This document shows positions 1 through 64,000 of a stretch of 64,000 bases of DNA, piece after piece; the first letter of the stretch is position 1, and each line of letters opens with the position of its first letter. The notes under the pieces are model-generated. The model did no database searches and had not been told where the DNA came from. It saw nothing but the letters and a program-made list of their open reading frames with translations. A program made the position numbers and the translations under genes. Origin of the DNA: an uncultured Tolumonas sp. (GTDB taxonomy: Bacteria; Pseudomonadota; Gammaproteobacteria; Enterobacterales; Aeromonadaceae); NCBI RefSeq assembly GCF_963556105.2, contig NZ_OY829945.1:911001-975000 (forward strand). The letters run 5' to 3'.

Positions 1-296
1 AAGGTCGTGTTGAGCTGCGTGATGTGGATCATTTGGCTGCGCTGCAAAACAGTGGCACAGTCGCGGTGAAATTCGTTGACCATTATGGTGTGGCAACGGA
101 ACGTTACCCGCTGAACCCGAACGGTTCACCAGCCGGTATCACAGGTCTGACCACTGCCGATGGTCGTGTGACAATCATGATGCCGCACCCAGAACGTGTG
201 ATGCGTACGGTGGCGAATTCATGGCACCCAGACGATTGGGCAGAGAACAGCCCATGGTTACGTATGTTCCGTAACGCGCGTGTGTTTATTGGTTAA
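1..296 (+). CDS. purL: Phosphoribosylformylglycinamidine synthase, C-terminal end (partial)
   Basis: This is the last ~98 codons of PurL, read from base 3; the rest lies left of the window. PurL makes FGAM from FGAR, glutamine and ATP in cytosolic purine synthesis. The visible part is the end of the glutamine amidotransferase domain. It contains the [10 protein letters not shown] motif, whose His-x-Glu belongs to the Cys-His-Glu triad, and the typical [11 protein letters not shown] ending. The stop codon at 294-296 is followed by a strong terminator. The family is recognised with high confidence. Confidence 0.95.
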
Positions 297-324
297 TCGC
301 CATTCATTAGACAGACGAAACAAG

Positions 325-353
325 AGAGCCGCTGATTAAGCGGCTCTTTTTTT
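325..353 (+). terminator. Rho-independent terminator of purL
   Basis: A perfect 8 bp stem (agagccgc, 325-332, with gcggctct, 340-347) closes a short loop and runs into seven T residues (347-353). It lies 28 bases past the purL stop. Confidence 0.92.
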
Positions 354-362
354 ATCTGCGTT

Positions 363-488
363 ATACCCTTCGTACTCGAAGCTGCAGCGTCGTTGACGGC
401 GTTCACTCACCCCAATCACATAGCATCTCTATGCTCATGGGGATTCGCTCACTTGTTGCCTTGCTGCAACTCCAATTACTTTGGGTAT
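363..488 (+). repeat. ERIC-like 126 bp palindromic repeat, copy 1
   Basis: This intergenic element starts ATACCC and ends GGGTAT. Its terminal arms and central CATAGCATCTCTATG-type core are self-complementary, so an RNA copy would fold into one long hairpin. Near-identical copies lie at 13396-13520, 27332-27457, 46765-46890 (inverted) and 48441-48566. Length and termini resemble the ERIC/RU family of enterobacteria and vibrios. A short reading frame inside it is a by-product of the repeat. Confidence 0.85.
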
Positions 489-500
489 ATGCCTATTTGA

Positions 501-1001
501 TTATTGAGACAAACGGCGAGCCTGCCAGTAATAACGCTGCCAGTATGGTTGATACAGATCGGAGATCATTACGCCTTTACTGCTCGAAGCATGCAGAAAC
601 TTGCTTTTATCGACCATCACGCCAACATGACGGGTGCTACGGCCGATATTAAAAAATACCAAATCGCCGGGCCGTAATTGACGGCTGGAGACAGCGCGTC
701 CGACATGAGCCTGACTATCCGTATCGCGGGGCAGTTGCATGGCAAATTGCTCGCGAAACGTGAGTTGCATAAACGCAGAACAATCGACACCACGACGACT
801 TTCACCGCCCGTTCGGTAAGGAACGCCTTGCCACTCTTGATATTGTTCATATAACGCAGAGCGGGCATACGCCGGATCACTTAACCCGGATGCGTAGTGC
901 GGCGATTCTGAAATCTGACTTTGGCAGCCAACTAACAATAATGCTGACAGCACTAGCCAGAACAATACAAAACAAGGTGACGAGTGTCGTGGTGAACTCA
1001 T
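501..1001 (-). CDS. nlpC: NlpC/P60 family cell-wall endopeptidase lipoprotein
   Basis: A 166-residue outer-membrane lipoprotein peptidase expected to cut the D-Glu-mDAP bond of murein stem peptides. The N-terminus has a hydrophobic segment and an LLVGC lipobox, then a short linker and one NlpC/P60 domain (~residues 50-165). The catalytic Cys is in GVDCSAF, the His in RHVGVMV and the third polar residue in FLHASS. Size and the SKGVM...YWQ ending match E. coli NlpC better than MepS. Its ATG overlaps the stop of the upstream YceB-like gene by 4 bases (ATGA), which suggests translational coupling. Confidence 0.9.
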   Translation of the reverse strand: MSSPRHSSPCFVLFWLVLSALLLVGCQSQISESPHYASGLSDPAYARSALYEQYQEWQGVPYRTGGESRRGVDCSAFMQLTFREQFAMQLPRDTDSQAHVGRAVSSRQLRPGDLVFFNIGRSTRHVGVMVDKSKFLHASSSKGVMISDLYQPYWQRYYWQARRLSQ

Positions 1002-1555
1002 TCCGTTGATCCTGTTTTATCCGTATGTAATCTCAGTTTTCCCGGTAACAACTCAAATCGTGTGACATGCTGTTTCAGCCAGCGCTGTTCTTTATCTTTG
1101 CTATTAAGCACATACGCTGGTTGTTGTTGCAAACGACTTTGTAAACCCTGAACCAGATAACCAACAAGTGGAGCAAATTGTTGCTGCACCTCTGCCGGCT
1201 TTATTTGATAACGGGTTAATGTAAAGTTATCCAGATAGATCGCACCGGTTTTTAAATGATAGCGAGGTTTTGCTTCAAAATCAGCGCTGATTGTACCATC
1301 GACTGACGGTTGTCCCGGTAGGGTGAGTGTAAAGCGTCCATTGCTTAATACTTGTGCCATATTGGCTTTTTGTCGTCCAAGGCGAACCTGCATCGAATCG
1401 ATATTAACATCTACATCAAACAGACCCGGTAAACCATATTGTTGTTGGTATTTGGCTTTTTGGTTCACATATTGAGTTAATTCTTGTTCTGTAATGTCAA
1501 TTGGCCCTGCAGTTTGGCCACTGAGAGATAGAGTTAAAAGAAGAGCGTGCAACAT
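998..1555 (-). CDS. DUF1439 (YceB-like) envelope protein
   Basis: A 185-residue protein with a hydrophobic N-terminus, so probably exported. The body matches the DUF1439/YceB family in layout (VNQKAKYQQQYGLPGLFDVD near the start, a beta-rich middle and a C-terminal helix). E. coli YceB is a lipoprotein of unknown role, but no lipobox Cys is visible here, so a cleaved or anchoring signal is more likely. An aaggcgg ribosome site precedes the ATG. It forms a two-gene operon with nlpC. Function is unknown. Confidence 0.75.
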   Translation of the reverse strand: MLHALLLTLSLSGQTAGPIDITEQELTQYVNQKAKYQQQYGLPGLFDVDVNIDSMQVRLGRQKANMAQVLSNGRFTLTLPGQPSVDGTISADFEAKPRYHLKTGAIYLDNFTLTRYQIKPAEVQQQFAPLVGYLVQGLQSRLQQQPAYVLNSKDKEQRWLKQHVTRFELLPGKLRLHTDKTGSTE

Positions 1556-1642
1556 GATACCGCCTTATCAAATAGCCTGAACGCGGGCTCATCATAGCAT
1601 TCGTTACGTATCATGCCAGAGCCGGAAAAGAAGGATGAATAA

Positions 1643-3118
1643 ATGCGACCACAAATGACGTTGCTGGATGTGTTGTACAACTTGTTTGGTTTTTTGGTCT
1701 TTGGTTTTTATACCTTACTGGTTGTCGGTATTGTGGTTCGTGTGATCATGAAACGGCGGCCGATCGGCGTTTCACTGGCGTGGCTAGCATTGATTTTGGC
1801 GATCCCAGTGTTGGGTGTTTCCGCCTATTTGATTCTGGGGGAAGTCCGCTTAGGGCGACGTCGGGCGCAACTGGCTCAGGCCATGTATCGACCCTATGTC
1901 GCTTGGTTGCAACAACTGGTCGCCGGGTTTCCGCATCAGCCAGTTAAGCCATCAGTTAAAGCTAATCCATTGGTAGCCTTGATCCAGTCTCGGCTTGGCA
2001 TGCCGTTATTGGGCGGCAATCATCTGGCTTTATTATCAGAACCACAAACTATTCTGGACAGTCTGATAACGGATATACAACAGGCGAAAATATTTTGTTA
2101 TCTCGAATTTTACATCTGGCAAGCGGGTGGACGAGTTGACGATATCGCTGAGGCATTGATGCAAGCAGCAAAACGGGGGGTCGATTGCCGGGTGTTGCTT
2201 GATTCTGTGGGCAGTGCCGATTTTTTTGATACCGAGTGGTCGGCTCGGTTACGCAGTGCCGGTATTTTACTGGTGGAGGTATTACCAGCAAAAGCATGGC
2301 GAATGCCATTTCACCGGCAAGATCTGCGAATGCACCGTAAACTGATGATTGTCGATGATCGGGTTGCTTATACCGGCTCCATGAACCTGATTGACCCGCA
2401 GCTGTTTAAACAAAATATGGGGGTCGGCCAGTGGATTGATGTCATGGTGCGGGTACAGGGGCCGGTAGTGCCGGTCATGTGGTCGCTGTTTGTGCGTGAT
2501 TGGGAAATGGAAACTGGCGAACGTTTGCTGGATTCGCGCCAGCATGAACCAGAATCCTGGGCTGAACAAGAACATCATGTCCAGCTGGTGCCTTCTGGGC
2601 CATTTACCGGTGGTGATTGTGTTCAGCAGATCTTGTTACAGGCGATTTATCAGGCTGAACGTAGTCTGGTTCTGACGACGCCGTATTTTGTGCCGGATGA
2701 CCCACTGGTGGCGGCGCTGCAATCGGCTGCTGATCGCGGTGTATCAGTACAACTGATTATTCCTGAACGTAACGATTCCCGTATGGTTAATTTTGCCTGT
2801 AATGCTTTTTTGGAAGAATTACTGACATCAGGTGTTGAAATTCATCGCTGTCGCAAAGGCTTACTGCATACTAAAAGTGTGTTGGTGGACGATGAGATTG
2901 CGTTGATTGGTACCTTAAATCTTGATAAGCGTAGTTTATGGCTTAATTTTGAAGTCACACTCTTGGTGGATGATTACTCATTTGCGACTATGCTGAGAGA
3001 GCTGCAACAAGGTTATCTGCACGAAGCAAAACAAATGTCGTTAGCTGATTGGTGTGATCGCCCCTGGATACAACGAATGCTGGAAAATGTATTTTATTTG
3101 TTCAGCCCACTGCTGTGA
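1643..3118 (+). CDS. clsA: Cardiolipin synthase A
   Basis: 491 residues, about the length of E. coli ClsA (486). ClsA condenses two phosphatidylglycerols into cardiolipin plus glycerol at the inner membrane. Two N-terminal membrane helices (~residues 8-30 and 40-62) are followed by two phospholipase-D domains. Both HKD motifs are intact: HRKLMIVDD...GSMN (~residue 230) and HTKSVLVDD...GTLN (~residue 410). An aagga site lies just before the ATG. It is transcribed away from nlpC/yceB and appears monocistronic. Confidence 0.95.
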   Translation: MRPQMTLLDVLYNLFGFLVFGFYTLLVVGIVVRVIMKRRPIGVSLAWLALILAIPVLGVSAYLILGEVRLGRRRAQLAQAMYRPYVAWLQQLVAGFPHQPVKPSVKANPLVALIQSRLGMPLLGGNHLALLSEPQTILDSLITDIQQAKIFCYLEFYIWQAGGRVDDIAEALMQAAKRGVDCRVLLDSVGSADFFDTEWSARLRSAGILLVEVLPAKAWRMPFHRQDLRMHRKLMIVDDRVAYTGSMNLIDPQLFKQNMGVGQWIDVMVRVQGPVVPVMWSLFVRDWEMETGERLLDSRQHEPESWAEQEHHVQLVPSGPFTGGDCVQQILLQAIYQAERSLVLTTPYFVPDDPLVAALQSAADRGVSVQLIIPERNDSRMVNFACNAFLEELLTSGVEIHRCRKGLLHTKSVLVDDEIALIGTLNLDKRSLWLNFEVTLLVDDYSFATMLRELQQGYLHEAKQMSLADWCDRPWIQRMLENVFYLFSPLL

Positions 3119-3184
3119 TATTTTCATGGTAAGCAAACAGAATGCTTAATTTATGGAAAAAATGATAAGAAGAGGGATAGTTTT

Positions 3185-4594
3185 ATGAGTTCAAGCGCGA
3201 CTAAATATACCTTATTAGGTCTTGTTGTAGCGGGATGTGCTGCCGTTGTGGCGGCCAGTTGGTACACCACAAAATCGTTGGATGAACATATTTTGTCGAG
3301 TGTTGATGCCATTAATCGTAGTGGTGTGATGCGGGCGAGCTGGTATCCCGAATCGAGCATGCCGTTTTCCCGTGATGGCGTTCTGCATTTGGTCGTTATT
3401 AACCAGCATATGCGACAAAATCAAAATGCCGGTGCGGTAGATAGCAATGACCCTGAATCATTACGCGTTGCACAAGATGCGATGACAGAGCCTCTGCCAG
3501 CCGAGCCACAAAAACCGGTTGAACTGTTTGTGAATGTCTCGAATACCGTGCTGCCTTTGATTGTCAAAGGCGCGGCGACATTAGATATGTCGCGTGGCAG
3601 TATGGCTGAGCTGGTAAAACAGCAAGCGGTTCCGGCTTCGTTACCAATCACATTAACATGGAAATTTTCTGCGTATAACCAAGGGCTGGATATGCGCCTG
3701 AGCATGGATCACTGGATGATTGAACATCCGGATCTGATGGTGAAAGTGGGGGCCGCAGAACTGATGCTAACCGGTGATCTTAGAGATACGCTGGAGTTTC
3801 ACTACGGCTGGCAGGGCATCAAAGTTAACAACAAACCAGCCTCATTAGGTGAAATGGACATTATGCAGCTAGATGGCAGTACGTTGTTCCGCCGCTTTGT
3901 GGGCACCTGGATCTCCCCGGAAGGCCACATGGTGCTGGAAGGGGCACATTTTTCTGCTCCAGATGCCAAAGGGGAATTAGGTAAGTTTCAATTTGATGCC
4001 ATGATGGATGAATCGCCCTCGGAAACCGGGGTTATGCTGAATGTTAAACATCATGTTTCATTATCAAAATTGGCGATAAATACAGCACAAGATCAGTTCA
4101 GCATGGAAGATTTGTCATTGGGTCTTAATCTGACCGGTTTAAATAAACAGGGATTTGAAGAACTGGCACAATTGGCGGATGCTGAAAAACCGGATTTTAT
4201 ACAGATGATGAAAAGTCTGAATAAAATCACCACCAAAAGTGTCCGTCTGGAACTTTCTCCTTCACATGTGAAATTGAATAAAGCCATGGTCACTGCGAGT
4301 GGCAAACTGGAAACATTGCCATTTGAAGTGGAACAGTTGATGCGAGCTAGTGCTACTGACACGCCGCACCCATTCAAATACATGGTGCAAGGTGATTTCA
4401 CGCTATCAGCAGAACCGAAAGCTGTATCAGGGTTACCCGCTGAGTGGCAACATCAAGTCAGCGCGTTACAACAGCAGGGTTTTATTAAGTCAGACAACAA
4501 AGGTTTGACGAGTAATCTGTTGTTACGCAGTGGTGAGGTGACAGCGAATGGAAAAGTGGTACCGCTCAATGATTTCAACACTCCGAATGAGTAA
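3185..4594 (+). CDS. DUF945 (YdgA-like) family protein, paralogue 1
   Basis: 469 residues with one N-terminal membrane segment (~residues 8-27) followed by WYTTKSLDEHI, a layout typical of YdgA/DUF945 proteins, and then a long beta-rich periplasmic region. The family role is not established. The next gene encodes a second, divergent DUF945 protein with the same signature blocks: a GLNRQGF/GLNKQGF-like stretch, KLN...G near the end, and an ANGKVVP-like terminus. The pair looks like an old tandem duplication. An agaggga ribosome site supports this start. Confidence 0.75.
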   Translation: MSSSATKYTLLGLVVAGCAAVVAASWYTTKSLDEHILSSVDAINRSGVMRASWYPESSMPFSRDGVLHLVVINQHMRQNQNAGAVDSNDPESLRVAQDAMTEPLPAEPQKPVELFVNVSNTVLPLIVKGAATLDMSRGSMAELVKQQAVPASLPITLTWKFSAYNQGLDMRLSMDHWMIEHPDLMVKVGAAELMLTGDLRDTLEFHYGWQGIKVNNKPASLGEMDIMQLDGSTLFRRFVGTWISPEGHMVLEGAHFSAPDAKGELGKFQFDAMMDESPSETGVMLNVKHHVSLSKLAINTAQDQFSMEDLSLGLNLTGLNKQGFEELAQLADAEKPDFIQMMKSLNKITTKSVRLELSPSHVKLNKAMVTASGKLETLPFEVEQLMRASATDTPHPFKYMVQGDFTLSAEPKAVSGLPAEWQHQVSALQQQGFIKSDNKGLTSNLLLRSGEVTANGKVVPLNDFNTPNE

Positions 4595-4689
4595 TCAACG
4601 GCTGATACTGTCAATGTCATAGCCTTGTCATATCTTTCCTTTATGTTGCTGCCGGATGGAGTTATCCGGCGCCGCATAAAGGATGTGTG

Positions 4690-6000
4690 ATGCGTAAATA
4701 CCAAAAAATTGTATTTTGGTTTGTGGCCTACAGCCTATCGTTGCTGCTGGTTATGACTTGGTTCACAGGCTATCAGAGCGATCGCCTGTTATCTCAATGG
4801 TTAGTTCAAGTCAGTCAGACACCTAGTATTGCAACCAGCTGGTTTGATCAGGAAAAAAGTCTTTTTAGCCGTAAAGCTGAATTACACCTAATGATCGCCG
4901 AACCCGCACAATTACTTGTTGCCTCACCAACACTCAGAGGTGACAACCAGTTACGCCGCGGCTTGCAGGAATTAGGGCCTATAGAGCTGTATATTGAATT
5001 ACAGCAACAGATCTTCCCTGGATTTACGACAGGCTCCGCGCATATCAATATGCAACGAGGTATGTTTGCTGATTTACCTAACATGCCCAATATTCCTCAT
5101 CAACTTCATTGGCAGGTCAACGGGCTGACCGGGAATATGCTTGCCCGCCTCGAGATGGCGCAGTGGAATTGGTTACGTGATGATTTGACGTGGCTGGTGG
5201 CGCCATTAAGCGCGGAAGTTGAGATCCCCGATCCTAAACAGCTCCATCTTTCGTGTTTATGGCAAGGCATGCAATGGCGTAACGAGCGGACAGAAGAGCA
5301 GGGTAATTTAAGTAAATTATCATTTAGTGCTCAGTTGTTAGAAAATGATTCACTGTGGCTAATACCGTCTGCTGATTTGATGTTAGACCAGCTTGATTTA
5401 CGGCAACCGGAGCGCCAATTGCAGTTGTCGCAGTGGCACTGGCAGACGGGCGTCAGAGAAAACCGGGATGGTTTACTCAGTGTAGTGGATGTAAATAGTC
5501 ATTCCAATATTCATCATCTTTCTTATCGTAGCCAACAAAATGATTATCAGCTCAGTGACTTAACTGCGGGGTTGGCACTGGGTGGTGTGAATCGTCAGGG
5601 GTTTGAAGCATTGCTGATGAATTCGGGGTTGGATGCGACCAATCTGGCGAAATGGAAAACCGGACTTAATTTAATTACCCGCGCGGGTGTGCAATTTAAA
5701 CTAGATCCTTTTGATTTAAAGCTGAATCGTGAGCCGTTTCGCATGCATGGGCAATTGACCACGCGGCCTTTTGATGTGGCGCAGGTACATGGTGTGGAGT
5801 CGATGCGTTCGTTGCTGCAGGGGGATCTATCGGTAGAGGCGACACCAGCGTTGACGCAGCAATTTGCACCCGTTGCCGAGGCATTGCCAGATCTGTTGTC
5901 GGATGGTTATCTTGAGTCGGAATCGGCTGGCCGTATTTCAACGAAATTGCGGATGGTGAATGGTAAGTTGTCGGCGAATGGTATTGCGGTACCGTATTAA
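4690..6000 (+). CDS. DUF945 (YdgA-like) family protein, paralogue 2
   Basis: 436 residues with an N-terminal membrane anchor and a periplasmic body. The ATG at 4690 is preferred over the in-frame GTG at 4687 because it sits 7 bases from an aaagga site. Shared blocks with the preceding gene (GVNRQGFEALL versus GLNKQGFEELA, and ANGIAVPY versus ANGKVVPL at the C-terminus) show common descent. A 7 bp hairpin without a T-run (4651-4670) lies between the two genes, so they may be co-transcribed. Function is unknown. Confidence 0.72.
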   Translation: MRKYQKIVFWFVAYSLSLLLVMTWFTGYQSDRLLSQWLVQVSQTPSIATSWFDQEKSLFSRKAELHLMIAEPAQLLVASPTLRGDNQLRRGLQELGPIELYIELQQQIFPGFTTGSAHINMQRGMFADLPNMPNIPHQLHWQVNGLTGNMLARLEMAQWNWLRDDLTWLVAPLSAEVEIPDPKQLHLSCLWQGMQWRNERTEEQGNLSKLSFSAQLLENDSLWLIPSADLMLDQLDLRQPERQLQLSQWHWQTGVRENRDGLLSVVDVNSHSNIHHLSYRSQQNDYQLSDLTAGLALGGVNRQGFEALLMNSGLDATNLAKWKTGLNLITRAGVQFKLDPFDLKLNREPFRMHGQLTTRPFDVAQVHGVESMRSLLQGDLSVEATPALTQQFAPVAEALPDLLSDGYLESESAGRISTKLRMVNGKLSANGIAVPY

Positions 6001-6013
6001 CGCTGGCAGCAAT

Positions 6014-6042
6014 AAAAAGGCGGAGTTGAACTCCGCCTTTTT
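6014..6042. terminator. Bidirectional terminator between DUF945 gene and purU
   Basis: A 12 bp perfect inverted repeat (6014-6025 with 6031-6042) surrounds a 5-base loop, with an A-run before and a T-run after. It can stop both the rightward DUF945 transcript and the leftward purU transcript. Confidence 0.92.
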
Positions 6043-6076
6043 ATTGCCTGGAAAACGACTTATTTGAAAAAGAAAG

Positions 6077-6913
6077 TTATTTGAATACAACGGTTTTATT
6101 GCCGTAAACAAAAACACGTTCTTCAGAGACGGCGGTTAATGCTTGATTCAAAACAGAACGTTCGCCATCACGACCGGCTTTGGCCATGTCTTCCGCGGAG
6201 AAGTTGTGGTCAACGCGGATCACGCCTTGCTCAATGATCGGGCCTTCATCCAGATCGTTGGTCACGAAATGGGCGGTCGCACCAATGATTTTCACGCCGC
6301 GGTCAAAGGCCTGCTGATAAGGGCGTGCGCCGATAAACGCTGGCAGGAATGAGTGGTGAATATTGATGATGCGATAAGGGTATGACGCCACGAAATCTGG
6401 GGTCAGTACGCGCATGTATTTTGCCAGCACAACATATTCCGGCGCATATTCATCAATAATGGCGCGCATCTTGGCTTCGTGCTCTTCACGGCTTAAGCCT
6501 TCGTGGCTGACATGATGGAACGGAATATTAAATTTGCTGGTTAAATCAGCCAGTACATCGTAGTTACCGATCACGGCCGCAACATCCAGATTCAACGCAC
6601 CTTCGTAGCATTTGATCAGAATATCGCCCAGACAATGTGCTTCTTTTGTAACCATGATGACAACACGTTTTTTGCCAGCAGGAACTAAACGACGTTTAGC
6701 GCCTTGTGGCAAGGTGTCATCCAGATCACCGAGCAGCGTTTCATCATTGAAACGACCTTCCAACTCGGTGCGCATGAAAAAGCGCCCTTGCGTGTGATCA
6801 ACAAACTCATCATTTTTGATGATGTTCAATTGATGTTTGTAGCAGATATAAGTGATTTTTGCGATCAGACCCTGTGCATCAGGGCAATCAGTCAGCAGGA
6901 TCTTACGTTTCAT
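6077..6913 (-). CDS. purU: Formyltetrahydrofolate deformylase
   Basis: 278 residues, the usual PurU length. The enzyme hydrolyses 10-formyl-THF to THF and formate, balancing one-carbon pools and feeding PurT. An N-terminal ACT domain (~residues 1-80) is followed by a formyl-transferase domain with NIHHSFLPAFIGARPY and GATAHFVTNDLDEGPII. These hold the catalytic Asn/His/Asp of the GART/PurU fold. It is divergent from the DUF4202 gene across a 190-base gap that must hold both promoters. Confidence 0.95.
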   Translation of the reverse strand: MKRKILLTDCPDAQGLIAKITYICYKHQLNIIKNDEFVDHTQGRFFMRTELEGRFNDETLLGDLDDTLPQGAKRRLVPAGKKRVVIMVTKEAHCLGDILIKCYEGALNLDVAAVIGNYDVLADLTSKFNIPFHHVSHEGLSREEHEAKMRAIIDEYAPEYVVLAKYMRVLTPDFVASYPYRIINIHHSFLPAFIGARPYQQAFDRGVKIIGATAHFVTNDLDEGPIIEQGVIRVDHNFSAEDMAKAGRDGERSVLNQALTAVSEERVFVYGNKTVVFK

Positions 6914-7106
6914 CCCGTGGTTTTCCTTGGATATGAGTCACAACCAATAATGGCGCAACACTATGCCATAAAACTACCTTCATGCCAGCGAAAAAAACCA
7001 GTAAACGTGAGGAATTGAAAGATTGAAGTCAGATTGCAGGCATAGGTGAAGCGAACAAGATGCGTTACTATTTGTTTTACTGTCACTGCTGGATGAGATG
7101 TTAATT

Positions 7107-7709
7107 ATGTCTGCTGAAATTAGTCCCGATCTGCGTTTTACCCGCACTCTTGCGGCATTTGATGAAGCGAATTCACATGACCCTCGTCAGGAGTTAGACG
7201 AGAACGGGGTGGCGGTGGCCTATGAAGTATTATACGCCCGTCGGATGAGCCAGATGCTGCAACGTTTCTGTCCTCAGGCGTCAGAAGCCTTACAACTGGC
7301 CGCGCATAGCCAGCATATTGAACGCTGGACGTTACCGCGGGAGCTTTATTCGTTCGATCGAAAAGGCTATTTACAGTGGCGCAGTGATTTAAAACTGCGT
7401 CATGCGAGCCGGGCGGGCGAGATCATGCTGGCACAGGGTTATGACTCGGCGATGTGCGAACGAGTTGCCGCCTTGCTGAAAAAAGAAAAATTGAAAAGTG
7501 ATGAAGAAAGTCAGGCGTTGGAGGATGTTATTTGTTTGGTCTTCCTGCAATTTTATTTTTCTGAATTTTCGAAAGCGCATGATGAGGCTAAATTAATTGA
7601 TATTTTGCAAAAGACCTGGCGCAAAATGTCTGAAGCCGGTCATCAGGCAGCACTCAGCTTGCCATTGACGGATGAAGAAAAAACACTGGTTGCGAAAGCA
7701 CTGGCGTAA
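7107..7709 (+). CDS. DUF4202 domain protein
   Basis: About 200 residues, recognised as DUF4202 from the block HIERWTLPRELYSFDRKGYL (~residues 70-90) and the R-SDLK-RHA stretch after it. Soluble, with no signal peptide. The second ATG (7107) has a better-placed ribosome site (gag at 7095-7097) than the ATG at 7098. The domain is found in bacteria and fungi, and its biochemical role is unknown to me. It is followed after 42 bases by a lipoprotein gene. Confidence 0.72.
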   Translation: MSAEISPDLRFTRTLAAFDEANSHDPRQELDENGVAVAYEVLYARRMSQMLQRFCPQASEALQLAAHSQHIERWTLPRELYSFDRKGYLQWRSDLKLRHASRAGEIMLAQGYDSAMCERVAALLKKEKLKSDEESQALEDVICLVFLQFYFSEFSKAHDEAKLIDILQKTWRKMSEAGHQAALSLPLTDEEKTLVAKALA

Positions 7710-7751
7710 TACGTAAACCTAAATAAACGTTGTAAATACAGGAGTCGTTGT

Positions 7752-8225
7752 ATGTTGAAGTGGTGCCGTTATATGTTGGCCGGGGCTGCATTATCTCTTG
7801 CCGGTTGTGCTGCGTTACAGCCGAAACTGGAAGCTCCGACCGTGGCGGTTAACTCTGTTCGCGTCATGCCGGGGCAGGGGTTGAATCTGCGTTTTCTGAT
7901 CGGTTTACATGTACAGAACCCGAACGCGCTACCATTGCCAATCCATGGCGTTAATTACACGGTGGCGTTGTCTGGTCAGCCGGTGGTGTCAGGTAATAGT
8001 CAAAATCAACCGACAATCCCGGCGCATGGCGAGAAGGATGTTGAAGTAGAAGCAGTGGCTGATCTGGTAAATGGTTTGTCTTTGGCTAATACGTTGCTGA
8101 GTAACCCACTGCAACAGGAAGTGCCATACGCAGTAAAAGCGTCGGTTGATGTCGGTGCTTTTCTGCCGAATATTCCGGTACAAAAAAGCGGGGTTGTTAA
8201 CCTGACCACGGGCGCTATTCGTTAA
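7752..8225 (+). CDS. LEA type-2 family lipoprotein
   Basis: 157 residues. The signal peptide ends in a LAGC lipobox (~residue 19), which predicts a lipid-anchored envelope protein. The body is one LEA14/WHy-type domain, a beta-sandwich known from desiccation-related proteins, with characteristic VQNPNALPLPIHGVNY followed by alternating strands. An aggagtcgttgt ribosome region precedes the ATG. Probably an envelope stress or structural protein. The exact role is not known. Confidence 0.78.
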   Translation: MLKWCRYMLAGAALSLAGCAALQPKLEAPTVAVNSVRVMPGQGLNLRFLIGLHVQNPNALPLPIHGVNYTVALSGQPVVSGNSQNQPTIPAHGEKDVEVEAVADLVNGLSLANTLLSNPLQQEVPYAVKASVDVGAFLPNIPVQKSGVVNLTTGAIR

Positions 8226-8250
8226 TTTCTCTTCGTGCATCACTAAAACG

Positions 8251-8275
8251 CCCGGACATATCTTTGTCCGGGTTT
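8251..8275 (+). terminator. Terminator-like hairpin after LEA lipoprotein gene
   Basis: A perfect 8 bp stem (cccggaca, 8251-8258; tgtccggg, 8265-8272) with a 6-base loop is followed by only three T. It is a likely but weak intrinsic terminator. Confidence 0.65.
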
Positions 8276-8424
8276 AGCGCGTGATATCACGTATTCCGCC
8301 AGAAAAATGGCACCACTTTCCCTCCTGTATATACTCAAAGAAATACGTAACTGGCTCTTCATTATCCTTTTTACTGAAGGAATGGTGCACTTTGATAGCG
8401 TTGTTCACGCGAAATGAGCTACTG

Positions 8425-9666
8425 ATGAAAAGATATATTCCTCTGCTGTCGTGTTTTTATGTGGCGTTATGTTCTGTTGATGTCTGTGCAGTGGAATTAT
8501 CCGATACCTTTTCAGTCAATGGTTTCGGTACGCTGGGCGTAACTAAAACTAGCGCTGATTCACTGGGTTTTCGGCAAAACATCTCGACGGATAATGTCAC
8601 TAGCGGTGATTGGAATCTGGCTTCCCGTTCGTTGCTTGGTGTGCAGATGAATGCAAACTGGAATACGCACTGGAGTTCCGCTTTACAACTGGTACAGCAA
8701 AAGCGGGTAGAGAATAGTTTTAGCGACAGTTTACAACTTGCATCAATAACGTATATGCCGACCACTGAATGGGCGTTGCGGTTTGGTCGTCTTTCCCCTC
8801 GGGTTTATATGCTCACTGATACCCGCAACGTAGGGTATGGTTATTTGTGGACCCATCCTCCGATGGAGTTTTATGGTCAGCTACAGACCAATTATAACGA
8901 TGGCGTAGAAGTCAGTTACACCAAACAGTTTGATGATGCGGATATGTTGCGCGCAACCTTAAGTGGTGGCCGAACAGGCATGCAAATGTCATATCCGGGC
9001 TATAATTTTGACGCGGATTTTGGCCGGGCCTGGGCCTTAACGCTGGAATATGAAGATGAAGCCTGGCAATTTCGCGGTAGTCTCAGTTCAGTAACTAATC
9101 AGAATCAGTGGGCCAGCTTATTAAGACAATCGCTGGATGCGTATTCCGTTGTACTGCCGGGAGCTGCGTCAGTCAGTGACGCGTTAAATACAGATGGCTC
9201 GCAGTTATGGTTCTATTCATTAGGCATGAGTTATAACGATAGCCAATGGACGATGCAGTCGGAAATTAGCCGGCTGGATTCGTCGAATGAAATAACCTCG
9301 GATACTATCGCTGGTTATTTAAGCCTCGGGCGTCATATTGATAAATTTACCCCTTATGTTGTGTATTCTCGGATACACACAATATCCGCCGATTATCAGT
9401 TACCCGCTGATGTCAGTTATTACGCGCAATACGACAATCAGTTGAATTATCTAACCACCACATCACTGGCATTTTTGAATAGCCGGTTCGATCAAAAAGG
9501 CATCGCAATCGGTGTGCGATGGGATCTCAACTCACATCTGACATTAAAAACGCAATGGGATCGGAAATTTATTTCACCGGATGGTAATCATCTTTGGTGG
9601 CATATCGATGGTAGTAATTCATCTACTGAGGATGTGTTCACTCTCAATCTGGACTTTGTATTTTGA
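8425..9666 (+). CDS. Outer-membrane porin-like beta-barrel protein
   Basis: 413 residues from the ATG at 8425, chosen because a clear signal peptide begins there (MKRYIPLLSCFY...CAVELSD). The mature part opens with SVNGFGTLG and consists of alternating amphipathic strands with a C-terminal aromatic residue (LDFVF), as in trimeric-porin-like barrels. Substrate is not evident. Its TGA overlaps the ATG of the next gene (TGATG), so the two are translationally coupled. The partner encodes a phosphate-binding-like periplasmic protein, so an anion-uptake or sensing role is possible. It is not recognisable as the alginate porin AlgE. Confidence 0.75.
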   Translation: MKRYIPLLSCFYVALCSVDVCAVELSDTFSVNGFGTLGVTKTSADSLGFRQNISTDNVTSGDWNLASRSLLGVQMNANWNTHWSSALQLVQQKRVENSFSDSLQLASITYMPTTEWALRFGRLSPRVYMLTDTRNVGYGYLWTHPPMEFYGQLQTNYNDGVEVSYTKQFDDADMLRATLSGGRTGMQMSYPGYNFDADFGRAWALTLEYEDEAWQFRGSLSSVTNQNQWASLLRQSLDAYSVVLPGAASVSDALNTDGSQLWFYSLGMSYNDSQWTMQSEISRLDSSNEITSDTIAGYLSLGRHIDKFTPYVVYSRIHTISADYQLPADVSYYAQYDNQLNYLTTTSLAFLNSRFDQKGIAIGVRWDLNSHLTLKTQWDRKFISPDGNHLWWHIDGSNSSTEDVFTLNLDFVF

Positions 9667-10088
9667 TGAAACAGATCCTGATGATTTTACTGCTGAGCAT
9701 TGTCTGGGTGAGCCCTGCGCTGACTTATGCCGAGGTCTGGGTCATTGTTAATCAACATAATCAGGTTGATGCCATGGATAAATCAGAAGTGACGGGTTTA
9801 TATCTGGGGCGTTATCTGAGCTTTCGAGATGGCTCGGCTGCACATCCGCTGGATCAAGATAAAGATGGCTCTGTATATGAAACGTTTTATCAGCGTTTAA
9901 CCGGGAAGTCGGCGGCATATATTAATGCCTATTGGGCACAGATTTTATTTACCGGACGCGCTAAACCACCTAAAGAGATCCTAACTGAAGCGGAACTTAT
10001 TAACACGGTGCGCCAAGATCGCCATGCGATTGGTTATGTGAGCTCAGGCGCCTCTTTGCAAGGTGTTAAGGTGGTGTTGCGGTTATAG
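9666..10088 (+). CDS. Small periplasmic phosphate-binding-like (PstS-like) protein
   Basis: About 140 residues with a signal peptide ending near TYAEVW. The body (AEVWVIVNQHN...LYLGRYLSFRDG...FYQRLTGKSAA...WAQILFTGRAKPP...IGYVSSGA) matches the truncated PBP-like domain family related to PstS, which is often encoded beside GGDEF proteins or porins in Vibrio and Shewanella. Probably a periplasmic ligand sensor or scaffold and not a transporter subunit, since no ABC genes are nearby. The start is the ATG of the TGATG overlap. Its end overlaps the convergent GGDEF gene by 6 bases. Confidence 0.75.
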   Translation: MKQILMILLLSIVWVSPALTYAEVWVIVNQHNQVDAMDKSEVTGLYLGRYLSFRDGSAAHPLDQDKDGSVYETFYQRLTGKSAAYINAYWAQILFTGRAKPPKEILTEAELINTVRQDRHAIGYVSSGASLQGVKVVLRL

Positions 10089-11663
10089 TGTTGTGGTTTG
10101 AGGGTTATAAACCCGAATGCCATTTTTACCGGCTTGCTTCACCTGATACATGGCGACATCAGCACACTCAAAGGCGGCATTGAAACTTGCGGCGTTGTCC
10201 GGGCAAATAACAATACCGATACTGGCACCTACATTTGCGGTTTTATCTTTGCCAATATCAATAGGTTGACTGATCCGCTGTAAAAATCGTTGCGCTAATC
10301 GTACTGCGGTTTCCTGTGAGGCATCATTCAACGCGATCAGAAATTCATCGCCACCCCAACGGGCGACAATATCACTTTTTCGTGTCAGGCTGCTTAAGCG
10401 ATTGGCCACTTCAATGAGCACCTTATCACCGGCATCATGACCTTCAGTGTCATTTACTTTTTTAAAGCCATCGAGATCAAGCACGATCAATGCGAGAGGC
10501 TGGTGGATACGAGATGCGGTATGGATCATCTGATCGATTTGTTGTTCAGCCACTCGACGGTTTTTCAGATGCGTGAGATGATCATGGCTGGCATCGTGGA
10601 CAGAGGCATTTAAGGCTTCGTGTTGCCGGGTAATGTCATTGATGAAAATCAGAATGATGCTTTCGCCGTAATCATTGACTGCCTCTTTGGCGTTAATACT
10701 GACCCAACGGCGGCGCCCATTTTCATGTGACAGTAATTTCACATCAAAACAGTTGTCCGATTTCTCTTCCAGCAACTGCGTAATTTGTTCCATAAATTCG
10801 TCAGGATTTTTTACCAACAAACTGACCCATTCCGCCGTATGTGGTAGATGTCGGTTACCCGTTGCTGATAAAACCAGATCTTGAAATGAGGGGTTATAGG
10901 TCAGTAGATTCATCGACTTATCAGTAACAATCAGTGCGTTAGTTGATAAATCAAAAACCATTCTGAAATTATTCGCGATCAGTTCAACCCGATCACGAAG
11001 TTTGCGTTCTTCTGCGATCTGCTGTTGCACTTTATCCAGCAACTGGTTCACTGTTTTCGACAGGGTTTCCAACTCGGTTTCTTGCAATAACACGGGAATA
11101 GTCAGCCGTTTATCATCACCGGGGCGTATCAGATAAAGCTCGCTGGCCAGTTTACTGACGGGGTTGGTGATAAATAACCAAATCACGGCCATCATACAAA
11201 GTAGTGTCACGATAATCAGCAAGGCCATTAGTACGGTAATTTCTAAGGCGATCGCTTTGGCTTGTTCATCAATAATATCGCGGCTGGGGGTGATAATTAA
11301 TTCACCGATTTTGTCATTGCCCCCAAACGGTGAATACAATATTTGAGTCATAGGCGCGAGAGATGCGCCATCATTTCGGCCTTGATGCAGAGAGAATTGA
11401 TCGGTATTAATGGTGACACTGTAGATCAATTTATTGCGTAATAAGCCATCGAGGACGTCTTCTGCAATGACCTTGTTGCTTGCATAAGCGGCAATTTCCG
11501 CCGTTTTATAGACAGTGGCAGAGAGCTGGGTAATGGCTTGCAGGCTACGGGTTTGTTCCCGGTTGTAGGTGAAATTGTAAAAACTGTAAGATGCAATAAC
11601 GGTTACAGCGGAAACGAACAAAGCAACAATCAAAGAAAGACGCAGATGAAGGTTGAGTTTCAT
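10083..11663 (-). CDS. Membrane diguanylate cyclase (HAMP-PAS-GGDEF)
   Basis: 526 residues. Membrane helix ~7-28, a periplasmic sensor loop (~30-140), a second helix (~140-165), HAMP-like linker with coiled coil (~165-225), a PAS domain (~230-350), then GGDEF (~360-520). The active site RWGGDEF is intact. An inhibitory RxxD I-site (RKSD) lies exactly five residues upstream, so an active, product-inhibited cyclase is predicted. It makes c-di-GMP from two GTP. It is convergent with a phosphate-binding-like gene that may encode its periplasmic partner. An aagga site precedes the ATG. Confidence 0.92.
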   Translation of the reverse strand: MKLNLHLRLSLIVALFVSAVTVIASYSFYNFTYNREQTRSLQAITQLSATVYKTAEIAAYASNKVIAEDVLDGLLRNKLIYSVTINTDQFSLHQGRNDGASLAPMTQILYSPFGGNDKIGELIITPSRDIIDEQAKAIALEITVLMALLIIVTLLCMMAVIWLFITNPVSKLASELYLIRPGDDKRLTIPVLLQETELETLSKTVNQLLDKVQQQIAEERKLRDRVELIANNFRMVFDLSTNALIVTDKSMNLLTYNPSFQDLVLSATGNRHLPHTAEWVSLLVKNPDEFMEQITQLLEEKSDNCFDVKLLSHENGRRRWVSINAKEAVNDYGESIILIFINDITRQHEALNASVHDASHDHLTHLKNRRVAEQQIDQMIHTASRIHQPLALIVLDLDGFKKVNDTEGHDAGDKVLIEVANRLSSLTRKSDIVARWGGDEFLIALNDASQETAVRLAQRFLQRISQPIDIGKDKTANVGASIGIVICPDNAASFNAAFECADVAMYQVKQAGKNGIRVYNPQTTTL

Positions 11664-11838
11664 GGATAAGATCCTTAATGAAACATCTGATGCGATAACT
11701 TAATAATAAGCTTAAATTTGTTATATCAGATGTTACTCTTCAGCCGCGTCATATAAAAGATGAGTAAAGTTGTTTAATTATAAGAAGAAATTGCTGTGAG
11801 ATAGCCGATCACATAATAAGAAAAATGTTTACCGGCAA

Positions 11839-12300
11839 TTAGCAATATTCACCTTCAATCAAAAATTCATCGATAATATCGGTAAACTCCGGCCATAATT
11901 CTTCCGGGACAGCCGCTTCCGGATCATCTTCATTGTCACCGTAGTCATCCCAGAAATAGGCGCGCAGGGCATTGGCAAATTCGTCATCCAATTCAGCTAA
12001 CTGTGCCACCGTACCGCACCAGATGATACGCCGCAGGCTTTCCGTCAGATCATTGAGTTGTTCAACTAAAATCTCATCGCTGTGACTTTGTTCGATCAGG
12101 AGTTCAAAACGTTCACGCGCACTTTCCGCCTGTTCTTCGTCTAATTCACCGGTATCGGCCAGCAGATAAATATAGTCGCCTAATAAATATTCGATCAAAT
12201 CATCGCGGCTATGAAACCAATGCCATTGGCTTCCTTTATTCCCCAGTAATGAAGCGTCAAATGAGCTGTCAACGTGGCAGATTGCCCATTGATTTTCCAT
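11839..12300 (-). CDS. Acidic conserved-type hypothetical protein
   Basis: 153 residues starting at MENQWAICHVDSSF. This ATG is preferred over upstream in-frame starts because a ggagac site lies 6-8 bases before it and the upstream extension would overlap ghrA. The protein is soluble and very acidic in its second half (DDYGDNEDDPEAAVPEE), with many helices. No family is recognised. It lies ~100 bases downstream of ghrA on the same strand and may be co-transcribed. Confidence 0.6.
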   Translation of the reverse strand: MENQWAICHVDSSFDASLLGNKGSQWHWFHSRDDLIEYLLGDYIYLLADTGELDEEQAESARERFELLIEQSHSDEILVEQLNDLTESLRRIIWCGTVAQLAELDDEFANALRAYFWDDYGDNEDDPEAAVPEELWPEFTDIIDEFLIEGEYC

Positions 12301-12401
12301 CGTTATGTCTCCGGTAAGTTCATCGGTGGATATCTGGTTGCGGATATGTGGCGAAATATAATGTATTTCCGCCACACTCACTATAGCTGTTACAAGCGAG
12401 G

Positions 12402-13325
12402 TCAATATCCGCGCTGACGATCAACGATACCTTGTACCGGATGCCCATTCGCCAACGCCTGTATGTTCGTTGCAATTTGTGCCACGGCTTCTTCTGGAAT
12501 TGTGTCAGCTGCGACATGCGGAGTGATAATCACCGCCGGATGTTGCCAGAACGGGTGTGTTGCCGGTAATGGTTCGGTTGCAAAGACATCCAGCAAAACA
12601 AAGCGCAGATGCTGTTGATTGAGCAGACTAAGCAGCGCCTCTTCATCCAGCAATGTACCGCGTCCGGCGTTGATCAAGGCGGCATCTTTCGGCAATAACG
12701 CCAAATGCTTGGCATCGAGCAGATGCTGGGTTTCATCGGTTGACGGCAGAATGCTGAATAAAACATCGGTTTCTTGCAGCAATGAACCGAGTGCATCGCA
12801 ACCATGCACACAACGGACATTATGGATATTTCGGGCCTGTCGGCTCCAGCCACTGACCGGATAACCGAGCCCTGCCAGCGTTTGCGCGACATACACACCC
12901 AGCTGACCAAGACCTAAAATGGTGACGCGGGTGTCTTTCGCGAGACGGGTTGGTTGTGGTTGCCAGACGCCATTTTGTTGCTGGCTGCGATAAATATCCA
13001 TCTTGCGTTGGTAATGCAGTAACCCGTATAGCGCATATTCCGTCATCTGCTGCGCCATGCCAGCATCGGTCAGACGGATAATAGTGACATGTTCGGGAAT
13101 ATCGTCGCGCTGCAGAAATTTATCGACACCGGCACCGAGGGTAAAAATCACCTGTAAATTAGAAAAGCGGCTGAAGAAATTGACGGGTGGTTTCCAGGCA
13201 ACCACATGTGTTACCGCGTCGGCATTCACTTCCTGCGGCCAGCAGGCAATCGACCAATCAGGCAATGCTTCTTGCAGCAGATGATGATAGTGATCTTGCT
13301 GTTCGGGGGAGTAGAGATAGAGCAT
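12402..13325 (-). CDS. ghrA: Glyoxylate/hydroxypyruvate reductase A
   Basis: 307 residues of the D-2-hydroxyacid dehydrogenase family. It reduces glyoxylate to glycolate and hydroxypyruvate to glycerate with NAD(P)H in the cytosol. The Rossmann motif GLGQLG (~residue 140) is present, as are the catalytic Arg in INAGRGTLLD, the Glu in DVFATEPLP and the His in ITPHVAA. Length and the LYLYSPEQ / WKPP blocks match GhrA and not GhrB. Confidence 0.88.
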   Translation of the reverse strand: MLYLYSPEQQDHYHHLLQEALPDWSIACWPQEVNADAVTHVVAWKPPVNFFSRFSNLQVIFTLGAGVDKFLQRDDIPEHVTIIRLTDAGMAQQMTEYALYGLLHYQRKMDIYRSQQQNGVWQPQPTRLAKDTRVTILGLGQLGVYVAQTLAGLGYPVSGWSRQARNIHNVRCVHGCDALGSLLQETDVLFSILPSTDETQHLLDAKHLALLPKDAALINAGRGTLLDEEALLSLLNQQHLRFVLLDVFATEPLPATHPFWQHPAVIITPHVAADTIPEEAVAQIATNIQALANGHPVQGIVDRQRGY

Positions 13326-13395
13326 AAGAGAAGCCTCTGTAGATCAGATATCTCTGCAGTATAGCAGTAGCTGATGTCAGAGACGGAAGGTCATT

Positions 13396-13520
13396 ATACC
13401 CTCGTACTTGAAGTTGCAGCATCGTTGACGGCGTTCATTCACCCCAATTACATAGCATCTCAATGCTCATGGGGATTCGTTCACTTGTCGCCTTGCTGCA
13501 ACTCCAATTACTTTGGGTAT
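13396..13520 (+). repeat. ERIC-like palindromic repeat, copy 2
   Basis: Same orientation as copy 1 and almost identical to it. It lies between the 5' end of ghrA and the 3' end of tpx (both minus strand) and ends 11 bases before the tpx stop. It may act as a processing hairpin or terminator for the tpx message. Confidence 0.85.
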
Positions 13521-13531
13521 CAGCAGGAAGA

Positions 13532-14032
13532 TTAAGCCAGTACTTTCAGTGCTGAATCGTAGTTTGGTTCATGTGTAATTTCATCAACCAGCTCTGCGTG
13601 CAGTACTTTATCTGCTTCATCCAGCACGACAACAGCACGAGCTGTTAAACCACCCAATACGCCATCGGCGATCGCGACACCGTAGTCAGTGACGAACGCG
13701 CCGCTACGCAGGGTAGAAAGGGTAACCACATTATCCAGTCCTTCTGCACCACAGAAACGGGCTTGTGCAAAAGGCAGATCAGCAGAAATGCACAATACGA
13801 CGGTGTTGTTCAGTTTGCTGGCGGCTTCATTGAAATGGCGAACAGACGCTGCACAAACGGCGGTATCGACGCTTGGGAAAATGTTCAGCACTTTACGTTT
13901 ACCGCTGAAAGAGGCCAGTGTTACATCAGCCAGCTCTTTATTGACCAGTGAAAACGGTTTTGCGGTGGTGCCAATTTGTGGGAAATCACCATTCACAGTT
14001 ACCGGATTACCAGCCAGAGTTACAGTTGCCAT
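13532..14032 (-). CDS. tpx: Thiol peroxidase (Tpx, atypical 2-Cys peroxiredoxin)
   Basis: 166 residues starting [11 protein letters not shown]. The ATG at 14032 has an aaggaga site, and the ATG at 14050 would add six non-conserved residues. Tpx reduces alkyl and hydrogen peroxides using thioredoxin. The peroxidatic Cys is in [14 protein letters not shown] and the resolving Cys in [11 protein letters not shown], the spacing expected of Tpx. Confidence 0.95.
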
Positions 14033-14168
14033 GTCACTTTCTCCTTGCATGTAGGAATATTAATTGCGCGCAATATAATTGCCAGCAATTAAATGTAACC
14101 GATTTAACAGATACTCAACAAGTATATTCGGTTTAGTAAATTATGCCGGAATAGTCATGGTGATAATA

Positions 14169-14199
14169 AAAAGCCTCCGTTATGTGCACGGAGGCTTTT
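14169..14199 (-). terminator. Terminator of the PL7 lyase gene
   Basis: A 12 bp inverted repeat (14169-14180 with 14188-14199) around a short loop. Read on the minus strand it ends in a T-run. It sits just past the stop of the lyase gene. Confidence 0.88.
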
Positions 14200-14221
14200 A
14201 TCGCTGTGGGGGGCTTGGCGT

Positions 14222-14971
14222 TTAGTGGGCGGTAGCCAATGAACCAAAGCGTACCTTACAGCCTGCGCCAGGTGTGGTTTCGTAATTGATTTTTTCCTGA
14301 CAGTACGCACCAGCTTTAAAATAGAACTTCTGATTCATCCAGTTCGGGTCGCCAACCACATAATCGTAAGTCGATGTTTTGCCGCCATCCACAGCGACAT
14401 TTAACACACCCGCATTAGAGTCGATGGTGTAGCAGAATTTATTTGTACCGGGTGTTGCCAGTAAGGTTTTGATGTCACCATTTGAACCATCTTCATTCCG
14501 TTTTGTCAGTGAATAAACGGAACCATTTTCCCACTGCAACTTGATCAACGGATTGTTATAACTGTGGATCTGGCCAATGACCACTTTTTTAGTCGACGGT
14601 ACTTGGGCAACCCATAAGCAGGCTTTCATCGTGTGATGACCTTCCCAGTTCCAGTCGTCACGATCGTTATCACCAATCATTTCACGCAATTCAGAACGCG
14701 GATAATCGGAGTTCTTGGTTGTAACGAGATCGGCGCCATTCACTGGAGCCCAGAACGTCATTTTATTATTACTGTCTAAATAGAAATATTTGCTGGCATA
14801 AGTAGCTAATTGATCGGGCATTATTTCAATCAGACCACCGCTGCTGTTTGCAACCGGCAAAGTTTCTTTCCACTGACGTAAATCAAAAGGGCCAGTAGCT
14901 GGAGCTATATAAGTGGTAGCCGCATAAGCAGAAGTTGCAGACAGAACACATAACGCAATTAATTTTTTCAT
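14222..14971 (-). CDS. Secreted polysaccharide lyase family 7 alginate lyase
   Basis: 249 residues. Signal peptide MKKLIALCVLSATSAYA, then a single PL7 jelly-roll domain. The three PL7 signature regions are visible: RSELREM, VVIGQIH and YFKAGAYCQ. The QIH form is usually linked to guluronate-containing substrate, but this is only a tendency. PL7 enzymes cut alginate by beta-elimination in the periplasm or outside. The ATG at 14971 fits the signal peptide better than the upstream in-frame start. It is divergent from algD across a 1 kb spacer, so it may help remodel or release polymer made by the neighbouring cluster. It differs from algL, which is a PL5 enzyme. Confidence 0.9.
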   Translation of the reverse strand: MKKLIALCVLSATSAYAATTYIAPATGPFDLRQWKETLPVANSSGGLIEIMPDQLATYASKYFYLDSNNKMTFWAPVNGADLVTTKNSDYPRSELREMIGDNDRDDWNWEGHHTMKACLWVAQVPSTKKVVIGQIHSYNNPLIKLQWENGSVYSLTKRNEDGSNGDIKTLLATPGTNKFCYTIDSNAGVLNVAVDGGKTSTYDYVVGDPNWMNQKFYFKAGAYCQEKINYETTPGAGCKVRFGSLATAH

Positions 14972-15976
14972 AAAACCGCCAAAAATAGACAAATAAACGC
15001 TTTCCACTTGTGACTGTGGGAAACTGATAAATAATTCCTGATTTACGGAATAGTAAAATATCCGAATATACGAATTCAGATGGTAAATAATTAATTCAAC
15101 ATCGTTTATTCACTTCAGGAGTGTCATTTTTTTGGGGGGGATTTTGCAGTTCCGCAATAACGCCATATGTAATAGATACACAGAGGCTATCGCGAACGGA
15201 CATACTGTTCGCATTGGGCTTCATCTTGGGTTCCTCGAGCTTTTCAAGGCAATTACACACCTGCTACCACTATTCAGTACAGGCAAGTATTCGAATAATT
15301 CCATGATGGATATTATTCGGATGACTGGATAATGAACGATTTGAAATAAAGATCAACAGGTATTTTAATAAAAATGATATTTAATAAGTAACTTTATGAT
15401 TGTTATTGTAATTTAATTTATCTTCATTTTTTCTAAATTACATAAACCAACTATAGATATTTATTTTATTGTTGTTGATGAACATTAACTATTTTGGTGC
15501 ATTATTTTTCATGTTTCAACTTAATAACGTCTTTGTTGATAATGTTTGGCGTTAATAATACATAGTGGTTTTGTTTTTTGATCTTGTTCAATATTTTTAC
15601 ATGGTATTTTAAATAAGAAAATGGAGTTGTGTCATCTATATGACAATTGATTCAAGTTGGATCGTTTGTTTTATTATGGGTCACCATGATGAAGCGAAAT
15701 GGTGAAATAATTCTGTTGATAGAATTATTAGCTATGGCGCCAAAAGAGTATTTTTTACGTAAATTAGAATAATTTAATGATAATGAAAATCAATTGGTTA
15801 GGTTGTGATTCATATCAAAAATGTTGCTGAATTGTTAACTTGGTTAAAAATTGGTCAGTTTTTTGCTCCAGATCAATTTGCGTAACCATTAATCGTATTG
15901 GGAGTTTGTCACTTACAGAGATTTTACGGCGTTGATGCATCCATGATGGATGACATAACTTGAAAAGGAGTGTTTC
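14972..15976. promoter_or_regulatory. Long AT-rich intergenic leader upstream of algD
   Basis: About 1 kb without a convincing gene between the divergent PL7 lyase gene and algD. It is much richer in A/T than its flanks. An inverted repeat CGAATAAT/ATTATTCG (15292-15299 and 15312-15319) encloses TCCATGATGGAT, which recurs at 15940-15951 inside a near-perfect 15-base palindrome just upstream of the algD ribosome site. The alginate promoter should lie here. I could not find a convincing AlgU-type (GAACTT...TCTGA) or sigma-54 promoter by eye. The algD promoter of Pseudomonas is likewise long and multi-site. Confidence 0.55.
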
Positions 15977-17287
15977 ATGCGTATCAGTATCTTTGGTATG
16001 GGTTATGTTGGCGCAGTTTGTACTGCCTGCCTTGCACAGCGTGGCCACCAGATCATCGGGGTCGATGTTTCCAAACATAAAGTTGAACTGATCAATGCCG
16101 GCCGTTCGCCCATTGTGGAGCCGGGGTTGGATGAATTACTAGCTGCAGGTAAAAACGCCGGTCGGATCCGGGCGACAAATGATTACACCGATGCTATTCA
16201 GAACAGCGACATTACCATGGTCTGTGTTCCGACACCGAGCAAACGTAATGGCGACCTGAGTCTGGAGTATATCGAGGCCGTTTGCCGCGAAATTGGCATG
16301 GCTATGCGGGATAAACCTTCCCGACATACGGTGATCATCCGCAGTACTGTCTTACCGGGCACGGTGAAGGGGGTAGTGTTACCAATATTGGAAGATTGCG
16401 CCCAGATGAAAGCCGGTGTGGATTTCGGCTTAGGGGTCAACCCGGAATTTCTACGGGAAAGCACCGCGTTGCGCGATTATGACGAGCCACCAATGACCGT
16501 CGTAGGTGTACTGGATGACGAAACTGGTCGTTTGATGGAGTCGCTTTACAGCGACTTAACGGCACCGTTTATCTGTAAGCCGATTGAAATCGCAGAAATG
16601 GTGAAATACACCTGCAATGTCTGGCATGCGGTAAAAGTCAGCTTTGCCAATGAAATTGGTAGTATTGCAAAAGAGCTGCATGTGGATGGCCGTGAGGTCA
16701 TGGATGTGGTGTGCCGCGACAATAAACTCAATATTTCCAGTTATTACATGAAACCCGGCTTTGCTTTTGGTGGTTCGTGTCTGCCAAAAGATGTACGGGC
16801 GCTCAACTACCGCGCATCTCAACTGGATGTGCAAACTCCGCTCATTTCTTCGTTAATGCACAGTAACGAAAATCAGGTGAAACGTGCGTTTCAGATGATT
16901 GAGTCACTGAACAAACGCAAGATCGGCATGTTGGGCTTAAGTTTCAAAGCCGAAACGGATGATCTGCGCGAAAGCCCGCTGGTGGAACTGGCCGAGATGT
17001 TGATCGGCAAGGGTTATCAGCTTTCCATCTATGACCGCAACGTCAAATTTGCCAGTGTGCATGGTGCCAACCGTGATTACATCAATGGCAAGATCCCCCA
17101 TGTCTCTTCTTTGTTGGCAGAAGACGAATCGGAGCTACTCGACAATGTCGATGTGCTGATCGTGGGCAACAAAGATAAGGCATTTCAAGCCATGCTGGAG
17201 TCGTGGCCGGAGGAGAAATATCTGGTCGATTTAGCCGGTTTTATGACGAACACATCGGTCGTCAATAAACAGGGTATTTGCTGGTAA
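15977..17287 (+). CDS. algD: GDP-mannose 6-dehydrogenase
   Basis: 436 residues, the usual AlgD length. It oxidises GDP-mannose to GDP-mannuronic acid with NAD+, the committed step of alginate synthesis. Rossmann motif GMGYVGAV at residues 7-14. The catalytic Cys lies in FAFGGSCLPKDVRAL, and the NPEFLRE block is present. Strong aaaaggag site. First gene of the alginate operon, about 160 bases before alg8. Confidence 0.97.
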   Translation: MRISIFGMGYVGAVCTACLAQRGHQIIGVDVSKHKVELINAGRSPIVEPGLDELLAAGKNAGRIRATNDYTDAIQNSDITMVCVPTPSKRNGDLSLEYIEAVCREIGMAMRDKPSRHTVIIRSTVLPGTVKGVVLPILEDCAQMKAGVDFGLGVNPEFLRESTALRDYDEPPMTVVGVLDDETGRLMESLYSDLTAPFICKPIEIAEMVKYTCNVWHAVKVSFANEIGSIAKELHVDGREVMDVVCRDNKLNISSYYMKPGFAFGGSCLPKDVRALNYRASQLDVQTPLISSLMHSNENQVKRAFQMIESLNKRKIGMLGLSFKAETDDLRESPLVELAEMLIGKGYQLSIYDRNVKFASVHGANRDYINGKIPHVSSLLAEDESELLDNVDVLIVGNKDKAFQAMLESWPEEKYLVDLAGFMTNTSVVNKQGICW

Positions 17288-17448
17288 CCACACGATCAGC
17301 AGTCTGAGGTTCTGACTGTCTGCTCATCACTGATCGCAATGCTTTTGCCCCATGTTGTCATGGGTTGGGTGACTTTTTCCCGATGCAGGGCAGAAGTGTT
17401 GCGATCCCCTGAATATTCATGCCGGGACGGGCTGAAAGGGGGTGAGTT

Positions 17449-18921
17449 ATGCAATGGATGCAAACTACGACAGGCTGGTTATTGCTGGGGTGCTTGCTTT
17501 GCTCGTTGGCATTGTTGGTGCCGCCCGAAGTGTTTTCCGCCGGGCACCCTGAATTTTTGCTGGTGGTCGGTGGGATCGGGTTGTGGCGTTATGGCGTAGG
17601 TTTAATGCATTACCTGCGTGGGCTGTTCTTTTGTTATGTCGTGTTTCCTCGCCATCGCAAGCAGGCTGCCGCGGCTGTGCTGGCGCAGCCACCTTCACAT
17701 ATCTATTTGATGGTGACCAGTTTTCGCATTGATGCGATGACTACTGCCATGGTCTATCGCTCGGTGATCAGTGAAGCCATTCATTGTGGTTATCCGGCTA
17801 CGGTAGTGGCGTCGATTGTTGAGCTGTCGGATGAATCGCTGATCCACTCCTTGTGGCAACAGGCTGCACCACCGCAGGATCGCGTCACGTTACGATTCGT
17901 CCGTATTCCTGGCACAGGCAAACGTGATGGGCTGGCGAATGGTTTTCGGGCCATTGCGCGGGATATGCCGGATGCACAGGCGCTGGTCGCGGTAGTGGAT
18001 GGCGATACGGTGTTGTCTGACGGCATTATTCGCCAGTCATGTCCTTACTTTTCGTTATTTCCCAATGTTGGCGCGCTGACCACCAATGAATATTGCGATG
18101 TGCTGGGCAGTTACTGGATGAGCCAGTGGCACAAGCTGCGTTTTGCCCAACGACATATCAGCATGTGCTCGATGGCATTGTCAAAACGGGTATTAACCCT
18201 GACCGGACGTATGTCGCTGTTCCGCGCCAGTGTAGTGACTGAGCCGGAGTTCATCTCGGATGTGGAGAACGATCACCTGGATCACTGGCGACTCGGGCGC
18301 TTCAAATTCCTGACCGGCGATGACAAATCGAGCTGGTTTAGCATGATGCGTCAGGGCTGGGATACCTATTACGTCCCCGATGCGGAAATCACTACGGTAG
18401 AACATCCACCATCAAAAAGTTTTATTGCTGCGGCTCGTCAGCTGATGTTTCGCTGGTATGGCAATTCATTACGGCAAAATTCACGGGCCACCCGGCTTGG
18501 TATCAAACGTCTGGGCTGGTTTACCTATTACGTGTTGTTTGATCAACGCATCTCGATGTGGACCAGTGTCTTGGGGCTGACGGCGGCGGTGTTAGCCGGT
18601 TTCAAATATGACATTGGTTATCCGGTGATCTATCTGCTGTGGATCGCACTGACCCGCACGCTGGTGTCACTGATGCTGCTGGCTTCTGGCCACAAAGTGG
18701 GGCCGGGTTTCCCGCTGATGCTCTATTTCAACCAAATCTTTGGCTCGCTGATCAAAATCTACGTGGTGTTCCGCCTGGATCGCCAGTCGTGGACACGTCA
18801 AAACACCAAACTGAAACATGATCATGGTGCGTTTCAAACTTGGTTTAACCGCTGGTCCACGACAGCCATGACGTTCTCGGCGGTCAGTGTATTTATGGCG
18901 GTAGTAGTTCATCTGGTTTAG
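17449..18921 (+). CDS. alg8: Alginate polymerase glycosyltransferase
   Basis: 490-residue GT2 membrane enzyme that polymerises mannuronate from GDP-mannuronate at the inner membrane. Two N-terminal membrane segments, a cytosolic GT2 domain with [13 protein letters not shown] (nucleotide-sugar Asp residues), [11 protein letters not shown] and TGDDKSSW, then at least three C-terminal helices. It works with Alg44, which supplies c-di-GMP control. Start is the ATG behind a GA-rich ribosome site (aaaggggg). Confidence 0.95.
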
Positions 18922-18985
18922 TCCGGCCAACCGGCTTTTTAAGCCAATGACAGGATGACATTGAGGCTGCATAGGAAGGGGATGA

Positions 18986-20182
18986 ATGATGGCGACTGCA
19001 AATTTAAATCTGGTTCATGAGACCGAAGCACAACGACGCCACGCACGGGTGAAAATTCCAGCCCGGTTGATCGTGACTGATACGCAACATAATCAATATG
19101 TCATGGAGTTGAATGAGATTTCAGCCAGTGGTTTCAGTGTCATAAATGAAGATGCCCGTTTGCATGTTGATCAGGTCTATCGGGGACGTCTGTTATTTAA
19201 CTTTGATGCCGTGGAATTTGTGCTGAAGGTAAATTTCAAGGTGATTCACCAATGGGCAGATGAACATCGGTTTGGCTGCGAATTTCAGGATCTGGGCACA
19301 CAGGAGATATCCACCTTACGTTTGTTAATCAGCAAGTTTTTGGGGGGTGAGATTGCGCAGGTCAATGATGTATTAACGACGCTGAGTCGGGAAAACTTCA
19401 CTAAAGCGCGAAAAACAGTCAAAACCAGTGCCGGCTTGACCGGCTGGGCGAAAACCAAGGCCTTGTTGGCAACGGCACTCATGTTTGTGGTGGGGCTGGG
19501 GGCATTTTCTTATTTGCTCAGCACACTGGCGAGCCATTATCTGGTTACCGCTGCGCGCAGCGCATCCGTGACTTTGCCACAACAAGCGGTGCTAATGCCA
19601 AAAGAAGGGAATGTTGAATTATTGGTCAAGGTGGGCGCTACGGTTAAAGCGGGTATGCCGGTGGCAAGAGTGCAAGCGCCATGGGCAGAACAGGTCACTA
19701 CATTATTAAAAGCCAGTGCGACACCCGATCCGAAATTACTGTCGTTATTACAAACCCAGATGGATTACACCCTACCTAGCCCCTGTGATTGTGTGGTGCT
19801 GAGCACCGGTGTGACCAACGGTCAGTTTTTGGAGCGGGGAAAACCAGTTGTGCAACTGGTACCGCCACAAAGCCAGCCTTATGTGCAAGCGAATTTCGAT
19901 TATGTCGATTATGCCAAGCTAACCGCCGGACGTAAGGTCATGCTGACTTTACCGGATGGTTTGCCAGAGGTTAGCGGCACTATTTCTCAAGTGCAGATGA
20001 CCGACGGAATACCCATTCCGGCATTAGGCGCGGTGATGGTACAGATCAAACCGGATCAAGCCTTACCAGCGAGCTCGGTTAGCTCACCGGTGGCAGTTTC
20101 TGTCGCACCTGTTTGGTTTGATCGGCTGCGGATGGCTGTCGCGATGCAGGTGAAAAAATTCACTCAAACTGAGGCTGGTTAA
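18986..20182 (+). CDS. alg44: Alginate co-polymerase with PilZ c-di-GMP receptor
   Basis: 398 residues. An N-terminal cytosolic PilZ domain (~residues 10-115), one membrane helix (~155-180) and a periplasmic HlyD-like region with a lipoyl-like hairpin. Binding of c-di-GMP to PilZ is known to be essential for alginate polymerisation in Pseudomonas. The RxxxR motif is present (RRHAR, ~residues 14-18). The second motif reads EISASG, so Glu replaces the usual Asp/Asn of [DN]xSxxG. Affinity may differ, although the remaining residues are intact. It lies 64 bases after alg8. Confidence 0.93.
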   Translation: MMATANLNLVHETEAQRRHARVKIPARLIVTDTQHNQYVMELNEISASGFSVINEDARLHVDQVYRGRLLFNFDAVEFVLKVNFKVIHQWADEHRFGCEFQDLGTQEISTLRLLISKFLGGEIAQVNDVLTTLSRENFTKARKTVKTSAGLTGWAKTKALLATALMFVVGLGAFSYLLSTLASHYLVTAARSASVTLPQQAVLMPKEGNVELLVKVGATVKAGMPVARVQAPWAEQVTTLLKASATPDPKLLSLLQTQMDYTLPSPCDCVVLSTGVTNGQFLERGKPVVQLVPPQSQPYVQANFDYVDYAKLTAGRKVMLTLPDGLPEVSGTISQVQMTDGIPIPALGAVMVQIKPDQALPASSVSSPVAVSVAPVWFDRLRMAVAMQVKKFTQTEAG

Positions 20183-20184
20183 TC

Positions 20185-21648
20185 ATGAAACGGAACGTTT
20201 TGATGATGGCGCTCATGGGCTTTGGTTTATCGGCTTGCCAAAGCTATACCGCGCAAATGCAACCGCAGCAGCATAGCCGAATTAAAATTTCACCGATGCA
20301 ACAATGGTCTGCCTTACAGGATGTGGGGTATGACGGCGTTAAACCGGAGAAGGTCACTGATTATCTGCTGCTGGGGAAAAATGCCCAGCAGCGGGAGCAG
20401 GCCAGACAGCTGTTAAAAGCACAGTTACAGCATGATCCGAGTGGTGAAAAAGAGCTGCTGTATATCGCTAATTTAATGCAGGTCATCGAACTGGAACCGG
20501 GCTGGGCGGATGAGATCCGTAAAACGCTCTGGGCACGGCAGCAACGTCGGGGCGATGTGATGTATGAACTCATTACTTTTTATGCCCGGTATCCACAACA
20601 ACCCGGTTATGCCGATTTGCGCCAGCTGGTTTCGCAATCGGATAAACGGCTGGCACCGAATCAGCGGGCCTGGTTGTGGGCGATGGTGCGGTTGCCAGAG
20701 ATGATGAAAACACAAACGACAGCGGCTGAACTGCGCAGCATGTGTCAGCAAATTTCATTTAATACGCCAGCGTTTGGATATGTGCAGCCATCCGATCTGC
20801 AATTGTGTCGTCGCGCACAGCTGATGGTATTGCGCCAGAACGGTAGTAACGATTGGCCGGAGCTGTTTACGGCTGTCAGTTCTGAACTCAAAAGTGGGCG
20901 GTTGCTCGACAGTGATCTGTTACCGCTGATGCAAATATTGCAAAGCACAGTGGCAGGGGCGCCGATGAATGAACAGGCACTGGCATTAGGCCGGTTGGCT
21001 CAACCGCAAAATCACGATGTCGCGTTGGCGGTTATCTCGATATTGCTTAGCCAACCGGGCGACGAAGTCGAAACCAAGCGTTTAGAGCAACAATTGCGGC
21101 AACTACAGCAACAAGGTGATCCGCAGGCATCCTACTTACTGGGGCGGCTCTATCTGGAAGGGCGGCGTAAAGCGACTGATCCGGTACTAGCGGAAAAAAT
21201 GCTGAAAGCTGCCGCCGATCTGCCGGAAGCCAACTATTTATTGGGGCGTCTGTATCTGAGTGGCTTGCTAACAGGGACACCGCAAATTCAGCAAGGTGTC
21301 GATTTACTGGTGCAAGCGGCTCGCCAAGGTCATGCCAGAGCGGATGAGGCCTTAGCGATTGCTTTTCATAATGCACCCGGTGTGAAGGCCAATCCAGTCT
21401 ATGCCTGGGTGTTTAGCTCATTGGCTCAACAAAAACTAAATAGCCCGTCATTACAACAATTACGTTCGTCATTGGTGTTAGATAAACAGCACCAACTACA
21501 AGCCAATACGTTGCTAATGCAGGAGCTGCGTGCGCGTAACGTCGACGGTATGCCGTTATCAATTGTGCCGCAATTGGCATCGGATGGGGATGGAACCAAC
21601 AGTGAAGAGCAGAACAGAAATGATTCAGAGCTGGTGAATAATTTCTGA
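20185..21648 (+). CDS. algK: Alginate secretion lipoprotein with Sel1/TPR repeats
   Basis: 487 residues. Signal peptide and lipobox GLSACQS place it in the outer membrane. It is mostly helical, with clear Sel1-type repeats such as ASYLLGRLYLEGRRKATDP and ANYLLGRLYLSGLLTG (~residues 315-370). In Pseudomonas AlgK is the scaffold that localises the AlgE porin and contacts AlgX and Alg44. Here algE is missing directly downstream, where it normally sits. Starts 2 bases after the alg44 stop. Confidence 0.9.
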   Translation: MKRNVLMMALMGFGLSACQSYTAQMQPQQHSRIKISPMQQWSALQDVGYDGVKPEKVTDYLLLGKNAQQREQARQLLKAQLQHDPSGEKELLYIANLMQVIELEPGWADEIRKTLWARQQRRGDVMYELITFYARYPQQPGYADLRQLVSQSDKRLAPNQRAWLWAMVRLPEMMKTQTTAAELRSMCQQISFNTPAFGYVQPSDLQLCRRAQLMVLRQNGSNDWPELFTAVSSELKSGRLLDSDLLPLMQILQSTVAGAPMNEQALALGRLAQPQNHDVALAVISILLSQPGDEVETKRLEQQLRQLQQQGDPQASYLLGRLYLEGRRKATDPVLAEKMLKAAADLPEANYLLGRLYLSGLLTGTPQIQQGVDLLVQAARQGHARADEALAIAFHNAPGVKANPVYAWVFSSLAQQKLNSPSLQQLRSSLVLDKQHQLQANTLLMQELRARNVDGMPLSIVPQLASDGDGTNSEEQNRNDSELVNNF

Positions 21649-21695
21649 GCTGTCTGCCGATCCCTATACCGAAGTTCAGCATCAAGGAGCAGATA

Positions 21696-23273
21696 ATGAA
21701 CAAAATAGTGATAGTCGGTCTTCTCGCTTGCGGGCTCATGTTTACACAATGGGCGCAGGCAGAGTTCTATACTGTGCAAACTGTTTCGACACAGGTTGTC
21801 GATCCGGCGTTACCGGCCTTGCCAGATATTAGTGGTTATAACCGGAATGCCATTTTACAAAAACAGGCTCAATGGCAGAAACCCGCCCATATTACCTTTG
21901 AACGTATGATCAACAATGTGGCAACCCGGAAGTTTTTTAAGGGTGGCAAACTTGGCATGTGGGCACAAAAACAAGGCCAATTTCCCAAGGCGATCTATGT
22001 TCACGATGGCATTCTGACCTTACCGGCTTTGCATAAGACCATGCCGGATGCGTTGGTTAAATTGAATCAACAGCAGTATTTGCTGCGTTTTCCCATCGTG
22101 GTGATGAATCATGCCGCGTTCGCGATTGCACCGGGGGAAGAGTTATTACTTTCTCATGAGCGGGGCAGTTTTCTGGTGAATGCGGGTGATGTATTTATTG
22201 TCGATGGTGCTTTACGTGGCTGGAGTGAGAAGACCAATTCGCCGGCCAAATATAACGGCAAAAAAGAGGATTACCGCCCGTTTTATATCGGCTGGAGTGG
22301 TTCGGAAACCTATGCCTATGGTTCGTTAATTGAGAGCCTCGGTTCACTGAATAGTAAGGCGTATGGTTTTACGCTGTCGACCTATTCAGAACAGGATGAG
22401 ATGTATGCTCCGCTGACCCTGAACCGGTTGCAACATCCCCGCGGTTGGTTGGTTAACAACCGGATCACCGATATGTTTTATGGCTTCTACTCTTATGAAG
22501 CGAATGATGTCGTGTTGGTTGGTAATAAATATTACGACAACATCTATTACGGCATCGATCCGCATGATCGCTCTCACCATCTGATCATTGCTAATAATGA
22601 GGTGTGGGGTACTAAAGTTCGCCATGGCATCATCGGTTCGCGTGATGTCAGCGGCTCGTTCATTTTTGGCAATGTGTCACACGATAATAATCAAGCCGGC
22701 ATCATGCTTGATCGCGCCAGTAACCATAACGTTGTTATGCAAAACAGCAGTTATAACAATGGTAGTGATGGGCTGGCGGTATATGAAAGCCATCATAATC
22801 TGATCGCCGATAACCGTTTTTATAATAACCAGCATCATGGTATCCGCTTTCGCAACAGCCTTGATGTGACCCTCAAAGACAACCTCATTCTGCAGAATGG
22901 TCATTACGGAATTTATGGCTATCTAAGCGATCTTTCCGCGCACGCTCCGTTACCCGGTCATGAAGCACGCGACTTGAAACTTGATCCGTATGAGATGCGC
23001 GGCTCTGGTTATATCAGTGGTGGTGTCATTGCGTTAAATGGCAGTGGTGCACTGTTTACCACCGGATTAGAAGCCGTAGAAATTGGCAAATTAGCCTTAG
23101 ATGAAAATGGTAAACGTCGTGAAATCACCTTGGGTGGCGACTTAGTTCCTTATACCGATGTGATTTCTACCGTCTGGTATGGCGATGTCAACGAAGTGTT
23201 GTTCAGCCGCGCCGTCTCAACGAAACGCTCGAACGCGCTCAATTCTGTTTCACTGGAGGTGGCCAATGAATAA
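21696..23273 (+). CDS. algG: Periplasmic mannuronan C5-epimerase
   Basis: 525 residues with a signal peptide ending near AQAEF. It converts some polymer mannuronate to guluronate in the periplasm and shields the polymer during export. Right-handed beta-helix with repeated N/D-rich turns. The catalytic signature YGIDPHDRSHHL (~residue 287), with the Asp-Pro-His-Asp of AlgG, is intact. Its 3' end overlaps algX by 8 bases. Confidence 0.95.
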   Translation: MNKIVIVGLLACGLMFTQWAQAEFYTVQTVSTQVVDPALPALPDISGYNRNAILQKQAQWQKPAHITFERMINNVATRKFFKGGKLGMWAQKQGQFPKAIYVHDGILTLPALHKTMPDALVKLNQQQYLLRFPIVVMNHAAFAIAPGEELLLSHERGSFLVNAGDVFIVDGALRGWSEKTNSPAKYNGKKEDYRPFYIGWSGSETYAYGSLIESLGSLNSKAYGFTLSTYSEQDEMYAPLTLNRLQHPRGWLVNNRITDMFYGFYSYEANDVVLVGNKYYDNIYYGIDPHDRSHHLIIANNEVWGTKVRHGIIGSRDVSGSFIFGNVSHDNNQAGIMLDRASNHNVVMQNSSYNNGSDGLAVYESHHNLIADNRFYNNQHHGIRFRNSLDVTLKDNLILQNGHYGIYGYLSDLSAHAPLPGHEARDLKLDPYEMRGSGYISGGVIALNGSGALFTTGLEAVEIGKLALDENGKRREITLGGDLVPYTDVISTVWYGDVNEVLFSRAVSTKRSNALNSVSLEVANE

Positions 23274-24642
23274 GTTCGCACCCATTTTTAGTGTTCTGAC
23301 ATTTCTATTGAGTGTCACTGGCGCTGGCGTGTCACAGGCGGCTGATAATGGTTTACCTAAATATGCCGCCGAACCTTGCTGTCAGTTGTGCCCGGAAGCA
23401 CAAAAAACCTCGGCAGAAGTTGCTTTGAAGGAAGGAAGCGCCGGTTGGTTGTTTGCGGCTACCGAGCGGGCTACCAATGCCGAACCATTAACAACCCCAG
23501 AGCGCGCTTTTTTACTCAAATTACTGGTGCAGGAGTTAGCGCAAAAAGGCACCACTGTGATGCTGGTTATGCCGCCATCGCGGACGTTGATGTATGCGGA
23601 TCATCAGCTGAGTAAGGGAGCCGCCGCTGAAACGACGAAAGAATATCTACAGACTTTGAGTTTTTTTCGTCAGGCCGGTTTTTTAGTGCCAGCGTATGAG
23701 CGTTTGCAGCCCACCGTGTCGGGATCAGCCGAGCCGTTTTTCTTTAAACGTGACATTCACTGGACGTCCTCTGGTGCGATGCAAACCGCACAATTAGCTG
23801 CCGCGGATATTCGCAAATTAGCGTTGTTTGAACACCAACCGGAACAACGTTTTGAAACTACGGCACAGGGTGTGCTGAAAATCAGTGGGCTGCTGAATAA
23901 TCAGTCGCAGACGTTGTGTGGTGGTCAGCGTTATCCACTGGAGTTCACGCCGCATTTTGTCACCAAAGCGGTTGATGAGGCGACAACGACATCTGCTGAT
24001 GACATCTGGCTGATCGGTTCCAGCCAATCAGTGGAAAACCGCTTTAATTTCAATGGATTTTTACAGCAGAGCCTATCGCGAAAGGTCAGTAATTATACGC
24101 CAGATGATGGCAACAGCAGCGTCGGATGGACGAAATTACTGGCATCGGAGGCTTTCCAGACTAAACCGCCAAAACTGATTTTATGGGAATTGCCATATGA
24201 GCATCGCAAACTCAGTGCGTCGCAATTACGGCAAATGATCGCGTTAGTGAATAACGGTTGTGAGTCTTATCCGACGCTGGAGCAGAAAACACAGGTTTTT
24301 AAGGGGAACAACCTGAACGATGTGATATTCGGCGCCAACCTGCTGAAGACGCATCCTAGTCAGTTGATTTTTGATTTGAAATTAAGCGATCCATCCATTG
24401 AACAATTACTGCTAACAGTCTGGTATTCCGATGGCGGGAAAAGTGATTTTCAGATCAGAAAAAACAGTCAGCTCACTGACAGCGGACGTTTTAGTTTTGT
24501 GTTGGGTAATGTCGAGATGAGACAGCCGCGCTTTTTCGTCTCCCTTGATTTAGCCCTGCCTGGTGCTGCGCGTGGAAAAACTACCATCAATGCCAGCGTC
24601 TGTCATTTCCCCGATAACTTGTTACAGACCGCAGGGAGATGA
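23266..24642 (+). CDS. algX: Alginate O-acetyltransferase AlgX
   Basis: 458 residues from the ATG at 23266, where a signal peptide begins (ACTGGAGGT site upstream; the frame extends further left only as overlap with algG). SGNH-like domain followed by a carbohydrate-binding module. Candidate catalytic residues are kept: Asp-x-His in KRDIHWTSSGA and Ser in LIGSSQSV. In Pseudomonas AlgX acetylates alginate with AlgI, AlgJ and AlgF and also joins the secretion complex. None of algI/J/F is present in this window, so AlgX may act structurally or with unlinked partners. Confidence 0.92.
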   Translation: MNKFAPIFSVLTFLLSVTGAGVSQAADNGLPKYAAEPCCQLCPEAQKTSAEVALKEGSAGWLFAATERATNAEPLTTPERAFLLKLLVQELAQKGTTVMLVMPPSRTLMYADHQLSKGAAAETTKEYLQTLSFFRQAGFLVPAYERLQPTVSGSAEPFFFKRDIHWTSSGAMQTAQLAAADIRKLALFEHQPEQRFETTAQGVLKISGLLNNQSQTLCGGQRYPLEFTPHFVTKAVDEATTTSADDIWLIGSSQSVENRFNFNGFLQQSLSRKVSNYTPDDGNSSVGWTKLLASEAFQTKPPKLILWELPYEHRKLSASQLRQMIALVNNGCESYPTLEQKTQVFKGNNLNDVIFGANLLKTHPSQLIFDLKLSDPSIEQLLLTVWYSDGGKSDFQIRKNSQLTDSGRFSFVLGNVEMRQPRFFVSLDLALPGAARGKTTINASVCHFPDNLLQTAGR

Positions 24643-24644
24643 AG

Positions 24645-25760
24645 ATGAACATAGCACGCAGTTATTCGCTGATTTCACTGACGGGGTTGCTCTTGGCTGG
24701 TTTCTGGGCTGCGCCGGCTAACGCGGTATTACAGGCGCCGGTGGGCTATCTGCAAGGCCATCTGAATATTCGCGCATCAGAGCAAGCTACTGATTGCCCG
24801 CCGCTGAACGTCTATCAGGGGGGGCTTGAGATCCCCAGTAAATATGTGCAGTCGGAAAAGTCGAAAGATGTAATCGACGACGACAACGAAGCGCGTTATG
24901 AGGCGATGTCGGCACCGATGTCTGATTTGCAACAATTATCGGCTGCGTTGACTGACAAGTTATTTAAAGGCAAAGGCACTGAGCAGGATCTGCAATGCTT
25001 GCGTCAGCACTGGCTGGCGTGGGCCAAAGCCGGTGCGCTGCTGCAACCGACTAAGTCTGCAGTGGGAAAAGCCATTCGAAAATGGACGCTGGGGGCTGTT
25101 GCTGCCAACTATCTGAAAATAAAGCTGAACCTGCCAGAGGATGATCCTACTTTTCCGAAAGTGGAACGTCAGGCGGTGGAACGCTGGCTGGGGTTAGTCG
25201 CTGGCGAAGTAGTAAAAGATTACAGCCACCGTAAACCAGAGCAGATCAACAATCACGATTATTGGGCGGCTTGGGGGGTGATGACGACCGCGGTCGTACT
25301 GAATCGTGACGATCTGTTCAATTGGTCTGGCGAGGTCTACCTCTATGCGATGGCGCAGATTAACGCCGACGGCGAGTTGCCCAACGAATTAAAACGCCGT
25401 AGCCGGGCACTCAGTTACCACAACTTTGCCCTGCAACCCTTGGTATTACTGGCTGCCTTTGGTGAAGCCAATGGTCAGCACTGGTTGCGTGCTGATAATG
25501 CAGCATTACAACGTCTGGCGGCACTCGTGATCCGTAATCTGGATGACAGCAGTGCACTGGCGCAGGCGGCTGAGGCTAAACAAGTCAAAGAAAGCCTGCG
25601 TGAACATGGGCGGCTTGCCTGGCTGGCACCTTACATCGCCATCTCAGGTAACCGGGAGTGGTTACCGTTAGTTAAATCGTTATCAACACTGAAAATGACC
25701 CGTTTGGGTGGAGATCTTAGCTACCTCTATTTACGCAACGAACCAGGATTTGCGCAATGA
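24645..25760 (+). CDS. algL: Periplasmic alginate lyase, polysaccharide lyase family 5
   Basis: 371 residues from the ATG at 24645, which has the better spacing to the agggag site. An ATG at 24639 would overlap the algX stop. Signal peptide, then an all-helical PL5 barrel. Signature blocks NNHDYWAAWG and ELKRRSRALSYHNFAL hold the catalytic Asn/His/Arg/Tyr set. It clears misdirected polymer from the periplasm. In Pseudomonas algI-J-F follow, but here the next gene is algA. Confidence 0.95.
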   Translation: MNIARSYSLISLTGLLLAGFWAAPANAVLQAPVGYLQGHLNIRASEQATDCPPLNVYQGGLEIPSKYVQSEKSKDVIDDDNEARYEAMSAPMSDLQQLSAALTDKLFKGKGTEQDLQCLRQHWLAWAKAGALLQPTKSAVGKAIRKWTLGAVAANYLKIKLNLPEDDPTFPKVERQAVERWLGLVAGEVVKDYSHRKPEQINNHDYWAAWGVMTTAVVLNRDDLFNWSGEVYLYAMAQINADGELPNELKRRSRALSYHNFALQPLVLLAAFGEANGQHWLRADNAALQRLAALVIRNLDDSSALAQAAEAKQVKESLREHGRLAWLAPYIAISGNREWLPLVKSLSTLKMTRLGGDLSYLYLRNEPGFAQ

Positions 25761-25840
25761 GCCAGGGCTGGCTGACAAACAAGCCCGTGTAGTCATAGGG
25801 ACAATGTCCTTAACAGCATGAGCAGCATGGAGCAATAATC

Positions 25841-27310
25841 ATGATCCCAGTCATTCTCTCAGGTGGTAGTGGTTCACGTCTTTGGCCGCTTTCCCGTAAG
25901 CAATATCCAAAGCAGTTTCTGAACTTATTAGGTGACCACACGCTGTTACAGCAAACAGTCATGCGGTTGCCGGAAAAACAGTTCGGTAAACCGTTTCTGG
26001 TTTGTAATCAGTTGCATCGTTTTATCGTGCGCGAACAGATGCAACAAATCAGCCGTTCGACACACAGCGTGTTGCTGGAACCGTTTGGGCGGAATACGGC
26101 ACCGGCGGTGGCATTATCCGCCATGTTGATCACTGAGGAAGATGGTGACGACTTGATGCTGGTATTACCGGCCGACCATGTGATCCGTGATTTACCGGCG
26201 TTTCATGCGGCATTAGAGCGTGGGCGAGCGGAAGCGGAGGCCGGCAAACTGGTGTTATTCGGCATTGTGCCGACCGCACCGGAAACCGGTTATGGCTATG
26301 TGAAAAGCCATTCGGTGAATGGGCTGGAAGCGGTGCCGGTAGAGCGGTTTGTTGAAAAACCCGATCGGGCCACGGCGATCAGTTTTCTCGCCAGCGGTGA
26401 CTATTTCTGGAACAGCGGCATGTTCATGTTTAAAGCCAGCCGCTTCCTGCAGGAGTTGAAAAAATTCCAGCCGGATATTTATGACATTTGCCAGTTGTCG
26501 TTAGAACGCAAATTCCGCGATCTCGACTTCTGGCGCATTGATCCCGACAGTTTTGCATTCTGCCCTGATGACTCTATCGATTACGCCATCATGGAAAAAA
26601 CCGATGATGCCGTGGTGGTGCCGTTGCAGGCTGGGTGGAGCGATGTCGGTAGCTGGTCGGCCTTGTGGGAGGAGCAAGACAAAGATCCGCAATTCAATCT
26701 GGTGAAAGGCGCTGCCGAGCTGATTGATACCGACCATTGTTACGTCCACACCACCCATCGGACAGTCAGTCTGATCGGCATGCAAGATACCGTGGTCATT
26801 GAGACCAAAGATGCCGTGCTGGTGGCGAATATTAATAAAGTGCAAGACGTCAAACAGCTGGTGAAAAAACTGGAACAAGAGGATCGCCCAGAAGCACAAC
26901 ATCACCGAGAAATGTTCCGGCCATGGGGCAGCGTGGATGCCATTGATAAAGGGCAACGTTTCGGTGTGCAACACCTGACGATCCAGCCGCAACAAAGCAT
27001 TTCACTGCATCGCCATTTACATCGCTCTGAACATTGGGTGGTGGTGTCGGGTTGTGCGCAGGCCACCATTGGTGACGAAACCATTTTGATGGGGGAAAAC
27101 CAATCTACCTATATTCCTGCCGGTGTCTTCCACCGACTCAGTAACCCAGGCCAGGTACCGCTGGAGATCATCGAGATCCAGACCGGCAGTTATCTGCAGG
27201 ATAAAGATATTGAGCGGGTGGCAGACATGTATGGTCGGGTTAATGAACGGGATTCGACGCCAGCACAAAACTGGCCGATGGCACAGGGAGTGCGCATCGT
27301 TCCGCATTAA
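25841..27310 (+). CDS. algA: Bifunctional mannose-1-P guanylyltransferase / mannose-6-P isomerase
   Basis: 489 residues. It catalyses the first and third steps to GDP-mannose. N-terminal nucleotidyltransferase domain with LSGGSGSRLWPLSRKQYPKQ and FVEKPDRA. C-terminal type II cupin isomerase with SISLHRHLHRSEHW. An ATGGAGC ribosome site precedes the ATG. As in Pseudomonas it closes the classic operon, but here algC and manA follow after a palindromic repeat. Confidence 0.95.
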   Translation: MIPVILSGGSGSRLWPLSRKQYPKQFLNLLGDHTLLQQTVMRLPEKQFGKPFLVCNQLHRFIVREQMQQISRSTHSVLLEPFGRNTAPAVALSAMLITEEDGDDLMLVLPADHVIRDLPAFHAALERGRAEAEAGKLVLFGIVPTAPETGYGYVKSHSVNGLEAVPVERFVEKPDRATAISFLASGDYFWNSGMFMFKASRFLQELKKFQPDIYDICQLSLERKFRDLDFWRIDPDSFAFCPDDSIDYAIMEKTDDAVVVPLQAGWSDVGSWSALWEEQDKDPQFNLVKGAAELIDTDHCYVHTTHRTVSLIGMQDTVVIETKDAVLVANINKVQDVKQLVKKLEQEDRPEAQHHREMFRPWGSVDAIDKGQRFGVQHLTIQPQQSISLHRHLHRSEHWVVVSGCAQATIGDETILMGENQSTYIPAGVFHRLSNPGQVPLEIIEIQTGSYLQDKDIERVADMYGRVNERDSTPAQNWPMAQGVRIVPH

Positions 27311-27331
27311 CCATGAGCTGACAGAATGCCA

Positions 27332-27457
27332 GTACCCTTCGTACTTGAAGTTGCAGCATCGTTGACGGCGTTCACTCACCCCAATCACATAGCATCTCTA
27401 TGCTCATGGGGCTTTGTTCACTTGTCGCCTTGCTGCAATTCCAATTACTTTGGATAT
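27332..27457 (+). repeat. ERIC-like palindromic repeat, copy 3, inside the alginate operon
   Basis: The element fills most of the gap between algA and algC, both on the plus strand, and is the only large spacer in the downstream part of the operon. Termini are slightly decayed (GTACCC at the left, GGATAT at the right). In RNA it would form a long hairpin, so it could reduce or stabilise expression of algC-manA. Confidence 0.85.
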
Positions 27458-27515
27458 AGAAAGGCTCTGTCAGTGCTTTGTTGCAACAGGATCGTTGATA
27501 GCAGAGGACAGCAAT

Positions 27516-28889
27516 ATGGGATCATTTAATTGCTTTAAAGCTTACGATATTCGTGGTCGATTGGGTGACGAACTGGACGAAGATGTTGCCTATCGTATCG
27601 GGCGTGCTTATGCCCGTTATCTGAACGCGCGTGCCGTTGTGGTGGGTGGTGATGTGCGCCTTTCCAGTGAAGGATTAAAACAAGCACTGGTACAAGGGTT
27701 ACGCGACAGCGGTGCCGATGTTATCGATTTAGGCATGACTGGCACCGAAGAGATTTATTTTGCCACCTGGTTTTTGGGTGTTGACGGCGGCATTGAAGTC
27801 ACCGCGTCACATAACCCCATCGACTATAACGGCATGAAACTGGTGCGCAGCGGCAGTCGGCCGATCAGCGGTGACACCGGCTTGAATGAGATCCGCCGTA
27901 TGGCGGAGATGATCGATTATGGCCCGCAAGCCGGCATTCCCGGGCTGTATCGTCAGGAAAGCATTCTGTCGGCGTATATTGATCACCTGATGAGTTATAT
28001 CGATTTCAGTAAATTAACGCCGAAAAAACTGGTCGTGAATGCAGGCAATGGCGCGGCTGGTCATGTGATCAATGCCATTGAAAAGGTGTTTATCAGCCAA
28101 CGCGTACCGGTGCAATTGATCAAGATCCACAATGAGCCAGACGGCACATTCCCTCATGGTATTCCTAACCCCTTGTTACCAGAAAACCGCGCAGACACGG
28201 CCAATGCGGTGCATGCCTATGGTGCTGATATGGGCATCGCGTGGGACGGTGATTTTGACCGTTGTTTCCTGTTTGATCAACACGGTGAATTTATTGAGGG
28301 GTATTACATCGTTGGTTTGCTGGCGGAAAGTTTTCTGCTGAAGAAACCCGGTGCCCGCATTATTTACGACCCGCGCCTGACGTGGAACACCGAAGAGATC
28401 GTCACCCAAACCGGTGGAGTGCCGGTGATGTCGAAAACCGGCCATGCCTTTATCAAAGAGCGCATGCGCGCCGAAGATGCGGTCTATGGCGGCGAGATGA
28501 GTGCCCATCACTATTTCCGTGATTTTGGTTATTGCGATAGTGGCATGATCCCATGGTTACTGGTGCTGGAGCTGTTGTGTGTCCGCAAACAACCGCTGTC
28601 GACGCTGGTAGCCGAACGCATTGCCCGTTACCCATCACCGGGTGAAATTAACAGCCATCTCAGCGACCCCCAGCAAGCGATCCAGCGTGTGTTAGATGCA
28701 TACAGCGGGCAGGCGCTGAACATCGATTACACCGATGGTATCAGTCTGTCTTTCGATGATTGGCGTTTTAATCTGCGCAGCTCGAATACCGAACCGGTTG
28801 TGCGACTGAATGTTGAGTCGCGAGCTGATGAAGTGTTGATGCAACAAAAAACAGCGGAAATTTTATCGCTGTTACGCCAGGAGGGCTAA
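27516..28889 (+). CDS. algC: Phosphomannomutase (AlgC/ManB/CpsG type)
   Basis: 457 residues. It interconverts mannose-6-P and mannose-1-P between the two AlgA steps. The alpha-D-phosphohexomutase signature is intact: phosphoserine loop TASHNP, metal loop WDGDFDR, sugar loop [10 protein letters not shown] and phosphate loop RSSNTEP. The ATG at 27516 follows an agagga site. The frame open to the left runs only through the repeat. CpsG-like in detail, so manB would be an equally good symbol. Confidence 0.88.
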
Positions 28890-28892
28890 ATC

Positions 28893-30167
28893 ATGAAAAT
28901 GATGGAAGAGACATTTCAGGCCGCATGGCAAGCCATTGGCGGAGAAATGCTGCAACAGCCATTGTGGCTGATTAATAGTCTGCAACCTTATGATTGGGGC
29001 ACGACCGATGTATTGCCCTGGTTGCTCGGTATTGAAAATCCGCAACAACAACCACAGGCAGAAGTGTGGGTCGGCGCTCATCCGAAAGCGCCGTCACAGG
29101 TGGTGTTCCCTGATGCGCAATTTTCACTGGAACAACTGATCGACGGGCAACCGCATGCCATTCTCGGGGCGCGGGCGATCCAGCGTTTCGGGCCGAAATT
29201 ACCGTTTTTATTCAAAATATTGTCGGCCAAAAAAGCCTTGTCTATTCAGGTACACCCTGATTTAGCGCAGGCGCAAGCGGGTTTTGCCCACGAAAATGCA
29301 ATTGGTATTCCGCTCACGGCCGCTGAGCGTAACTACCATGACGCCAATCATAAGCCGGAGCTGTTATACGCGCTGACGCAGTTTGTCGGCTTGGTTGGGT
29401 TCCGGCCCATTGCTGAGATCGTGCGGTTGTTAGTGTTAGTCGGTGAACACCAATTGCTGACTTGGGCGAAACGACTGCAAAAAGAGGGGGAAACGGCACT
29501 GGCAGCTTTTTATAGCTGGCTATTGTTGTTGTCGAGCAAAGAACTGGAACATCTGCTCTCTGCTGCCGGCCCCAGCCTGCAATTTCAACATGAGCCCGCT
29601 TTTGCTGAAGTGCGGCGGTTAGCACAGGAACATCCGGGCGATAGCGGAATTTTGTCACCGCTCGTGCTGAATCTGGTATCGCTGGTGCCAGGCGAAGCGA
29701 TGTTTATTCCGGCCGGTACACCGCACGCTTATCTGCGGGGAACGGGCGTTGAGGTCATGGCCAGCTCAGACAATGTGTTACGAGCTGGGTTAACGAAAAA
29801 ACATATCGCACCGGATGAACTTCTATCGACGGTGATCTTTCGCAGTATGACGCCGGACATTATGCGTCAGCCTGCAAACAAACCGTCTGTGAACAAAATA
29901 GAACAGCGGTTTCCTGTACCGGTGGATGACTTTGAGCTTTCGATTATACGCCTGCAAAGTGGTGACACTTTTCCGGTCGGATTGTTACCTGAGGTTGAAC
30001 TGTTATTTTGCCTGAAAGGCACGATCACGCTAACCAATGCACAAGGCGAACCGTGGACACTGACGCCTGCGTCCAGTGTGCTGCTGCCGGCAGCCAGTCA
30101 GGGTTGGCAACTGAGCGGCCATGGCAAAGTGGCAAGGGTGCGCATTGGCCCATCATTGATGCATTAA
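28893..30167 (+). CDS. manA: Mannose-6-phosphate isomerase, class I
   Basis: 424 residues of type I PMI, a zinc enzyme linking fructose-6-P to mannose-6-P. Zinc and active-site blocks SIQVHPD, YHDANHKPE and PAGTPHAYLRGTGVEVM are present. Starts 3 bases after algC, so it is coupled to it. It duplicates the isomerase activity of the AlgA C-terminus, which may raise carbon flow into alginate. Confidence 0.93.
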   Translation: MKMMEETFQAAWQAIGGEMLQQPLWLINSLQPYDWGTTDVLPWLLGIENPQQQPQAEVWVGAHPKAPSQVVFPDAQFSLEQLIDGQPHAILGARAIQRFGPKLPFLFKILSAKKALSIQVHPDLAQAQAGFAHENAIGIPLTAAERNYHDANHKPELLYALTQFVGLVGFRPIAEIVRLLVLVGEHQLLTWAKRLQKEGETALAAFYSWLLLLSSKELEHLLSAAGPSLQFQHEPAFAEVRRLAQEHPGDSGILSPLVLNLVSLVPGEAMFIPAGTPHAYLRGTGVEVMASSDNVLRAGLTKKHIAPDELLSTVIFRSMTPDIMRQPANKPSVNKIEQRFPVPVDDFELSIIRLQSGDTFPVGLLPEVELLFCLKGTITLTNAQGEPWTLTPASSVLLPAASQGWQLSGHGKVARVRIGPSLMH

Positions 30168-30227
30168 CTTCGTCGATGCCACGTTATGAGTAACGTGGCA
30201 AAGAGGTTTCCTCTGGAGGATAAAGTA

Positions 30228-31526
30228 ATGAAAAAAGCAGGATATCTGATTGCACTGTTGCTTGCGTTCTGGCATTTGCCAGGGCTTGCTGCCAGCAGTT
30301 GTACGGCCGCTAATCTGCGGTATGCCAACTCCAGCAATACCTTATATCTACAAACGGGCGGTATTTGTCGGGTCGCCGATATTGCGGCATTGAAACCGCT
30401 ACAACTGGTTAATCAGGGCGGGGGGATCTATCTGTTAAAGGCGAACCTCAAATTGACCGATGGCTCTGCGTTACTGATCGATGGTGATGATCCGACAGAT
30501 CCTGTCATTGAGTTTCGTCTGTTGTCTAACAACACCGGGCTGGCTAATAGTGTCGTTAATCTGACCGCTGATTACGGCATTGTGCAAATTAACCATACCA
30601 AAGTGCTGTCGTGGGACGAAGCGGTACAGGGGCCGGACACTGATTACACCACGGCTAATCGGGCCTACATTCGTGTGCGATCCGGTGCTGCAGATAAACA
30701 ATCACGCATGGATGTCACCGGCAGTGATATCGGTTATCTGGGCTATTACGCCTCGGAATCATACGGGTTAACCTGGAAAGTATCGGGTACGCTGAATGAC
30801 GTTCGTGTATATGGCAATATTCTCAATAGCCGCATCCACAATAACTATTTCGGGGTGTTCACTTACGGTGCTTACGGCATGATGATCAGCGGTAACGAGT
30901 TTGATCATAATGTGAAATATGGGCTGGATCCGCATGATGATTCCGATTACCTGACCATCACCAGTAACAGTTCCCACCATAATGGCGACCACGGCATTAT
31001 ATGTTCGCAGCGCTGTAACAATCTGGTGATCCGCTACAACAATAGTTACAGCAATGCTGGTCATGGCATCATGCTGCATCGTTCGGTGGATTATTCGCTG
31101 GTGGAGAATAATCAGGTATTTGATAACGAAGATACCGGTATTGCGTTGTTTGAAAGCAACAACAATATTATTCGGGGCAATATTGTGCAGGGTAATAAGA
31201 CCGGCATTCGGCTTTCAGTCGGGTCATCCTATAACAGTTTTCAGGGCAACATGATTTACGGTAGCACTGATAACGGTATTTATACCTTTAAAGGGACGGA
31301 TGAACCGGAGCGGGTAGGCAATGATGGTATCAATCGTGGCAACGTGTGGTCGCAAAACGATATCACGGCGACAGGCGCTTATATTCTCAAATTGAATGCT
31401 ACCGATGGAGACACTTTCAGCGGCAATGATTTTACCGGTAATCCACTGGCTAAGTTTTATGTGAAAGGGGCAACTAATACCATCTATACCGACAATTTAC
31501 TGGATCCCAGCATGTCATTACCTTGA
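30228..31526 (+). CDS. Secreted beta-helix protein, second mannuronan C5-epimerase-like paralogue
   Basis: 432 residues from the ATG at 30228, which has a ggagga site and opens a signal peptide (MKKAGYLIALLLAFWHLPG). Parallel beta-helix (NosD/AlgG type) with many short N/D/G turns. The motif YGLDPHDDSDYL (~residue 236) matches the AlgG catalytic block YGIDPHDRS and also resembles the YG-D-H block of Azotobacter AlgE epimerases, so epimerase activity is plausible. No R-modules and no calcium nonapeptide repeats are seen. The alternative is a lyase or carbohydrate-binding helix. Last gene of the operon, with a terminator after it. Confidence 0.75.
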   Translation: MKKAGYLIALLLAFWHLPGLAASSCTAANLRYANSSNTLYLQTGGICRVADIAALKPLQLVNQGGGIYLLKANLKLTDGSALLIDGDDPTDPVIEFRLLSNNTGLANSVVNLTADYGIVQINHTKVLSWDEAVQGPDTDYTTANRAYIRVRSGAADKQSRMDVTGSDIGYLGYYASESYGLTWKVSGTLNDVRVYGNILNSRIHNNYFGVFTYGAYGMMISGNEFDHNVKYGLDPHDDSDYLTITSNSSHHNGDHGIICSQRCNNLVIRYNNSYSNAGHGIMLHRSVDYSLVENNQVFDNEDTGIALFESNNNIIRGNIVQGNKTGIRLSVGSSYNSFQGNMIYGSTDNGIYTFKGTDEPERVGNDGINRGNVWSQNDITATGAYILKLNATDGDTFSGNDFTGNPLAKFYVKGATNTIYTDNLLDPSMSLP

Positions 31527-31555
31527 AGTGTTATTTCCGAAAACTCCCCTTTTTG

Positions 31556-31578
31556 CCCGGAATTTTTCCGGGTTTTTT
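31556..31578 (+). terminator. Terminator of the alginate operon
   Basis: A stem cccggaa (31556-31562) / ttccggg (31566-31572) followed by six T. It lies 30 bases past the last operon gene and close to the end of the convergent AraC-type gene. Confidence 0.88.
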
Positions 31579-31591
31579 CTTAGATTAATTA

Positions 31592-32611
31592 TTATTTAGC
31601 TCGGTGTTCATCTCTGAATGCTAAAGGGCTCATCGATAGATTGGTTTTGAAGAAACGGCTAAAAACGCTCTGTGAAGAAAAGCCAATCGACTCACTGATC
31701 TCTTGCATAGAGTATTTTGATTCAATTAATAATTCACAGGCCATTTTTATTTTCGTCTCTTTTAATAAGGTAATAAAAGAGGTGTTTTCGTTCTGCAACT
31801 TCCGATTAAGTGTCCATCTGCTGATACTCAGATTGTTACAAATGTCTTCCAATATTGAATCATCGCCATCAAATCGCCCTAAATGAATGGAATGGATTAT
31901 CATCTCTTTGATTAACGAGGAATAATTGCTATCACTCTCCAAATTGCGGCAGAGTTCATTTAACCTCACCTTTTGCATGGAGTTTAAGCTGCCATTATAA
32001 CCTTGTCGTGGTCTGTCTAATTCTTGGTTGTTAAAAATAATAAAGTTGCTATTTTGCTCCCATAAACATGGCGTATTAAAAAACATATCCAGTAAATGTT
32101 TTCTCTGTGGCGGTTTTCCAACGAACCCGATATTAACTCTGAAAGAGTCGGAATAGTTTTTGACTATGCTATAAAGCATAATGAAATTAAAAATGGCCTG
32201 TGAAGCGCCAAGTTCTTTTGGCCCCAGATTAATATATTCAAAGCTGCTTTTTTCTGCACCAGCGTGTTTAATTAAATCATCGCAGTTACCAATCATGATG
32301 CGGTATCTGACATACGAATCGAGTGCTTCTTTGGCGCTGCTTTCATTTAAACAAATACCAACGAAATCAGGATGATTTTGGAACGATAACGTCATAAAAT
32401 TATCAAAAATAAAATCATTAAATGGCTGTAGATATTCTTTTGTTTTTAGCATAAAACGATAATGTTTATGTTCTGCTATACGTCCATTATCTCGTTCAAT
32501 CTCATAATCAGATACGCCACAATATTCAATAATAGATTTTGTGTTAACACCGTCGCCTTTTAATTTCTGTAATACATTTCTCATGATGACATTTGAAACG
32601 CTTTTGGGCAT
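31592..32611 (-). CDS. AraC-family transcriptional regulator
   Basis: 339 residues from the ATG at 32611 (ggag site 6 bases upstream). N-terminal arabinose-binding-like effector domain (OruR/ArgR type, ~residues 15-200) and a C-terminal pair of HTH motifs (~235-335) ending with SMQEISESIGFSSQSVFSRF and FKTNLSMSPLAFR. It is convergent with the alginate operon and divergent from a GH3 gene. Control of the GH3 gene is the simplest guess, with control of alginate genes also possible. More A/T-rich than its neighbours, which hints at acquisition. Confidence 0.85.
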   Translation of the reverse strand: MPKSVSNVIMRNVLQKLKGDGVNTKSIIEYCGVSDYEIERDNGRIAEHKHYRFMLKTKEYLQPFNDFIFDNFMTLSFQNHPDFVGICLNESSAKEALDSYVRYRIMIGNCDDLIKHAGAEKSSFEYINLGPKELGASQAIFNFIMLYSIVKNYSDSFRVNIGFVGKPPQRKHLLDMFFNTPCLWEQNSNFIIFNNQELDRPRQGYNGSLNSMQKVRLNELCRNLESDSNYSSLIKEMIIHSIHLGRFDGDDSILEDICNNLSISRWTLNRKLQNENTSFITLLKETKIKMACELLIESKYSMQEISESIGFSSQSVFSRFFKTNLSMSPLAFRDEHRAK

Positions 32612-32989
32612 GGCAAACTCCAAAGTCTATAAGTTAATATTTTATCGATTTTGCTGCTTTAATAATAAGAGTGTGATTTTAAATTGTCTCTGTATTGTAT
32701 TTGATAAAATATTTAGCTGTTATATGTTACTCGGAAGTATAGAGGTGAGACTTAGTGAACGCTTGTAACAAAATGTAAACATTGTGGTGACTTCACATAT
32801 TTAGCATCCTGCTCCATTTTGCAAAATTCATGCACCCAGCTGTCAATTATTTTAATAAATAACTCGTTACTTTATTCACCGAAGAAAAAGGTAGTTGTGC
32901 ATTATTTATTTGCAAATGTTTTAAATGAGCATCGAGTTAATTCGATGCTAACGACATTAAAGCATGATGAATCGATTAAAGGAATAAAT
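32612..32989. promoter_or_regulatory. Divergent intergenic region between AraC-type regulator and GH3 gene
   Basis: About 380 AT-rich bases with no gene. The open frame into it from the GH3 gene lacks a start with a ribosome site before 32990. It must hold the promoters of both divergent genes and probably the AraC-type operator. I see no individual site clear enough to name. Confidence 0.5.
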
Positions 32990-35401
32990 ATGAGTAATTT
33001 CAAGCCACAATTAAAAATTGTCACTATGGCCGTTGCAGTAGCTATTTCCGCTCTCATGACCGGTTGCAATGATAATTCATCTGAACATGCGGTGGTAAAA
33101 GATGACGCCTATTATAAATCATTAGCCGAGCAGATGGTTGCTCAGATGAGTATTAGTGAAAAGCTTGATATCGTTTCCGGCCCTGGCATGGATTTTACGA
33201 CATTCGCCAATAATACCCCCATCAATTTATTAAGTGATGCATCGGGCGTTGCGGGTTATATCAATGGCGTAAAAAACGATAAGTTGGATATCCCCGCCGC
33301 TAAACTGGCGGATGGCCCGGCGGGTTTGCGAATTAATGGCACTCGTGATGGCGACAGTGGCACTTATTATGCGACCGCATGGCCGATTGGTTCATTGCTG
33401 GCTTCAACATGGAATACCGATCTGGTTCAACAAGTGGGCAAAGCGACCGGTGAAGAAGTTAAAGAATATGGGGTCGATTTATTATTAGCGCCGGGCATGA
33501 ATATTCAGCGTAACCCGCTGAACGGACGTAATTTTGAATATTATTCGGAAGACCCGCTGGTCACTGGGAAAATCGGTGCCGCGATGGTGGAAGGGGTGGA
33601 ATCGAACGGGGTTGGCTCTACCATCAAACATTTCTTTGGCAACAATTCAGAAACTAATCGCAACTACATTAACGATATCGGTGAACCGAGAACCTTCCGT
33701 GAAATTTATCTGCGTGGTTTCCAGATCGCAGTGGATGAAGCACAGCCTTGGGCGGTGATGACCTCGTATAACAAGGTCAACGGCACCTATGTGAATCAAC
33801 GTAAAGATGCGGTGACCCATATTCTGCGAGATGAATGGGGTTTTAATGGTCTGGTCATGTCTGACTGGTTTGCTGGCAATGTGATGGGGGATGCCAATTC
33901 TGCTGCTGCGCAAATGAATGCGGGTAATGATTTAATTGAACCGGGCGGACAAAAAACTAACCTGCAAGCCTCCATCGATGCGGGTTCATTAACAGAAGGC
34001 CAGGTGACGCAAAACGCCGTGCATATTCTGACACAAGTGCAGAAATCGCCATCTTATAACCATTATGCATTTTCAAATAACCCTGATCTGAATGCGCATG
34101 CCGTGTTAGCACGTCAAGCTGCCACGGAAGGGATGGTGTTGCTGAAAAACAATGCTGCATTGCCAATTGCCAATGGTAAAACACTGGCTACTTTTGGTGT
34201 AAATCAGGTGAACACCTACAAAGGTGGCACCGGTAGTGGTGATGTGCACGCCGCTTATACGGTGTCGATTGCCAAAGGGTTGGCGAACCGTTTTACCGTT
34301 AACAGTGATTTACAAGATTACTACTCCACTTACTTTGCCACGAATAAGGTGGAACATGCCGGTAGCTTCGGCGGTGCCAGCACCTATTCTTGCGATGAAG
34401 CGACAGTGACCAACAATAGCGATTTATCAACCTTGTTAACCACTGCTGTGCAGACTAACGATACGGCGGTGATTAGCATTGGTCGTCAGGCTGGTGAAGG
34501 GGCCGATCGAACCAATGCTAAAGGCGATTATCTGCTGAGTGATCAGGAGGTCGATATGATCACGAGTGTGGCTGATGCGTTCCATGCACAAGGTAAAAAA
34601 GTGGTGGTGGTGCTGAACGTCAATGGGGTTATCGACACCAGTGCGTGGGGCGATAAAGCCGATGCGATTTTATTAGCCTACATGGGGGGTCAGGATACTG
34701 GTAATGAGGTTGCCGATATTTTGTCTGGTGATGTCAACCCAAGTGGTAAATTGGCGCAAACCTTCCCGGGCAGTTATGCCGATGTGCCATCTTCCAGTTC
34801 GCGCGCTTTCCCTGGGGTCGATACTAACAGCGATGGTACGCCGGATGATGTGTATTACAACGAAGGCATTTATGTCGGTTATCGTTATTATTCCACCTTT
34901 GATAAAACAGTTTCCTACCCATTTGGTTTTGGTTTGTCATACACCACCTTTGGTTATAGTGATGCGGCAGTTACTGCCAACACCTTAAGTAAAGGGGCGC
35001 AAGGTAGTGTGACCTTAACTGCTACTATCACCAATACCGGCAGTGTGGCGGGTAAAGAAGCGGCACAGGTTTATGTTTCAGCACCCGAAGTGAAATTGAA
35101 GAAACCAGCGATTGAGCTGAAAGCGTTTGCTAAAACCAGCAAGCTGGATGCCGGTGCGACAGAGAAACTGACCTTCAATATTCCAGCGAAGATTTTGGCG
35201 AGTTTTGATCCAAGCAGCAATGAATGGATTGTAGAGCCCGGTACTTATAAAGCGTATGTCAGCGCATCTTCCAATGTGACGGATGTGACACCGGTGACCT
35301 TTACCGTTGATAAAGAGATCGTGGTCAGCCACACCACAGCAGGTGCATTGGCATTACCAGAGGGGGTAGATGCAGCCACGGTAACCACGATCACCAAATA
35401 A
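32990..35401 (+). CDS. Glycoside hydrolase family 3 beta-glucosidase lipoprotein
   Basis: 803 residues from the ATG at 32990 (aaagga site). Signal peptide with lipobox LMTGC predicts anchoring to the envelope. GH3 N-domain (~60-400) with the nucleophile Asp in GLVMSDWFAG, the substrate loop LADGPAGLR and KHFFGNN. C-domain (~430-660) with GEGADR. C-terminal fibronectin-III-like domain (~690-790) after YPFGFGLSYTTF. It releases terminal glucose or related residues from beta-glucosides. The divergent AraC-type regulator is the likely controller. Confidence 0.9.
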   Translation: MSNFKPQLKIVTMAVAVAISALMTGCNDNSSEHAVVKDDAYYKSLAEQMVAQMSISEKLDIVSGPGMDFTTFANNTPINLLSDASGVAGYINGVKNDKLDIPAAKLADGPAGLRINGTRDGDSGTYYATAWPIGSLLASTWNTDLVQQVGKATGEEVKEYGVDLLLAPGMNIQRNPLNGRNFEYYSEDPLVTGKIGAAMVEGVESNGVGSTIKHFFGNNSETNRNYINDIGEPRTFREIYLRGFQIAVDEAQPWAVMTSYNKVNGTYVNQRKDAVTHILRDEWGFNGLVMSDWFAGNVMGDANSAAAQMNAGNDLIEPGGQKTNLQASIDAGSLTEGQVTQNAVHILTQVQKSPSYNHYAFSNNPDLNAHAVLARQAATEGMVLLKNNAALPIANGKTLATFGVNQVNTYKGGTGSGDVHAAYTVSIAKGLANRFTVNSDLQDYYSTYFATNKVEHAGSFGGASTYSCDEATVTNNSDLSTLLTTAVQTNDTAVISIGRQAGEGADRTNAKGDYLLSDQEVDMITSVADAFHAQGKKVVVVLNVNGVIDTSAWGDKADAILLAYMGGQDTGNEVADILSGDVNPSGKLAQTFPGSYADVPSSSSRAFPGVDTNSDGTPDDVYYNEGIYVGYRYYSTFDKTVSYPFGFGLSYTTFGYSDAAVTANTLSKGAQGSVTLTATITNTGSVAGKEAAQVYVSAPEVKLKKPAIELKAFAKTSKLDAGATEKLTFNIPAKILASFDPSSNEWIVEPGTYKAYVSASSNVTDVTPVTFTVDKEIVVSHTTAGALALPEGVDAATVTTITK

Positions 35402-35424
35402 TTTACTTCATACTTGTAATGGTT

Positions 35425-35452
35425 GACGCGCCTAAACGGCGCGTCTTTTTTT
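35425..35452 (+). terminator. Terminator of the GH3 gene
   Basis: An 8 bp stem gacgcgcc (35425-35432) / ggcgcgtc (35438-35445) followed by seven T. It lies between convergent GH3 and malS-like genes. Confidence 0.9.
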
Positions 35453-35454
35453 GT

Positions 35455-37518
35455 TTACTGATGATTGCCTGCCCACACCACCATCACTTTATCTTGCTGA
35501 TCCTGTCGGCTAAATGCGTAATAGCCATTCGATGACAAGGTTGTTTGCTGGCCGCGACCTACCGCGCTGTGACGGGCACGGAACTGACTGATTTTCTGCC
35601 AGTGGGTAAGCAGTGCGGCTTTGTCACCGTTCAGATCGTTCCAGTTCATATCGGAACGGGTGCCTTGGATCGGATCTGAGCTGGTGGCGCCAAACTGACG
35701 GCCACTTTCGTCACCGTAATAGATTTGCACCGCACCCGGTGCCAACAGCAACAAATCAGCGGCCAGTTTTTGTTTTTCCACCGAACCTTTGGCATCGTCG
35801 TGGAAAAATAACCGTGTATCGTGTGATGACAGATAACTCAGCACATTGATGTCTTGTAGCTTTTCCGCCATTTGACGATAAGTGTCATCAATGTTGGCGT
35901 AACACGCCAGTGCTTGCTTGGCTTGATCCTGAAAATCGAAATTGATCATGCTGTCAAACCCATGCTGGAAGTAGTCACTTTTCATCACCCCATGCCCCCA
36001 CGATTCGCCTGTCATCCAAAATGGCGCGTTATCCAACGCTTCCTGCGGATGCGCTTTTTTCCATTCGGCCAAGGCTTGTGTGGCTTGGGTTTTTAACTGA
36101 TCCCAAGCGGGTTTTTCGACATGTTTGGCAGTGTCAACGCGGAAGCCATCAATGCCATAATCACGCACCCACTGACTCAACCAATGCGTGATGTAATCGC
36201 GCGGTGTGTAGCCGGCAATTTCTTTGGCATTCGTATCTTTTTTATAGCGATAAAAGTTGGGTAACCCGCTGGCCTGCTTGGATTCGGTTTTCACATCAGG
36301 CAGGAAAGCGAGTGACATGGTCAGGTCGTCATAACCAGGGGCATCATAATCACCAATACCACTGCGCACCCATTTTTTACCCCACCATTTTTCCCATGCG
36401 GCGCCATCGCTAAAATTAATGTAGTTATTAAAACTATGCCAGTTCTCCGCTTTGCCGGGTCGCCAGTCACCCCAATGCTGGCCCAGTATTTTCTGTTGCT
36501 CGTTTTTGCTCAGATGTAATGCGCCAAAATTGAATTCCTGCATGTCGGCTAATGTCGCATAACCGACATGGTTCATGACGACATCAAACAAAATACGAAT
36601 GCCGCGTTTGTGTGCTTGTTCGACCAGCGTATGTAACTCTTGCTCGGTGCCCATGTTGGCGTCGAGTTTGGTCCAGTCTAAAGCGTAATAACCATGATAG
36701 GCATAATGCGGGAAGTCGCCGTTGCTGCCACCGCCGATCCAACCGTGGATCTGTTCCAGCGGTGAGCTGATCCACAATGCATTGACGCCGAGTTGTTGCA
36801 GGTAATCGAGCTTGCTGGTGAGGCCCGCCAGATCGCCGCCGTGGAAGGTTGCGATCTCCTGTTGACCATCGCTTTGGCGGCCATAACTGTGGTCATTCGC
36901 AGGGTTACCATTGGCGAAACGATCGGTCAGCGCAAAATAGACAGTGGCGTTGTGCCAGTTGAACGGGGCTTGCGCCGCAGTGTCCGCTGCTTCCAATAAC
37001 AATAAACCTCCGCTCTCGGGGGCCGGTTGTAAGGTCACTTTACCTTGTGCGACGACTGCTGTCTGGCCGCTGTAATAATCCCGCACACTGTCGCCGTCTT
37101 TAAAGCTGTGGCTGACATCAATGGTGACTGGCTGGTTGTGCCAGATCGGGCAAGTTTTGGGCTGTGCCGCCGTTTGCGTAACAGGTGCGCTTTTCATACT
37201 CAGCAACAAGGTTGGCGTGCCACTGCGGGTATCGATGGTGATCTGGTAATCACCATCTTTATACAGACGCCAGTTTATCGCGGGTTGTGAACCACAAGGC
37301 TGCAGCGACAGCATTTGATTAAGTTTGGCGGCAGCGGTGGGTTGCCAGCATTGTCCGTCGTGTTGTAACTGCAGCGGGTAATTGCCTTTATTCAACGTGG
37401 TGGCACTGTGGAACAGGCCGCTGGGTTGTTCGGTAAAGTTTGGAAACGGAGTCAGCGTCCACTGCGCAAACGCAGCGGGCGATAGCAGTAACAGCAGAGG
37501 CAGCGAGAGGCGGGTCAT
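35455..37518 (-). CDS. malS: Periplasmic alpha-amylase (MalS-like, GH13)
   Basis: 687 residues, close to E. coli MalS (676). Cleaved signal peptide ending SPAAFAQ. N-terminal accessory region with Cys residues (~60-190), then the GH13 barrel. The conserved regions are DVVMNHVG (I), GFRVDTAKH with the nucleophile Asp (II), MTGESWGHG with the acid/base Glu (III) and YLSSHDTR (IV). It cuts maltodextrins to maltooligosaccharides in the periplasm. The ATG at 37518 has correct spacing to aaagga, whereas the one at 37524 is too close. Confidence 0.9.
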   Translation of the reverse strand: MTRLSLPLLLLLSPAAFAQWTLTPFPNFTEQPSGLFHSATTLNKGNYPLQLQHDGQCWQPTAAAKLNQMLSLQPCGSQPAINWRLYKDGDYQITIDTRSGTPTLLLSMKSAPVTQTAAQPKTCPIWHNQPVTIDVSHSFKDGDSVRDYYSGQTAVVAQGKVTLQPAPESGGLLLLEAADTAAQAPFNWHNATVYFALTDRFANGNPANDHSYGRQSDGQQEIATFHGGDLAGLTSKLDYLQQLGVNALWISSPLEQIHGWIGGGSNGDFPHYAYHGYYALDWTKLDANMGTEQELHTLVEQAHKRGIRILFDVVMNHVGYATLADMQEFNFGALHLSKNEQQKILGQHWGDWRPGKAENWHSFNNYINFSDGAAWEKWWGKKWVRSGIGDYDAPGYDDLTMSLAFLPDVKTESKQASGLPNFYRYKKDTNAKEIAGYTPRDYITHWLSQWVRDYGIDGFRVDTAKHVEKPAWDQLKTQATQALAEWKKAHPQEALDNAPFWMTGESWGHGVMKSDYFQHGFDSMINFDFQDQAKQALACYANIDDTYRQMAEKLQDINVLSYLSSHDTRLFFHDDAKGSVEKQKLAADLLLLAPGAVQIYYGDESGRQFGATSSDPIQGTRSDMNWNDLNGDKAALLTHWQKISQFRARHSAVGRGQQTTLSSNGYYAFSRQDQQDKVMVVWAGNHQ

Positions 37519-37670
37519 GAGCATTCCTTTGATTAAATAGAATGAGGGTTAAGTAAATGAGTTTGGGGCGAGGATAGTTTGCCTGTCGTGTCTCAATCGG
37601 CCTCATCCCTGCCAATTTATTTACAGGAGGAGGGAACAGGAGGAGAACGAAGGGAATAGAAAAGAAATAA

Positions 37671-38789
<1,119 letters not shown>

Positions 38790-38803
38790 GGTCTCTACCC
38801 GGC

Positions 38804-38826
38804 GGCTGGCAGGGATGCTGCCAGCC
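38804..38826 (+). other. Intercistronic hairpin between nifH and nifD
   Basis: A perfect 9 bp stem ggctggcag (38804-38812) / ctgccagcc (38818-38826) with a 5-base loop and no T-run. Such a hairpin can protect the nifH 3' end and so raise NifH over NifDK. That role is inferred from other diazotrophs. Confidence 0.72.
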
Positions 38827-38858
38827 CGGATTGTCCGCCCATTCAAGGAATTACTGCT

Positions 38859-40307
38859 ATGACTAACAGAACTCGTGAAGAGAATCTGGCGTTAATTCAG
38901 GAAGTGCTCGAAGCCTATCCAGAAAAAGCGCGCAAGGATCGTTCCAAACACTTAACCGTGAACGACCCAACGCTGGAAAAAGCCAGCAAATGTATTACTT
39001 CTAACCGTAAGTCTCTGCCGGGCGTTATGACCATCCGTGGTTGTGCTTACGCCGGTTCTAAAGGGGTAGTATTCGGCCCAATCAAAGACATGATCCATTT
39101 GTCACATGGTCCTGTTGGTTGTGGTCAGTATTCCCGCGCTGGTCGTCGTAACTATTACACTGGTATGACTGGTGTGAACAGCTTCGGCACCATGAACTTT
39201 ACTTCTGATTTCCAGGAAAAAGACATCGTATTCGGTGGCGATAAAAAGCTGGCGAAAATCATCGATGAAATGGAAATGCTGTTCCCACTGGCGAAAGGCA
39301 TCACAGTTCAGTCTGAATGTCCGGTTGGTCTGATCGGTGATGACATCGAATCAGTAGCCCGTCAGGCGAAAGCGAAAACTGGTAAAACGGTTGTTCCTGT
39401 ACGTTGTGAAGGTTTCCGCGGCGTGTCTCAGTCTCTTGGTCACCACATTGCGAATGACGTAGTTCGTGACTGGATATTGGGTAACCGTGATGAGCAAGAA
39501 TTTGCTGGCACACCTTACGACGTGGCAATTATCGGTGACTATAACATCGGTGGTGATGCTTGGTCTTCACGCATCCTGTTAGAAGAAATCGGTCTGCGTG
39601 TGGTCGCTCAGTGGTCTGGTGACGGCACCCTGGCTGAAATGGAAAACACACCAAAAGTGAAATTGAACCTAGTGCACTGCTACCGTTCAATGAACTACAT
39701 CTCTCGCCATATGGAAGAGAAGTACAACATCCCTTGGATGGAATACAACTTCTTTGGCCCGACCAAAATCGCGGAATCACTGCGCAAGATCGCTGCTCAG
39801 TTTGACGAAACTATCCAGAAAAAAGCGGAAGAAGTTATCGCCAAATACGAAGCACAAACTGCGGCAGTTATCGCTAAGTACAAACCACGTCTGCAAGGCA
39901 AAAAAGTCATGCTGTACGTCGGTGGCTTGCGTCCACGTCACGTGATCGGTGCTTATGAAGATCTGGGTATGGAAATCGTCGGTGCCGGTTATGAATTCGC
40001 GCATAACGATGACTACGACCGTACGCTGAAAGAGTTACCTGAAGCAACGCTGTTGTTTGACGACGTGACTGGTTATGAATTTGAAGAGTTCGTGAAGGCA
40101 GTGAAACCTGACCTGATCGGTTCTGGTATCAAAGAAAAATTCATCTTCCAGAAAATGGGCATCCCATTCCGTCAGATGCACTCTTGGGATTACTCAGGCC
40201 CTTACCACGGCTTCGACGGCTTCGCCATCTTCGCCCGTGATATGGATATGACCCTGAACAATCCGTGCTGGTCAAAACAGACTGCGCCATGGAAGAAAAG
40301 CGCGTAA
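38859..40307 (+). CDS. nifD: Nitrogenase MoFe protein alpha subunit
   Basis: 482 residues. With NifK it holds the P-cluster and FeMo-cofactor. P-cluster Cys in [20 protein letters not shown] and [11 protein letters not shown]. FeMo-co Cys in [10 protein letters not shown] and the His in [12 protein letters not shown]. Cofactor-pocket Gln/His in [13 protein letters not shown]. These mark a molybdenum enzyme, not a V- or Fe-only type. An aaggaat site precedes the ATG. Confidence 0.99.
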
Positions 40308-40373
40308 TGGCCCCGGTATTTGATTCCATTACCCCGTTAGTTCACAGATGAGTGGCGCGGGAAGGAGAGTTGT

Positions 40374-41942
40374 ATGAGTCAGAATGTAGAGAACATCAAA
40401 TCCTGTTATCCACTGTTTGAACAGGACGAATATCAGAATCTGTTCGCTGATAAACATGCGAACTATGAAGAAGCGCATGACGAAGCAAAAGTTCGTGAAG
40501 TATTCGAGTGGACGACCACTCAGGAATACAAAGATCTGAACTTCAGCCGTGAAGCATTGACCATTGACCCAGCAAAAGCTTGCCAACCTTTGGGCGCGGT
40601 GCTGTGTTCACTGGGCTTTGAGAAAACACTGCCTTATGTGCATGGTTCTCAAGGTTGTGTGGCTTACTTCCGTACTTACTTCAACCGTCATTTCCGTGAG
40701 CCAGTAGCTTGTGTATCTGACTCAATGACTGAAGATGCGGCGGTATTCGGTGGCCACGCCAACATGAACGACGGTCTGCAGAATGCGTTAGCACTCTACA
40801 AACCAGAAATGATCGCGGTTTCTACCACCTGTATGGCGGAAGTTATCGGTGACGACTTACAAGCTTTCACCAACAACGCCAAGAAAGATGGTTTTGTACC
40901 GAAAGATTTCCCAGTGCCTTATGCACATACGCCAAGTTTCGTGGGCAGCCACATTACTGGTTGGGACAACATGTTTGAAGGTTTTGCAAATACCTTCACT
41001 GCGAAAGATGTTGAATACAAACCAGGTAGCAACGGCAAACTGAACATCGTTACCGGCTTTGAAACTTATCTGGGTAACTACCGTGTTATCAAACGCATGC
41101 TGACCGAAATGGGTGTGCCATTCTCTATGCTGTCTGACCCGTCAGAAGTATTAGACACCCCATCTGATGGCCAATACCGCATGTATGCCGGTGGCACGAC
41201 TCAGGCTGAAATGAAAGATGCGCCTAACGCCATCGACACCCTGATGCTGCAACCTTGGCACTTAGTGAAAACTAAGAAAGTGGTCAAAGAAACTTGGGGC
41301 CAACCAGGCACTGAGCTGAACATTCCGATGGGTCTGGAATGGACTGATGACTTCCTGATGAAAGTTTCTGCTCTGACTGGTAAAGCGATCCCTGCTTCGC
41401 TGGAACTGGAACGTGGCCGTCTGGTTGACATGATCACCGACTCCCACACCTGGCTGCACGGCAAGAAATTTGGTGTCTATGGTGACCCTGATTTCGTCGA
41501 AGGCTTAGTTAAATTCCTGCTCGAACTGGGCTGTGAACCAAGCGTGATCCTGTGTAATAACGGCAGCAAAAAATGGAAAAAATCCATTGAGAAAATGCTG
41601 GCTGATTCACCATACGGTCAAGGCAGCGAAGTGTACGTGGGTAACGACTTATGGCACTTCCGTTCACTGATGTTTACCAACAAGCCTGATTTCATGATTG
41701 GTAACTCATACGGCAAATTCATTCAACGTGACACCCTGGCGAAGGGCAAAGCGTTTGAAGTGCCATTGATCCGTCTGGGCTTCCCAATCTTCGATCGTCA
41801 TCACCTGCATCGCATGACTACCCTCGGTTACGAAGGTGCCATGTACATGCTGACCACACTGGTTAACGCCGTGATGGAAAAAATTGATAGCGACACCATG
41901 GAACTGGGCAAAACAGATTACAACTTCGATTTGGTTCGTTAA
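40374..41942 (+). CDS. nifK: Nitrogenase MoFe protein beta subunit
   Basis: 522 residues, in the length range of Azotobacter/Klebsiella NifK. P-cluster Cys in GAVLCSLGFEKT, HGSQGCVAYFR and STTCMAEVIGDD. The N-terminal extension typical of Mo-type NifK (~residues 1-60) is present. A gggaaggag site precedes the ATG. It forms the alpha2beta2 core with NifD. Confidence 0.99.
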   Translation: MSQNVENIKSCYPLFEQDEYQNLFADKHANYEEAHDEAKVREVFEWTTTQEYKDLNFSREALTIDPAKACQPLGAVLCSLGFEKTLPYVHGSQGCVAYFRTYFNRHFREPVACVSDSMTEDAAVFGGHANMNDGLQNALALYKPEMIAVSTTCMAEVIGDDLQAFTNNAKKDGFVPKDFPVPYAHTPSFVGSHITGWDNMFEGFANTFTAKDVEYKPGSNGKLNIVTGFETYLGNYRVIKRMLTEMGVPFSMLSDPSEVLDTPSDGQYRMYAGGTTQAEMKDAPNAIDTLMLQPWHLVKTKKVVKETWGQPGTELNIPMGLEWTDDFLMKVSALTGKAIPASLELERGRLVDMITDSHTWLHGKKFGVYGDPDFVEGLVKFLLELGCEPSVILCNNGSKKWKKSIEKMLADSPYGQGSEVYVGNDLWHFRSLMFTNKPDFMIGNSYGKFIQRDTLAKGKAFEVPLIRLGFPIFDRHHLHRMTTLGYEGAMYMLTTLVNAVMEKIDSDTMELGKTDYNFDLVR

Positions 41943-41979
41943 TCGAGCACGTAATCAGGGGCAACTGGTTTGCCCCTTC

Positions 41980-42013
41980 AAGCCCGGAACCGTTTTTGCA
42001 ACGTTCCGGGCTT
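41980..42013 (+). other. Hairpin between nifK and nifT
   Basis: An 11 bp perfect stem (41980-41990 with 42003-42013) followed by a weak T stretch (tatttgttt). It may be a partial terminator or a 3'-end stabiliser that sets nifTY below nifHDK. Confidence 0.7.
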
Positions 42014-42066
42014 ATTTGTTTCAATCATAAGAAATTCAATCGATTGCAAAGGGAAGGGGTTGTCGC

Positions 42067-42279
42067 ATGCCTAACATTATGTTCCGTCAACACGACGATG
42101 GGTTGTACTGCTACATAGCCAAACGTGATTTAGAAGCCAAAGTGGCTCAATTGGAATTTGAGCAAGACGACAACTGGGGCGGTCGGGTTGATCTCGATAA
42201 CGGCGAAGCTTATTTCCTGGAACCACAGGTAAAACCTTCATTGCCAATCACTCTGCGTCTGAAACGCGCAGGCGAATAA
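42067..42279 (+). CDS. nifT: NifT/FixU family protein
   Basis: 70 residues, the normal NifT size. Recognised from the start PNIMFRQHDDGLYCYIAKRDLE and the WGGRVDLDNGEAYFLEP block. Small soluble protein conserved after nifK. No enzymatic role is established, and it is dispensable in tested species. An aagggaagggg site precedes the ATG. Confidence 0.95.
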   Translation: MPNIMFRQHDDGLYCYIAKRDLEAKVAQLEFEQDDNWGGRVDLDNGEAYFLEPQVKPSLPITLRLKRAGE

Positions 42280-42304
42280 CTTAGTCAGGTTACGGGAGGC
42301 TGTG

Positions 42305-42991
42305 ATGAAAACTCTGTTAGAAAGTCAGGTTTACTGGCGTCTCATCGCATTAGCACAGGCAGTGCCGGAAGTGGGGCAATCGGTATTGTTCGATTGGGTC
42401 AGTGGCGCACTGCAAGGCCCGCTGAGCATCGCCCAGATGGAAAAACTGACCGTAGAGGCATTGAAAGAGTCCGCACCAGCAGAATTGGCCGGTTTGAGTA
42501 ATGCCCGCTGGCAGGTGCTGCTGGAATGCCTGCAAGGGCAGTTGCCAGTGCATCTCGACCCGAAACCTGCGGTTGCCGACGCCGATGCGCTGCGCGTCGC
42601 GTTTTCGTCCAGTGACGGTTTAACGGTGAATGGCCATTTCGGTAATTGTCACTTGTTCTTCATTTATCAGGTGACAGAGAAAGGCGCCCAGCTGATTGAC
42701 ATCCGCCATTTCGTTGCCGATGAAGCGCAGGAAGATAACGAAACCCGCGCCCGTTTACTGCATAACTGCCATTTGCTGTTCTGTGAAGCGATTGGCGGTC
42801 CGGCAGCGGCACGCGTGATCCGCCACGGTATTCATCCGGTCAAAATCAAAAAAGACAATCGTATCAGCACCCAGCTCGATGCCTTGCAAGAGTTGATGCA
42901 AGGTCAGTTACCGCCTTGGCTGGCGAAGGCATTAGGGCGCAAAGACGATTTGGGTAAACGTTTCAGTGATGAGTTGTCGGAACTCGATTAG
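42305..42991 (+). CDS. nifY: NifY, apo-MoFe protein / cofactor chaperone
   Basis: 228 residues. N-terminal helical region (~1-90), then a NifX/NafY-type dinitrogenase-iron-molybdenum-cofactor binding domain (~95-200) with FSSSDGLTVNGHFGNC and a conserved Cys/His set near HNCHLLFCEAIGG. It holds apo-dinitrogenase open for FeMo-co insertion. ATG 42305 is used; a GTG just before it is less likely. Last gene of the nifHDKTY unit. Confidence 0.9.
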   Translation: MKTLLESQVYWRLIALAQAVPEVGQSVLFDWVSGALQGPLSIAQMEKLTVEALKESAPAELAGLSNARWQVLLECLQGQLPVHLDPKPAVADADALRVAFSSSDGLTVNGHFGNCHLFFIYQVTEKGAQLIDIRHFVADEAQEDNETRARLLHNCHLLFCEAIGGPAAARVIRHGIHPVKIKKDNRISTQLDALQELMQGQLPPWLAKALGRKDDLGKRFSDELSELD

Positions 42992-43010
42992 TTAGTTCAC
43001 CAAAATCAAA

Positions 43011-43062
43011 GCTATCACCCTTGCTGATTTGGCTGGGGGGTGAAATCAGCAGGGGTGATAGC
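43011..43062 (+). other. Long inverted repeat between nifY and nifE
   Basis: Two 20-base arms (43011-43030 and 43043-43062) with a single mismatch flank a 12-base G-rich loop. No T-run follows. It separates nifHDKTY from the nifE promoter and probably works as a 3'-end stabiliser or Rho-assisted stop. Confidence 0.75.
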
Positions 43063-43070
43063 GCTCTCAC

Positions 43071-43095
43071 TGTCGTGATTGTTACAAAAGTGACA
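43071..43095 (+). promoter_or_regulatory. Two overlapping NifA sites upstream of nifE
   Basis: Two exact TGT-N10-ACA matches overlap: 43071-43086 and 43080-43095. The second extends to TTGT...ACAA. They end about 35 bases before the -24 element, closer than at nifH. Confidence 0.75.
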
Positions 43096-43128
43096 ATTAT
43101 AAACCATTAAAAATCAATAAATTAAAAA

Positions 43129-43144
43129 TGGACTGCTCCTTGCA
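43129..43144 (+). promoter_or_regulatory. Sigma-54 promoter of nifENX-fdxB
   Basis: TGGACT-N5-TTGCA, with GG (43130-43131) and GC (43142-43143) exactly 10 bases apart. The predicted start is near 43155, about 30 bases before the nifE ATG. Confidence 0.82.
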
Positions 43145-43186
43145 CCACTAAAAACTGAGAGCTCGCGCACATTTCAGGAGGGAGCG

Positions 43187-44560
43187 ATGAAAGGCAACGA
43201 AATAGCGGCATTGATGGATGAACCCGCCTGTGGCCATAACAGCAAAGCCAAGTCAGGCTGTAGTGCGCCCAAACCCGGTGCTACTGCCGGCGGTTGTGCG
43301 TTTGATGGTGCGCAAATCACTTTATTACCTATCGCCGATGTTGCCCATCTGGTGCATGGCCCGATCGGCTGTACCGGCAGTTCATGGGATAACCGCGGCG
43401 CCCGCAGTTCCGGCCCTGCACTCTATCGTCTGGGCTTTACCACCGATTTAAACGAACAAGACGTGATCATGGGGCGTGGTGAGCGCCGTCTCTATCATTC
43501 CGTCAAACATATTGTCGATCGTTATCATCCGGCTGCGGTGTTTGTATACAACACCTGTGTGCCAGCGATGGAAGGCGACGACATCATCGCCATTTGTAAA
43601 GCCGCTGAAACTAAAGTCGGCGTGCCGGTGATCCCGGTCGATGCCGCCGGTTTTTATGGCAGCAAAAACTTAGGTAACCGCATCGCCGGTGAAGTGATGG
43701 TCGATAAAGTGATTGGCACTGCGGAACCTGCACCGTGGCCAGCCGATCATCCTATTTCGGCGGAACGGGGTCATGACGTGGCCTTGATTGGCGAATTTAA
43801 TATCGCCGGTGAGTTTTGGAACGTGCAACCACTGTTTGATGAACTCGGCATTCGTATTCTCTGCACGCTGGCGGGCGACACGCGTTTTCATGAAGTGCAG
43901 ACCATTCATCGCGCTGAACTCAACATGCTGGTTTGTTCCCGCGCCTTGATTAACGTCGCGCGTAAACTGGAAACCAAATACGGTACGCCGTGGTTTGAAG
44001 GTAGTTTTTATGGCGTGCGTGATACTTCGAAATCGATGCTGACTATCGCCGAGATGCTAGGTGATAGCGATTTGATTGCCAGAACGCAGGAATTAATCGC
44101 ACGTCGAGAAGCGGAAACCGAAGTGCAACTCGCACCGTTCCGTGCCCGTCTCAAAGGCAAACGTGTGTTGTTGTACACCGGCGGTGTGAAGTCGTGGTCG
44201 GTGGTCGCGGCACTACAAGATCTCGGTATGGAAGTGGTAGCAACCGGCACGCGTAAGTCAACCGAGGAAGACAAAGCGCGCATCAAAGAGCTGATGGGCG
44301 ACAACGCCATCATGTTGGAAGACGGCAACGCCCGTAATCTGCTGGATGTGGCTTATCAATACCGCGCCGATCTAATGATTGCCGGTGGTCGCAATATGTT
44401 TACTGCTTACAAAGCGCGGTTGCCGTTTCTGGATATCAACCAGGAACGCGAACATGCGTATGCCGGTTATGAAGGCATGGTTGAGCTGGCGCGTCAGATC
44501 TGCCGCTCGTTGGAAAGCCCGATTTGGGCGCAAGTGAAACAACGCGCGCCGTGGCAATAA
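43187..44560 (+). CDS. nifE: FeMo-cofactor scaffold protein NifE
   Basis: 457 residues, NifD-like. With NifN it forms the scaffold where NifB-co matures to FeMo-co. Cluster Cys are seen in [24 protein letters not shown] and [11 protein letters not shown]. The N-terminal Cys-rich stretch ([11 protein letters not shown]) is typical of NifE. A caggaggga ribosome site precedes the ATG. Confidence 0.97.
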
Positions 44561-44577
44561 CGCAGGAGACACCCCCT

Positions 44578-45957
44578 ATGGCTCAAGTCATTAAAACCCG
44601 CAAACCACTGGCGACCCAACCCATCAAAAGCGGGCAACCGCTGGGCGCAATTCTGGCCAGCCTCGGTATCGAACGCTGTATTCCGTTGATCCACGGTGCT
44701 CAGGGTTGCAGTGCGTTCGCGAAGATTTTCTTTATCCAGCATTTTAACGAACCGATCCCGCTGCAATCGACGGCGATGGATCCGATCACCACGGTGATGG
44801 GCTCCGACGACAACATCATTCAGGCGCTGGCGCATCTGTGCGAAAAAAGTAACCCGCGTCTGGTGGTGCTGATGAGTTCGGGTTTATCGGAAGCGCAGGG
44901 CTCGGATATGAACCGCGCGCTGAAAGCTTTCCGCCTGCAATATCCGAAATTTGAGCGCAACGAAATCGTCACCGTCAGCACGCCCGATTTCTACGGTTCG
45001 CTGGAAAACGGCTACAGCGCGCTGATTGAAAGCATGATTTCGCAACTGGTGCCCGAGCAAAAGCTGCGCAGTATCCGCAAAAAACGCATCAATTTATTAC
45101 TCAGCCACATGCTGACACCGGGTGATATCGAGCTGATCCGCCAATATGTCGAAGCCTTTGGTTTGCAGCCGATCTTAGTGCCCGATATTTCCCGTTCGAT
45201 GGATGGCCATCTGGCCAAACCCGATTATCTGGCGGTCAGTCAGGGCGGCACCGACGTCAACATGTTGCGCCAGTTAGGGCAAAGCAGTCTGACTTTAGTG
45301 GTGGGCCCTTCCATGCAACGCGCGGGGCAGATCTTAAATTCCCGCAGCGGGGTGGAAAGTGTCTATTTCCCCCACCTGATGACACTCGCTGAGATGGATC
45401 GTTTCATCCAGACCCTGCAGCAACTCTCCGATCGCCAGGTGCCAGAGTGGATCGATCGCCAACGAGGTCAGGTGACTGACACCATGATCGACACTCATAC
45501 TTGGGTTAACGACACCCGTATTGCCATCGGTGCCGAGGCTGATCTGCTGATGGCTTGGCTGGCGTTTGCCGAAAGTGTTGGTATGCAGCCGGTCTCGGTG
45601 GTGGCACCGGTCAATCAGCCGTGTCTGGCGACATTACCGGTCGACACTGTGCTGATCGGCGATCTGGAAGATTTGCAAGATCAACTCGCCGAAAAAGGCT
45701 GCGACGTATTGCTGGCTAATTCGCACGGTGCGGTGATGTCAGAACAACTGGGTTTGCCACTCATGCGCATCGGTTTTCCTATCTTTGATCGTTTTGGTGA
45801 ATTCCGCCGTGTACGTCAGGGTTACGCCGGTATACGCGATAACCTGTTTGAAATTGCCAATTATCAACAACAGGCCTGCCATGGCCGTCCGGTTTATCAC
45901 TCACCACTGAAACAGCCGTTTGCGCAAAAACCAATGGCTGAGGAGGTCTTAGCATGA
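44578..45957 (+). CDS. nifN: FeMo-cofactor scaffold protein NifN
   Basis: 459 residues, NifK-like partner of NifE. Cluster-region Cys are in HGAQGCSAFAK and near ERCIPL. The start is the ATG at 44578 behind caggag, beginning MAQVIKTRKPLATQPIKSG; the frame open to the left overlaps nifE and is not used. The stop overlaps the nifX start (ATGA), implying coupling. Confidence 0.97.
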   Translation: MAQVIKTRKPLATQPIKSGQPLGAILASLGIERCIPLIHGAQGCSAFAKIFFIQHFNEPIPLQSTAMDPITTVMGSDDNIIQALAHLCEKSNPRLVVLMSSGLSEAQGSDMNRALKAFRLQYPKFERNEIVTVSTPDFYGSLENGYSALIESMISQLVPEQKLRSIRKKRINLLLSHMLTPGDIELIRQYVEAFGLQPILVPDISRSMDGHLAKPDYLAVSQGGTDVNMLRQLGQSSLTLVVGPSMQRAGQILNSRSGVESVYFPHLMTLAEMDRFIQTLQQLSDRQVPEWIDRQRGQVTDTMIDTHTWVNDTRIAIGAEADLLMAWLAFAESVGMQPVSVVAPVNQPCLATLPVDTVLIGDLEDLQDQLAEKGCDVLLANSHGAVMSEQLGLPLMRIGFPIFDRFGEFRRVRQGYAGIRDNLFEIANYQQQACHGRPVYHSPLKQPFAQKPMAEEVLA

Positions 45958-46406
45958 ATCATTTGCAGCGACATTTACGCGTCAGCGAAGTTCACGTTCC
46001 ACATCTCAAAGTGGCGTTCGCCAGTTCCGATATGAAGACGGTGAACCAGCATTTTGGTTCGTGTGAAAGCCTGCTGGTGTATGGGGTGGAACCCGATGGT
46101 TATGAGCTGATCCAAGCGGCAGAATTTCAGGTGGTGGAAGGGCATGTCCCCGCCAAAGTAACCAGTCGGATTGATGTGATTGAAGGGTGTTTTGCGGTGT
46201 ATTGCAACGCCGTCGGCGAGGCGGTGTTTCGTCAGCTCATGACGCACGGCATTCGCGCGATCCGTGTGGAATCTGGTACGCCAATCACTGATCTGCTGCA
46301 TCAGTTACAAGAGCAATGGCCACAACGCATTCCACAGAAAACCGCACGCGCCACGTCGGCAGACGATCTGGTTGATGCCTTGGAAGAAGCGGGTTGGGAC
46401 GAGTAA
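45954..46406 (+). CDS. nifX: NifX, FeMo-co precursor carrier
   Basis: 150 residues, a single NifX/NafY cofactor-binding domain (~18-120) with FASSDMKTVNQHFGSCESL and a conserved FAVYCNAVGEAVFRQL block. It carries NifB-co or VK-cluster between NifB and NifEN. Overlaps nifN by 4 bases. Confidence 0.93.
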   Translation: MNHLQRHLRVSEVHVPHLKVAFASSDMKTVNQHFGSCESLLVYGVEPDGYELIQAAEFQVVEGHVPAKVTSRIDVIEGCFAVYCNAVGEAVFRQLMTHGIRAIRVESGTPITDLLHQLQEQWPQRIPQKTARATSADDLVDALEEAGWDE

Positions 46407-46448
46407 TTATCGATAGCAACACAAAAACTTAGCTCAGAGGAGAGAAAA

Positions 46449-46745
46449 ATGAGTGGATTTATTACTGGTCTGACTCGTGGCGGCGCGACATGGACACCCG
46501 AGTTTGTTACTGGCGTTGATGCCCACACCTGTATTGGTTGTGGTCGCTGCTACAAAGTGTGTTCTCGTGATGTGTTCAATCTGGTTGATAAAGCCGATCT
46601 GGTTGACGAAGACGAGCTGGATGACGATCAAGATGACGTGATGATGGTGATGACAGTCGCTAACGCCGACGACTGTATCGGTTGTGGTGCCTGCTCACGC
46701 GTGTGCCCGAAAAACTGCCATTCACACGCAACTATGCCTGCGTAA
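46449..46745 (+). CDS. fdxB: Nif-specific 2[4Fe-4S] ferredoxin (FdxB / ferredoxin III)
   Basis: 98 residues. The two cluster motifs are CIGCGRCYKVC (~residues 34-44) and CIGCGACSRVC followed by PKNC (~76-90), with an acidic insert between them typical of FdxB. It is a candidate electron donor or partner in cofactor assembly. A cagaggagag site precedes the ATG. Last gene of the nifENX unit. Confidence 0.93.
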   Translation: MSGFITGLTRGGATWTPEFVTGVDAHTCIGCGRCYKVCSRDVFNLVDKADLVDEDELDDDQDDVMMVMTVANADDCIGCGACSRVCPKNCHSHATMPA

Positions 46746-46764
46746 ATTGCCGGTTTAATTTTAT

Positions 46765-46890
46765 ATACCCAAAGTAATTGGCGTTGCAGCAAGGCGACAA
46801 GTGAGCGAATCCCCATGAGCATAGAGATGCTATGTGATTGGGGGGAGTGAACGCTGTCAACGATGCTGCAACGTCAAGAACTAAGGGGAT
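46765..46890 (-). repeat. ERIC-like palindromic repeat, copy 4 (inverted)
   Basis: The same 126 bp element in the opposite orientation, between fdxB and the end of the HDOD gene. Together with copy 5 it brackets the HDOD gene as an inverted pair. Confidence 0.85.
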
Positions 46891-46937
46891 ACAGAGTCCT
46901 TTGCAATCTTGGGTGGTAACACCCGAATGCGTTTTTA

Positions 46938-46965
46938 CCCGGGAGCAATCCCGGGCTTTTTATTT
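46938..46965 (+). terminator. Terminator downstream of fdxB
   Basis: A stem cccggga (46938-46944) / tcccggg (46949-46955) with a 4-base loop, followed by ctttttatttt. The T-run is on the plus strand, so it ends the nifENX-fdxB transcript. It overlaps the last bases of the convergent HDOD gene. Confidence 0.88.
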
Positions 46966-48414
46966 TCCGCGCATGATGTTGGTCAGACATAAATTGGTTT
47001 GCTGCACGAAATGAATGAAATTGAAGAAATCTTCGTTTTCCAGCGTCCGGCCACTGGCAGCGCGATCGGCATAAAATAAGCCGATGCTTTGTTTATCAAT
47101 CTCGATGGGCGAAAGGAAAAAACCGCGGGCACAACTGATCGCTTTGGTAGCCGCAGAAAGCAGATGATTCCAGTGCGGATCGGTATGGCTTTTGACCCAC
47201 AGCGTTTCTTGTGATTGCAAACAATGGTTGAAGATCGAACGCACGCCGGTTAGATCCACGACAAACACTTCTTTCAGTTGCCCTTCGTCTAATGATAAGG
47301 CAAAGCGGGGTTGCAGCTGCGTTTTTTCCCGATTCAGCAGCAACACCAACACCCGATCCATGCCGACTCCAGCGTAGATCCCATGCAGGGATTTCTGCAT
47401 GATCAGATTAATGTCTGCTTTTTCATGTGCCAGTGCCGTGAGTTCCCGTAATATTTTTAGTTGGATAGTATCGTCTGGTTGATTCACCAGCATGACAGCT
47501 TTTTCAGTAGTTAACAAAGGGGCGAGACTGGCATCAAGATAAGGTGACAGCATTAAAGCGCCATAGGTATAAGCCAGATTGATGGTCTCTTCGGCACAGT
47601 TTTTGGCCCGCTGTTTTACCTCTTTGACATCCAGTTTCATCAGTTTACTGAGCACAGTTAATTCTTGCTCTATTTGTACTGGTGTAGTTTTCGGGTTTTG
47701 TAATAACGCACTAAACGTATTGGCTTCAGCAATGGCTTGTAATTCGGGAGTACGTCGTTCCGGATCTTTGAGCGACAGCTGTAACATGCTGCCCATATTC
47801 CAAGAGCTGGCTAAACCGGCACTGATCTTCATAAAACTGGTGCCGAGCATTTCCCGGATGATTTCATTACTATCGCCCTGCGTTTGCCGCAGTTTTTGAT
47901 CGAGCTGTTCGGTGATTGGGCCGCCCATACTCCAGAAGGCACTCTCGCCGAGATTATGTAGCAGTGCCGCGATATAGGCTTCTTCACGGGTGGCTTCGTC
48001 GTAATCAGCGAGGATCATGCGAGCAAGCATGGCGGCATGAAAAGATTGTGCTATCAGACGTAATAAGCGTTCATAGACGGGCTGCGAAATATCGTGGCTT
48101 TTGAGAAGGCTATCGACCAGTTTGGCAGTAATGCAGATCTGCTTTAGCGCATTAAAACCCAGCAGTACCACTGCCCGGCTAATGGTGGTCACCTGATTAC
48201 TGCCACGGCTGTAGGTGACGCTGTTGGCGACGCGTAAAATACGGGTGGTCAACCCATTATCATGCAGGATCGATTTACCCAGATCGGCGAGCGACATATT
48301 GTCATCCTGCGCCATTTTTTCCAGCATCCGCACCGTGGCACACAGTGCCGGCATTTCCTGCACACTGATGCGCTCGATCCAAGCATCGGTTCCACGGGTT
48401 GATTGAATCGCCAT
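46960..48414 (-). CDS. HDOD-domain signalling protein with C-terminal GAF-like domain
   Basis: 484 residues, soluble. HDOD domain (~20-215), an HD-related fold lacking the full metal motif, with ALLHNLGESAFW in place of a canonical HD pair. This is followed by a helical linker and a GAF-like sensor (~320-480). HDOD proteins act as signalling scaffolds in c-di-GMP and stress networks, usually without phosphodiesterase activity. It is antisense to and between nif units, and flanked by an inverted pair of ERIC-like repeats. A link to nif is positional only. Confidence 0.82.
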   Translation of the reverse strand: MAIQSTRGTDAWIERISVQEMPALCATVRMLEKMAQDDNMSLADLGKSILHDNGLTTRILRVANSVTYSRGSNQVTTISRAVVLLGFNALKQICITAKLVDSLLKSHDISQPVYERLLRLIAQSFHAAMLARMILADYDEATREEAYIAALLHNLGESAFWSMGGPITEQLDQKLRQTQGDSNEIIREMLGTSFMKISAGLASSWNMGSMLQLSLKDPERRTPELQAIAEANTFSALLQNPKTTPVQIEQELTVLSKLMKLDVKEVKQRAKNCAEETINLAYTYGALMLSPYLDASLAPLLTTEKAVMLVNQPDDTIQLKILRELTALAHEKADINLIMQKSLHGIYAGVGMDRVLVLLLNREKTQLQPRFALSLDEGQLKEVFVVDLTGVRSIFNHCLQSQETLWVKSHTDPHWNHLLSAATKAISCARGFFLSPIEIDKQSIGLFYADRAASGRTLENEDFFNFIHFVQQTNLCLTNIMRGK

Positions 48415-48440
48415 CGTCCTGATTTCCCGTCGTTATTTAT

Positions 48441-48566
48441 ATACCCTTCCCACTTGACGTTGCAGCGGCGTTGGCTGCGTTCATTCGCCCCAATCACATA
48501 GTTTATCTATGCTCATGGGGTCTCATTCACTTGCCGCCTACCTGCAATGCCAAGTTGTTTGGGTAT
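48441..48566 (+). repeat. ERIC-like palindromic repeat, copy 5
   Basis: This copy is more diverged than the others (for example CACTTGACGTTGCAGCGGCG at the left arm and a CATAGTTTATCTATG core). It covers most of the gap between the HDOD gene start and the flavoprotein gene end. Confidence 0.82.
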
Positions 48567-48615
48567 GACTAGCTTTAAGCATAACGAAAAAAAGCAGGTT
48601 GTCTGCAGACTTAAT

Positions 48616-49851
48616 TTACTCTTGTGCACTCAACCACTTAGTGATGCCATGTGCGGCCACATAACCACTGGCAAAACAGCCAGTCAGCAGATAACCGCCG
48701 GTTGGTGCCTCCCAATCAAGCATCTCGCCGGCACAAAAAGTACCGGGCATCGCGTTCAACATCAGTTGCGCATTTAACGCAGAAAAACAGACGCCCCCTG
48801 CAGTGCTGATTGCTTCATCCATCGGTGTGGTGCGTAATACCTGCAGCGGAAACTGTTTGATGGCTGCCGCTAGTTGTGCTTCGTTGGTGAAGGTCTCTTT
48901 ACTCAGGCATTCACGCAATAGTGCGGCTTTGACGCCATCAATACCGACCTTGCTTTTCAGTTGGGTCGACAACGACTTTGCGCCGCGTGAGCGCAGTTCC
49001 TGCTCAATGCGAGCTGGTGATTTGTGTGGCAGCAGATCGAGCGTTAATGTGGCTTTGCCGTTTTGTGTCAGTTGGTCGCGCAACTCGGCGGCAAACACGT
49101 AAATCAGGCTGCCTTCAACACCACGTTCTGTGATGACAAACTCACCTTGGCGTTCGGTCAATTTGCCTTCACGATCAACCAAATTCGCCACCACGGTTTT
49201 CATCGGCGTTCCGGCAAAGCGGCTGCGGAAATCATCAGACCAGGCCAGCTCAAAACCACAGTTAGCAGCCTGCAACGGTGCTACGGCGATATTGCGGGCT
49301 TGTAATAAAGGCACCCAGGTGCCATCAGAACCCAGCCGTGACCAGCTACCACCGCCTAACGCCAGCAACACCGCATCGACAGCAACGCTAGTTTCGCCAT
49401 CCGGTGTTGCAAACAGCAACTGCTGTTGTTCATTCCAGCCAAGCCAGCGGTGGCGAACATGAAACTTCACCCCTGATTCGCGCAGGCGTTGCAGCCAGGT
49501 ACGCAACATGGGGGCCGCCCGCATATCGGTTGGAAACACGCGACCCGAGCTGCCAACAAACGTGTCAAAACCCAGTTCATGTGACCATTGGCGTAGGGCG
49601 TTAGCATCAAAGGCTTGTAGCAGCGGTAACATCTCTTGCTGACGATGCCGGTAGCGATTTACAAAATCGGGGAACGCTTCGGAGTGGGTGATGTTCATGC
49701 CGCCTTTACCAGCCTGCAGAAATTTACGCCCTACCGATGGCATCGCATCAAACAGATCGACCTGAACTCCTTGCTGGCTTAACACTTCTGCCGCCATGAG
49801 TCCTGCAGGGCCACCACCAATAATAGCCACCCGTTTTGTTGATAATGCCAC
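48616..49851 (-). CDS. NAD(P)/FAD-dependent oxidoreductase, BaiN/YhiN (HI0933) family
   Basis: About 411 residues from a GTG at 49851, chosen because ggag lies 8 bases upstream and the dinucleotide-binding motif VAIIGGGPAGLMAAE then falls near the N-terminus as usual. An ATG at 49956 would add 35 non-conserved residues and run toward the nif UAS region. Further family blocks are GRKFLQAGKGGMNITHSE, LALGGGSW and, at the C-terminus, CAGEMLDWEAPTGGYLL. Flavoprotein of uncertain substrate. Divergent from the iscA-nifUS promoter. Confidence 0.87.
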   Translation of the reverse strand: MALSTKRVAIIGGGPAGLMAAEVLSQQGVQVDLFDAMPSVGRKFLQAGKGGMNITHSEAFPDFVNRYRHRQQEMLPLLQAFDANALRQWSHELGFDTFVGSSGRVFPTDMRAAPMLRTWLQRLRESGVKFHVRHRWLGWNEQQQLLFATPDGETSVAVDAVLLALGGGSWSRLGSDGTWVPLLQARNIAVAPLQAANCGFELAWSDDFRSRFAGTPMKTVVANLVDREGKLTERQGEFVITERGVEGSLIYVFAAELRDQLTQNGKATLTLDLLPHKSPARIEQELRSRGAKSLSTQLKSKVGIDGVKAALLRECLSKETFTNEAQLAAAIKQFPLQVLRTTPMDEAISTAGGVCFSALNAQLMLNAMPGTFCAGEMLDWEAPTGGYLLTGCFASGYVAAHGITKWLSAQE

Positions 49852-49929
49852 CCTGTTCTCCGTCGCTTTCCTGATCACAATAACGGGAATTGTAACATTC
49901 AATCTGGTTGACTGCAGAAACCGTACTGA

Positions 49930-49974
49930 TGTCTTTGATAACACACCATTCGACATACTGTCTTAACTGCGACA
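49930..49974 (+). promoter_or_regulatory. Two NifA sites upstream of iscA-nifUS
   Basis: Exact TGT-N10-ACA matches at 49930-49945 and 49959-49974, 29 bases apart and so about three helical turns. They lie 84-113 bases upstream of the -24 GG, ideal for looping. A further inverted repeat (ctgacaaagc/gctttgt-tgtcag) follows them. Confidence 0.78.
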
Positions 49975-50056
49975 AAAGCTGACAAAGCTCGCTTTGTTGT
50001 CAGACAAAACAGCCCTGGTCATGTTTTATCTATATGAAAAACAATGATTTTCTATG

Positions 50057-50072
50057 TGGCACCTCATTTGCA
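50057..50072 (+). promoter_or_regulatory. Consensus sigma-54 promoter of iscA-nifUS
   Basis: TGGCAC-N5-TTGCA is a perfect match to the sigma-54 -24/-12 consensus. Predicted start is near 50083, about 22 bases before the ATG at 50105. It also shows that the frame open to the left of 50105 is not coding. Confidence 0.93.
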
Positions 50073-50104
50073 GCTTTGTGATCACGGTCACAGGGAGAGA
50101 CATC

Positions 50105-50464
50105 ATGATTCAAATCGACGAAAGCGCACTGACGCAACTACATCAACTGCAGCAACAACTGGTGCAGGAATGTATCGGTTTGCGTCTGATTGCCAAGGGC
50201 GACCCTTGTTCTGGAATCAAAGTAGATATGGGCTGGACCGCCACGCAACAGCCTGACGACGTGTTATTTCGTCAGGATGGTCTGGTGTTTTTAGCCGATC
50301 GCCGTCAATGGCCGTTATTAAAAGATTGTCAGATCTCACTGGCAGAACGTCAGGGGCAACCGGGTTTCAACATTCAGCCACAACCTGCAGATTGTAAATG
50401 CAGCAGCGGTAGTTGCAGCCCGACACAAGCCACCAACTGCCCATCCACCGCCAGTGTGAACTAA
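50105..50464 (+). CDS. Nif-type IscA/HesB iron-sulfur assembly protein
   Basis: 119 residues of the A-type carrier family (IscA-nif), positioned before nifU as in Azotobacter. First ligand Cys in KGDPCSGIKVDMGW. The C-terminal ligand pair reads DCKCSSGSC instead of the usual CGCGxSF, with a further Cys-containing tail. It should carry Fe or [4Fe-4S] clusters between NifU and nitrogenase. ATG follows a gggagag site and directly follows the sigma-54 promoter. Confidence 0.88.
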   Translation: MIQIDESALTQLHQLQQQLVQECIGLRLIAKGDPCSGIKVDMGWTATQQPDDVLFRQDGLVFLADRRQWPLLKDCQISLAERQGQPGFNIQPQPADCKCSSGSCSPTQATNCPSTASVN

Positions 50465-50503
50465 AAATACGCGCATAAAAGATACGCACAAAGGAGACGA
50501 GTC

Positions 50504-51397
50504 ATGTGGAACTATTCAGAAAAAGTTAAAGATCACTTCTTCAATCCACGCAATGCCAAGGTGATTGCCGATGCGAACGCCGTAGGTGACGTTGGCTCGA
50601 TCAGCTGTGGTGATGCGTTACGTTTGATGTTGCAGGTCAACACAGAGAGCGAAATTATTGAAGATGCCGGTTTCCAGACCTTTGGTTGCGGCAGCGCCAT
50701 TGCCTCTTCTTCTGCGCTGACCGAGATGGTGATTGGTAAAACTCTGGATGACGCGCTGAAGATCAGCAACATGGATATTGCTGATTATCTCGATGGTCTG
50801 CCACCGGAAAAAATGCACTGCTCGGTTATGGGCCAGGAAGCGCTGCAAGCGGCGATTGCCAATTTCCGCGGCGAAGAGTGGCACGATGACCATGAAGAAG
50901 GCGCATTGATCTGTAAATGCTTTGCGGTGGATGAAGTCAAAATCATCAAAGCGGTGAAAGAAAACGGCCTGACTTCGATTGCCGATGTGATCAACTACAC
51001 CAAAGCCGGTGGTGGTTGTGGCGCCTGCCACGAAAAAATTGAACAAGCCTTGCAGAAAGTGCTGGCAACTCAGCCGTGTAACGAAGCACGCATTGCCACT
51101 ACCAGTCTGGAACGCAGCAAAGTCGCACCGCATGTCGATCTGGCGAAGAAAGATGAAAACTGGCGCACGGTGGCCGCTGTACTGGAAGAGATGCGTCCAC
51201 GTCTACAGGCCGATGGTGGTGATGTGGCCTTGATCAGTGTCACCGACAGCAAAGTAGAAGTGGCACTGTCAGGCAGCTGTGTTGGCTGCATGATGACCGA
51301 CATGACGCTGTCTTGGATCCAACAAACGTTGATGGAAAAAATGGGCCGTTACATGCAGGTCGTGAGCGTGACGCAGGCTGAAACAGCACTGGTTTAA
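50504..51397 (+). CDS. nifU: Nitrogenase-specific Fe-S scaffold NifU
   Basis: 297 residues with the three NifU parts: an IscU-like scaffold (~1-125; Cys in [16 protein letters not shown] and MHCSVMG), a central [2Fe-2S] BFD-like domain (~130-190; CKC and CGAC pairs) and a C-terminal Nfu domain (~220-290; SGSCVGCMM). It assembles clusters with sulfur from NifS. An aaggaga site precedes the ATG. Confidence 0.98.
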
Positions 51398-51408
51398 GGA
51401 GACGGAAC

Positions 51409-52614
51409 ATGAAAGCGATCTATCTGGATAACAACGCCACCACCCGTCTCGACCCGATGGTGCTGGAAGCCATGATGCCATTTATGACTGAACATTATGG
51501 TAACCCGTCTTCCATTCACGGTTTCGGTGAGCCGGTGCGCAAAGGCATCGAGCGTGCGCGTGAACAGGTCGCCGCTCTGTTAGGCGCCGCGCACGACAGC
51601 GAAATTATTTTTACCTCTTGTGCAACAGAGGCCAACAGCACGGCTATTTTGTCGGCGGTAGAAGCTTTACCAGAACGTAAAGAGATCATCACCACCGTGG
51701 TGGAACACCCGGCCATTCTGGAAGTGTGTGAACATCTGGAACGCCGTGGTTACACCATTCACCGGTTACCCGTCGATAACCAAGGTCGTCTCGATTTAGC
51801 GCATTACCAGTCGCTGCTCAGCGAAAACGTCGCGCTGGTGAGTGTGATGTGGGCAAATAACGAAACCGGCACTGTGTTCCCGGTGCAAACCATGGCGACC
51901 ATGGCGAAAGAGAAAGGCGTGTTGTTCCATACCGATGGTGTACAGGCGGTGGGGAAATTTCCGATCCACTTGGCCAGCAGTGACATCGACATGCTCTCTT
52001 TTTCCGGCCATAAAATTCACGCACCAAAAGGCGTGGGTGCGTTGTATGTCAAACGTGGCAGCCGTTTCCGCCCATTATTGCGTGGTGGTCATCAGGAACG
52101 TGGCCGTCGTGCCGGTACTGAAAATGCTGCTGGTATTGTAGGTCTCGGTATGGCTTGTGAGTTGGCGGAAGTGCACATGCCGATCATGTCGCATTTGGCA
52201 GAACTGCGTGACGAACTGCAAGCAGGTTTATTGGCAAAAGTGCCGTGTTCTATCGTGACCGGTGATAGTGAAAATCGCACGCCGAATACGCTGAATATCG
52301 CCTTTGAATATATCGAAGGGGAAGCCATTCTGCTGATGCTAAACCAACTCGGCATTGCAGCATCGAGTGGTAGTGCCTGCACCTCCGGCTCTTTAGAACC
52401 ATCACACGTCATGCGTGCGATGAGCATTCCCTATACCGCGGCACATGGCAGCGTGCGTTTCTCACTGTCGCGTTACACTCGCCAAAAAGAGATCGATTAT
52501 GTGCTGGAAAAACTGCCACCAGTGATCGAGCGTCTGCGTTCACTGTCACCGTACTGGGTGCAGAACAAACCGGATCTGGAAAAAATGGGCGAGTTTGCAC
52601 CGGCGTATGGTTAA
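51409..52614 (+). CDS. nifS: Cysteine desulfurase NifS
   Basis: 401 residues, class V PLP enzyme that releases sulfur from cysteine for NifU. PLP-Lys in SFSGHKIHAPKGVG, active-site Cys loop SSGSACTSGSLEPSHV, and N-terminal IYLDNNATT. Twelve bases after nifU with an aaggaga site. No nifV, W, Z, M, B, L or A follows, so these must be elsewhere. Confidence 0.98.
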   Translation: MKAIYLDNNATTRLDPMVLEAMMPFMTEHYGNPSSIHGFGEPVRKGIERAREQVAALLGAAHDSEIIFTSCATEANSTAILSAVEALPERKEIITTVVEHPAILEVCEHLERRGYTIHRLPVDNQGRLDLAHYQSLLSENVALVSVMWANNETGTVFPVQTMATMAKEKGVLFHTDGVQAVGKFPIHLASSDIDMLSFSGHKIHAPKGVGALYVKRGSRFRPLLRGGHQERGRRAGTENAAGIVGLGMACELAEVHMPIMSHLAELRDELQAGLLAKVPCSIVTGDSENRTPNTLNIAFEYIEGEAILLMLNQLGIAASSGSACTSGSLEPSHVMRAMSIPYTAAHGSVRFSLSRYTRQKEIDYVLEKLPPVIERLRSLSPYWVQNKPDLEKMGEFAPAYG

Positions 52615-52642
52615 TAACATTCGCGTATTAGCTTTATGTTAC

Positions 52643-52666
52643 GGGGCCTTCTGGCCCCTTATTTTT
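52643..52666 (+). terminator. Terminator of iscA-nifUS
   Basis: A stem ggggcc (52643-52648) / ggcccc (52653-52658) with a 4-base loop, followed by ttatttttt. Confidence 0.88.
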
Positions 52667-52786
52667 TGCGTGTTTTTATTCCACGATTGAGTTACTTCAT
52701 CTTTCCATCATTTATGCTGTGATATAACTGTTTAAGTATTAAGCCGCGTTACTAATAGCAAAAATCTGAATTAAGGAACAAGGCAT

Positions 52787-54796
52787 ATGTCATTGAGTTT
52801 AATGCTGAAAAATACTGTACTCGGCCGAATTTTGATGTTGCTGGGAATTGGCGCCATTTTCGTTCTTATTTTTGAATTCTGGGCTTTTTCGTATAAGACC
52901 CGAGTTGATGCGGCCAATGAAAATAATCAGCAAATAACACAATCAATAAATGCATTACGCGCTGACATCGTATCGCGAAATGCGCTCTACAATCGCTTAA
53001 CTGAACATGACATGTTTTGGATAAAACAGCATTTCTCTGGTGACTGGCAAGTTCAGCCAGACCCGCAAAATAATGCCAATCCCCAATTATTATTTAATGG
53101 CTCGCCTGTCGCTGAACAACAAATCTATCTCGATCGTTTTTCCAGTAATGGTTCCAGTGCCGGAATTTTAGTCCGTAATGGCGAGCTGTTTTCATTTGCC
53201 CTGTGCAGTGATAAAGACAAAAGCCATAATGTCTTGGATAAAGATAATCCGGCGACGGCAGAATTGTTGGCAGGAAAGCCATATCGCGGCATTTTCTTTA
53301 GCGCCGATAACTGGAGTTATGGTTTTTTTGAACCCATCAAAAATGCCAATAATATGGTTATTGGTGCTATTTACAGCGGCATTAATATCACGACAGACAT
53401 CCAACAATTTATTCAGCACACCAGCACTATTACCATTGGTCAGCACGGGTATGTTGCCATTATTAATGTAAATAAAGGCAGCTCATTCGGCGTACCTGTA
53501 TTTCATCCTTCATTAACGTCTGCCTTAGCTATTCTGGCGGAAAAAGATGTCACGACCGGCCAGCCCGTTCTCACCACTATGCTGGCGCAACAAAAAGGTA
53601 ATATCGATTACACACTGAATGCACAAAGCGGGCTGCAACATGCTTATTTCGAGGTTTATGCGCCATGGGGATGGTTGCTGAATGTAGTCATGCCTGAGCA
53701 GGATATGCAGCAACTCATTGTAAAAAACGCTTTATTCAGTATAGGTTCGATGCTGATTGGAACCGTATTTATGGGGTTATTCGGCTGTATTGTGCTCATT
53801 CGTAATCTGCTGCCACTGCAAACCATCAGCGCCAGTTTAAGTGCCATTGCCGCCGGTGACATGACGACAGATTTAGCGGTGCCCAAACAAAATACCGAAA
53901 TTCGCCGGCTGGCACTGGAATCAAAAATGATGCAGCAAAAGTTGCGGGCGATGATCCACTCGATCCAGTCGTCGGCCAGAGAAGTAAAACATGAGGTGGT
54001 GTTACTGGCGACAGAAACAGAGCATATGGGCAATTCAGCCCGGGTCATGGAAGAACAAACCACCAGACTGACCTCTATCGCGCGTGAACTGCAAAGCACC
54101 ACGCAAACGGTTCAGCAATATTGTGCTGATTCGAAAGTGCAAATGGGAGTGATTCACGATCATGTGCACAGCGGTGTCATGGTGATTGCCAATGCGGAAG
54201 AGAACATCGTGGCGATCAATAGTCGAATGCAAGAAGTCGTCAATTCATCCAGCCAGGTACAACGCGCAACGGATGATATTGTTAATCTGGTGAATGCTAT
54301 TCAGCAGATTGCGAATCAGACGAATTTACTGGCATTAAACGCCGCGATTGAAGCCGCCAGAGCGGGTGAACATGGGCGCGGTTTTGCGGTCGTTGCCGAC
54401 GAAGTGAGAAATTTATCTATCAAAGTCAGCGAAACATTATCTGAAGTCACTCAGGTGGTTGATTCCATCCGGGTTGCTTCACAACAGGCCACTAACTTCT
54501 CACATAAAACGGCAGAGCAGATCTCGCTGATAGAAAAACAGGATATGCGGCAGGTGGAAGAGCAATTTGAGGCTATAATCTTTGCTCAGGATGAAATGGC
54601 CCAACGCATTGAGAAGATAGTTGATTCCATGATCCTGCAGCGAGAAGTAGCCGATAACATTACTAATGCAGCGAATGAAACGCATGTAGTGTCAGAGCAA
54701 ACGAGCCGGGCTGCGCAGACCATGAATACACTGAGTGAATCAACGTCGCAGATCTCAGAGCAGCTGGTGGAAGCCGTTAATGGATTTAAGGTGTAA
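52787..54796 (+). CDS. Methyl-accepting chemotaxis protein with periplasmic Cache-type sensor
   Basis: 669 residues. Membrane helix ~15-35, a large periplasmic Cache-like ligand domain (~40-310) with [21 protein letters not shown] and [11 protein letters not shown] at its end, a second helix (~315-340), HAMP (~345-395) and a cytoplasmic signalling domain. The hairpin tip region [19 protein letters not shown] and the following [15 protein letters not shown] are intact. Ligand is unknown. It begins after the nifS terminator, 4 bases before a lipoprotein gene, and may steer cells toward conditions suited to nitrogen fixation (inference). Confidence 0.92.
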
Positions 54797-54799
54797 CGC

Positions 54800-55234
54800 A
54801 TGTCTTCAGTAAAAAAAACAATATTAGTCAGTATTGTTGTCGGGCAATTGCTGGCGGGTTGTCAGTCGGTTACCGGTAGTGAAAAAGACAAATCAGCAGC
54901 CACGAAAAAGGGCAAAGAGCCATCACAACTATTTCTGGCTGATTTGAAAAAAAATGGTGACCATCTGTTTTGTGAGCAACCGGCGTATCTGCATTGTTTC
55001 CGGCAGACTAAAACAAAATGTTTAAAAGACTTAGCTGAAGTGAAAGAGCCTTGTTTGCAAAGTGCGTTGCAAAGCAATGGCGGTCAGGTGGCTGACAGTA
55101 ATTATAAGAAAGTCGGTAATGATTTTGCATTATGTATGTTGGTCAAACATGCCTTGATGTATCCGCAACGGGCAGATGCCATCGGGCGTTGTTTAGATGA
55201 TGCTAAATTTGACAATAAACCAGTAACAAACTGA
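54800..55234 (+). CDS. Cys-rich lipoprotein of unknown function
   Basis: 144 residues. The lipobox LLAGCQS predicts an envelope lipoprotein. The mature part has six further Cys (LFCEQ, LHCFR, TKCLK, EPCLQ, ALCML, GRCLD) in a mainly helical fold, which could form disulfides in the periplasm. No family recognised. It starts 4 bases after the chemoreceptor stop, so it is probably co-expressed and may modulate that receptor. Confidence 0.7.
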   Translation: MSSVKKTILVSIVVGQLLAGCQSVTGSEKDKSAATKKGKEPSQLFLADLKKNGDHLFCEQPAYLHCFRQTKTKCLKDLAEVKEPCLQSALQSNGGQVADSNYKKVGNDFALCMLVKHALMYPQRADAIGRCLDDAKFDNKPVTN

Positions 55235-55324
55235 TTCGTTTGCTTACAAAATAAGCAATGAGAATGTGTCTTATTTTCTGGCGACTTTCAGCCCTGCCAA
55301 CTATGCTGATCCTATTCCGGTGAA

Positions 55325-57910
55325 ATGGGACGTCAGACGTTGATGTCTACTACAAACGCTAATATCGCGGCTGTTGGCACGATAACAATTGATGAAATGG
55401 GTCGTATTACCGCTTTTGATGATGTGGCTGTACGTTTGTTTGGGTATGAATCGGCGGAAGTGGTGGGAAAGAATGTCTCCATGTTGATGCCGGAGCCGTA
55501 TCATTCCCAGCATGATGGTTATCTAGCTCGCTATCACCAAACATCGACACCACACGTAATTGGTAAAGGCCGCGAGGTGACCGGACGACGCAAAGACGGT
55601 TCGTTATTTCCGGTCTGGCTGGCGGTCAATGAAGTTACCTTTGGCGCTAATCGTCTGTTTGTTGGCTGCATCGTCGATTTATCTGATCTCAAAGCCACAA
55701 AAGCCGATCTGCTCAGCAGCACCGAAGTGACGCGCGCCATTCTTGAAACGGCAGTAAATCCAATCATTACCATCGGCGCAAAAGGCCATATTTGTTCGTT
55801 TAATCCTGCGGCGGAACGTATGTTTCAATACACCGCCAGTGAAGCTATTGGCCGGAACGTTAATATGCTTATGCCGTCGCCTTATCGGGAAGAACACGAT
55901 GGTTATCTGTCGCGTTATTTACAGGAAGGCAACCCTCGTATTATCGGCGTGGGGCGCGAGGTAACCGCACAACGTAAAGATGGCTCCATCGTTCCCATCC
56001 ATTTATCTGTGGGGGCGATGAAGATCTCCGGTGAGCCCATGTTTGTCGGCATCATTTCCGATATCAGTGAACAGAAACGCCACGAGGCGGAGCTGCAAGC
56101 GAAAAAAGCCGCGGAAGCGGGTTCCCGTGCTAAATCCGCTTTTCTGGCGCACATGAGCCATGAAATTCGCACACCAATGAATGCCATCCTTGGGTTTACC
56201 GAACTGGCCTTGCAAGATCACACGTTGTCACCCGAAACCGCCAAGCATCTGGACACCATTTATGGTTCAGCGCGTGCACTGCTGACGATCATCAACGATA
56301 TTTTGGATGTCTCCAGGCTGGAAGCAGGAAAATATAAGCTGGAAATCATCGGCTTTCATCTGCCCAACATGATTGCCGAGACGGTAGAGCTGATGCATCA
56401 GCGTGCCGCGGAAAAAGACCTGATCATCAGCATTAAATACGATCGTCACTTACCGCAACGCGTGAAAGGCGATCCGACCCGGTTGCGTCAGGTCATCCTG
56501 AATTTACTCAGCAATGCGGTTAAATTCACCAACAAAGGCTCCATCAAAGTCGTGGTTTCAGCAACAAGCAAACCAGACCGCATTCAGTTTGATGTTATTG
56601 ACTCTGGCATCGGTATGTCGGAAGCGGAAATGACCAAAGTATTTGAGCCCTTCATGCAGGCTGACAGTTCGATCTCTCGCCGTTTTGGCGGCACCGGGCT
56701 GGGTACAACCATTTGTAAACAAATCATTGAACTGATGAATGGCGATATCTGGCTTGAAAGTCAGTTAGGCGTTGGTACTACCGTGCATTTTGTTGTTCCG
56801 CTACCGGAAACGGAGCCGGATCAGATCTGTTTGTACGAAGAGATCCAAAATAAAAGCGAAGATTTTATTCCGCCGCGTTTATTTAACGTGTTGTTGGTGG
56901 AGGATCTCGAAAATAACGCTTATCTGGCCACTATCCGCCTGAAACAGATCGGGCATGAAGTGGAATGGGCCAAAAATGGACTGGAGGCGATCGCGGCATA
57001 TCAAAAAGGCGGCCACGATTTGATCCTGATGGATGTCATGATGCCGGTGATGGATGGCTTACAGGCCACCCGTGAGATCCGCCAATTAGAGTCTCTGCAA
57101 GAGAAACATATTCCCATCATTGCGCTGACGGCAAGTGTGATGAAAGAAGATGAGATGAAATATCTGGAAGCGGGAATGGATGCCATTGCCGGAAAACCGA
57201 TCGATTTTGACCAGCTATTTTCGTTGATGGAAGCGATGGTGCCGCAAGGGGCAGGGCGGATAAACCATGCCATCATGATTGAAATGCCGGTGAATAAAAA
57301 TATTGATTTAACCCCGTTGAGCCCGGCGGCTGATTACCAGAAAGCCATGAAAAACTGGGTGGATGTTTACGCTTATATCAAAGCGTTGACCCAGTTTTCA
57401 CAACAGCAGATCGATGATGCCGACATTATTTTGCACTTGCTGGAACAACACCCCGATGATGTTGAGCCGGCACGTGCGGTTGCACATGCCCTCAAAGGGC
57501 TGGCCGGTAATCTGGCATTATCTAAAGTGGCTGATTTAGCTGTTCATATCGATGGACATTTGAAGTCCGGACGACGTGATGAGGCGAGCCGGTTACTGGC
57601 GCCATTACGTCAGGCATTAATAGAAGCCGATAATTGCATTCAGACATTATCGCTGCCCAATGACGCCAGTGTTTTACTGAAAGATTTTGATTTAGTTGCC
57701 GTGCAGCAATTGTTTCAACAACTATCGCTGGCCTTAGACGAACTAAACCCTGATAGCACCGAACCGATCATGAAGCAGATCAGCGAATACGTTCGCGGAA
57801 GCGATCTGGCTGAGATTTATCACCATATTGAGCGATTTGATTTTCACAGTGCGAAAAAAGAGTTGCGAAAATTAGCACAAAGTCTGCTCGCCAATAGGAG
57901 GTCAGAATGA
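55325..57910 (+). CDS. Soluble hybrid histidine kinase with two tandem FixL-type haem-PAS domains, REC and Hpt
   Basis: 861 residues, no membrane segments. PAS1 (~15-125) and PAS2 (~140-250) both resemble the FixL oxygen-sensing PAS. Relative to Bradyrhizobium FixL H200/R206/H214/R220, PAS1 has H63/R69/H77/R83 at identical spacing, and PAS2 has H191/R197/R205/R211. Then HisKA with H279 in SHEIRTP, HATPase (~385-495; N, DSGIG and GGTGLG boxes), REC (~520-640, phospho-Asp 570) and Hpt (~690-800, His721 in HALKGLAGN). Predicted oxygen-responsive phosphorelay feeding the HD-GYP regulator that overlaps it by 4 bases. No strong ribosome site; a second ATG at 55343 is possible. Confidence 0.92.
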   Translation: MGRQTLMSTTNANIAAVGTITIDEMGRITAFDDVAVRLFGYESAEVVGKNVSMLMPEPYHSQHDGYLARYHQTSTPHVIGKGREVTGRRKDGSLFPVWLAVNEVTFGANRLFVGCIVDLSDLKATKADLLSSTEVTRAILETAVNPIITIGAKGHICSFNPAAERMFQYTASEAIGRNVNMLMPSPYREEHDGYLSRYLQEGNPRIIGVGREVTAQRKDGSIVPIHLSVGAMKISGEPMFVGIISDISEQKRHEAELQAKKAAEAGSRAKSAFLAHMSHEIRTPMNAILGFTELALQDHTLSPETAKHLDTIYGSARALLTIINDILDVSRLEAGKYKLEIIGFHLPNMIAETVELMHQRAAEKDLIISIKYDRHLPQRVKGDPTRLRQVILNLLSNAVKFTNKGSIKVVVSATSKPDRIQFDVIDSGIGMSEAEMTKVFEPFMQADSSISRRFGGTGLGTTICKQIIELMNGDIWLESQLGVGTTVHFVVPLPETEPDQICLYEEIQNKSEDFIPPRLFNVLLVEDLENNAYLATIRLKQIGHEVEWAKNGLEAIAAYQKGGHDLILMDVMMPVMDGLQATREIRQLESLQEKHIPIIALTASVMKEDEMKYLEAGMDAIAGKPIDFDQLFSLMEAMVPQGAGRINHAIMIEMPVNKNIDLTPLSPAADYQKAMKNWVDVYAYIKALTQFSQQQIDDADIILHLLEQHPDDVEPARAVAHALKGLAGNLALSKVADLAVHIDGHLKSGRRDEASRLLAPLRQALIEADNCIQTLSLPNDASVLLKDFDLVAVQQLFQQLSLALDELNPDSTEPIMKQISEYVRGSDLAEIYHHIERFDFHSAKKELRKLAQSLLANRRSE

Positions 57911-58887
57911 AGAAAAAGATCCTACTGGTCGACGATGAGCCGAATAACCTGCAATTACTCCGGCAGATATTGAGAGCTTCATACCAGCTTATCTTCGCGC
58001 ATAACGGGCAGTCCGCGCTTGCCGCCGTCGCGGCGCATCATCCGGATTTGATCTTGTTAGATGTCATGATGCCCGATCTGGATGGTTATGAAGTCTGCCG
58101 TCGTTTAAAAGCTGATCCATTAACCCATGATATTCCAGTCATTTTTGTCACAGCAATGGGTGATGTCGATGATGAAGCTGCCGGGTTTGATGTGGGGGCA
58201 GTGGATTATATCCATAAACCCGTTTCCCCCGCGATTGTGATCCGCCGGGTGCAAACGCATCTCTCGCTGGTGCATGTCAAAGAGCTGGAAGATAGTCAGC
58301 GCGAAGCGATTTATATGCTCGGTGCCGCAGGCCACTATAACGACAACGATACTGGCCTGCATGTCTGGCGTATGGCGGCATATGCCAGAGCGCTTGCGGA
58401 AGCCTTTGGCTGGCCTGAACATTTGGCGGAACGGCTGGAGCTTGCTGCGCCATTGCACGATACCGGTAAGATTGGGATACCGGATGGCATCTTGAAAGCT
58501 CCACGTAAATTAACTGCGGAAGAGTGGGTGACCATGCGGCAGCACTCCCTCATTGGCTATGAAATTTTACAATGCAGTCATACCCCGATTTTTAAAATGG
58601 CGGCTGAAATTGCGCTCTATCATCATGAAAAATGGGATGGCAGCGGTTATCCGAAAGGGCTGGCTGGTGACAATATTCCACAGTCGGCACAGATCGTTGC
58701 GATAGCCGATGTTTTTGATGCGTTAACCATGAAGCGTTCTTACAAAGAAGCCTGGAGTGTTGAAGCCTCACTCGAAGATATGCGCGCCAACAGCGGCACA
58801 CATTTTAATCCGGCACTGCTGACCATCTTTTTGAATATCCTGCCAAAAATACTGAATATCAAAAAAGAGTGGGACGAAAAGGATTAG
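57907..58887 (+). CDS. Response regulator with HD-GYP c-di-GMP phosphodiesterase (RpfG-like)
   Basis: 326 residues. REC domain (~1-120) with phospho-Asp52 in LILLDVMMPDLDG, and HD-GYP domain (~135-310) with HD at 184-185 (LHDTGKIGIPDG) and HHEKWDGSGYP at 239-249. All catalytic landmarks are kept, so it should hydrolyse c-di-GMP. The ATG overlaps the kinase stop (ATGA) and has an aggagg site inside the kinase gene. The pair parallels RpfC/RpfG, but the sensor is haem-PAS-like, not a membrane quorum sensor. Confidence 0.95.
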   Translation: MKKKILLVDDEPNNLQLLRQILRASYQLIFAHNGQSALAAVAAHHPDLILLDVMMPDLDGYEVCRRLKADPLTHDIPVIFVTAMGDVDDEAAGFDVGAVDYIHKPVSPAIVIRRVQTHLSLVHVKELEDSQREAIYMLGAAGHYNDNDTGLHVWRMAAYARALAEAFGWPEHLAERLELAAPLHDTGKIGIPDGILKAPRKLTAEEWVTMRQHSLIGYEILQCSHTPIFKMAAEIALYHHEKWDGSGYPKGLAGDNIPQSAQIVAIADVFDALTMKRSYKEAWSVEASLEDMRANSGTHFNPALLTIFLNILPKILNIKKEWDEKD

Positions 58888-59242
58888 CGTTCGTATCACT
58901 TTACATAAGCACTACCGCTGATAAGAAACGAGTATGGCATGTTGTATTAACTGATTGTTTTGTAATCGAACAGTCAAGGTTTGGTTTGTATTGCTGGCTT
59001 AAGCCAACTACGGTTAGAGTAACAAAGGAAGTTGTCATCCGTCTGTCATTTGGGTGTGTTGTAACTGACATTATGTTTTACCTCGTTTCTCTGTGTTCCT
59101 GCCTGTTTTGTTAACTACATGTATAATATGGTTAATTTAATATTTTTCTCCTGTTTTTGTTTCTCTTTGTTGCGTTGTTATTCATAATACACCACGCAAT
59201 GTGTATCACATGGTGTATCACAAAGTTCAGAGGCAATAGGCG
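58888..59242. other. Intergenic boundary between chromosomal genes and integrase
   Basis: About 355 AT-rich bases with no convincing gene. The small open frame at its start has no ribosome site and overlaps the end of the HD-GYP gene. I looked for a complete tRNA-Thr and found none. The last 60 bases hold short repeats next to the integrase start, listed separately. Confidence 0.5.
59187..59222 (+). repeat. Short repeats upstream of the integrase
   Basis: GTGTATCACA occurs twice in tandem with 12-base spacing (59201-59210, 59213-59222), and an inverted ATACACCA lies at 59187-59194, complementary to TGGTGTAT. They lie 20-56 bases before the integrase ATG. They could be integrase arm sites or an autoregulatory operator. 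Confidence 0.6.
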
Positions 59243-60439
59243 ATGAGTGTTAATAAGCTGAATGACAACAAGCTAAAAGCGCTTCTAAAAAAGTCGGTAG
59301 AAAAAGAGTCATGGATAGCTGATGGTGACGGTTTGGCTATCCGTGCTCAGATCAGTGGTAATTTGACTTGGTATTACAGATATCGCCTTGGTGGACGTGA
59401 TACTAAACTAGAAAGGCTGCTTCTTGGTAAGTATCCAGACTTGTCATTATCTGCAGCCAGAAAACTTAGGGATAAATGTCGCGCTTGGTTGGCTGAAAAT
59501 AAAGATCCTCGCTTTATGCTAGACAGAGATACTCAAGAAACACTGAAGCCAGTCACCGTTAAGGATGCTTTAGAATATTGGGTTAACAATTACGCAGCAC
59601 ACAATCGAAAATATCCAGAGAAAGACCGTTCGCAGTTACAAGTTCATATTTATTCCAAGATAGGTTCAGTACCACTTCATATGGCTGATCGTAGACATTG
59701 GCTTTCAGCTCTAGAACAAATCACTCGCAAAGGGTCTCCAGTTGCTGCTGGTTGCGTTCTTCAAGTTTGTAAACAAGCACTTAGATATTGTGATCGCCGA
59801 GGATATGCCACCAGCACGGCATTAGAGCAACTGACTATTCCGGATGTCGGAAAAAAACATGGGAAACGAGATCGTGTTCTGACTGATGTTGAACTAGGTG
59901 GATTATGGAGATTACTTCATAGCAATGAAATACAGACATATTACCAAGACATGCTTTTGCTGATTACTGTCTTTTGCGCTAGAACGGGTGAGGTCAGACT
60001 TTCAACATGGGATGAATGGGATCTTAATGCCAAACTCTGGACTGTCCCGAAAGAAAACAGTAAGACTGGTGAGCGCATCACCAGACCTATTCCTGATCGA
60101 GTGATTCCTTGGCTGGTGGATATGAGTCAGCGAAATAAAGGGCCTTTCATCCTTGGCGAGGTTAGAGAACCGGATGCTGTTAGTCAGTTTGGTCGAAGAT
60201 TATACAAGCATAGAATATTGAATCATGGTGAAGGCTGGTCTCTACACAGCTTACGGCACACGTTTATTACAAAAAATGCCGACTTGGGTGCACCTCCTCA
60301 TATCGTGGAGTTACTAGCTGGGCATGAACTGGGTGGGGTATTTAGTGTTTATAACAAAGGCGAATATTTAATGGAGAAAAAGCAGGTCTTGGATAGATAT
60401 CTTGATCGGTTGGAATTATTAGCTGGACTAACAGTGTGA
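59243..60439 (+). CDS. Tyrosine recombinase / P4-type integrase
   Basis: 398 residues. N-terminal DUF4102 arm-binding domain (~1-95; DGDGLAIRAQISG, GKYPDLSLSAARK), core-binding helical region (~100-190) and catalytic domain (~205-395). Catalytic residues are visible: Arg in CARTGEVRL, HSLRHTF, His in AGHELGG and Tyr in VYNKGEY. It directs site-specific integration, usually at tRNA 3' ends. The stop codon abuts a tRNA-Thr 3' fragment, so the att core lies at the 3' end of the gene. It appears intact. Confidence 0.93.
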   Translation: MSVNKLNDNKLKALLKKSVEKESWIADGDGLAIRAQISGNLTWYYRYRLGGRDTKLERLLLGKYPDLSLSAARKLRDKCRAWLAENKDPRFMLDRDTQETLKPVTVKDALEYWVNNYAAHNRKYPEKDRSQLQVHIYSKIGSVPLHMADRRHWLSALEQITRKGSPVAAGCVLQVCKQALRYCDRRGYATSTALEQLTIPDVGKKHGKRDRVLTDVELGGLWRLLHSNEIQTYYQDMLLLITVFCARTGEVRLSTWDEWDLNAKLWTVPKENSKTGERITRPIPDRVIPWLVDMSQRNKGPFILGEVREPDAVSQFGRRLYKHRILNHGEGWSLHSLRHTFITKNADLGAPPHIVELLAGHELGGVFSVYNKGEYLMEKKQVLDRYLDRLELLAGLTV

Positions 60440-60442
60440 AAT

Positions 60443-60490
60443 GCATTCGTAATGCGAAGGTCGCAGGTTCAACTCCTGTTACCGGCACCA
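60443..60490 (+). other. 3' fragment of tRNA-Thr(CGT): probable attachment-site remnant
   Basis: From the anticodon arm (GCATTCGTAATGC, anticodon CGT) through a good T-arm (GCAGG/CCTGT around TTCAACT) to ACCGGCACCA, this is the 3' half of a tRNA-Thr related to E. coli thrW. The 5' half is missing; its place is taken by the integrase stop. Such fragments mark the att repeat left when an element enters a tRNA gene. It is not a working tRNA. Confidence 0.85.
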
Positions 60491-60646
60491 ATAAAATCAG
60501 TAACATATGTAGACTCATCCTTTCCATTTTTCCTTTAAATCCACTTTGCGTACTTGTTTAGCAAAACATAAAATCCGTCTACATGTCTTTCTTCGTTTAT
60601 TATTCGGAGCTGATTTTCTATAAAAACATCAATGCAGGAGAATAAA

Positions 60647-61435
60647 TTGGGTTTATACGACAGGATTAATGACCAGATTGAAAAGTCTCAGAATGCTAGT
60701 TCTCAGTTCATCAGTCTGAGAAATATCTACATATATCTTAAAAATCATCACGCAGAAGCAAGCAGCGAATCATTACTTTCATCATTGGATGCTGAATACC
60801 AGAGTCTTGAGGTAAAGCCTCAATTCTATGAGTTAAATGGTGGGCGTTTAATGCAGATTAATCAGCATTTTCAGATCCCGGCAAAAGCATCCTCATTTGA
60901 GGCGCTAGGAAAAAGCTTTCCAATTACATTATCTCGGATCATATCTGATATTAAGAATGATCCATTAGAACACCAATCAGCTAAGAAATATGGGTTCATC
61001 AGAGATGAGATCAATAAGGCTCTGGGAATTGATTTTCCTGAAATGCCTTGCGAGCTCCGTGACTATGAAGCTGAACTTTCTGAGTTAAGAGCCGAAAATG
61101 AAAAATTGAAAGCAAGCAAAAAGAAACCTCATCCTAATTCAGAAAGAAATGCGGTTGATAGAGAAGATGTATTAAGTGCATTGATTTCAATTCTTTACGA
61201 GCCGGAATTCTATATAAGTGAACAACAACTCAAGAGAGCCAAAATTCCTGATTTAACAATTCGTAAGTTGATAAAGATATTAAACTCTGTATTACCAAAT
61301 CAAACGCAGTTGGTAAAAATTTTAAATGAAAAGAGTCGATTGTTTTGGCCTATTGATAATGAACCGCCTATAGGTGATGAAACTATTAAGGTACATCTAT
61401 CGGAATCCATTAATCGTATAAAAAATGCACAGTAG
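60647..61435 (+). CDS. Hypothetical mobile-element protein with coiled coil
   Basis: About 262 residues. I prefer a TTG start at 60647, 6 bases after a caggag site, over the ATG at 60632, which lies upstream of that site and has none of its own. A short coiled coil (ELSELRAENEKLKASKKK) sits near residues 140-160 between two helical regions. No signal peptide or known domain. A/T-rich like the rest of the element. Function unknown. Confidence 0.55.
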   Translation: MGLYDRINDQIEKSQNASSQFISLRNIYIYLKNHHAEASSESLLSSLDAEYQSLEVKPQFYELNGGRLMQINQHFQIPAKASSFEALGKSFPITLSRIISDIKNDPLEHQSAKKYGFIRDEINKALGIDFPEMPCELRDYEAELSELRAENEKLKASKKKPHPNSERNAVDREDVLSALISILYEPEFYISEQQLKRAKIPDLTIRKLIKILNSVLPNQTQLVKILNEKSRLFWPIDNEPPIGDETIKVHLSESINRIKNAQ

Positions 61436-61543
61436 TCTGTACAGAGTACATAAGTACTCTGTAATTTTTGCTGGTATTTGTGTGCTTTAATCGCCTGGTA
61501 TCGAATTGATGCAAATAATTTCAACTCATATACAGGAGCATTT

Positions 61544-61774
61544 ATGCACGATGACAAAAGCATACCCAAAACAACTATGTCAGAGAAGATCACTTCGTTT
61601 TATCAGCCACAACGCATGATCCGTATCAAGATGATGTTGGAATGGTTGGACTGCAGCAGAACTACGTTGTATCGCTGGGTTCAGGATGGCAAATTTCCAA
61701 AGCCAAAAATGAATGGCGGACGTACTTTAGGTTGGACATACAGTCAATATGAACAGTGGTTGACGGAACACTAA
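61544..61774 (+). CDS. AlpA-family prophage/island regulator
   Basis: 76 residues. MerR-like winged HTH of the AlpA family: RIKMMLEWLDCSRTTLYRWV, then DGKFPKPKMNGGRTLGW and the WLTEH end. These small activators switch on excision or late genes of P4-like elements. ATG at 61544 follows caggag. A strong terminator follows directly. Confidence 0.85.
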   Translation: MHDDKSIPKTTMSEKITSFYQPQRMIRIKMMLEWLDCSRTTLYRWVQDGKFPKPKMNGGRTLGWTYSQYEQWLTEH

Positions 61775-61786
61775 ACAATACAAAAG

Positions 61787-61810
61787 GCTGGCATCGTCCA
61801 GCTTTTTTTT
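61787..61810 (+). terminator. Terminator after alpA-like gene
   Basis: A stem gctgg (61787-61791) / ccagc (61798-61802) with a 6-base loop and an eight-T run. Confidence 0.85.
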
Positions 61811-61878
61811 CATCTGTTTCATCGAAACAATTTGAAACAAGAAAACATTAAATCCAGCTAAATAAAACAAAATCTTAT

Positions 61879-63219
61879 ATGTCTCAAGACCAGCACACAC
61901 AAGACTTTGCGGGTGATTTATATTCATCAGAAAGTCCGGATATTAATAATATTACCCGCCCTTATTCTGACGTTGAAGTGATCAAACCCAAAGGAGAGTT
62001 CCTATTCAACGACTTTCTGTGGAAAGTACTTCCTGCGAACGATCAGCAAAACGGAAAAATGATGAAACGTATCTTTGAAATTGTTGATCAAGTATCAGGG
62101 CTGTCATCTCGTTTTCTTGCTGTTCGCTATGATTTGCATTTGAAGGAATTCCAATCAAATAACCAGGTGATTGATATTTTCCATAAGAATCTATTTGGTC
62201 AATTACGCAAACGCTACCCGAGGTCTTTTCTCAGTTACATATGGGTTCGAGAAAGAAACGAAGCCGATGCACAGCACTATCATTATGCTTTGATGATGGA
62301 TGGAAACTACATTCGTAGCCCAAACAAATTAAATGATATTGTAAAAATGTGTTGGGAAGAGGCTGCTGGTGGATCTGTCTGGTTTCCTGACAATATGACT
62401 TACTTTGTTAAGCCGAATGATATTGACACTTACAGCAAGCTAATGATTCGTCTTAGCTATTTTGGAAAGAATGCGACTAAGGAGTCTTCGGATGTCTGTA
62501 AGAAACGTATAGGTTTTGGAATACGGAAAGCACGAAAGACGGGGTCAATGTCAGCCAAAACATATAAGAAACTAGAAACGCAAGATTCTGAGCTTGTACA
62601 AGCAGTTGAGCCTGAGTTTAAAAATGTTTCTACGAATGTAGAACCAGAATCAGCGCTAAGTTTCTGCGGTAAGTTGGATAAATATTTTACACATGATCAT
62701 TCTCTGGAGTTATTAAAGCCACCAGCACAGCCTATTAAGTATGATGTATTAAATCGATGGGTGGTTTGGTCGCGCCCTGATTGGAAATGGCATCGTCTGA
62801 ATTATGTTTATGAAGCATTGTCTACGGGTGTTTGTTTATCGGAATATGCTGAAAAATACGCATTAAGCCTTACTCGCACCTACGCGAATTTCCGCCAAGT
62901 AGGTGGGCAGAGTCTTCGTACAATTCATTGGGCTTGGCATAGACGTTGTTTGTATTTTAGTGATATGTCACTGAGCGAATACATTGCTGAAAAAACACTA
63001 TATTCAAACATGGCCGTTAGGCAATTACAACGCAGACCAATGTCGGAGTTTTGGAGTAGGCATTTTGATAATTATTACCGTAAATATTGGCTGCAGGGTT
63101 ATACCGTTTCGTATTATTGCCGTGTTTACAGTTTAAATGTTAGTACAGCAAGACGGTATCTGGTCGACTTCCCTAATGCTGCATTGATCGATCCGTTTGT
63201 TTTGAAACCCTGGTTGTGA
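61879..63219 (+). CDS. Inovirus Gp2-like / YagK-YfjJ C-terminal domain protein
   Basis: 446 residues. The region ~45-215 matches the YagK/YfjJ C-terminal (inovirus Gp2) family often found beside alpA in P4-like islands, with FLSYIWVRERNEADAQHYHY and a WFPDN...SYFGKNATKE block. The HYH in QHYHYAL recalls HUH replication proteins, so a replication role is possible but unproven. The C-terminal third (WRVVWSRP-like, repeated Trp/Tyr blocks) is not recognised. No clear ribosome site before the ATG, so the start is uncertain. Confidence 0.72.
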   Translation: MSQDQHTQDFAGDLYSSESPDINNITRPYSDVEVIKPKGEFLFNDFLWKVLPANDQQNGKMMKRIFEIVDQVSGLSSRFLAVRYDLHLKEFQSNNQVIDIFHKNLFGQLRKRYPRSFLSYIWVRERNEADAQHYHYALMMDGNYIRSPNKLNDIVKMCWEEAAGGSVWFPDNMTYFVKPNDIDTYSKLMIRLSYFGKNATKESSDVCKKRIGFGIRKARKTGSMSAKTYKKLETQDSELVQAVEPEFKNVSTNVEPESALSFCGKLDKYFTHDHSLELLKPPAQPIKYDVLNRWVVWSRPDWKWHRLNYVYEALSTGVCLSEYAEKYALSLTRTYANFRQVGGQSLRTIHWAWHRRCLYFSDMSLSEYIAEKTLYSNMAVRQLQRRPMSEFWSRHFDNYYRKYWLQGYTVSYYCRVYSLNVSTARRYLVDFPNAALIDPFVLKPWL

Positions 63220-63438
63220 TCACTTCAGATTAACTTTCACAATTGATCGCTTTTTATCAGAACGAAAAAGAACGACGTACAAGTAATGCATCATAAAATG
63301 AGGTGAATTGGTTGTGTTCTGCGTAATTGTGTATTGTTCTGATGCATAAAACTCGCAGTTCTGAGGTGATCACCAGGGATGTGATCACACTGATATGATC
63401 GCTTTAGTGATCGGATTATCTTGGAGATCTGCGATCGC
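63216..63438 (+). promoter_or_regulatory. GATC-rich palindromic operator region before the WYL regulator
   Basis: GTGATCAC occurs three times (63216-63223, 63366-63373, 63381-63388). Two copies are extended to 10-base palindromes GGTGATCACC and TGTGATCACA, 15 bases apart. Six GATC (Dam) sites fall within 69 bases (63368-63436). No gene is seen from 63220 to 63546. Probable autoregulatory operator of the WYL gene, possibly methylation-sensitive. Confidence 0.6.
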
Positions 63439-63546
63439 AAAGCATCAAACTGTACCTTTCCAATACTATCCACCTGATAAATATGACAGAATGAGTCTTG
63501 TTGCAGATGAATCTGTCTGTCGGTGTCTGTAGTCGATGGAGGGTAT

Positions 63547-64000
63547 ATGAACAGCGCCAGATTACCCGTTGAACGATTTGCATTCTTAGAAATGCTGGCC
63601 TTTTGGATGGGTGAGGTAAGGAATAAGAACTTAGAGAAACAGTTCAACATCACCCGCCAGCAAGCCTATAAAGATTTTACTCTGCATCAGCAATTGCACC
63701 TCAATTGCCTCATTAAAACGGATAAAGCCTGCTACGAATATGCTGATAATGCCAAATGTCACTATTTTGATGGTGGTTTAGACGATTTTCTTCTCTGGTT
63801 AGAAACAGGCCATTTCGCTATATCAACGCCATTACCGAATACGTTTACTTCTCGTCTTAAATTACCAGAGCGTCATGCTTCCCGTCATATTGTTGCTACA
63901 TTAGTTCGAGCAATTCACCAGCAACTGCGAATTGAAGTGAACTACATTTCACTCTCAAACCCTGAAGAAGAAGGGCGTATTTTCAGCCCGCATAGCATTG
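63547..64000 (+). CDS. WYL-domain transcriptional regulator (BrxR/CapW-like), partial
   Basis: First 151 residues; the gene runs off the window. The ATG follows a good ggagg site. N-terminal winged-HTH (~8-55; EVRNKNLEKQFNITRQQAYKD), then a linker and the beginning of a WYL domain (IEVNYISLSNPEEEGRIFSPHSI, ~128-150). This layout matches the BrxR/CapW family, homodimeric repressors that usually sit first in BREX, CBASS and other phage-defence loci. Defence genes are therefore expected just to the right. Confidence 0.82.
   Translation, partial: MNSARLPVERFAFLEMLAFWMGEVRNKNLEKQFNITRQQAYKDFTLHQQLHLNCLIKTDKACYEYADNAKCHYFDGGLDDFLLWLETGHFAISTPLPNTFTSRLKLPERHASRHIVATLVRAIHQQLRIEVNYISLSNPEEEGRIFSPHSI

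Follow-up and report, generated by a model that had tools for sequence, protein, structure and literature searches.

In FixL, known from Bradyrhizobium japonicum and Sinorhizobium meliloti, tandem PAS domains lie ahead of the kinase (as in 8js5), the second PAS alone is known to bind haem, and the partner is the transcription factor FixJ. In the RpfC/RpfG system of Xanthomonas, a HisKA-HATPase-REC-Hpt relay leads to a REC-HD-GYP phosphodiesterase, and RpfC is a membrane-bound DSF sensor. AxPDEA1 is a single polypeptide with no kinase, in which an O2-binding haem governs the hydrolysis of c-di-GMP. Sensor and enzyme are likewise joined in one kinase-free polypeptide in DosP (PMC4263535) and in the GCS-HD-GYP protein of Vibrio fluvialis (PMC10882959), both described as placing c-di-GMP hydrolysis under haem-O2 control. 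The NosP-NosK-NosR system of Burkholderia does run from a haem gas sensor through a kinase to a REC-HD-GYP protein, but its NO sensor is a separate FIST-domain protein and the NosR HD-GYP domain is described as degenerate (PMC12570481). The diazotroph Azotobacter vinelandii also ties an O2 sensor, AvGReg, to c-di-GMP, but this is a globin-coupled cyclase that makes the messenger (PMC12350332); Aer2 of Vibrio cholerae is described as a sensor with a pair of haem PAS domains, but it is a chemoreceptor and not a kinase. According to a 2022 census of c-di-GMP stimuli (PMC8846402), stimuli directly demonstrated on histidine-kinase sensors are exceptionally rare in c-di-GMP networks, and the word FixL is absent from its main text. 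Among the titles and abstract openings listed from open-licence PMC papers, none describes a FixL-type PAS kinase arranged with an HD-GYP protein.

We analysed a locus of this arrangement in an uncultured Tolumonas sp., within a 64,000-nt stretch of DNA (hereafter, the window). The parts are already known, and their wiring is predicted. We consider it somewhat likely that the two genes (table) encode a cytoplasmic haem-based O2 sensor that drives a four-step phosphorelay into c-di-GMP breakdown. The kinase shares with FixL the predicted haem-PAS fold, the pocket residues and the tandem PAS domains. It differs in having haem residues in both PAS domains, in being a soluble hybrid with REC and Hpt domains, and in having a REC-HD-GYP enzyme as partner; its score against the FixL equivalog model sens_FixL_Rhizob (NCBIfam) is 307.6 bits, below the cut-off of 850. 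The relay layout is that of RpfC/RpfG, with a soluble kinase and haem-type PAS domains instead of a membrane sensor.

Table. Features of the Tolumonas window that bear on the kinase/HD-GYP pair (positions in the window).
Feature	Position	Strand	Basis or remark
Alginate-type cluster	15977-31526		within window
Alg44-like PilZ-HlyD protein, candidate c-di-GMP effector	18986..20182	+	in alginate-type cluster
nifU and nifS, end of nif cluster	50504..52614	+	ORFs, Pfam
Intrinsic terminator behind nifS, separating nif from cassette	52643..52668	+	sequence; same place in G002, G003, G009, G010
Cache_3-Cache_2 chemoreceptor (MCP)	52787..54796	+	Pfam; present in source genome alone
Small cysteine-rich lipoprotein-like ORF	54800..55234	+	directly upstream of kinase
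Hybrid histidine kinase, tandem FixL-type PAS-HisKA-HATPase-REC-Hpt	55340..57910	+	Pfam, orthologue comparison
PAS1, FixL-type; H63 (55511-55513), R69, H77, R83 (55571-55573)	55364..55699	+	sequence search, orthologues
PAS2, FixL-type; H191 (55895-55897), R197, R205, R211 (55955-55957)	55748..56083	+	sequence search, superposition
HisKA (H279 in HEIRTP) and HATPase_c	56129..56806	+	Pfam; H279 invariant, 5 orthologues
Internal receiver, phospho-acceptor D570	56888..57223	+	Pfam; D570 invariant, 5 orthologues
Hpt, H721	57386..57631	+	Pfam, 27.9 bits; H721 invariant, 5 orthologues
AGGAGG ribosome-binding site	57896..57901	+	sequence
ATGA start/stop overlap, kinase to HD-GYP	57907-57910	+	sequence
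REC-HD-GYP response regulator (D52; H152, H184-D185, K188, H213, H239-H240, GYP, D268)	57907..58887	+	Pfam

The case for haem begins with the PAS domains. FixL sequences were the top seven of the 14 PDB sequences matched by PAS1 at E<=1e-3 and the top seven of the 17 matched by PAS2, and the E values (3.6e-29 for PAS1, 2.6e-34 for PAS2) exclude a chance likeness. The original prediction had placed the FixL pocket residues at exact spacing in both domains, and this holds: the alignment to FixL contains no indels, and all eight residues are invariant in five orthologues. In particular, H63 and H191 fall at the position of the proximal histidine H200 of B. japonicum FixL. By analogy with FixL, we take R83 and R211 (at the R220 position) to be the distal arginines, and R69/R197 (at R206) and H77/R205 (at H214) to be the propionate contacts. 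In an AlphaFold model, PAS2 superposes on B. japonicum FixL over 117 residues without a gap, bringing H191, R197, R205 and R211 onto H200, R206, H214 and R220. In keeping with a proximal histidine on the F helix, residues 58 and 186 of the model lie within its F helices (54-68 and 182-196); the model as a whole has a pTM of 0.52 and about 5 A over the PAS tandem, so that domain orientation is uncertain. Both domains are thus predicted, by sequence and fold, to be FixL-type haem PAS domains, although such residues alone are not proof of haem uptake. One part of the earlier reading fell away, namely that the H-to-R change in PAS2 could give the kinase two oxygen affinities. PAS1 has the H-R-H-R set of B. 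japonicum and PAS2 the H-R-R-R set of S. meliloti, and the change is ordinary because S. meliloti FixL naturally carries R there; a relative, MC-03, has three FixL-type PAS domains, each with R at this position. We therefore rejected it as the mark of a second affinity.

Read from ATG 55325, the kinase ORF (55325-57910) is 861 aa long. Translation more likely starts at TTG 55340, since this codon is TTG in all six sequences compared and the ATG occurs in the source genome alone. As the original prediction had it, the protein is soluble, lacking any membrane helix (its peak 19-residue Kyte-Doolittle mean is 1.27, vs 3.13 in a membrane-bound paralogue), and it ends in REC and Hpt domains. Pfam matches PAS in two separate regions, besides HisKA, HATPase_c, REC and Hpt, the last barely above its cut-off of 24.6 bits. 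All the elements of a hybrid-kinase/Hpt relay are present (HisKA histidine, HATPase, receiver aspartate and Hpt histidine), and together with the HD-GYP protein their residues predict a complete His-Asp-His-Asp chain. The two genes are also joined as had been proposed, the kinase stop overlapping the next start behind a ribosome-binding site. The second gene encodes 326 aa with REC and HD_5/HD matches in Pfam; its nearest solved sequence is 4mcw. A comparison with relatives bears out the claim of catalytic completeness, every HD-GYP residue in the table being present. The HD, HH and GYP motifs and the metal-site residues, which we take to belong to the H152 to D268 set, are intact as in RpfG-like output proteins, and c-di-GMP hydrolysis upon phosphorylation is predicted. 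Against the NCBIfam NosR model the protein scores 160.6 bits, below the cut-off of 400.

The mechanism that we favour would run as follows. Haem would be held in each PAS domain by the F-helix histidine (H63 in PAS1, H191 in PAS2), and the G-strand arginine (R83 or R211) would contact the O2 bound there. In the absence of O2, autophosphorylation of the kinase at H279 would be followed by transfer of the phosphate to D570, H721 and finally D52 of the translationally coupled HD-GYP protein, whose phosphorylation would activate c-di-GMP hydrolysis. When O2 is present, the kinase would be off (or act as a phosphatase) and c-di-GMP would rise. The direction of this response is borrowed from FixL, and haem-kinase-HD-GYP systems are described as varying in sign among species. 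At the level of the Tolumonas cell, the output is most likely a decision between swimming and settling; that is, low O2 would lower c-di-GMP and favour swimming, and O2 would favour attachment, plus alginate in species that have it. The source genome holds 14 HD_5 matches, some within one protein, so one phosphodiesterase may not set the c-di-GMP pool.

The haem may report something other than O2, or may not be there at all. FixL haem domains also bind CO and NO (according to structure titles), and a relay from NO and haem through a kinase to HD-GYP is established (PMC12570481), so a sensor of NO, CO or redox state that feeds c-di-GMP as NosP-NosK-NosR does can be envisaged; we judge it unlikely, as the distal arginine and pocket follow those of FixL and the O2 sensors FixL and DosP come out best in both sequence and fold comparisons. 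Similarly, the PAS domains could be ordinary dimer or relay modules in an RpfC/RpfG-like system with another input. The same kinase/HD-GYP pairing does exist without haem residues, in a Tolumonas paralogue with its own adjacent HD-GYP gene, in Alteromonas and in Vibrio (e.g. V. sinaloensis, L056, where the pairing is kept and the residues are absent). Against this stands the fact that the Tolumonas orthologues keep all four residues in each of the two PAS domains, as does MC-03 (H77 as R) at PAS identities of 65% and 61%, and we hold a haem-free kinase to be just as improbable as an NO sensor. An O2-sensing kinase could also serve chiefly another response regulator, leaving the adjacent HD-GYP protein mostly to other kinases. 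The partner is not obligatory, because L153 and L057 (its protein identical to that of L152), which have FixL-type PAS domains, lack HD-GYP in the flanks examined; loci from the whole-genome searches carry 1.5-kb flanks, and missing neighbours are to be read as lower bounds. A second related kinase locus also exists in the genome. Translational coupling, the neighbouring HD-GYP of the paralogous kinase and congruent trees nevertheless make this the most remote of the alternatives. Among 23 kinase/HD-GYP pairs, one group of 13 rows is identical in the kinase and HD-GYP trees, which supports co-inheritance. The pairs come from 30 sequences, from which seven were left out: L017, L019, L065 and L100, being broken, fused or placed differently, and also L153, L152 and L057, for want of an HD-GYP gene in the flanks examined; the rows were partly picked for an HD-GYP neighbour, so they yield no pairing rate.

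The preferred O2-sensing relay also has to be seen against its surroundings. A nitrogenase-protecting role, in which O2 halts the phosphodiesterase, c-di-GMP rises and activates Alg44 (PilZ), and alginate slows O2 entry, would make one physiological unit of the nif, alginate and sensor genes within the window, on the lines of AvGReg and alginate in Azotobacter. An Alg44-like gene is present, FNR-box-like sites precede the alginate genes, nifK occurs in nine of 11 genomes of the genus, and the O2-binding globin cyclase of A. vinelandii is described as supplying c-di-GMP to Alg44 (PMC12350332). However, alg44 and the kinase agree in only eight of the 11 genomes: the motile T. lignolytica (G002, 99% complete) has the kinase and lacks alg44, the complete T. 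auensis genome (G007) is the reverse, and G006 (87%) is a third mismatch. The first two are clear exceptions, and we rejected alginate as an obligate output. As for the pair lying beside nif, its distance downstream of nifS is 2.7 kb, with a terminator, the MCP gene and the small lipoprotein-like gene in between. A hairpin-T terminator separates nif from the cassette in 5/5 genomes examined, consensus scans of the window found no NifA/sigma-54 site for the cassette (the sole perfect -24/-12 match, at 50057, precedes nifU, and those nearest the kinase are inexact or lie within coding sequence), and no kinase match was found in three nifK-positive genomes (T. auensis, G005 and G008, the last 70% complete). 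For these reasons the link to nif is weakened and the cassette was rejected as part of the nif operon; we regard nitrogenase protection as unlikely. No FNR-like sites were found between nifS and the kinase. The lipoprotein-like ORF, which has no Pfam match, lies immediately 5' of the kinase in all four other genomes whose contig spans the site, and a remnant resembling the last 24 codons of the chemoreceptor occupies the same place in G003, G009 and G010.

Swimming, rather than nitrogen fixation, seems to be the trait with which the cassette is more closely linked. A search of 120 genomes matched eight, including its own, all within the genus (G004 through a paralogue only). Flagellar genes occur in 7/7 genomes with the kinase vs 0/4 without, two of these four being only 63% and 70% complete; single markers each miss one of the seven (flagellin in G001, where the kinase is damaged or misassembled, and FliG in G006, where a contig end truncates the kinase). 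This co-occurrence is better than that with alg44, and may reflect just one event of gain or loss within the genus. A broader scenario, which we also think unlikely, is that the dual-haem kinase reads O2 over two ranges through its B. japonicum-type and S. meliloti-type pockets, setting swimming against an alginate-coated, nitrogenase-protecting state in a diazotroph, and that the same cassette, holding one, two or three FixL-type PAS units, serves other Pseudomonadota at oxic-anoxic boundaries.

Relatives beyond Tolumonas also have FixL-type PAS domains, and the kinase/HD-GYP pair is not unique to the genus. Matches were found in 5/369 genomes at class level and 36/398 at phylum level (own counted). 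The contig scan used two short receiver-domain patterns; since only 80 of 553 relatives among the matches listed were retained, those named are a sample, and records near the window may be missing. No nif genes were seen by eye among the ORFs near the MC-03 locus. A viral-contig scan confirmed one locus (L134) by a PAS match only, and a viral origin was dropped. The pair could offer a soluble two-gene case in which O2 stimulus, haem-PAS sensor, relay and enzyme are assayable in one tube; for reference, S. meliloti FixL is described as having its Soret band near 418 nm in the oxy form and near 434 nm in the deoxy form. Natural controls are at hand in relatives that carry one, two or three FixL-type PAS units and in others without haem residues in their PAS domains.

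The cassette downstream of the nif cluster consists of two overlapping genes (see table), the first encoding a kinase with two PAS domains that both resemble the haem-PAS oxygen sensor FixL. At E<=1e-3, PAS1 alone matched 14 distinct PDB sequences, of which the top seven are FixL and six of the remaining seven DosP/Ec DOS; PAS2 matched 17, again with seven FixL sequences on top. As predicted, the FixL oxygen-pocket residues lie at exact spacing in both domains, the H-R-H/R-R pattern aligning ungapped with H200, R206, H214 and R220 of Bradyrhizobium japonicum FixL (BjFixL). The BjFixL hydrophobic pocket (I215, L236, I238) corresponds, by counting along the PDB alignments, to V78/L99/V101 of PAS1 and I206/L227/V229 of PAS2 (our residue numbers start from the ATG at 55325). 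The tandem was modelled with AlphaFold from a six-sequence alignment (mean pLDDT 79.9, pTM 0.52); in the model both histidines lie on F helices, and its top PDB match is 8js5, a FixL tandem-PAS structure. Superposing PAS2 on BjFixL 1lt0 aligns 117 residues at 1.6 A, and the offset, constant throughout, places H191 over H200 and R211 over R220. This haem-free model supports a FixL fold and FixL residues; haem binding is predicted. The further idea that the H-to-R change in PAS2 gives a second oxygen affinity was rejected: the Sinorhizobium meliloti FixL haem domain (1d06) naturally reads H-R-R-R at the same four positions. By sequence, therefore, PAS2 is of the S. meliloti type and PAS1 of the B. 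japonicum type.

The HD-GYP gene does start inside the kinase stop (ATGA, preceded by AGGAGG), and the kinase is soluble as proposed, no segment reaching the hydrophobicity of those in a membrane-bound paralogue. Since a TTG at 55340 is common to all six sequences compared and the ATG at 55325 occurs only here, the kinase probably starts at the TTG and has 856 aa.

Features of the window (coordinates in window positions)
Feature	Position	Strand	Remarks
PAS-GGDEF protein	10083-11663
Alginate-type cluster	15977-31526		Nucleotide-sugar dehydrogenase, GT2, PilZ-HlyD Alg44-like, Sel1 and beta-helix proteins; AlgX, alginate lyase, GMP/PMI, phosphomannomutase
HDOD-domain protein	46960-48414	-	Between nif genes and nifU; same place in G002, G003, G009
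Chemoreceptor (MCP)	52787-54796		In 1/11 genus genomes at E<=1e-100 (the window's own, G000)
Small cysteine-rich lipoprotein-like gene	54800-55234		Adjoins kinase in Tolumonas; no Pfam match
Kinase ORF	55325-57910	+	PAS-PAS-HisKA-HATPase-REC-Hpt by domain assignment
Second ORF	57907-58887	+	REC-HD-GYP by domain assignment
Tyrosine integrase and YagK/YfjJ-type protein	59243-63219		Directly 3' of HD-GYP gene; mobile element where G009 carries a phoH-like gene

RpfC/RpfG provides a precedent for the relay. Related systems are known: NosP-NosK-NosR links haem, kinase and REC-HD-GYP for NO (PMC12570481), a V. fluvialis protein joins O2-haem and HD-GYP on one polypeptide (PMC10882959), and Azotobacter AvGReg connects O2 through c-di-GMP to alginate (PMC12350332). 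Among the titles and abstract openings listed from open-licence PMC papers, none reports a FixL-type haem PAS kinase driving a REC-HD-GYP protein.

The cassette does sit beside nif genes, at the border of the cluster; its membership of nif is at most a candidate reading. nifS ends at 52614 and a terminator follows from 52643, with hairpin-T stretches also 3' of nifS in four other genus genomes (G002, G003, G009, G010). In a consensus scan, the window's sole perfect sigma-54 -24/-12 match lies upstream of nifU, at 50057. Between 53114 and the kinase start the + strand has no match with two or fewer mismatches, and a sigma-54-like match at 53098 falls within the MCP gene. Across 11 genus genomes, nifK is present in nine and the kinase in seven (cut by a contig end in G006, damaged or misassembled in G001); the genome search gave no kinase match for G005, G007 (T. 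auensis) and G008, all three of which carry nifK. In G009 the cassette lies between nifS and the phoH-like gene (named by eye), which in G007 and G005 stands downstream of nifS with no cassette between. In G003, G009 and G010 a stretch resembling the last 24 codons of the chemoreceptor occupies the corresponding position, upstream of the lipoprotein gene (loci L024, L025, L027); the receptor gene was probably deleted there.

Motility and alginate are both usual c-di-GMP outputs. Motility ranks higher as the candidate output of this cassette, because flagellin (G000, G002, G003, G006, G009, G010) and/or FliG (G000, G001, G002, G003, G009, G010) occur in 7/7 genomes with the kinase versus 0/4 without (Fisher p 0.003, kinship ignored; completeness of the kinase-less G004 and G008 is 63% and 70%). 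Alg44 (G000, G001, G003, G007, G009, G010) agrees with the kinase in 8/11; the clear exceptions are G002 (T. lignolytica) and G007, with G006 (87% complete) as a third mismatch. On the side of alginate, the window itself encodes a PilZ protein resembling Alg44, as well as the PAS-GGDEF protein. Ahead of the alginate cluster, an AT-rich gap of 970 bases holds four FNR-box-like sites with one mismatch each (15475, 15578, 15805, 15863), a number seen in 0/2000 Markov shuffles. Three of the four places are kept in G009 and G010 and one in G003; the T. auensis counterpart has none there. Control of the alginate cluster by O2 or CRP/FNR is possible.

FixL kinases are active without O2. If the kinase were likewise turned on at low O2, c-di-GMP would fall and swimming, our preferred output, would be favoured, a direction carried over from FixL. 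In B. dolosa low O2 raises fix pathway activity, and c-di-GMP and biofilm deviated from simple expectation (PMC8406202). Among NosP systems the sign differs from species to species (PMC12570481).

The kinase cores and the HD-GYP proteins of 23 pairs give trees that share an identical 13-row group (support 98/97 and 100/100), finer forks being weak and several rows long. Distances among 19 representatives correlate at 0.897 (0/5000 permutations as high). These comparisons indicate that the two genes travel together, shared species history accounting for some of the signal. The window's genome has a second pair (L019, G000:C1:878.3-883.1 kb), a membrane-bound hybrid kinase lacking the haem residues and an HD-GYP gene broken over two frames, which is a single frame in G002, G003, G004, G009 and G010. 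The G001 kinase orthologue (L028, 1-2278) is short by about 97 residues and has a frame change, which may be an assembly fault (730 contigs).

All eight PAS residues are invariant in five orthologues. A MAG from outside the genus (MC-03) encodes a kinase 50% identical overall (PAS domains 65% and 61%), with seven of the eight residues kept (H77 is R) and a third FixL-type PAS. When 30 kinases (23 of them in the pair tree) were scanned with a profile built from these PAS domains, the proximal His and distal Arg were found in 12/13 rows of the window-system group, five being Tolumonas near-copies, and in 1/10 rows outside it (L170). HD-GYP pairing is retained with the haem residues absent in the pairs of Alteromonas, Vibrio sinaloensis and the Tolumonas paralogue (by eye MHYT-like); two other loci (L153 and L057, the latter yielding one identical protein with L152) keep both residues with no HD-GYP found within the flanks examined. 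Input and output modules, judged from these pairings, are therefore shuffled in both directions. A Planctomycetota kinase with one H-R-R-R PAS (L065, 4459-11538) has an 884-aa HD-GYP-motif protein after it, possibly a separate case of sensor-to-HD-GYP wiring.
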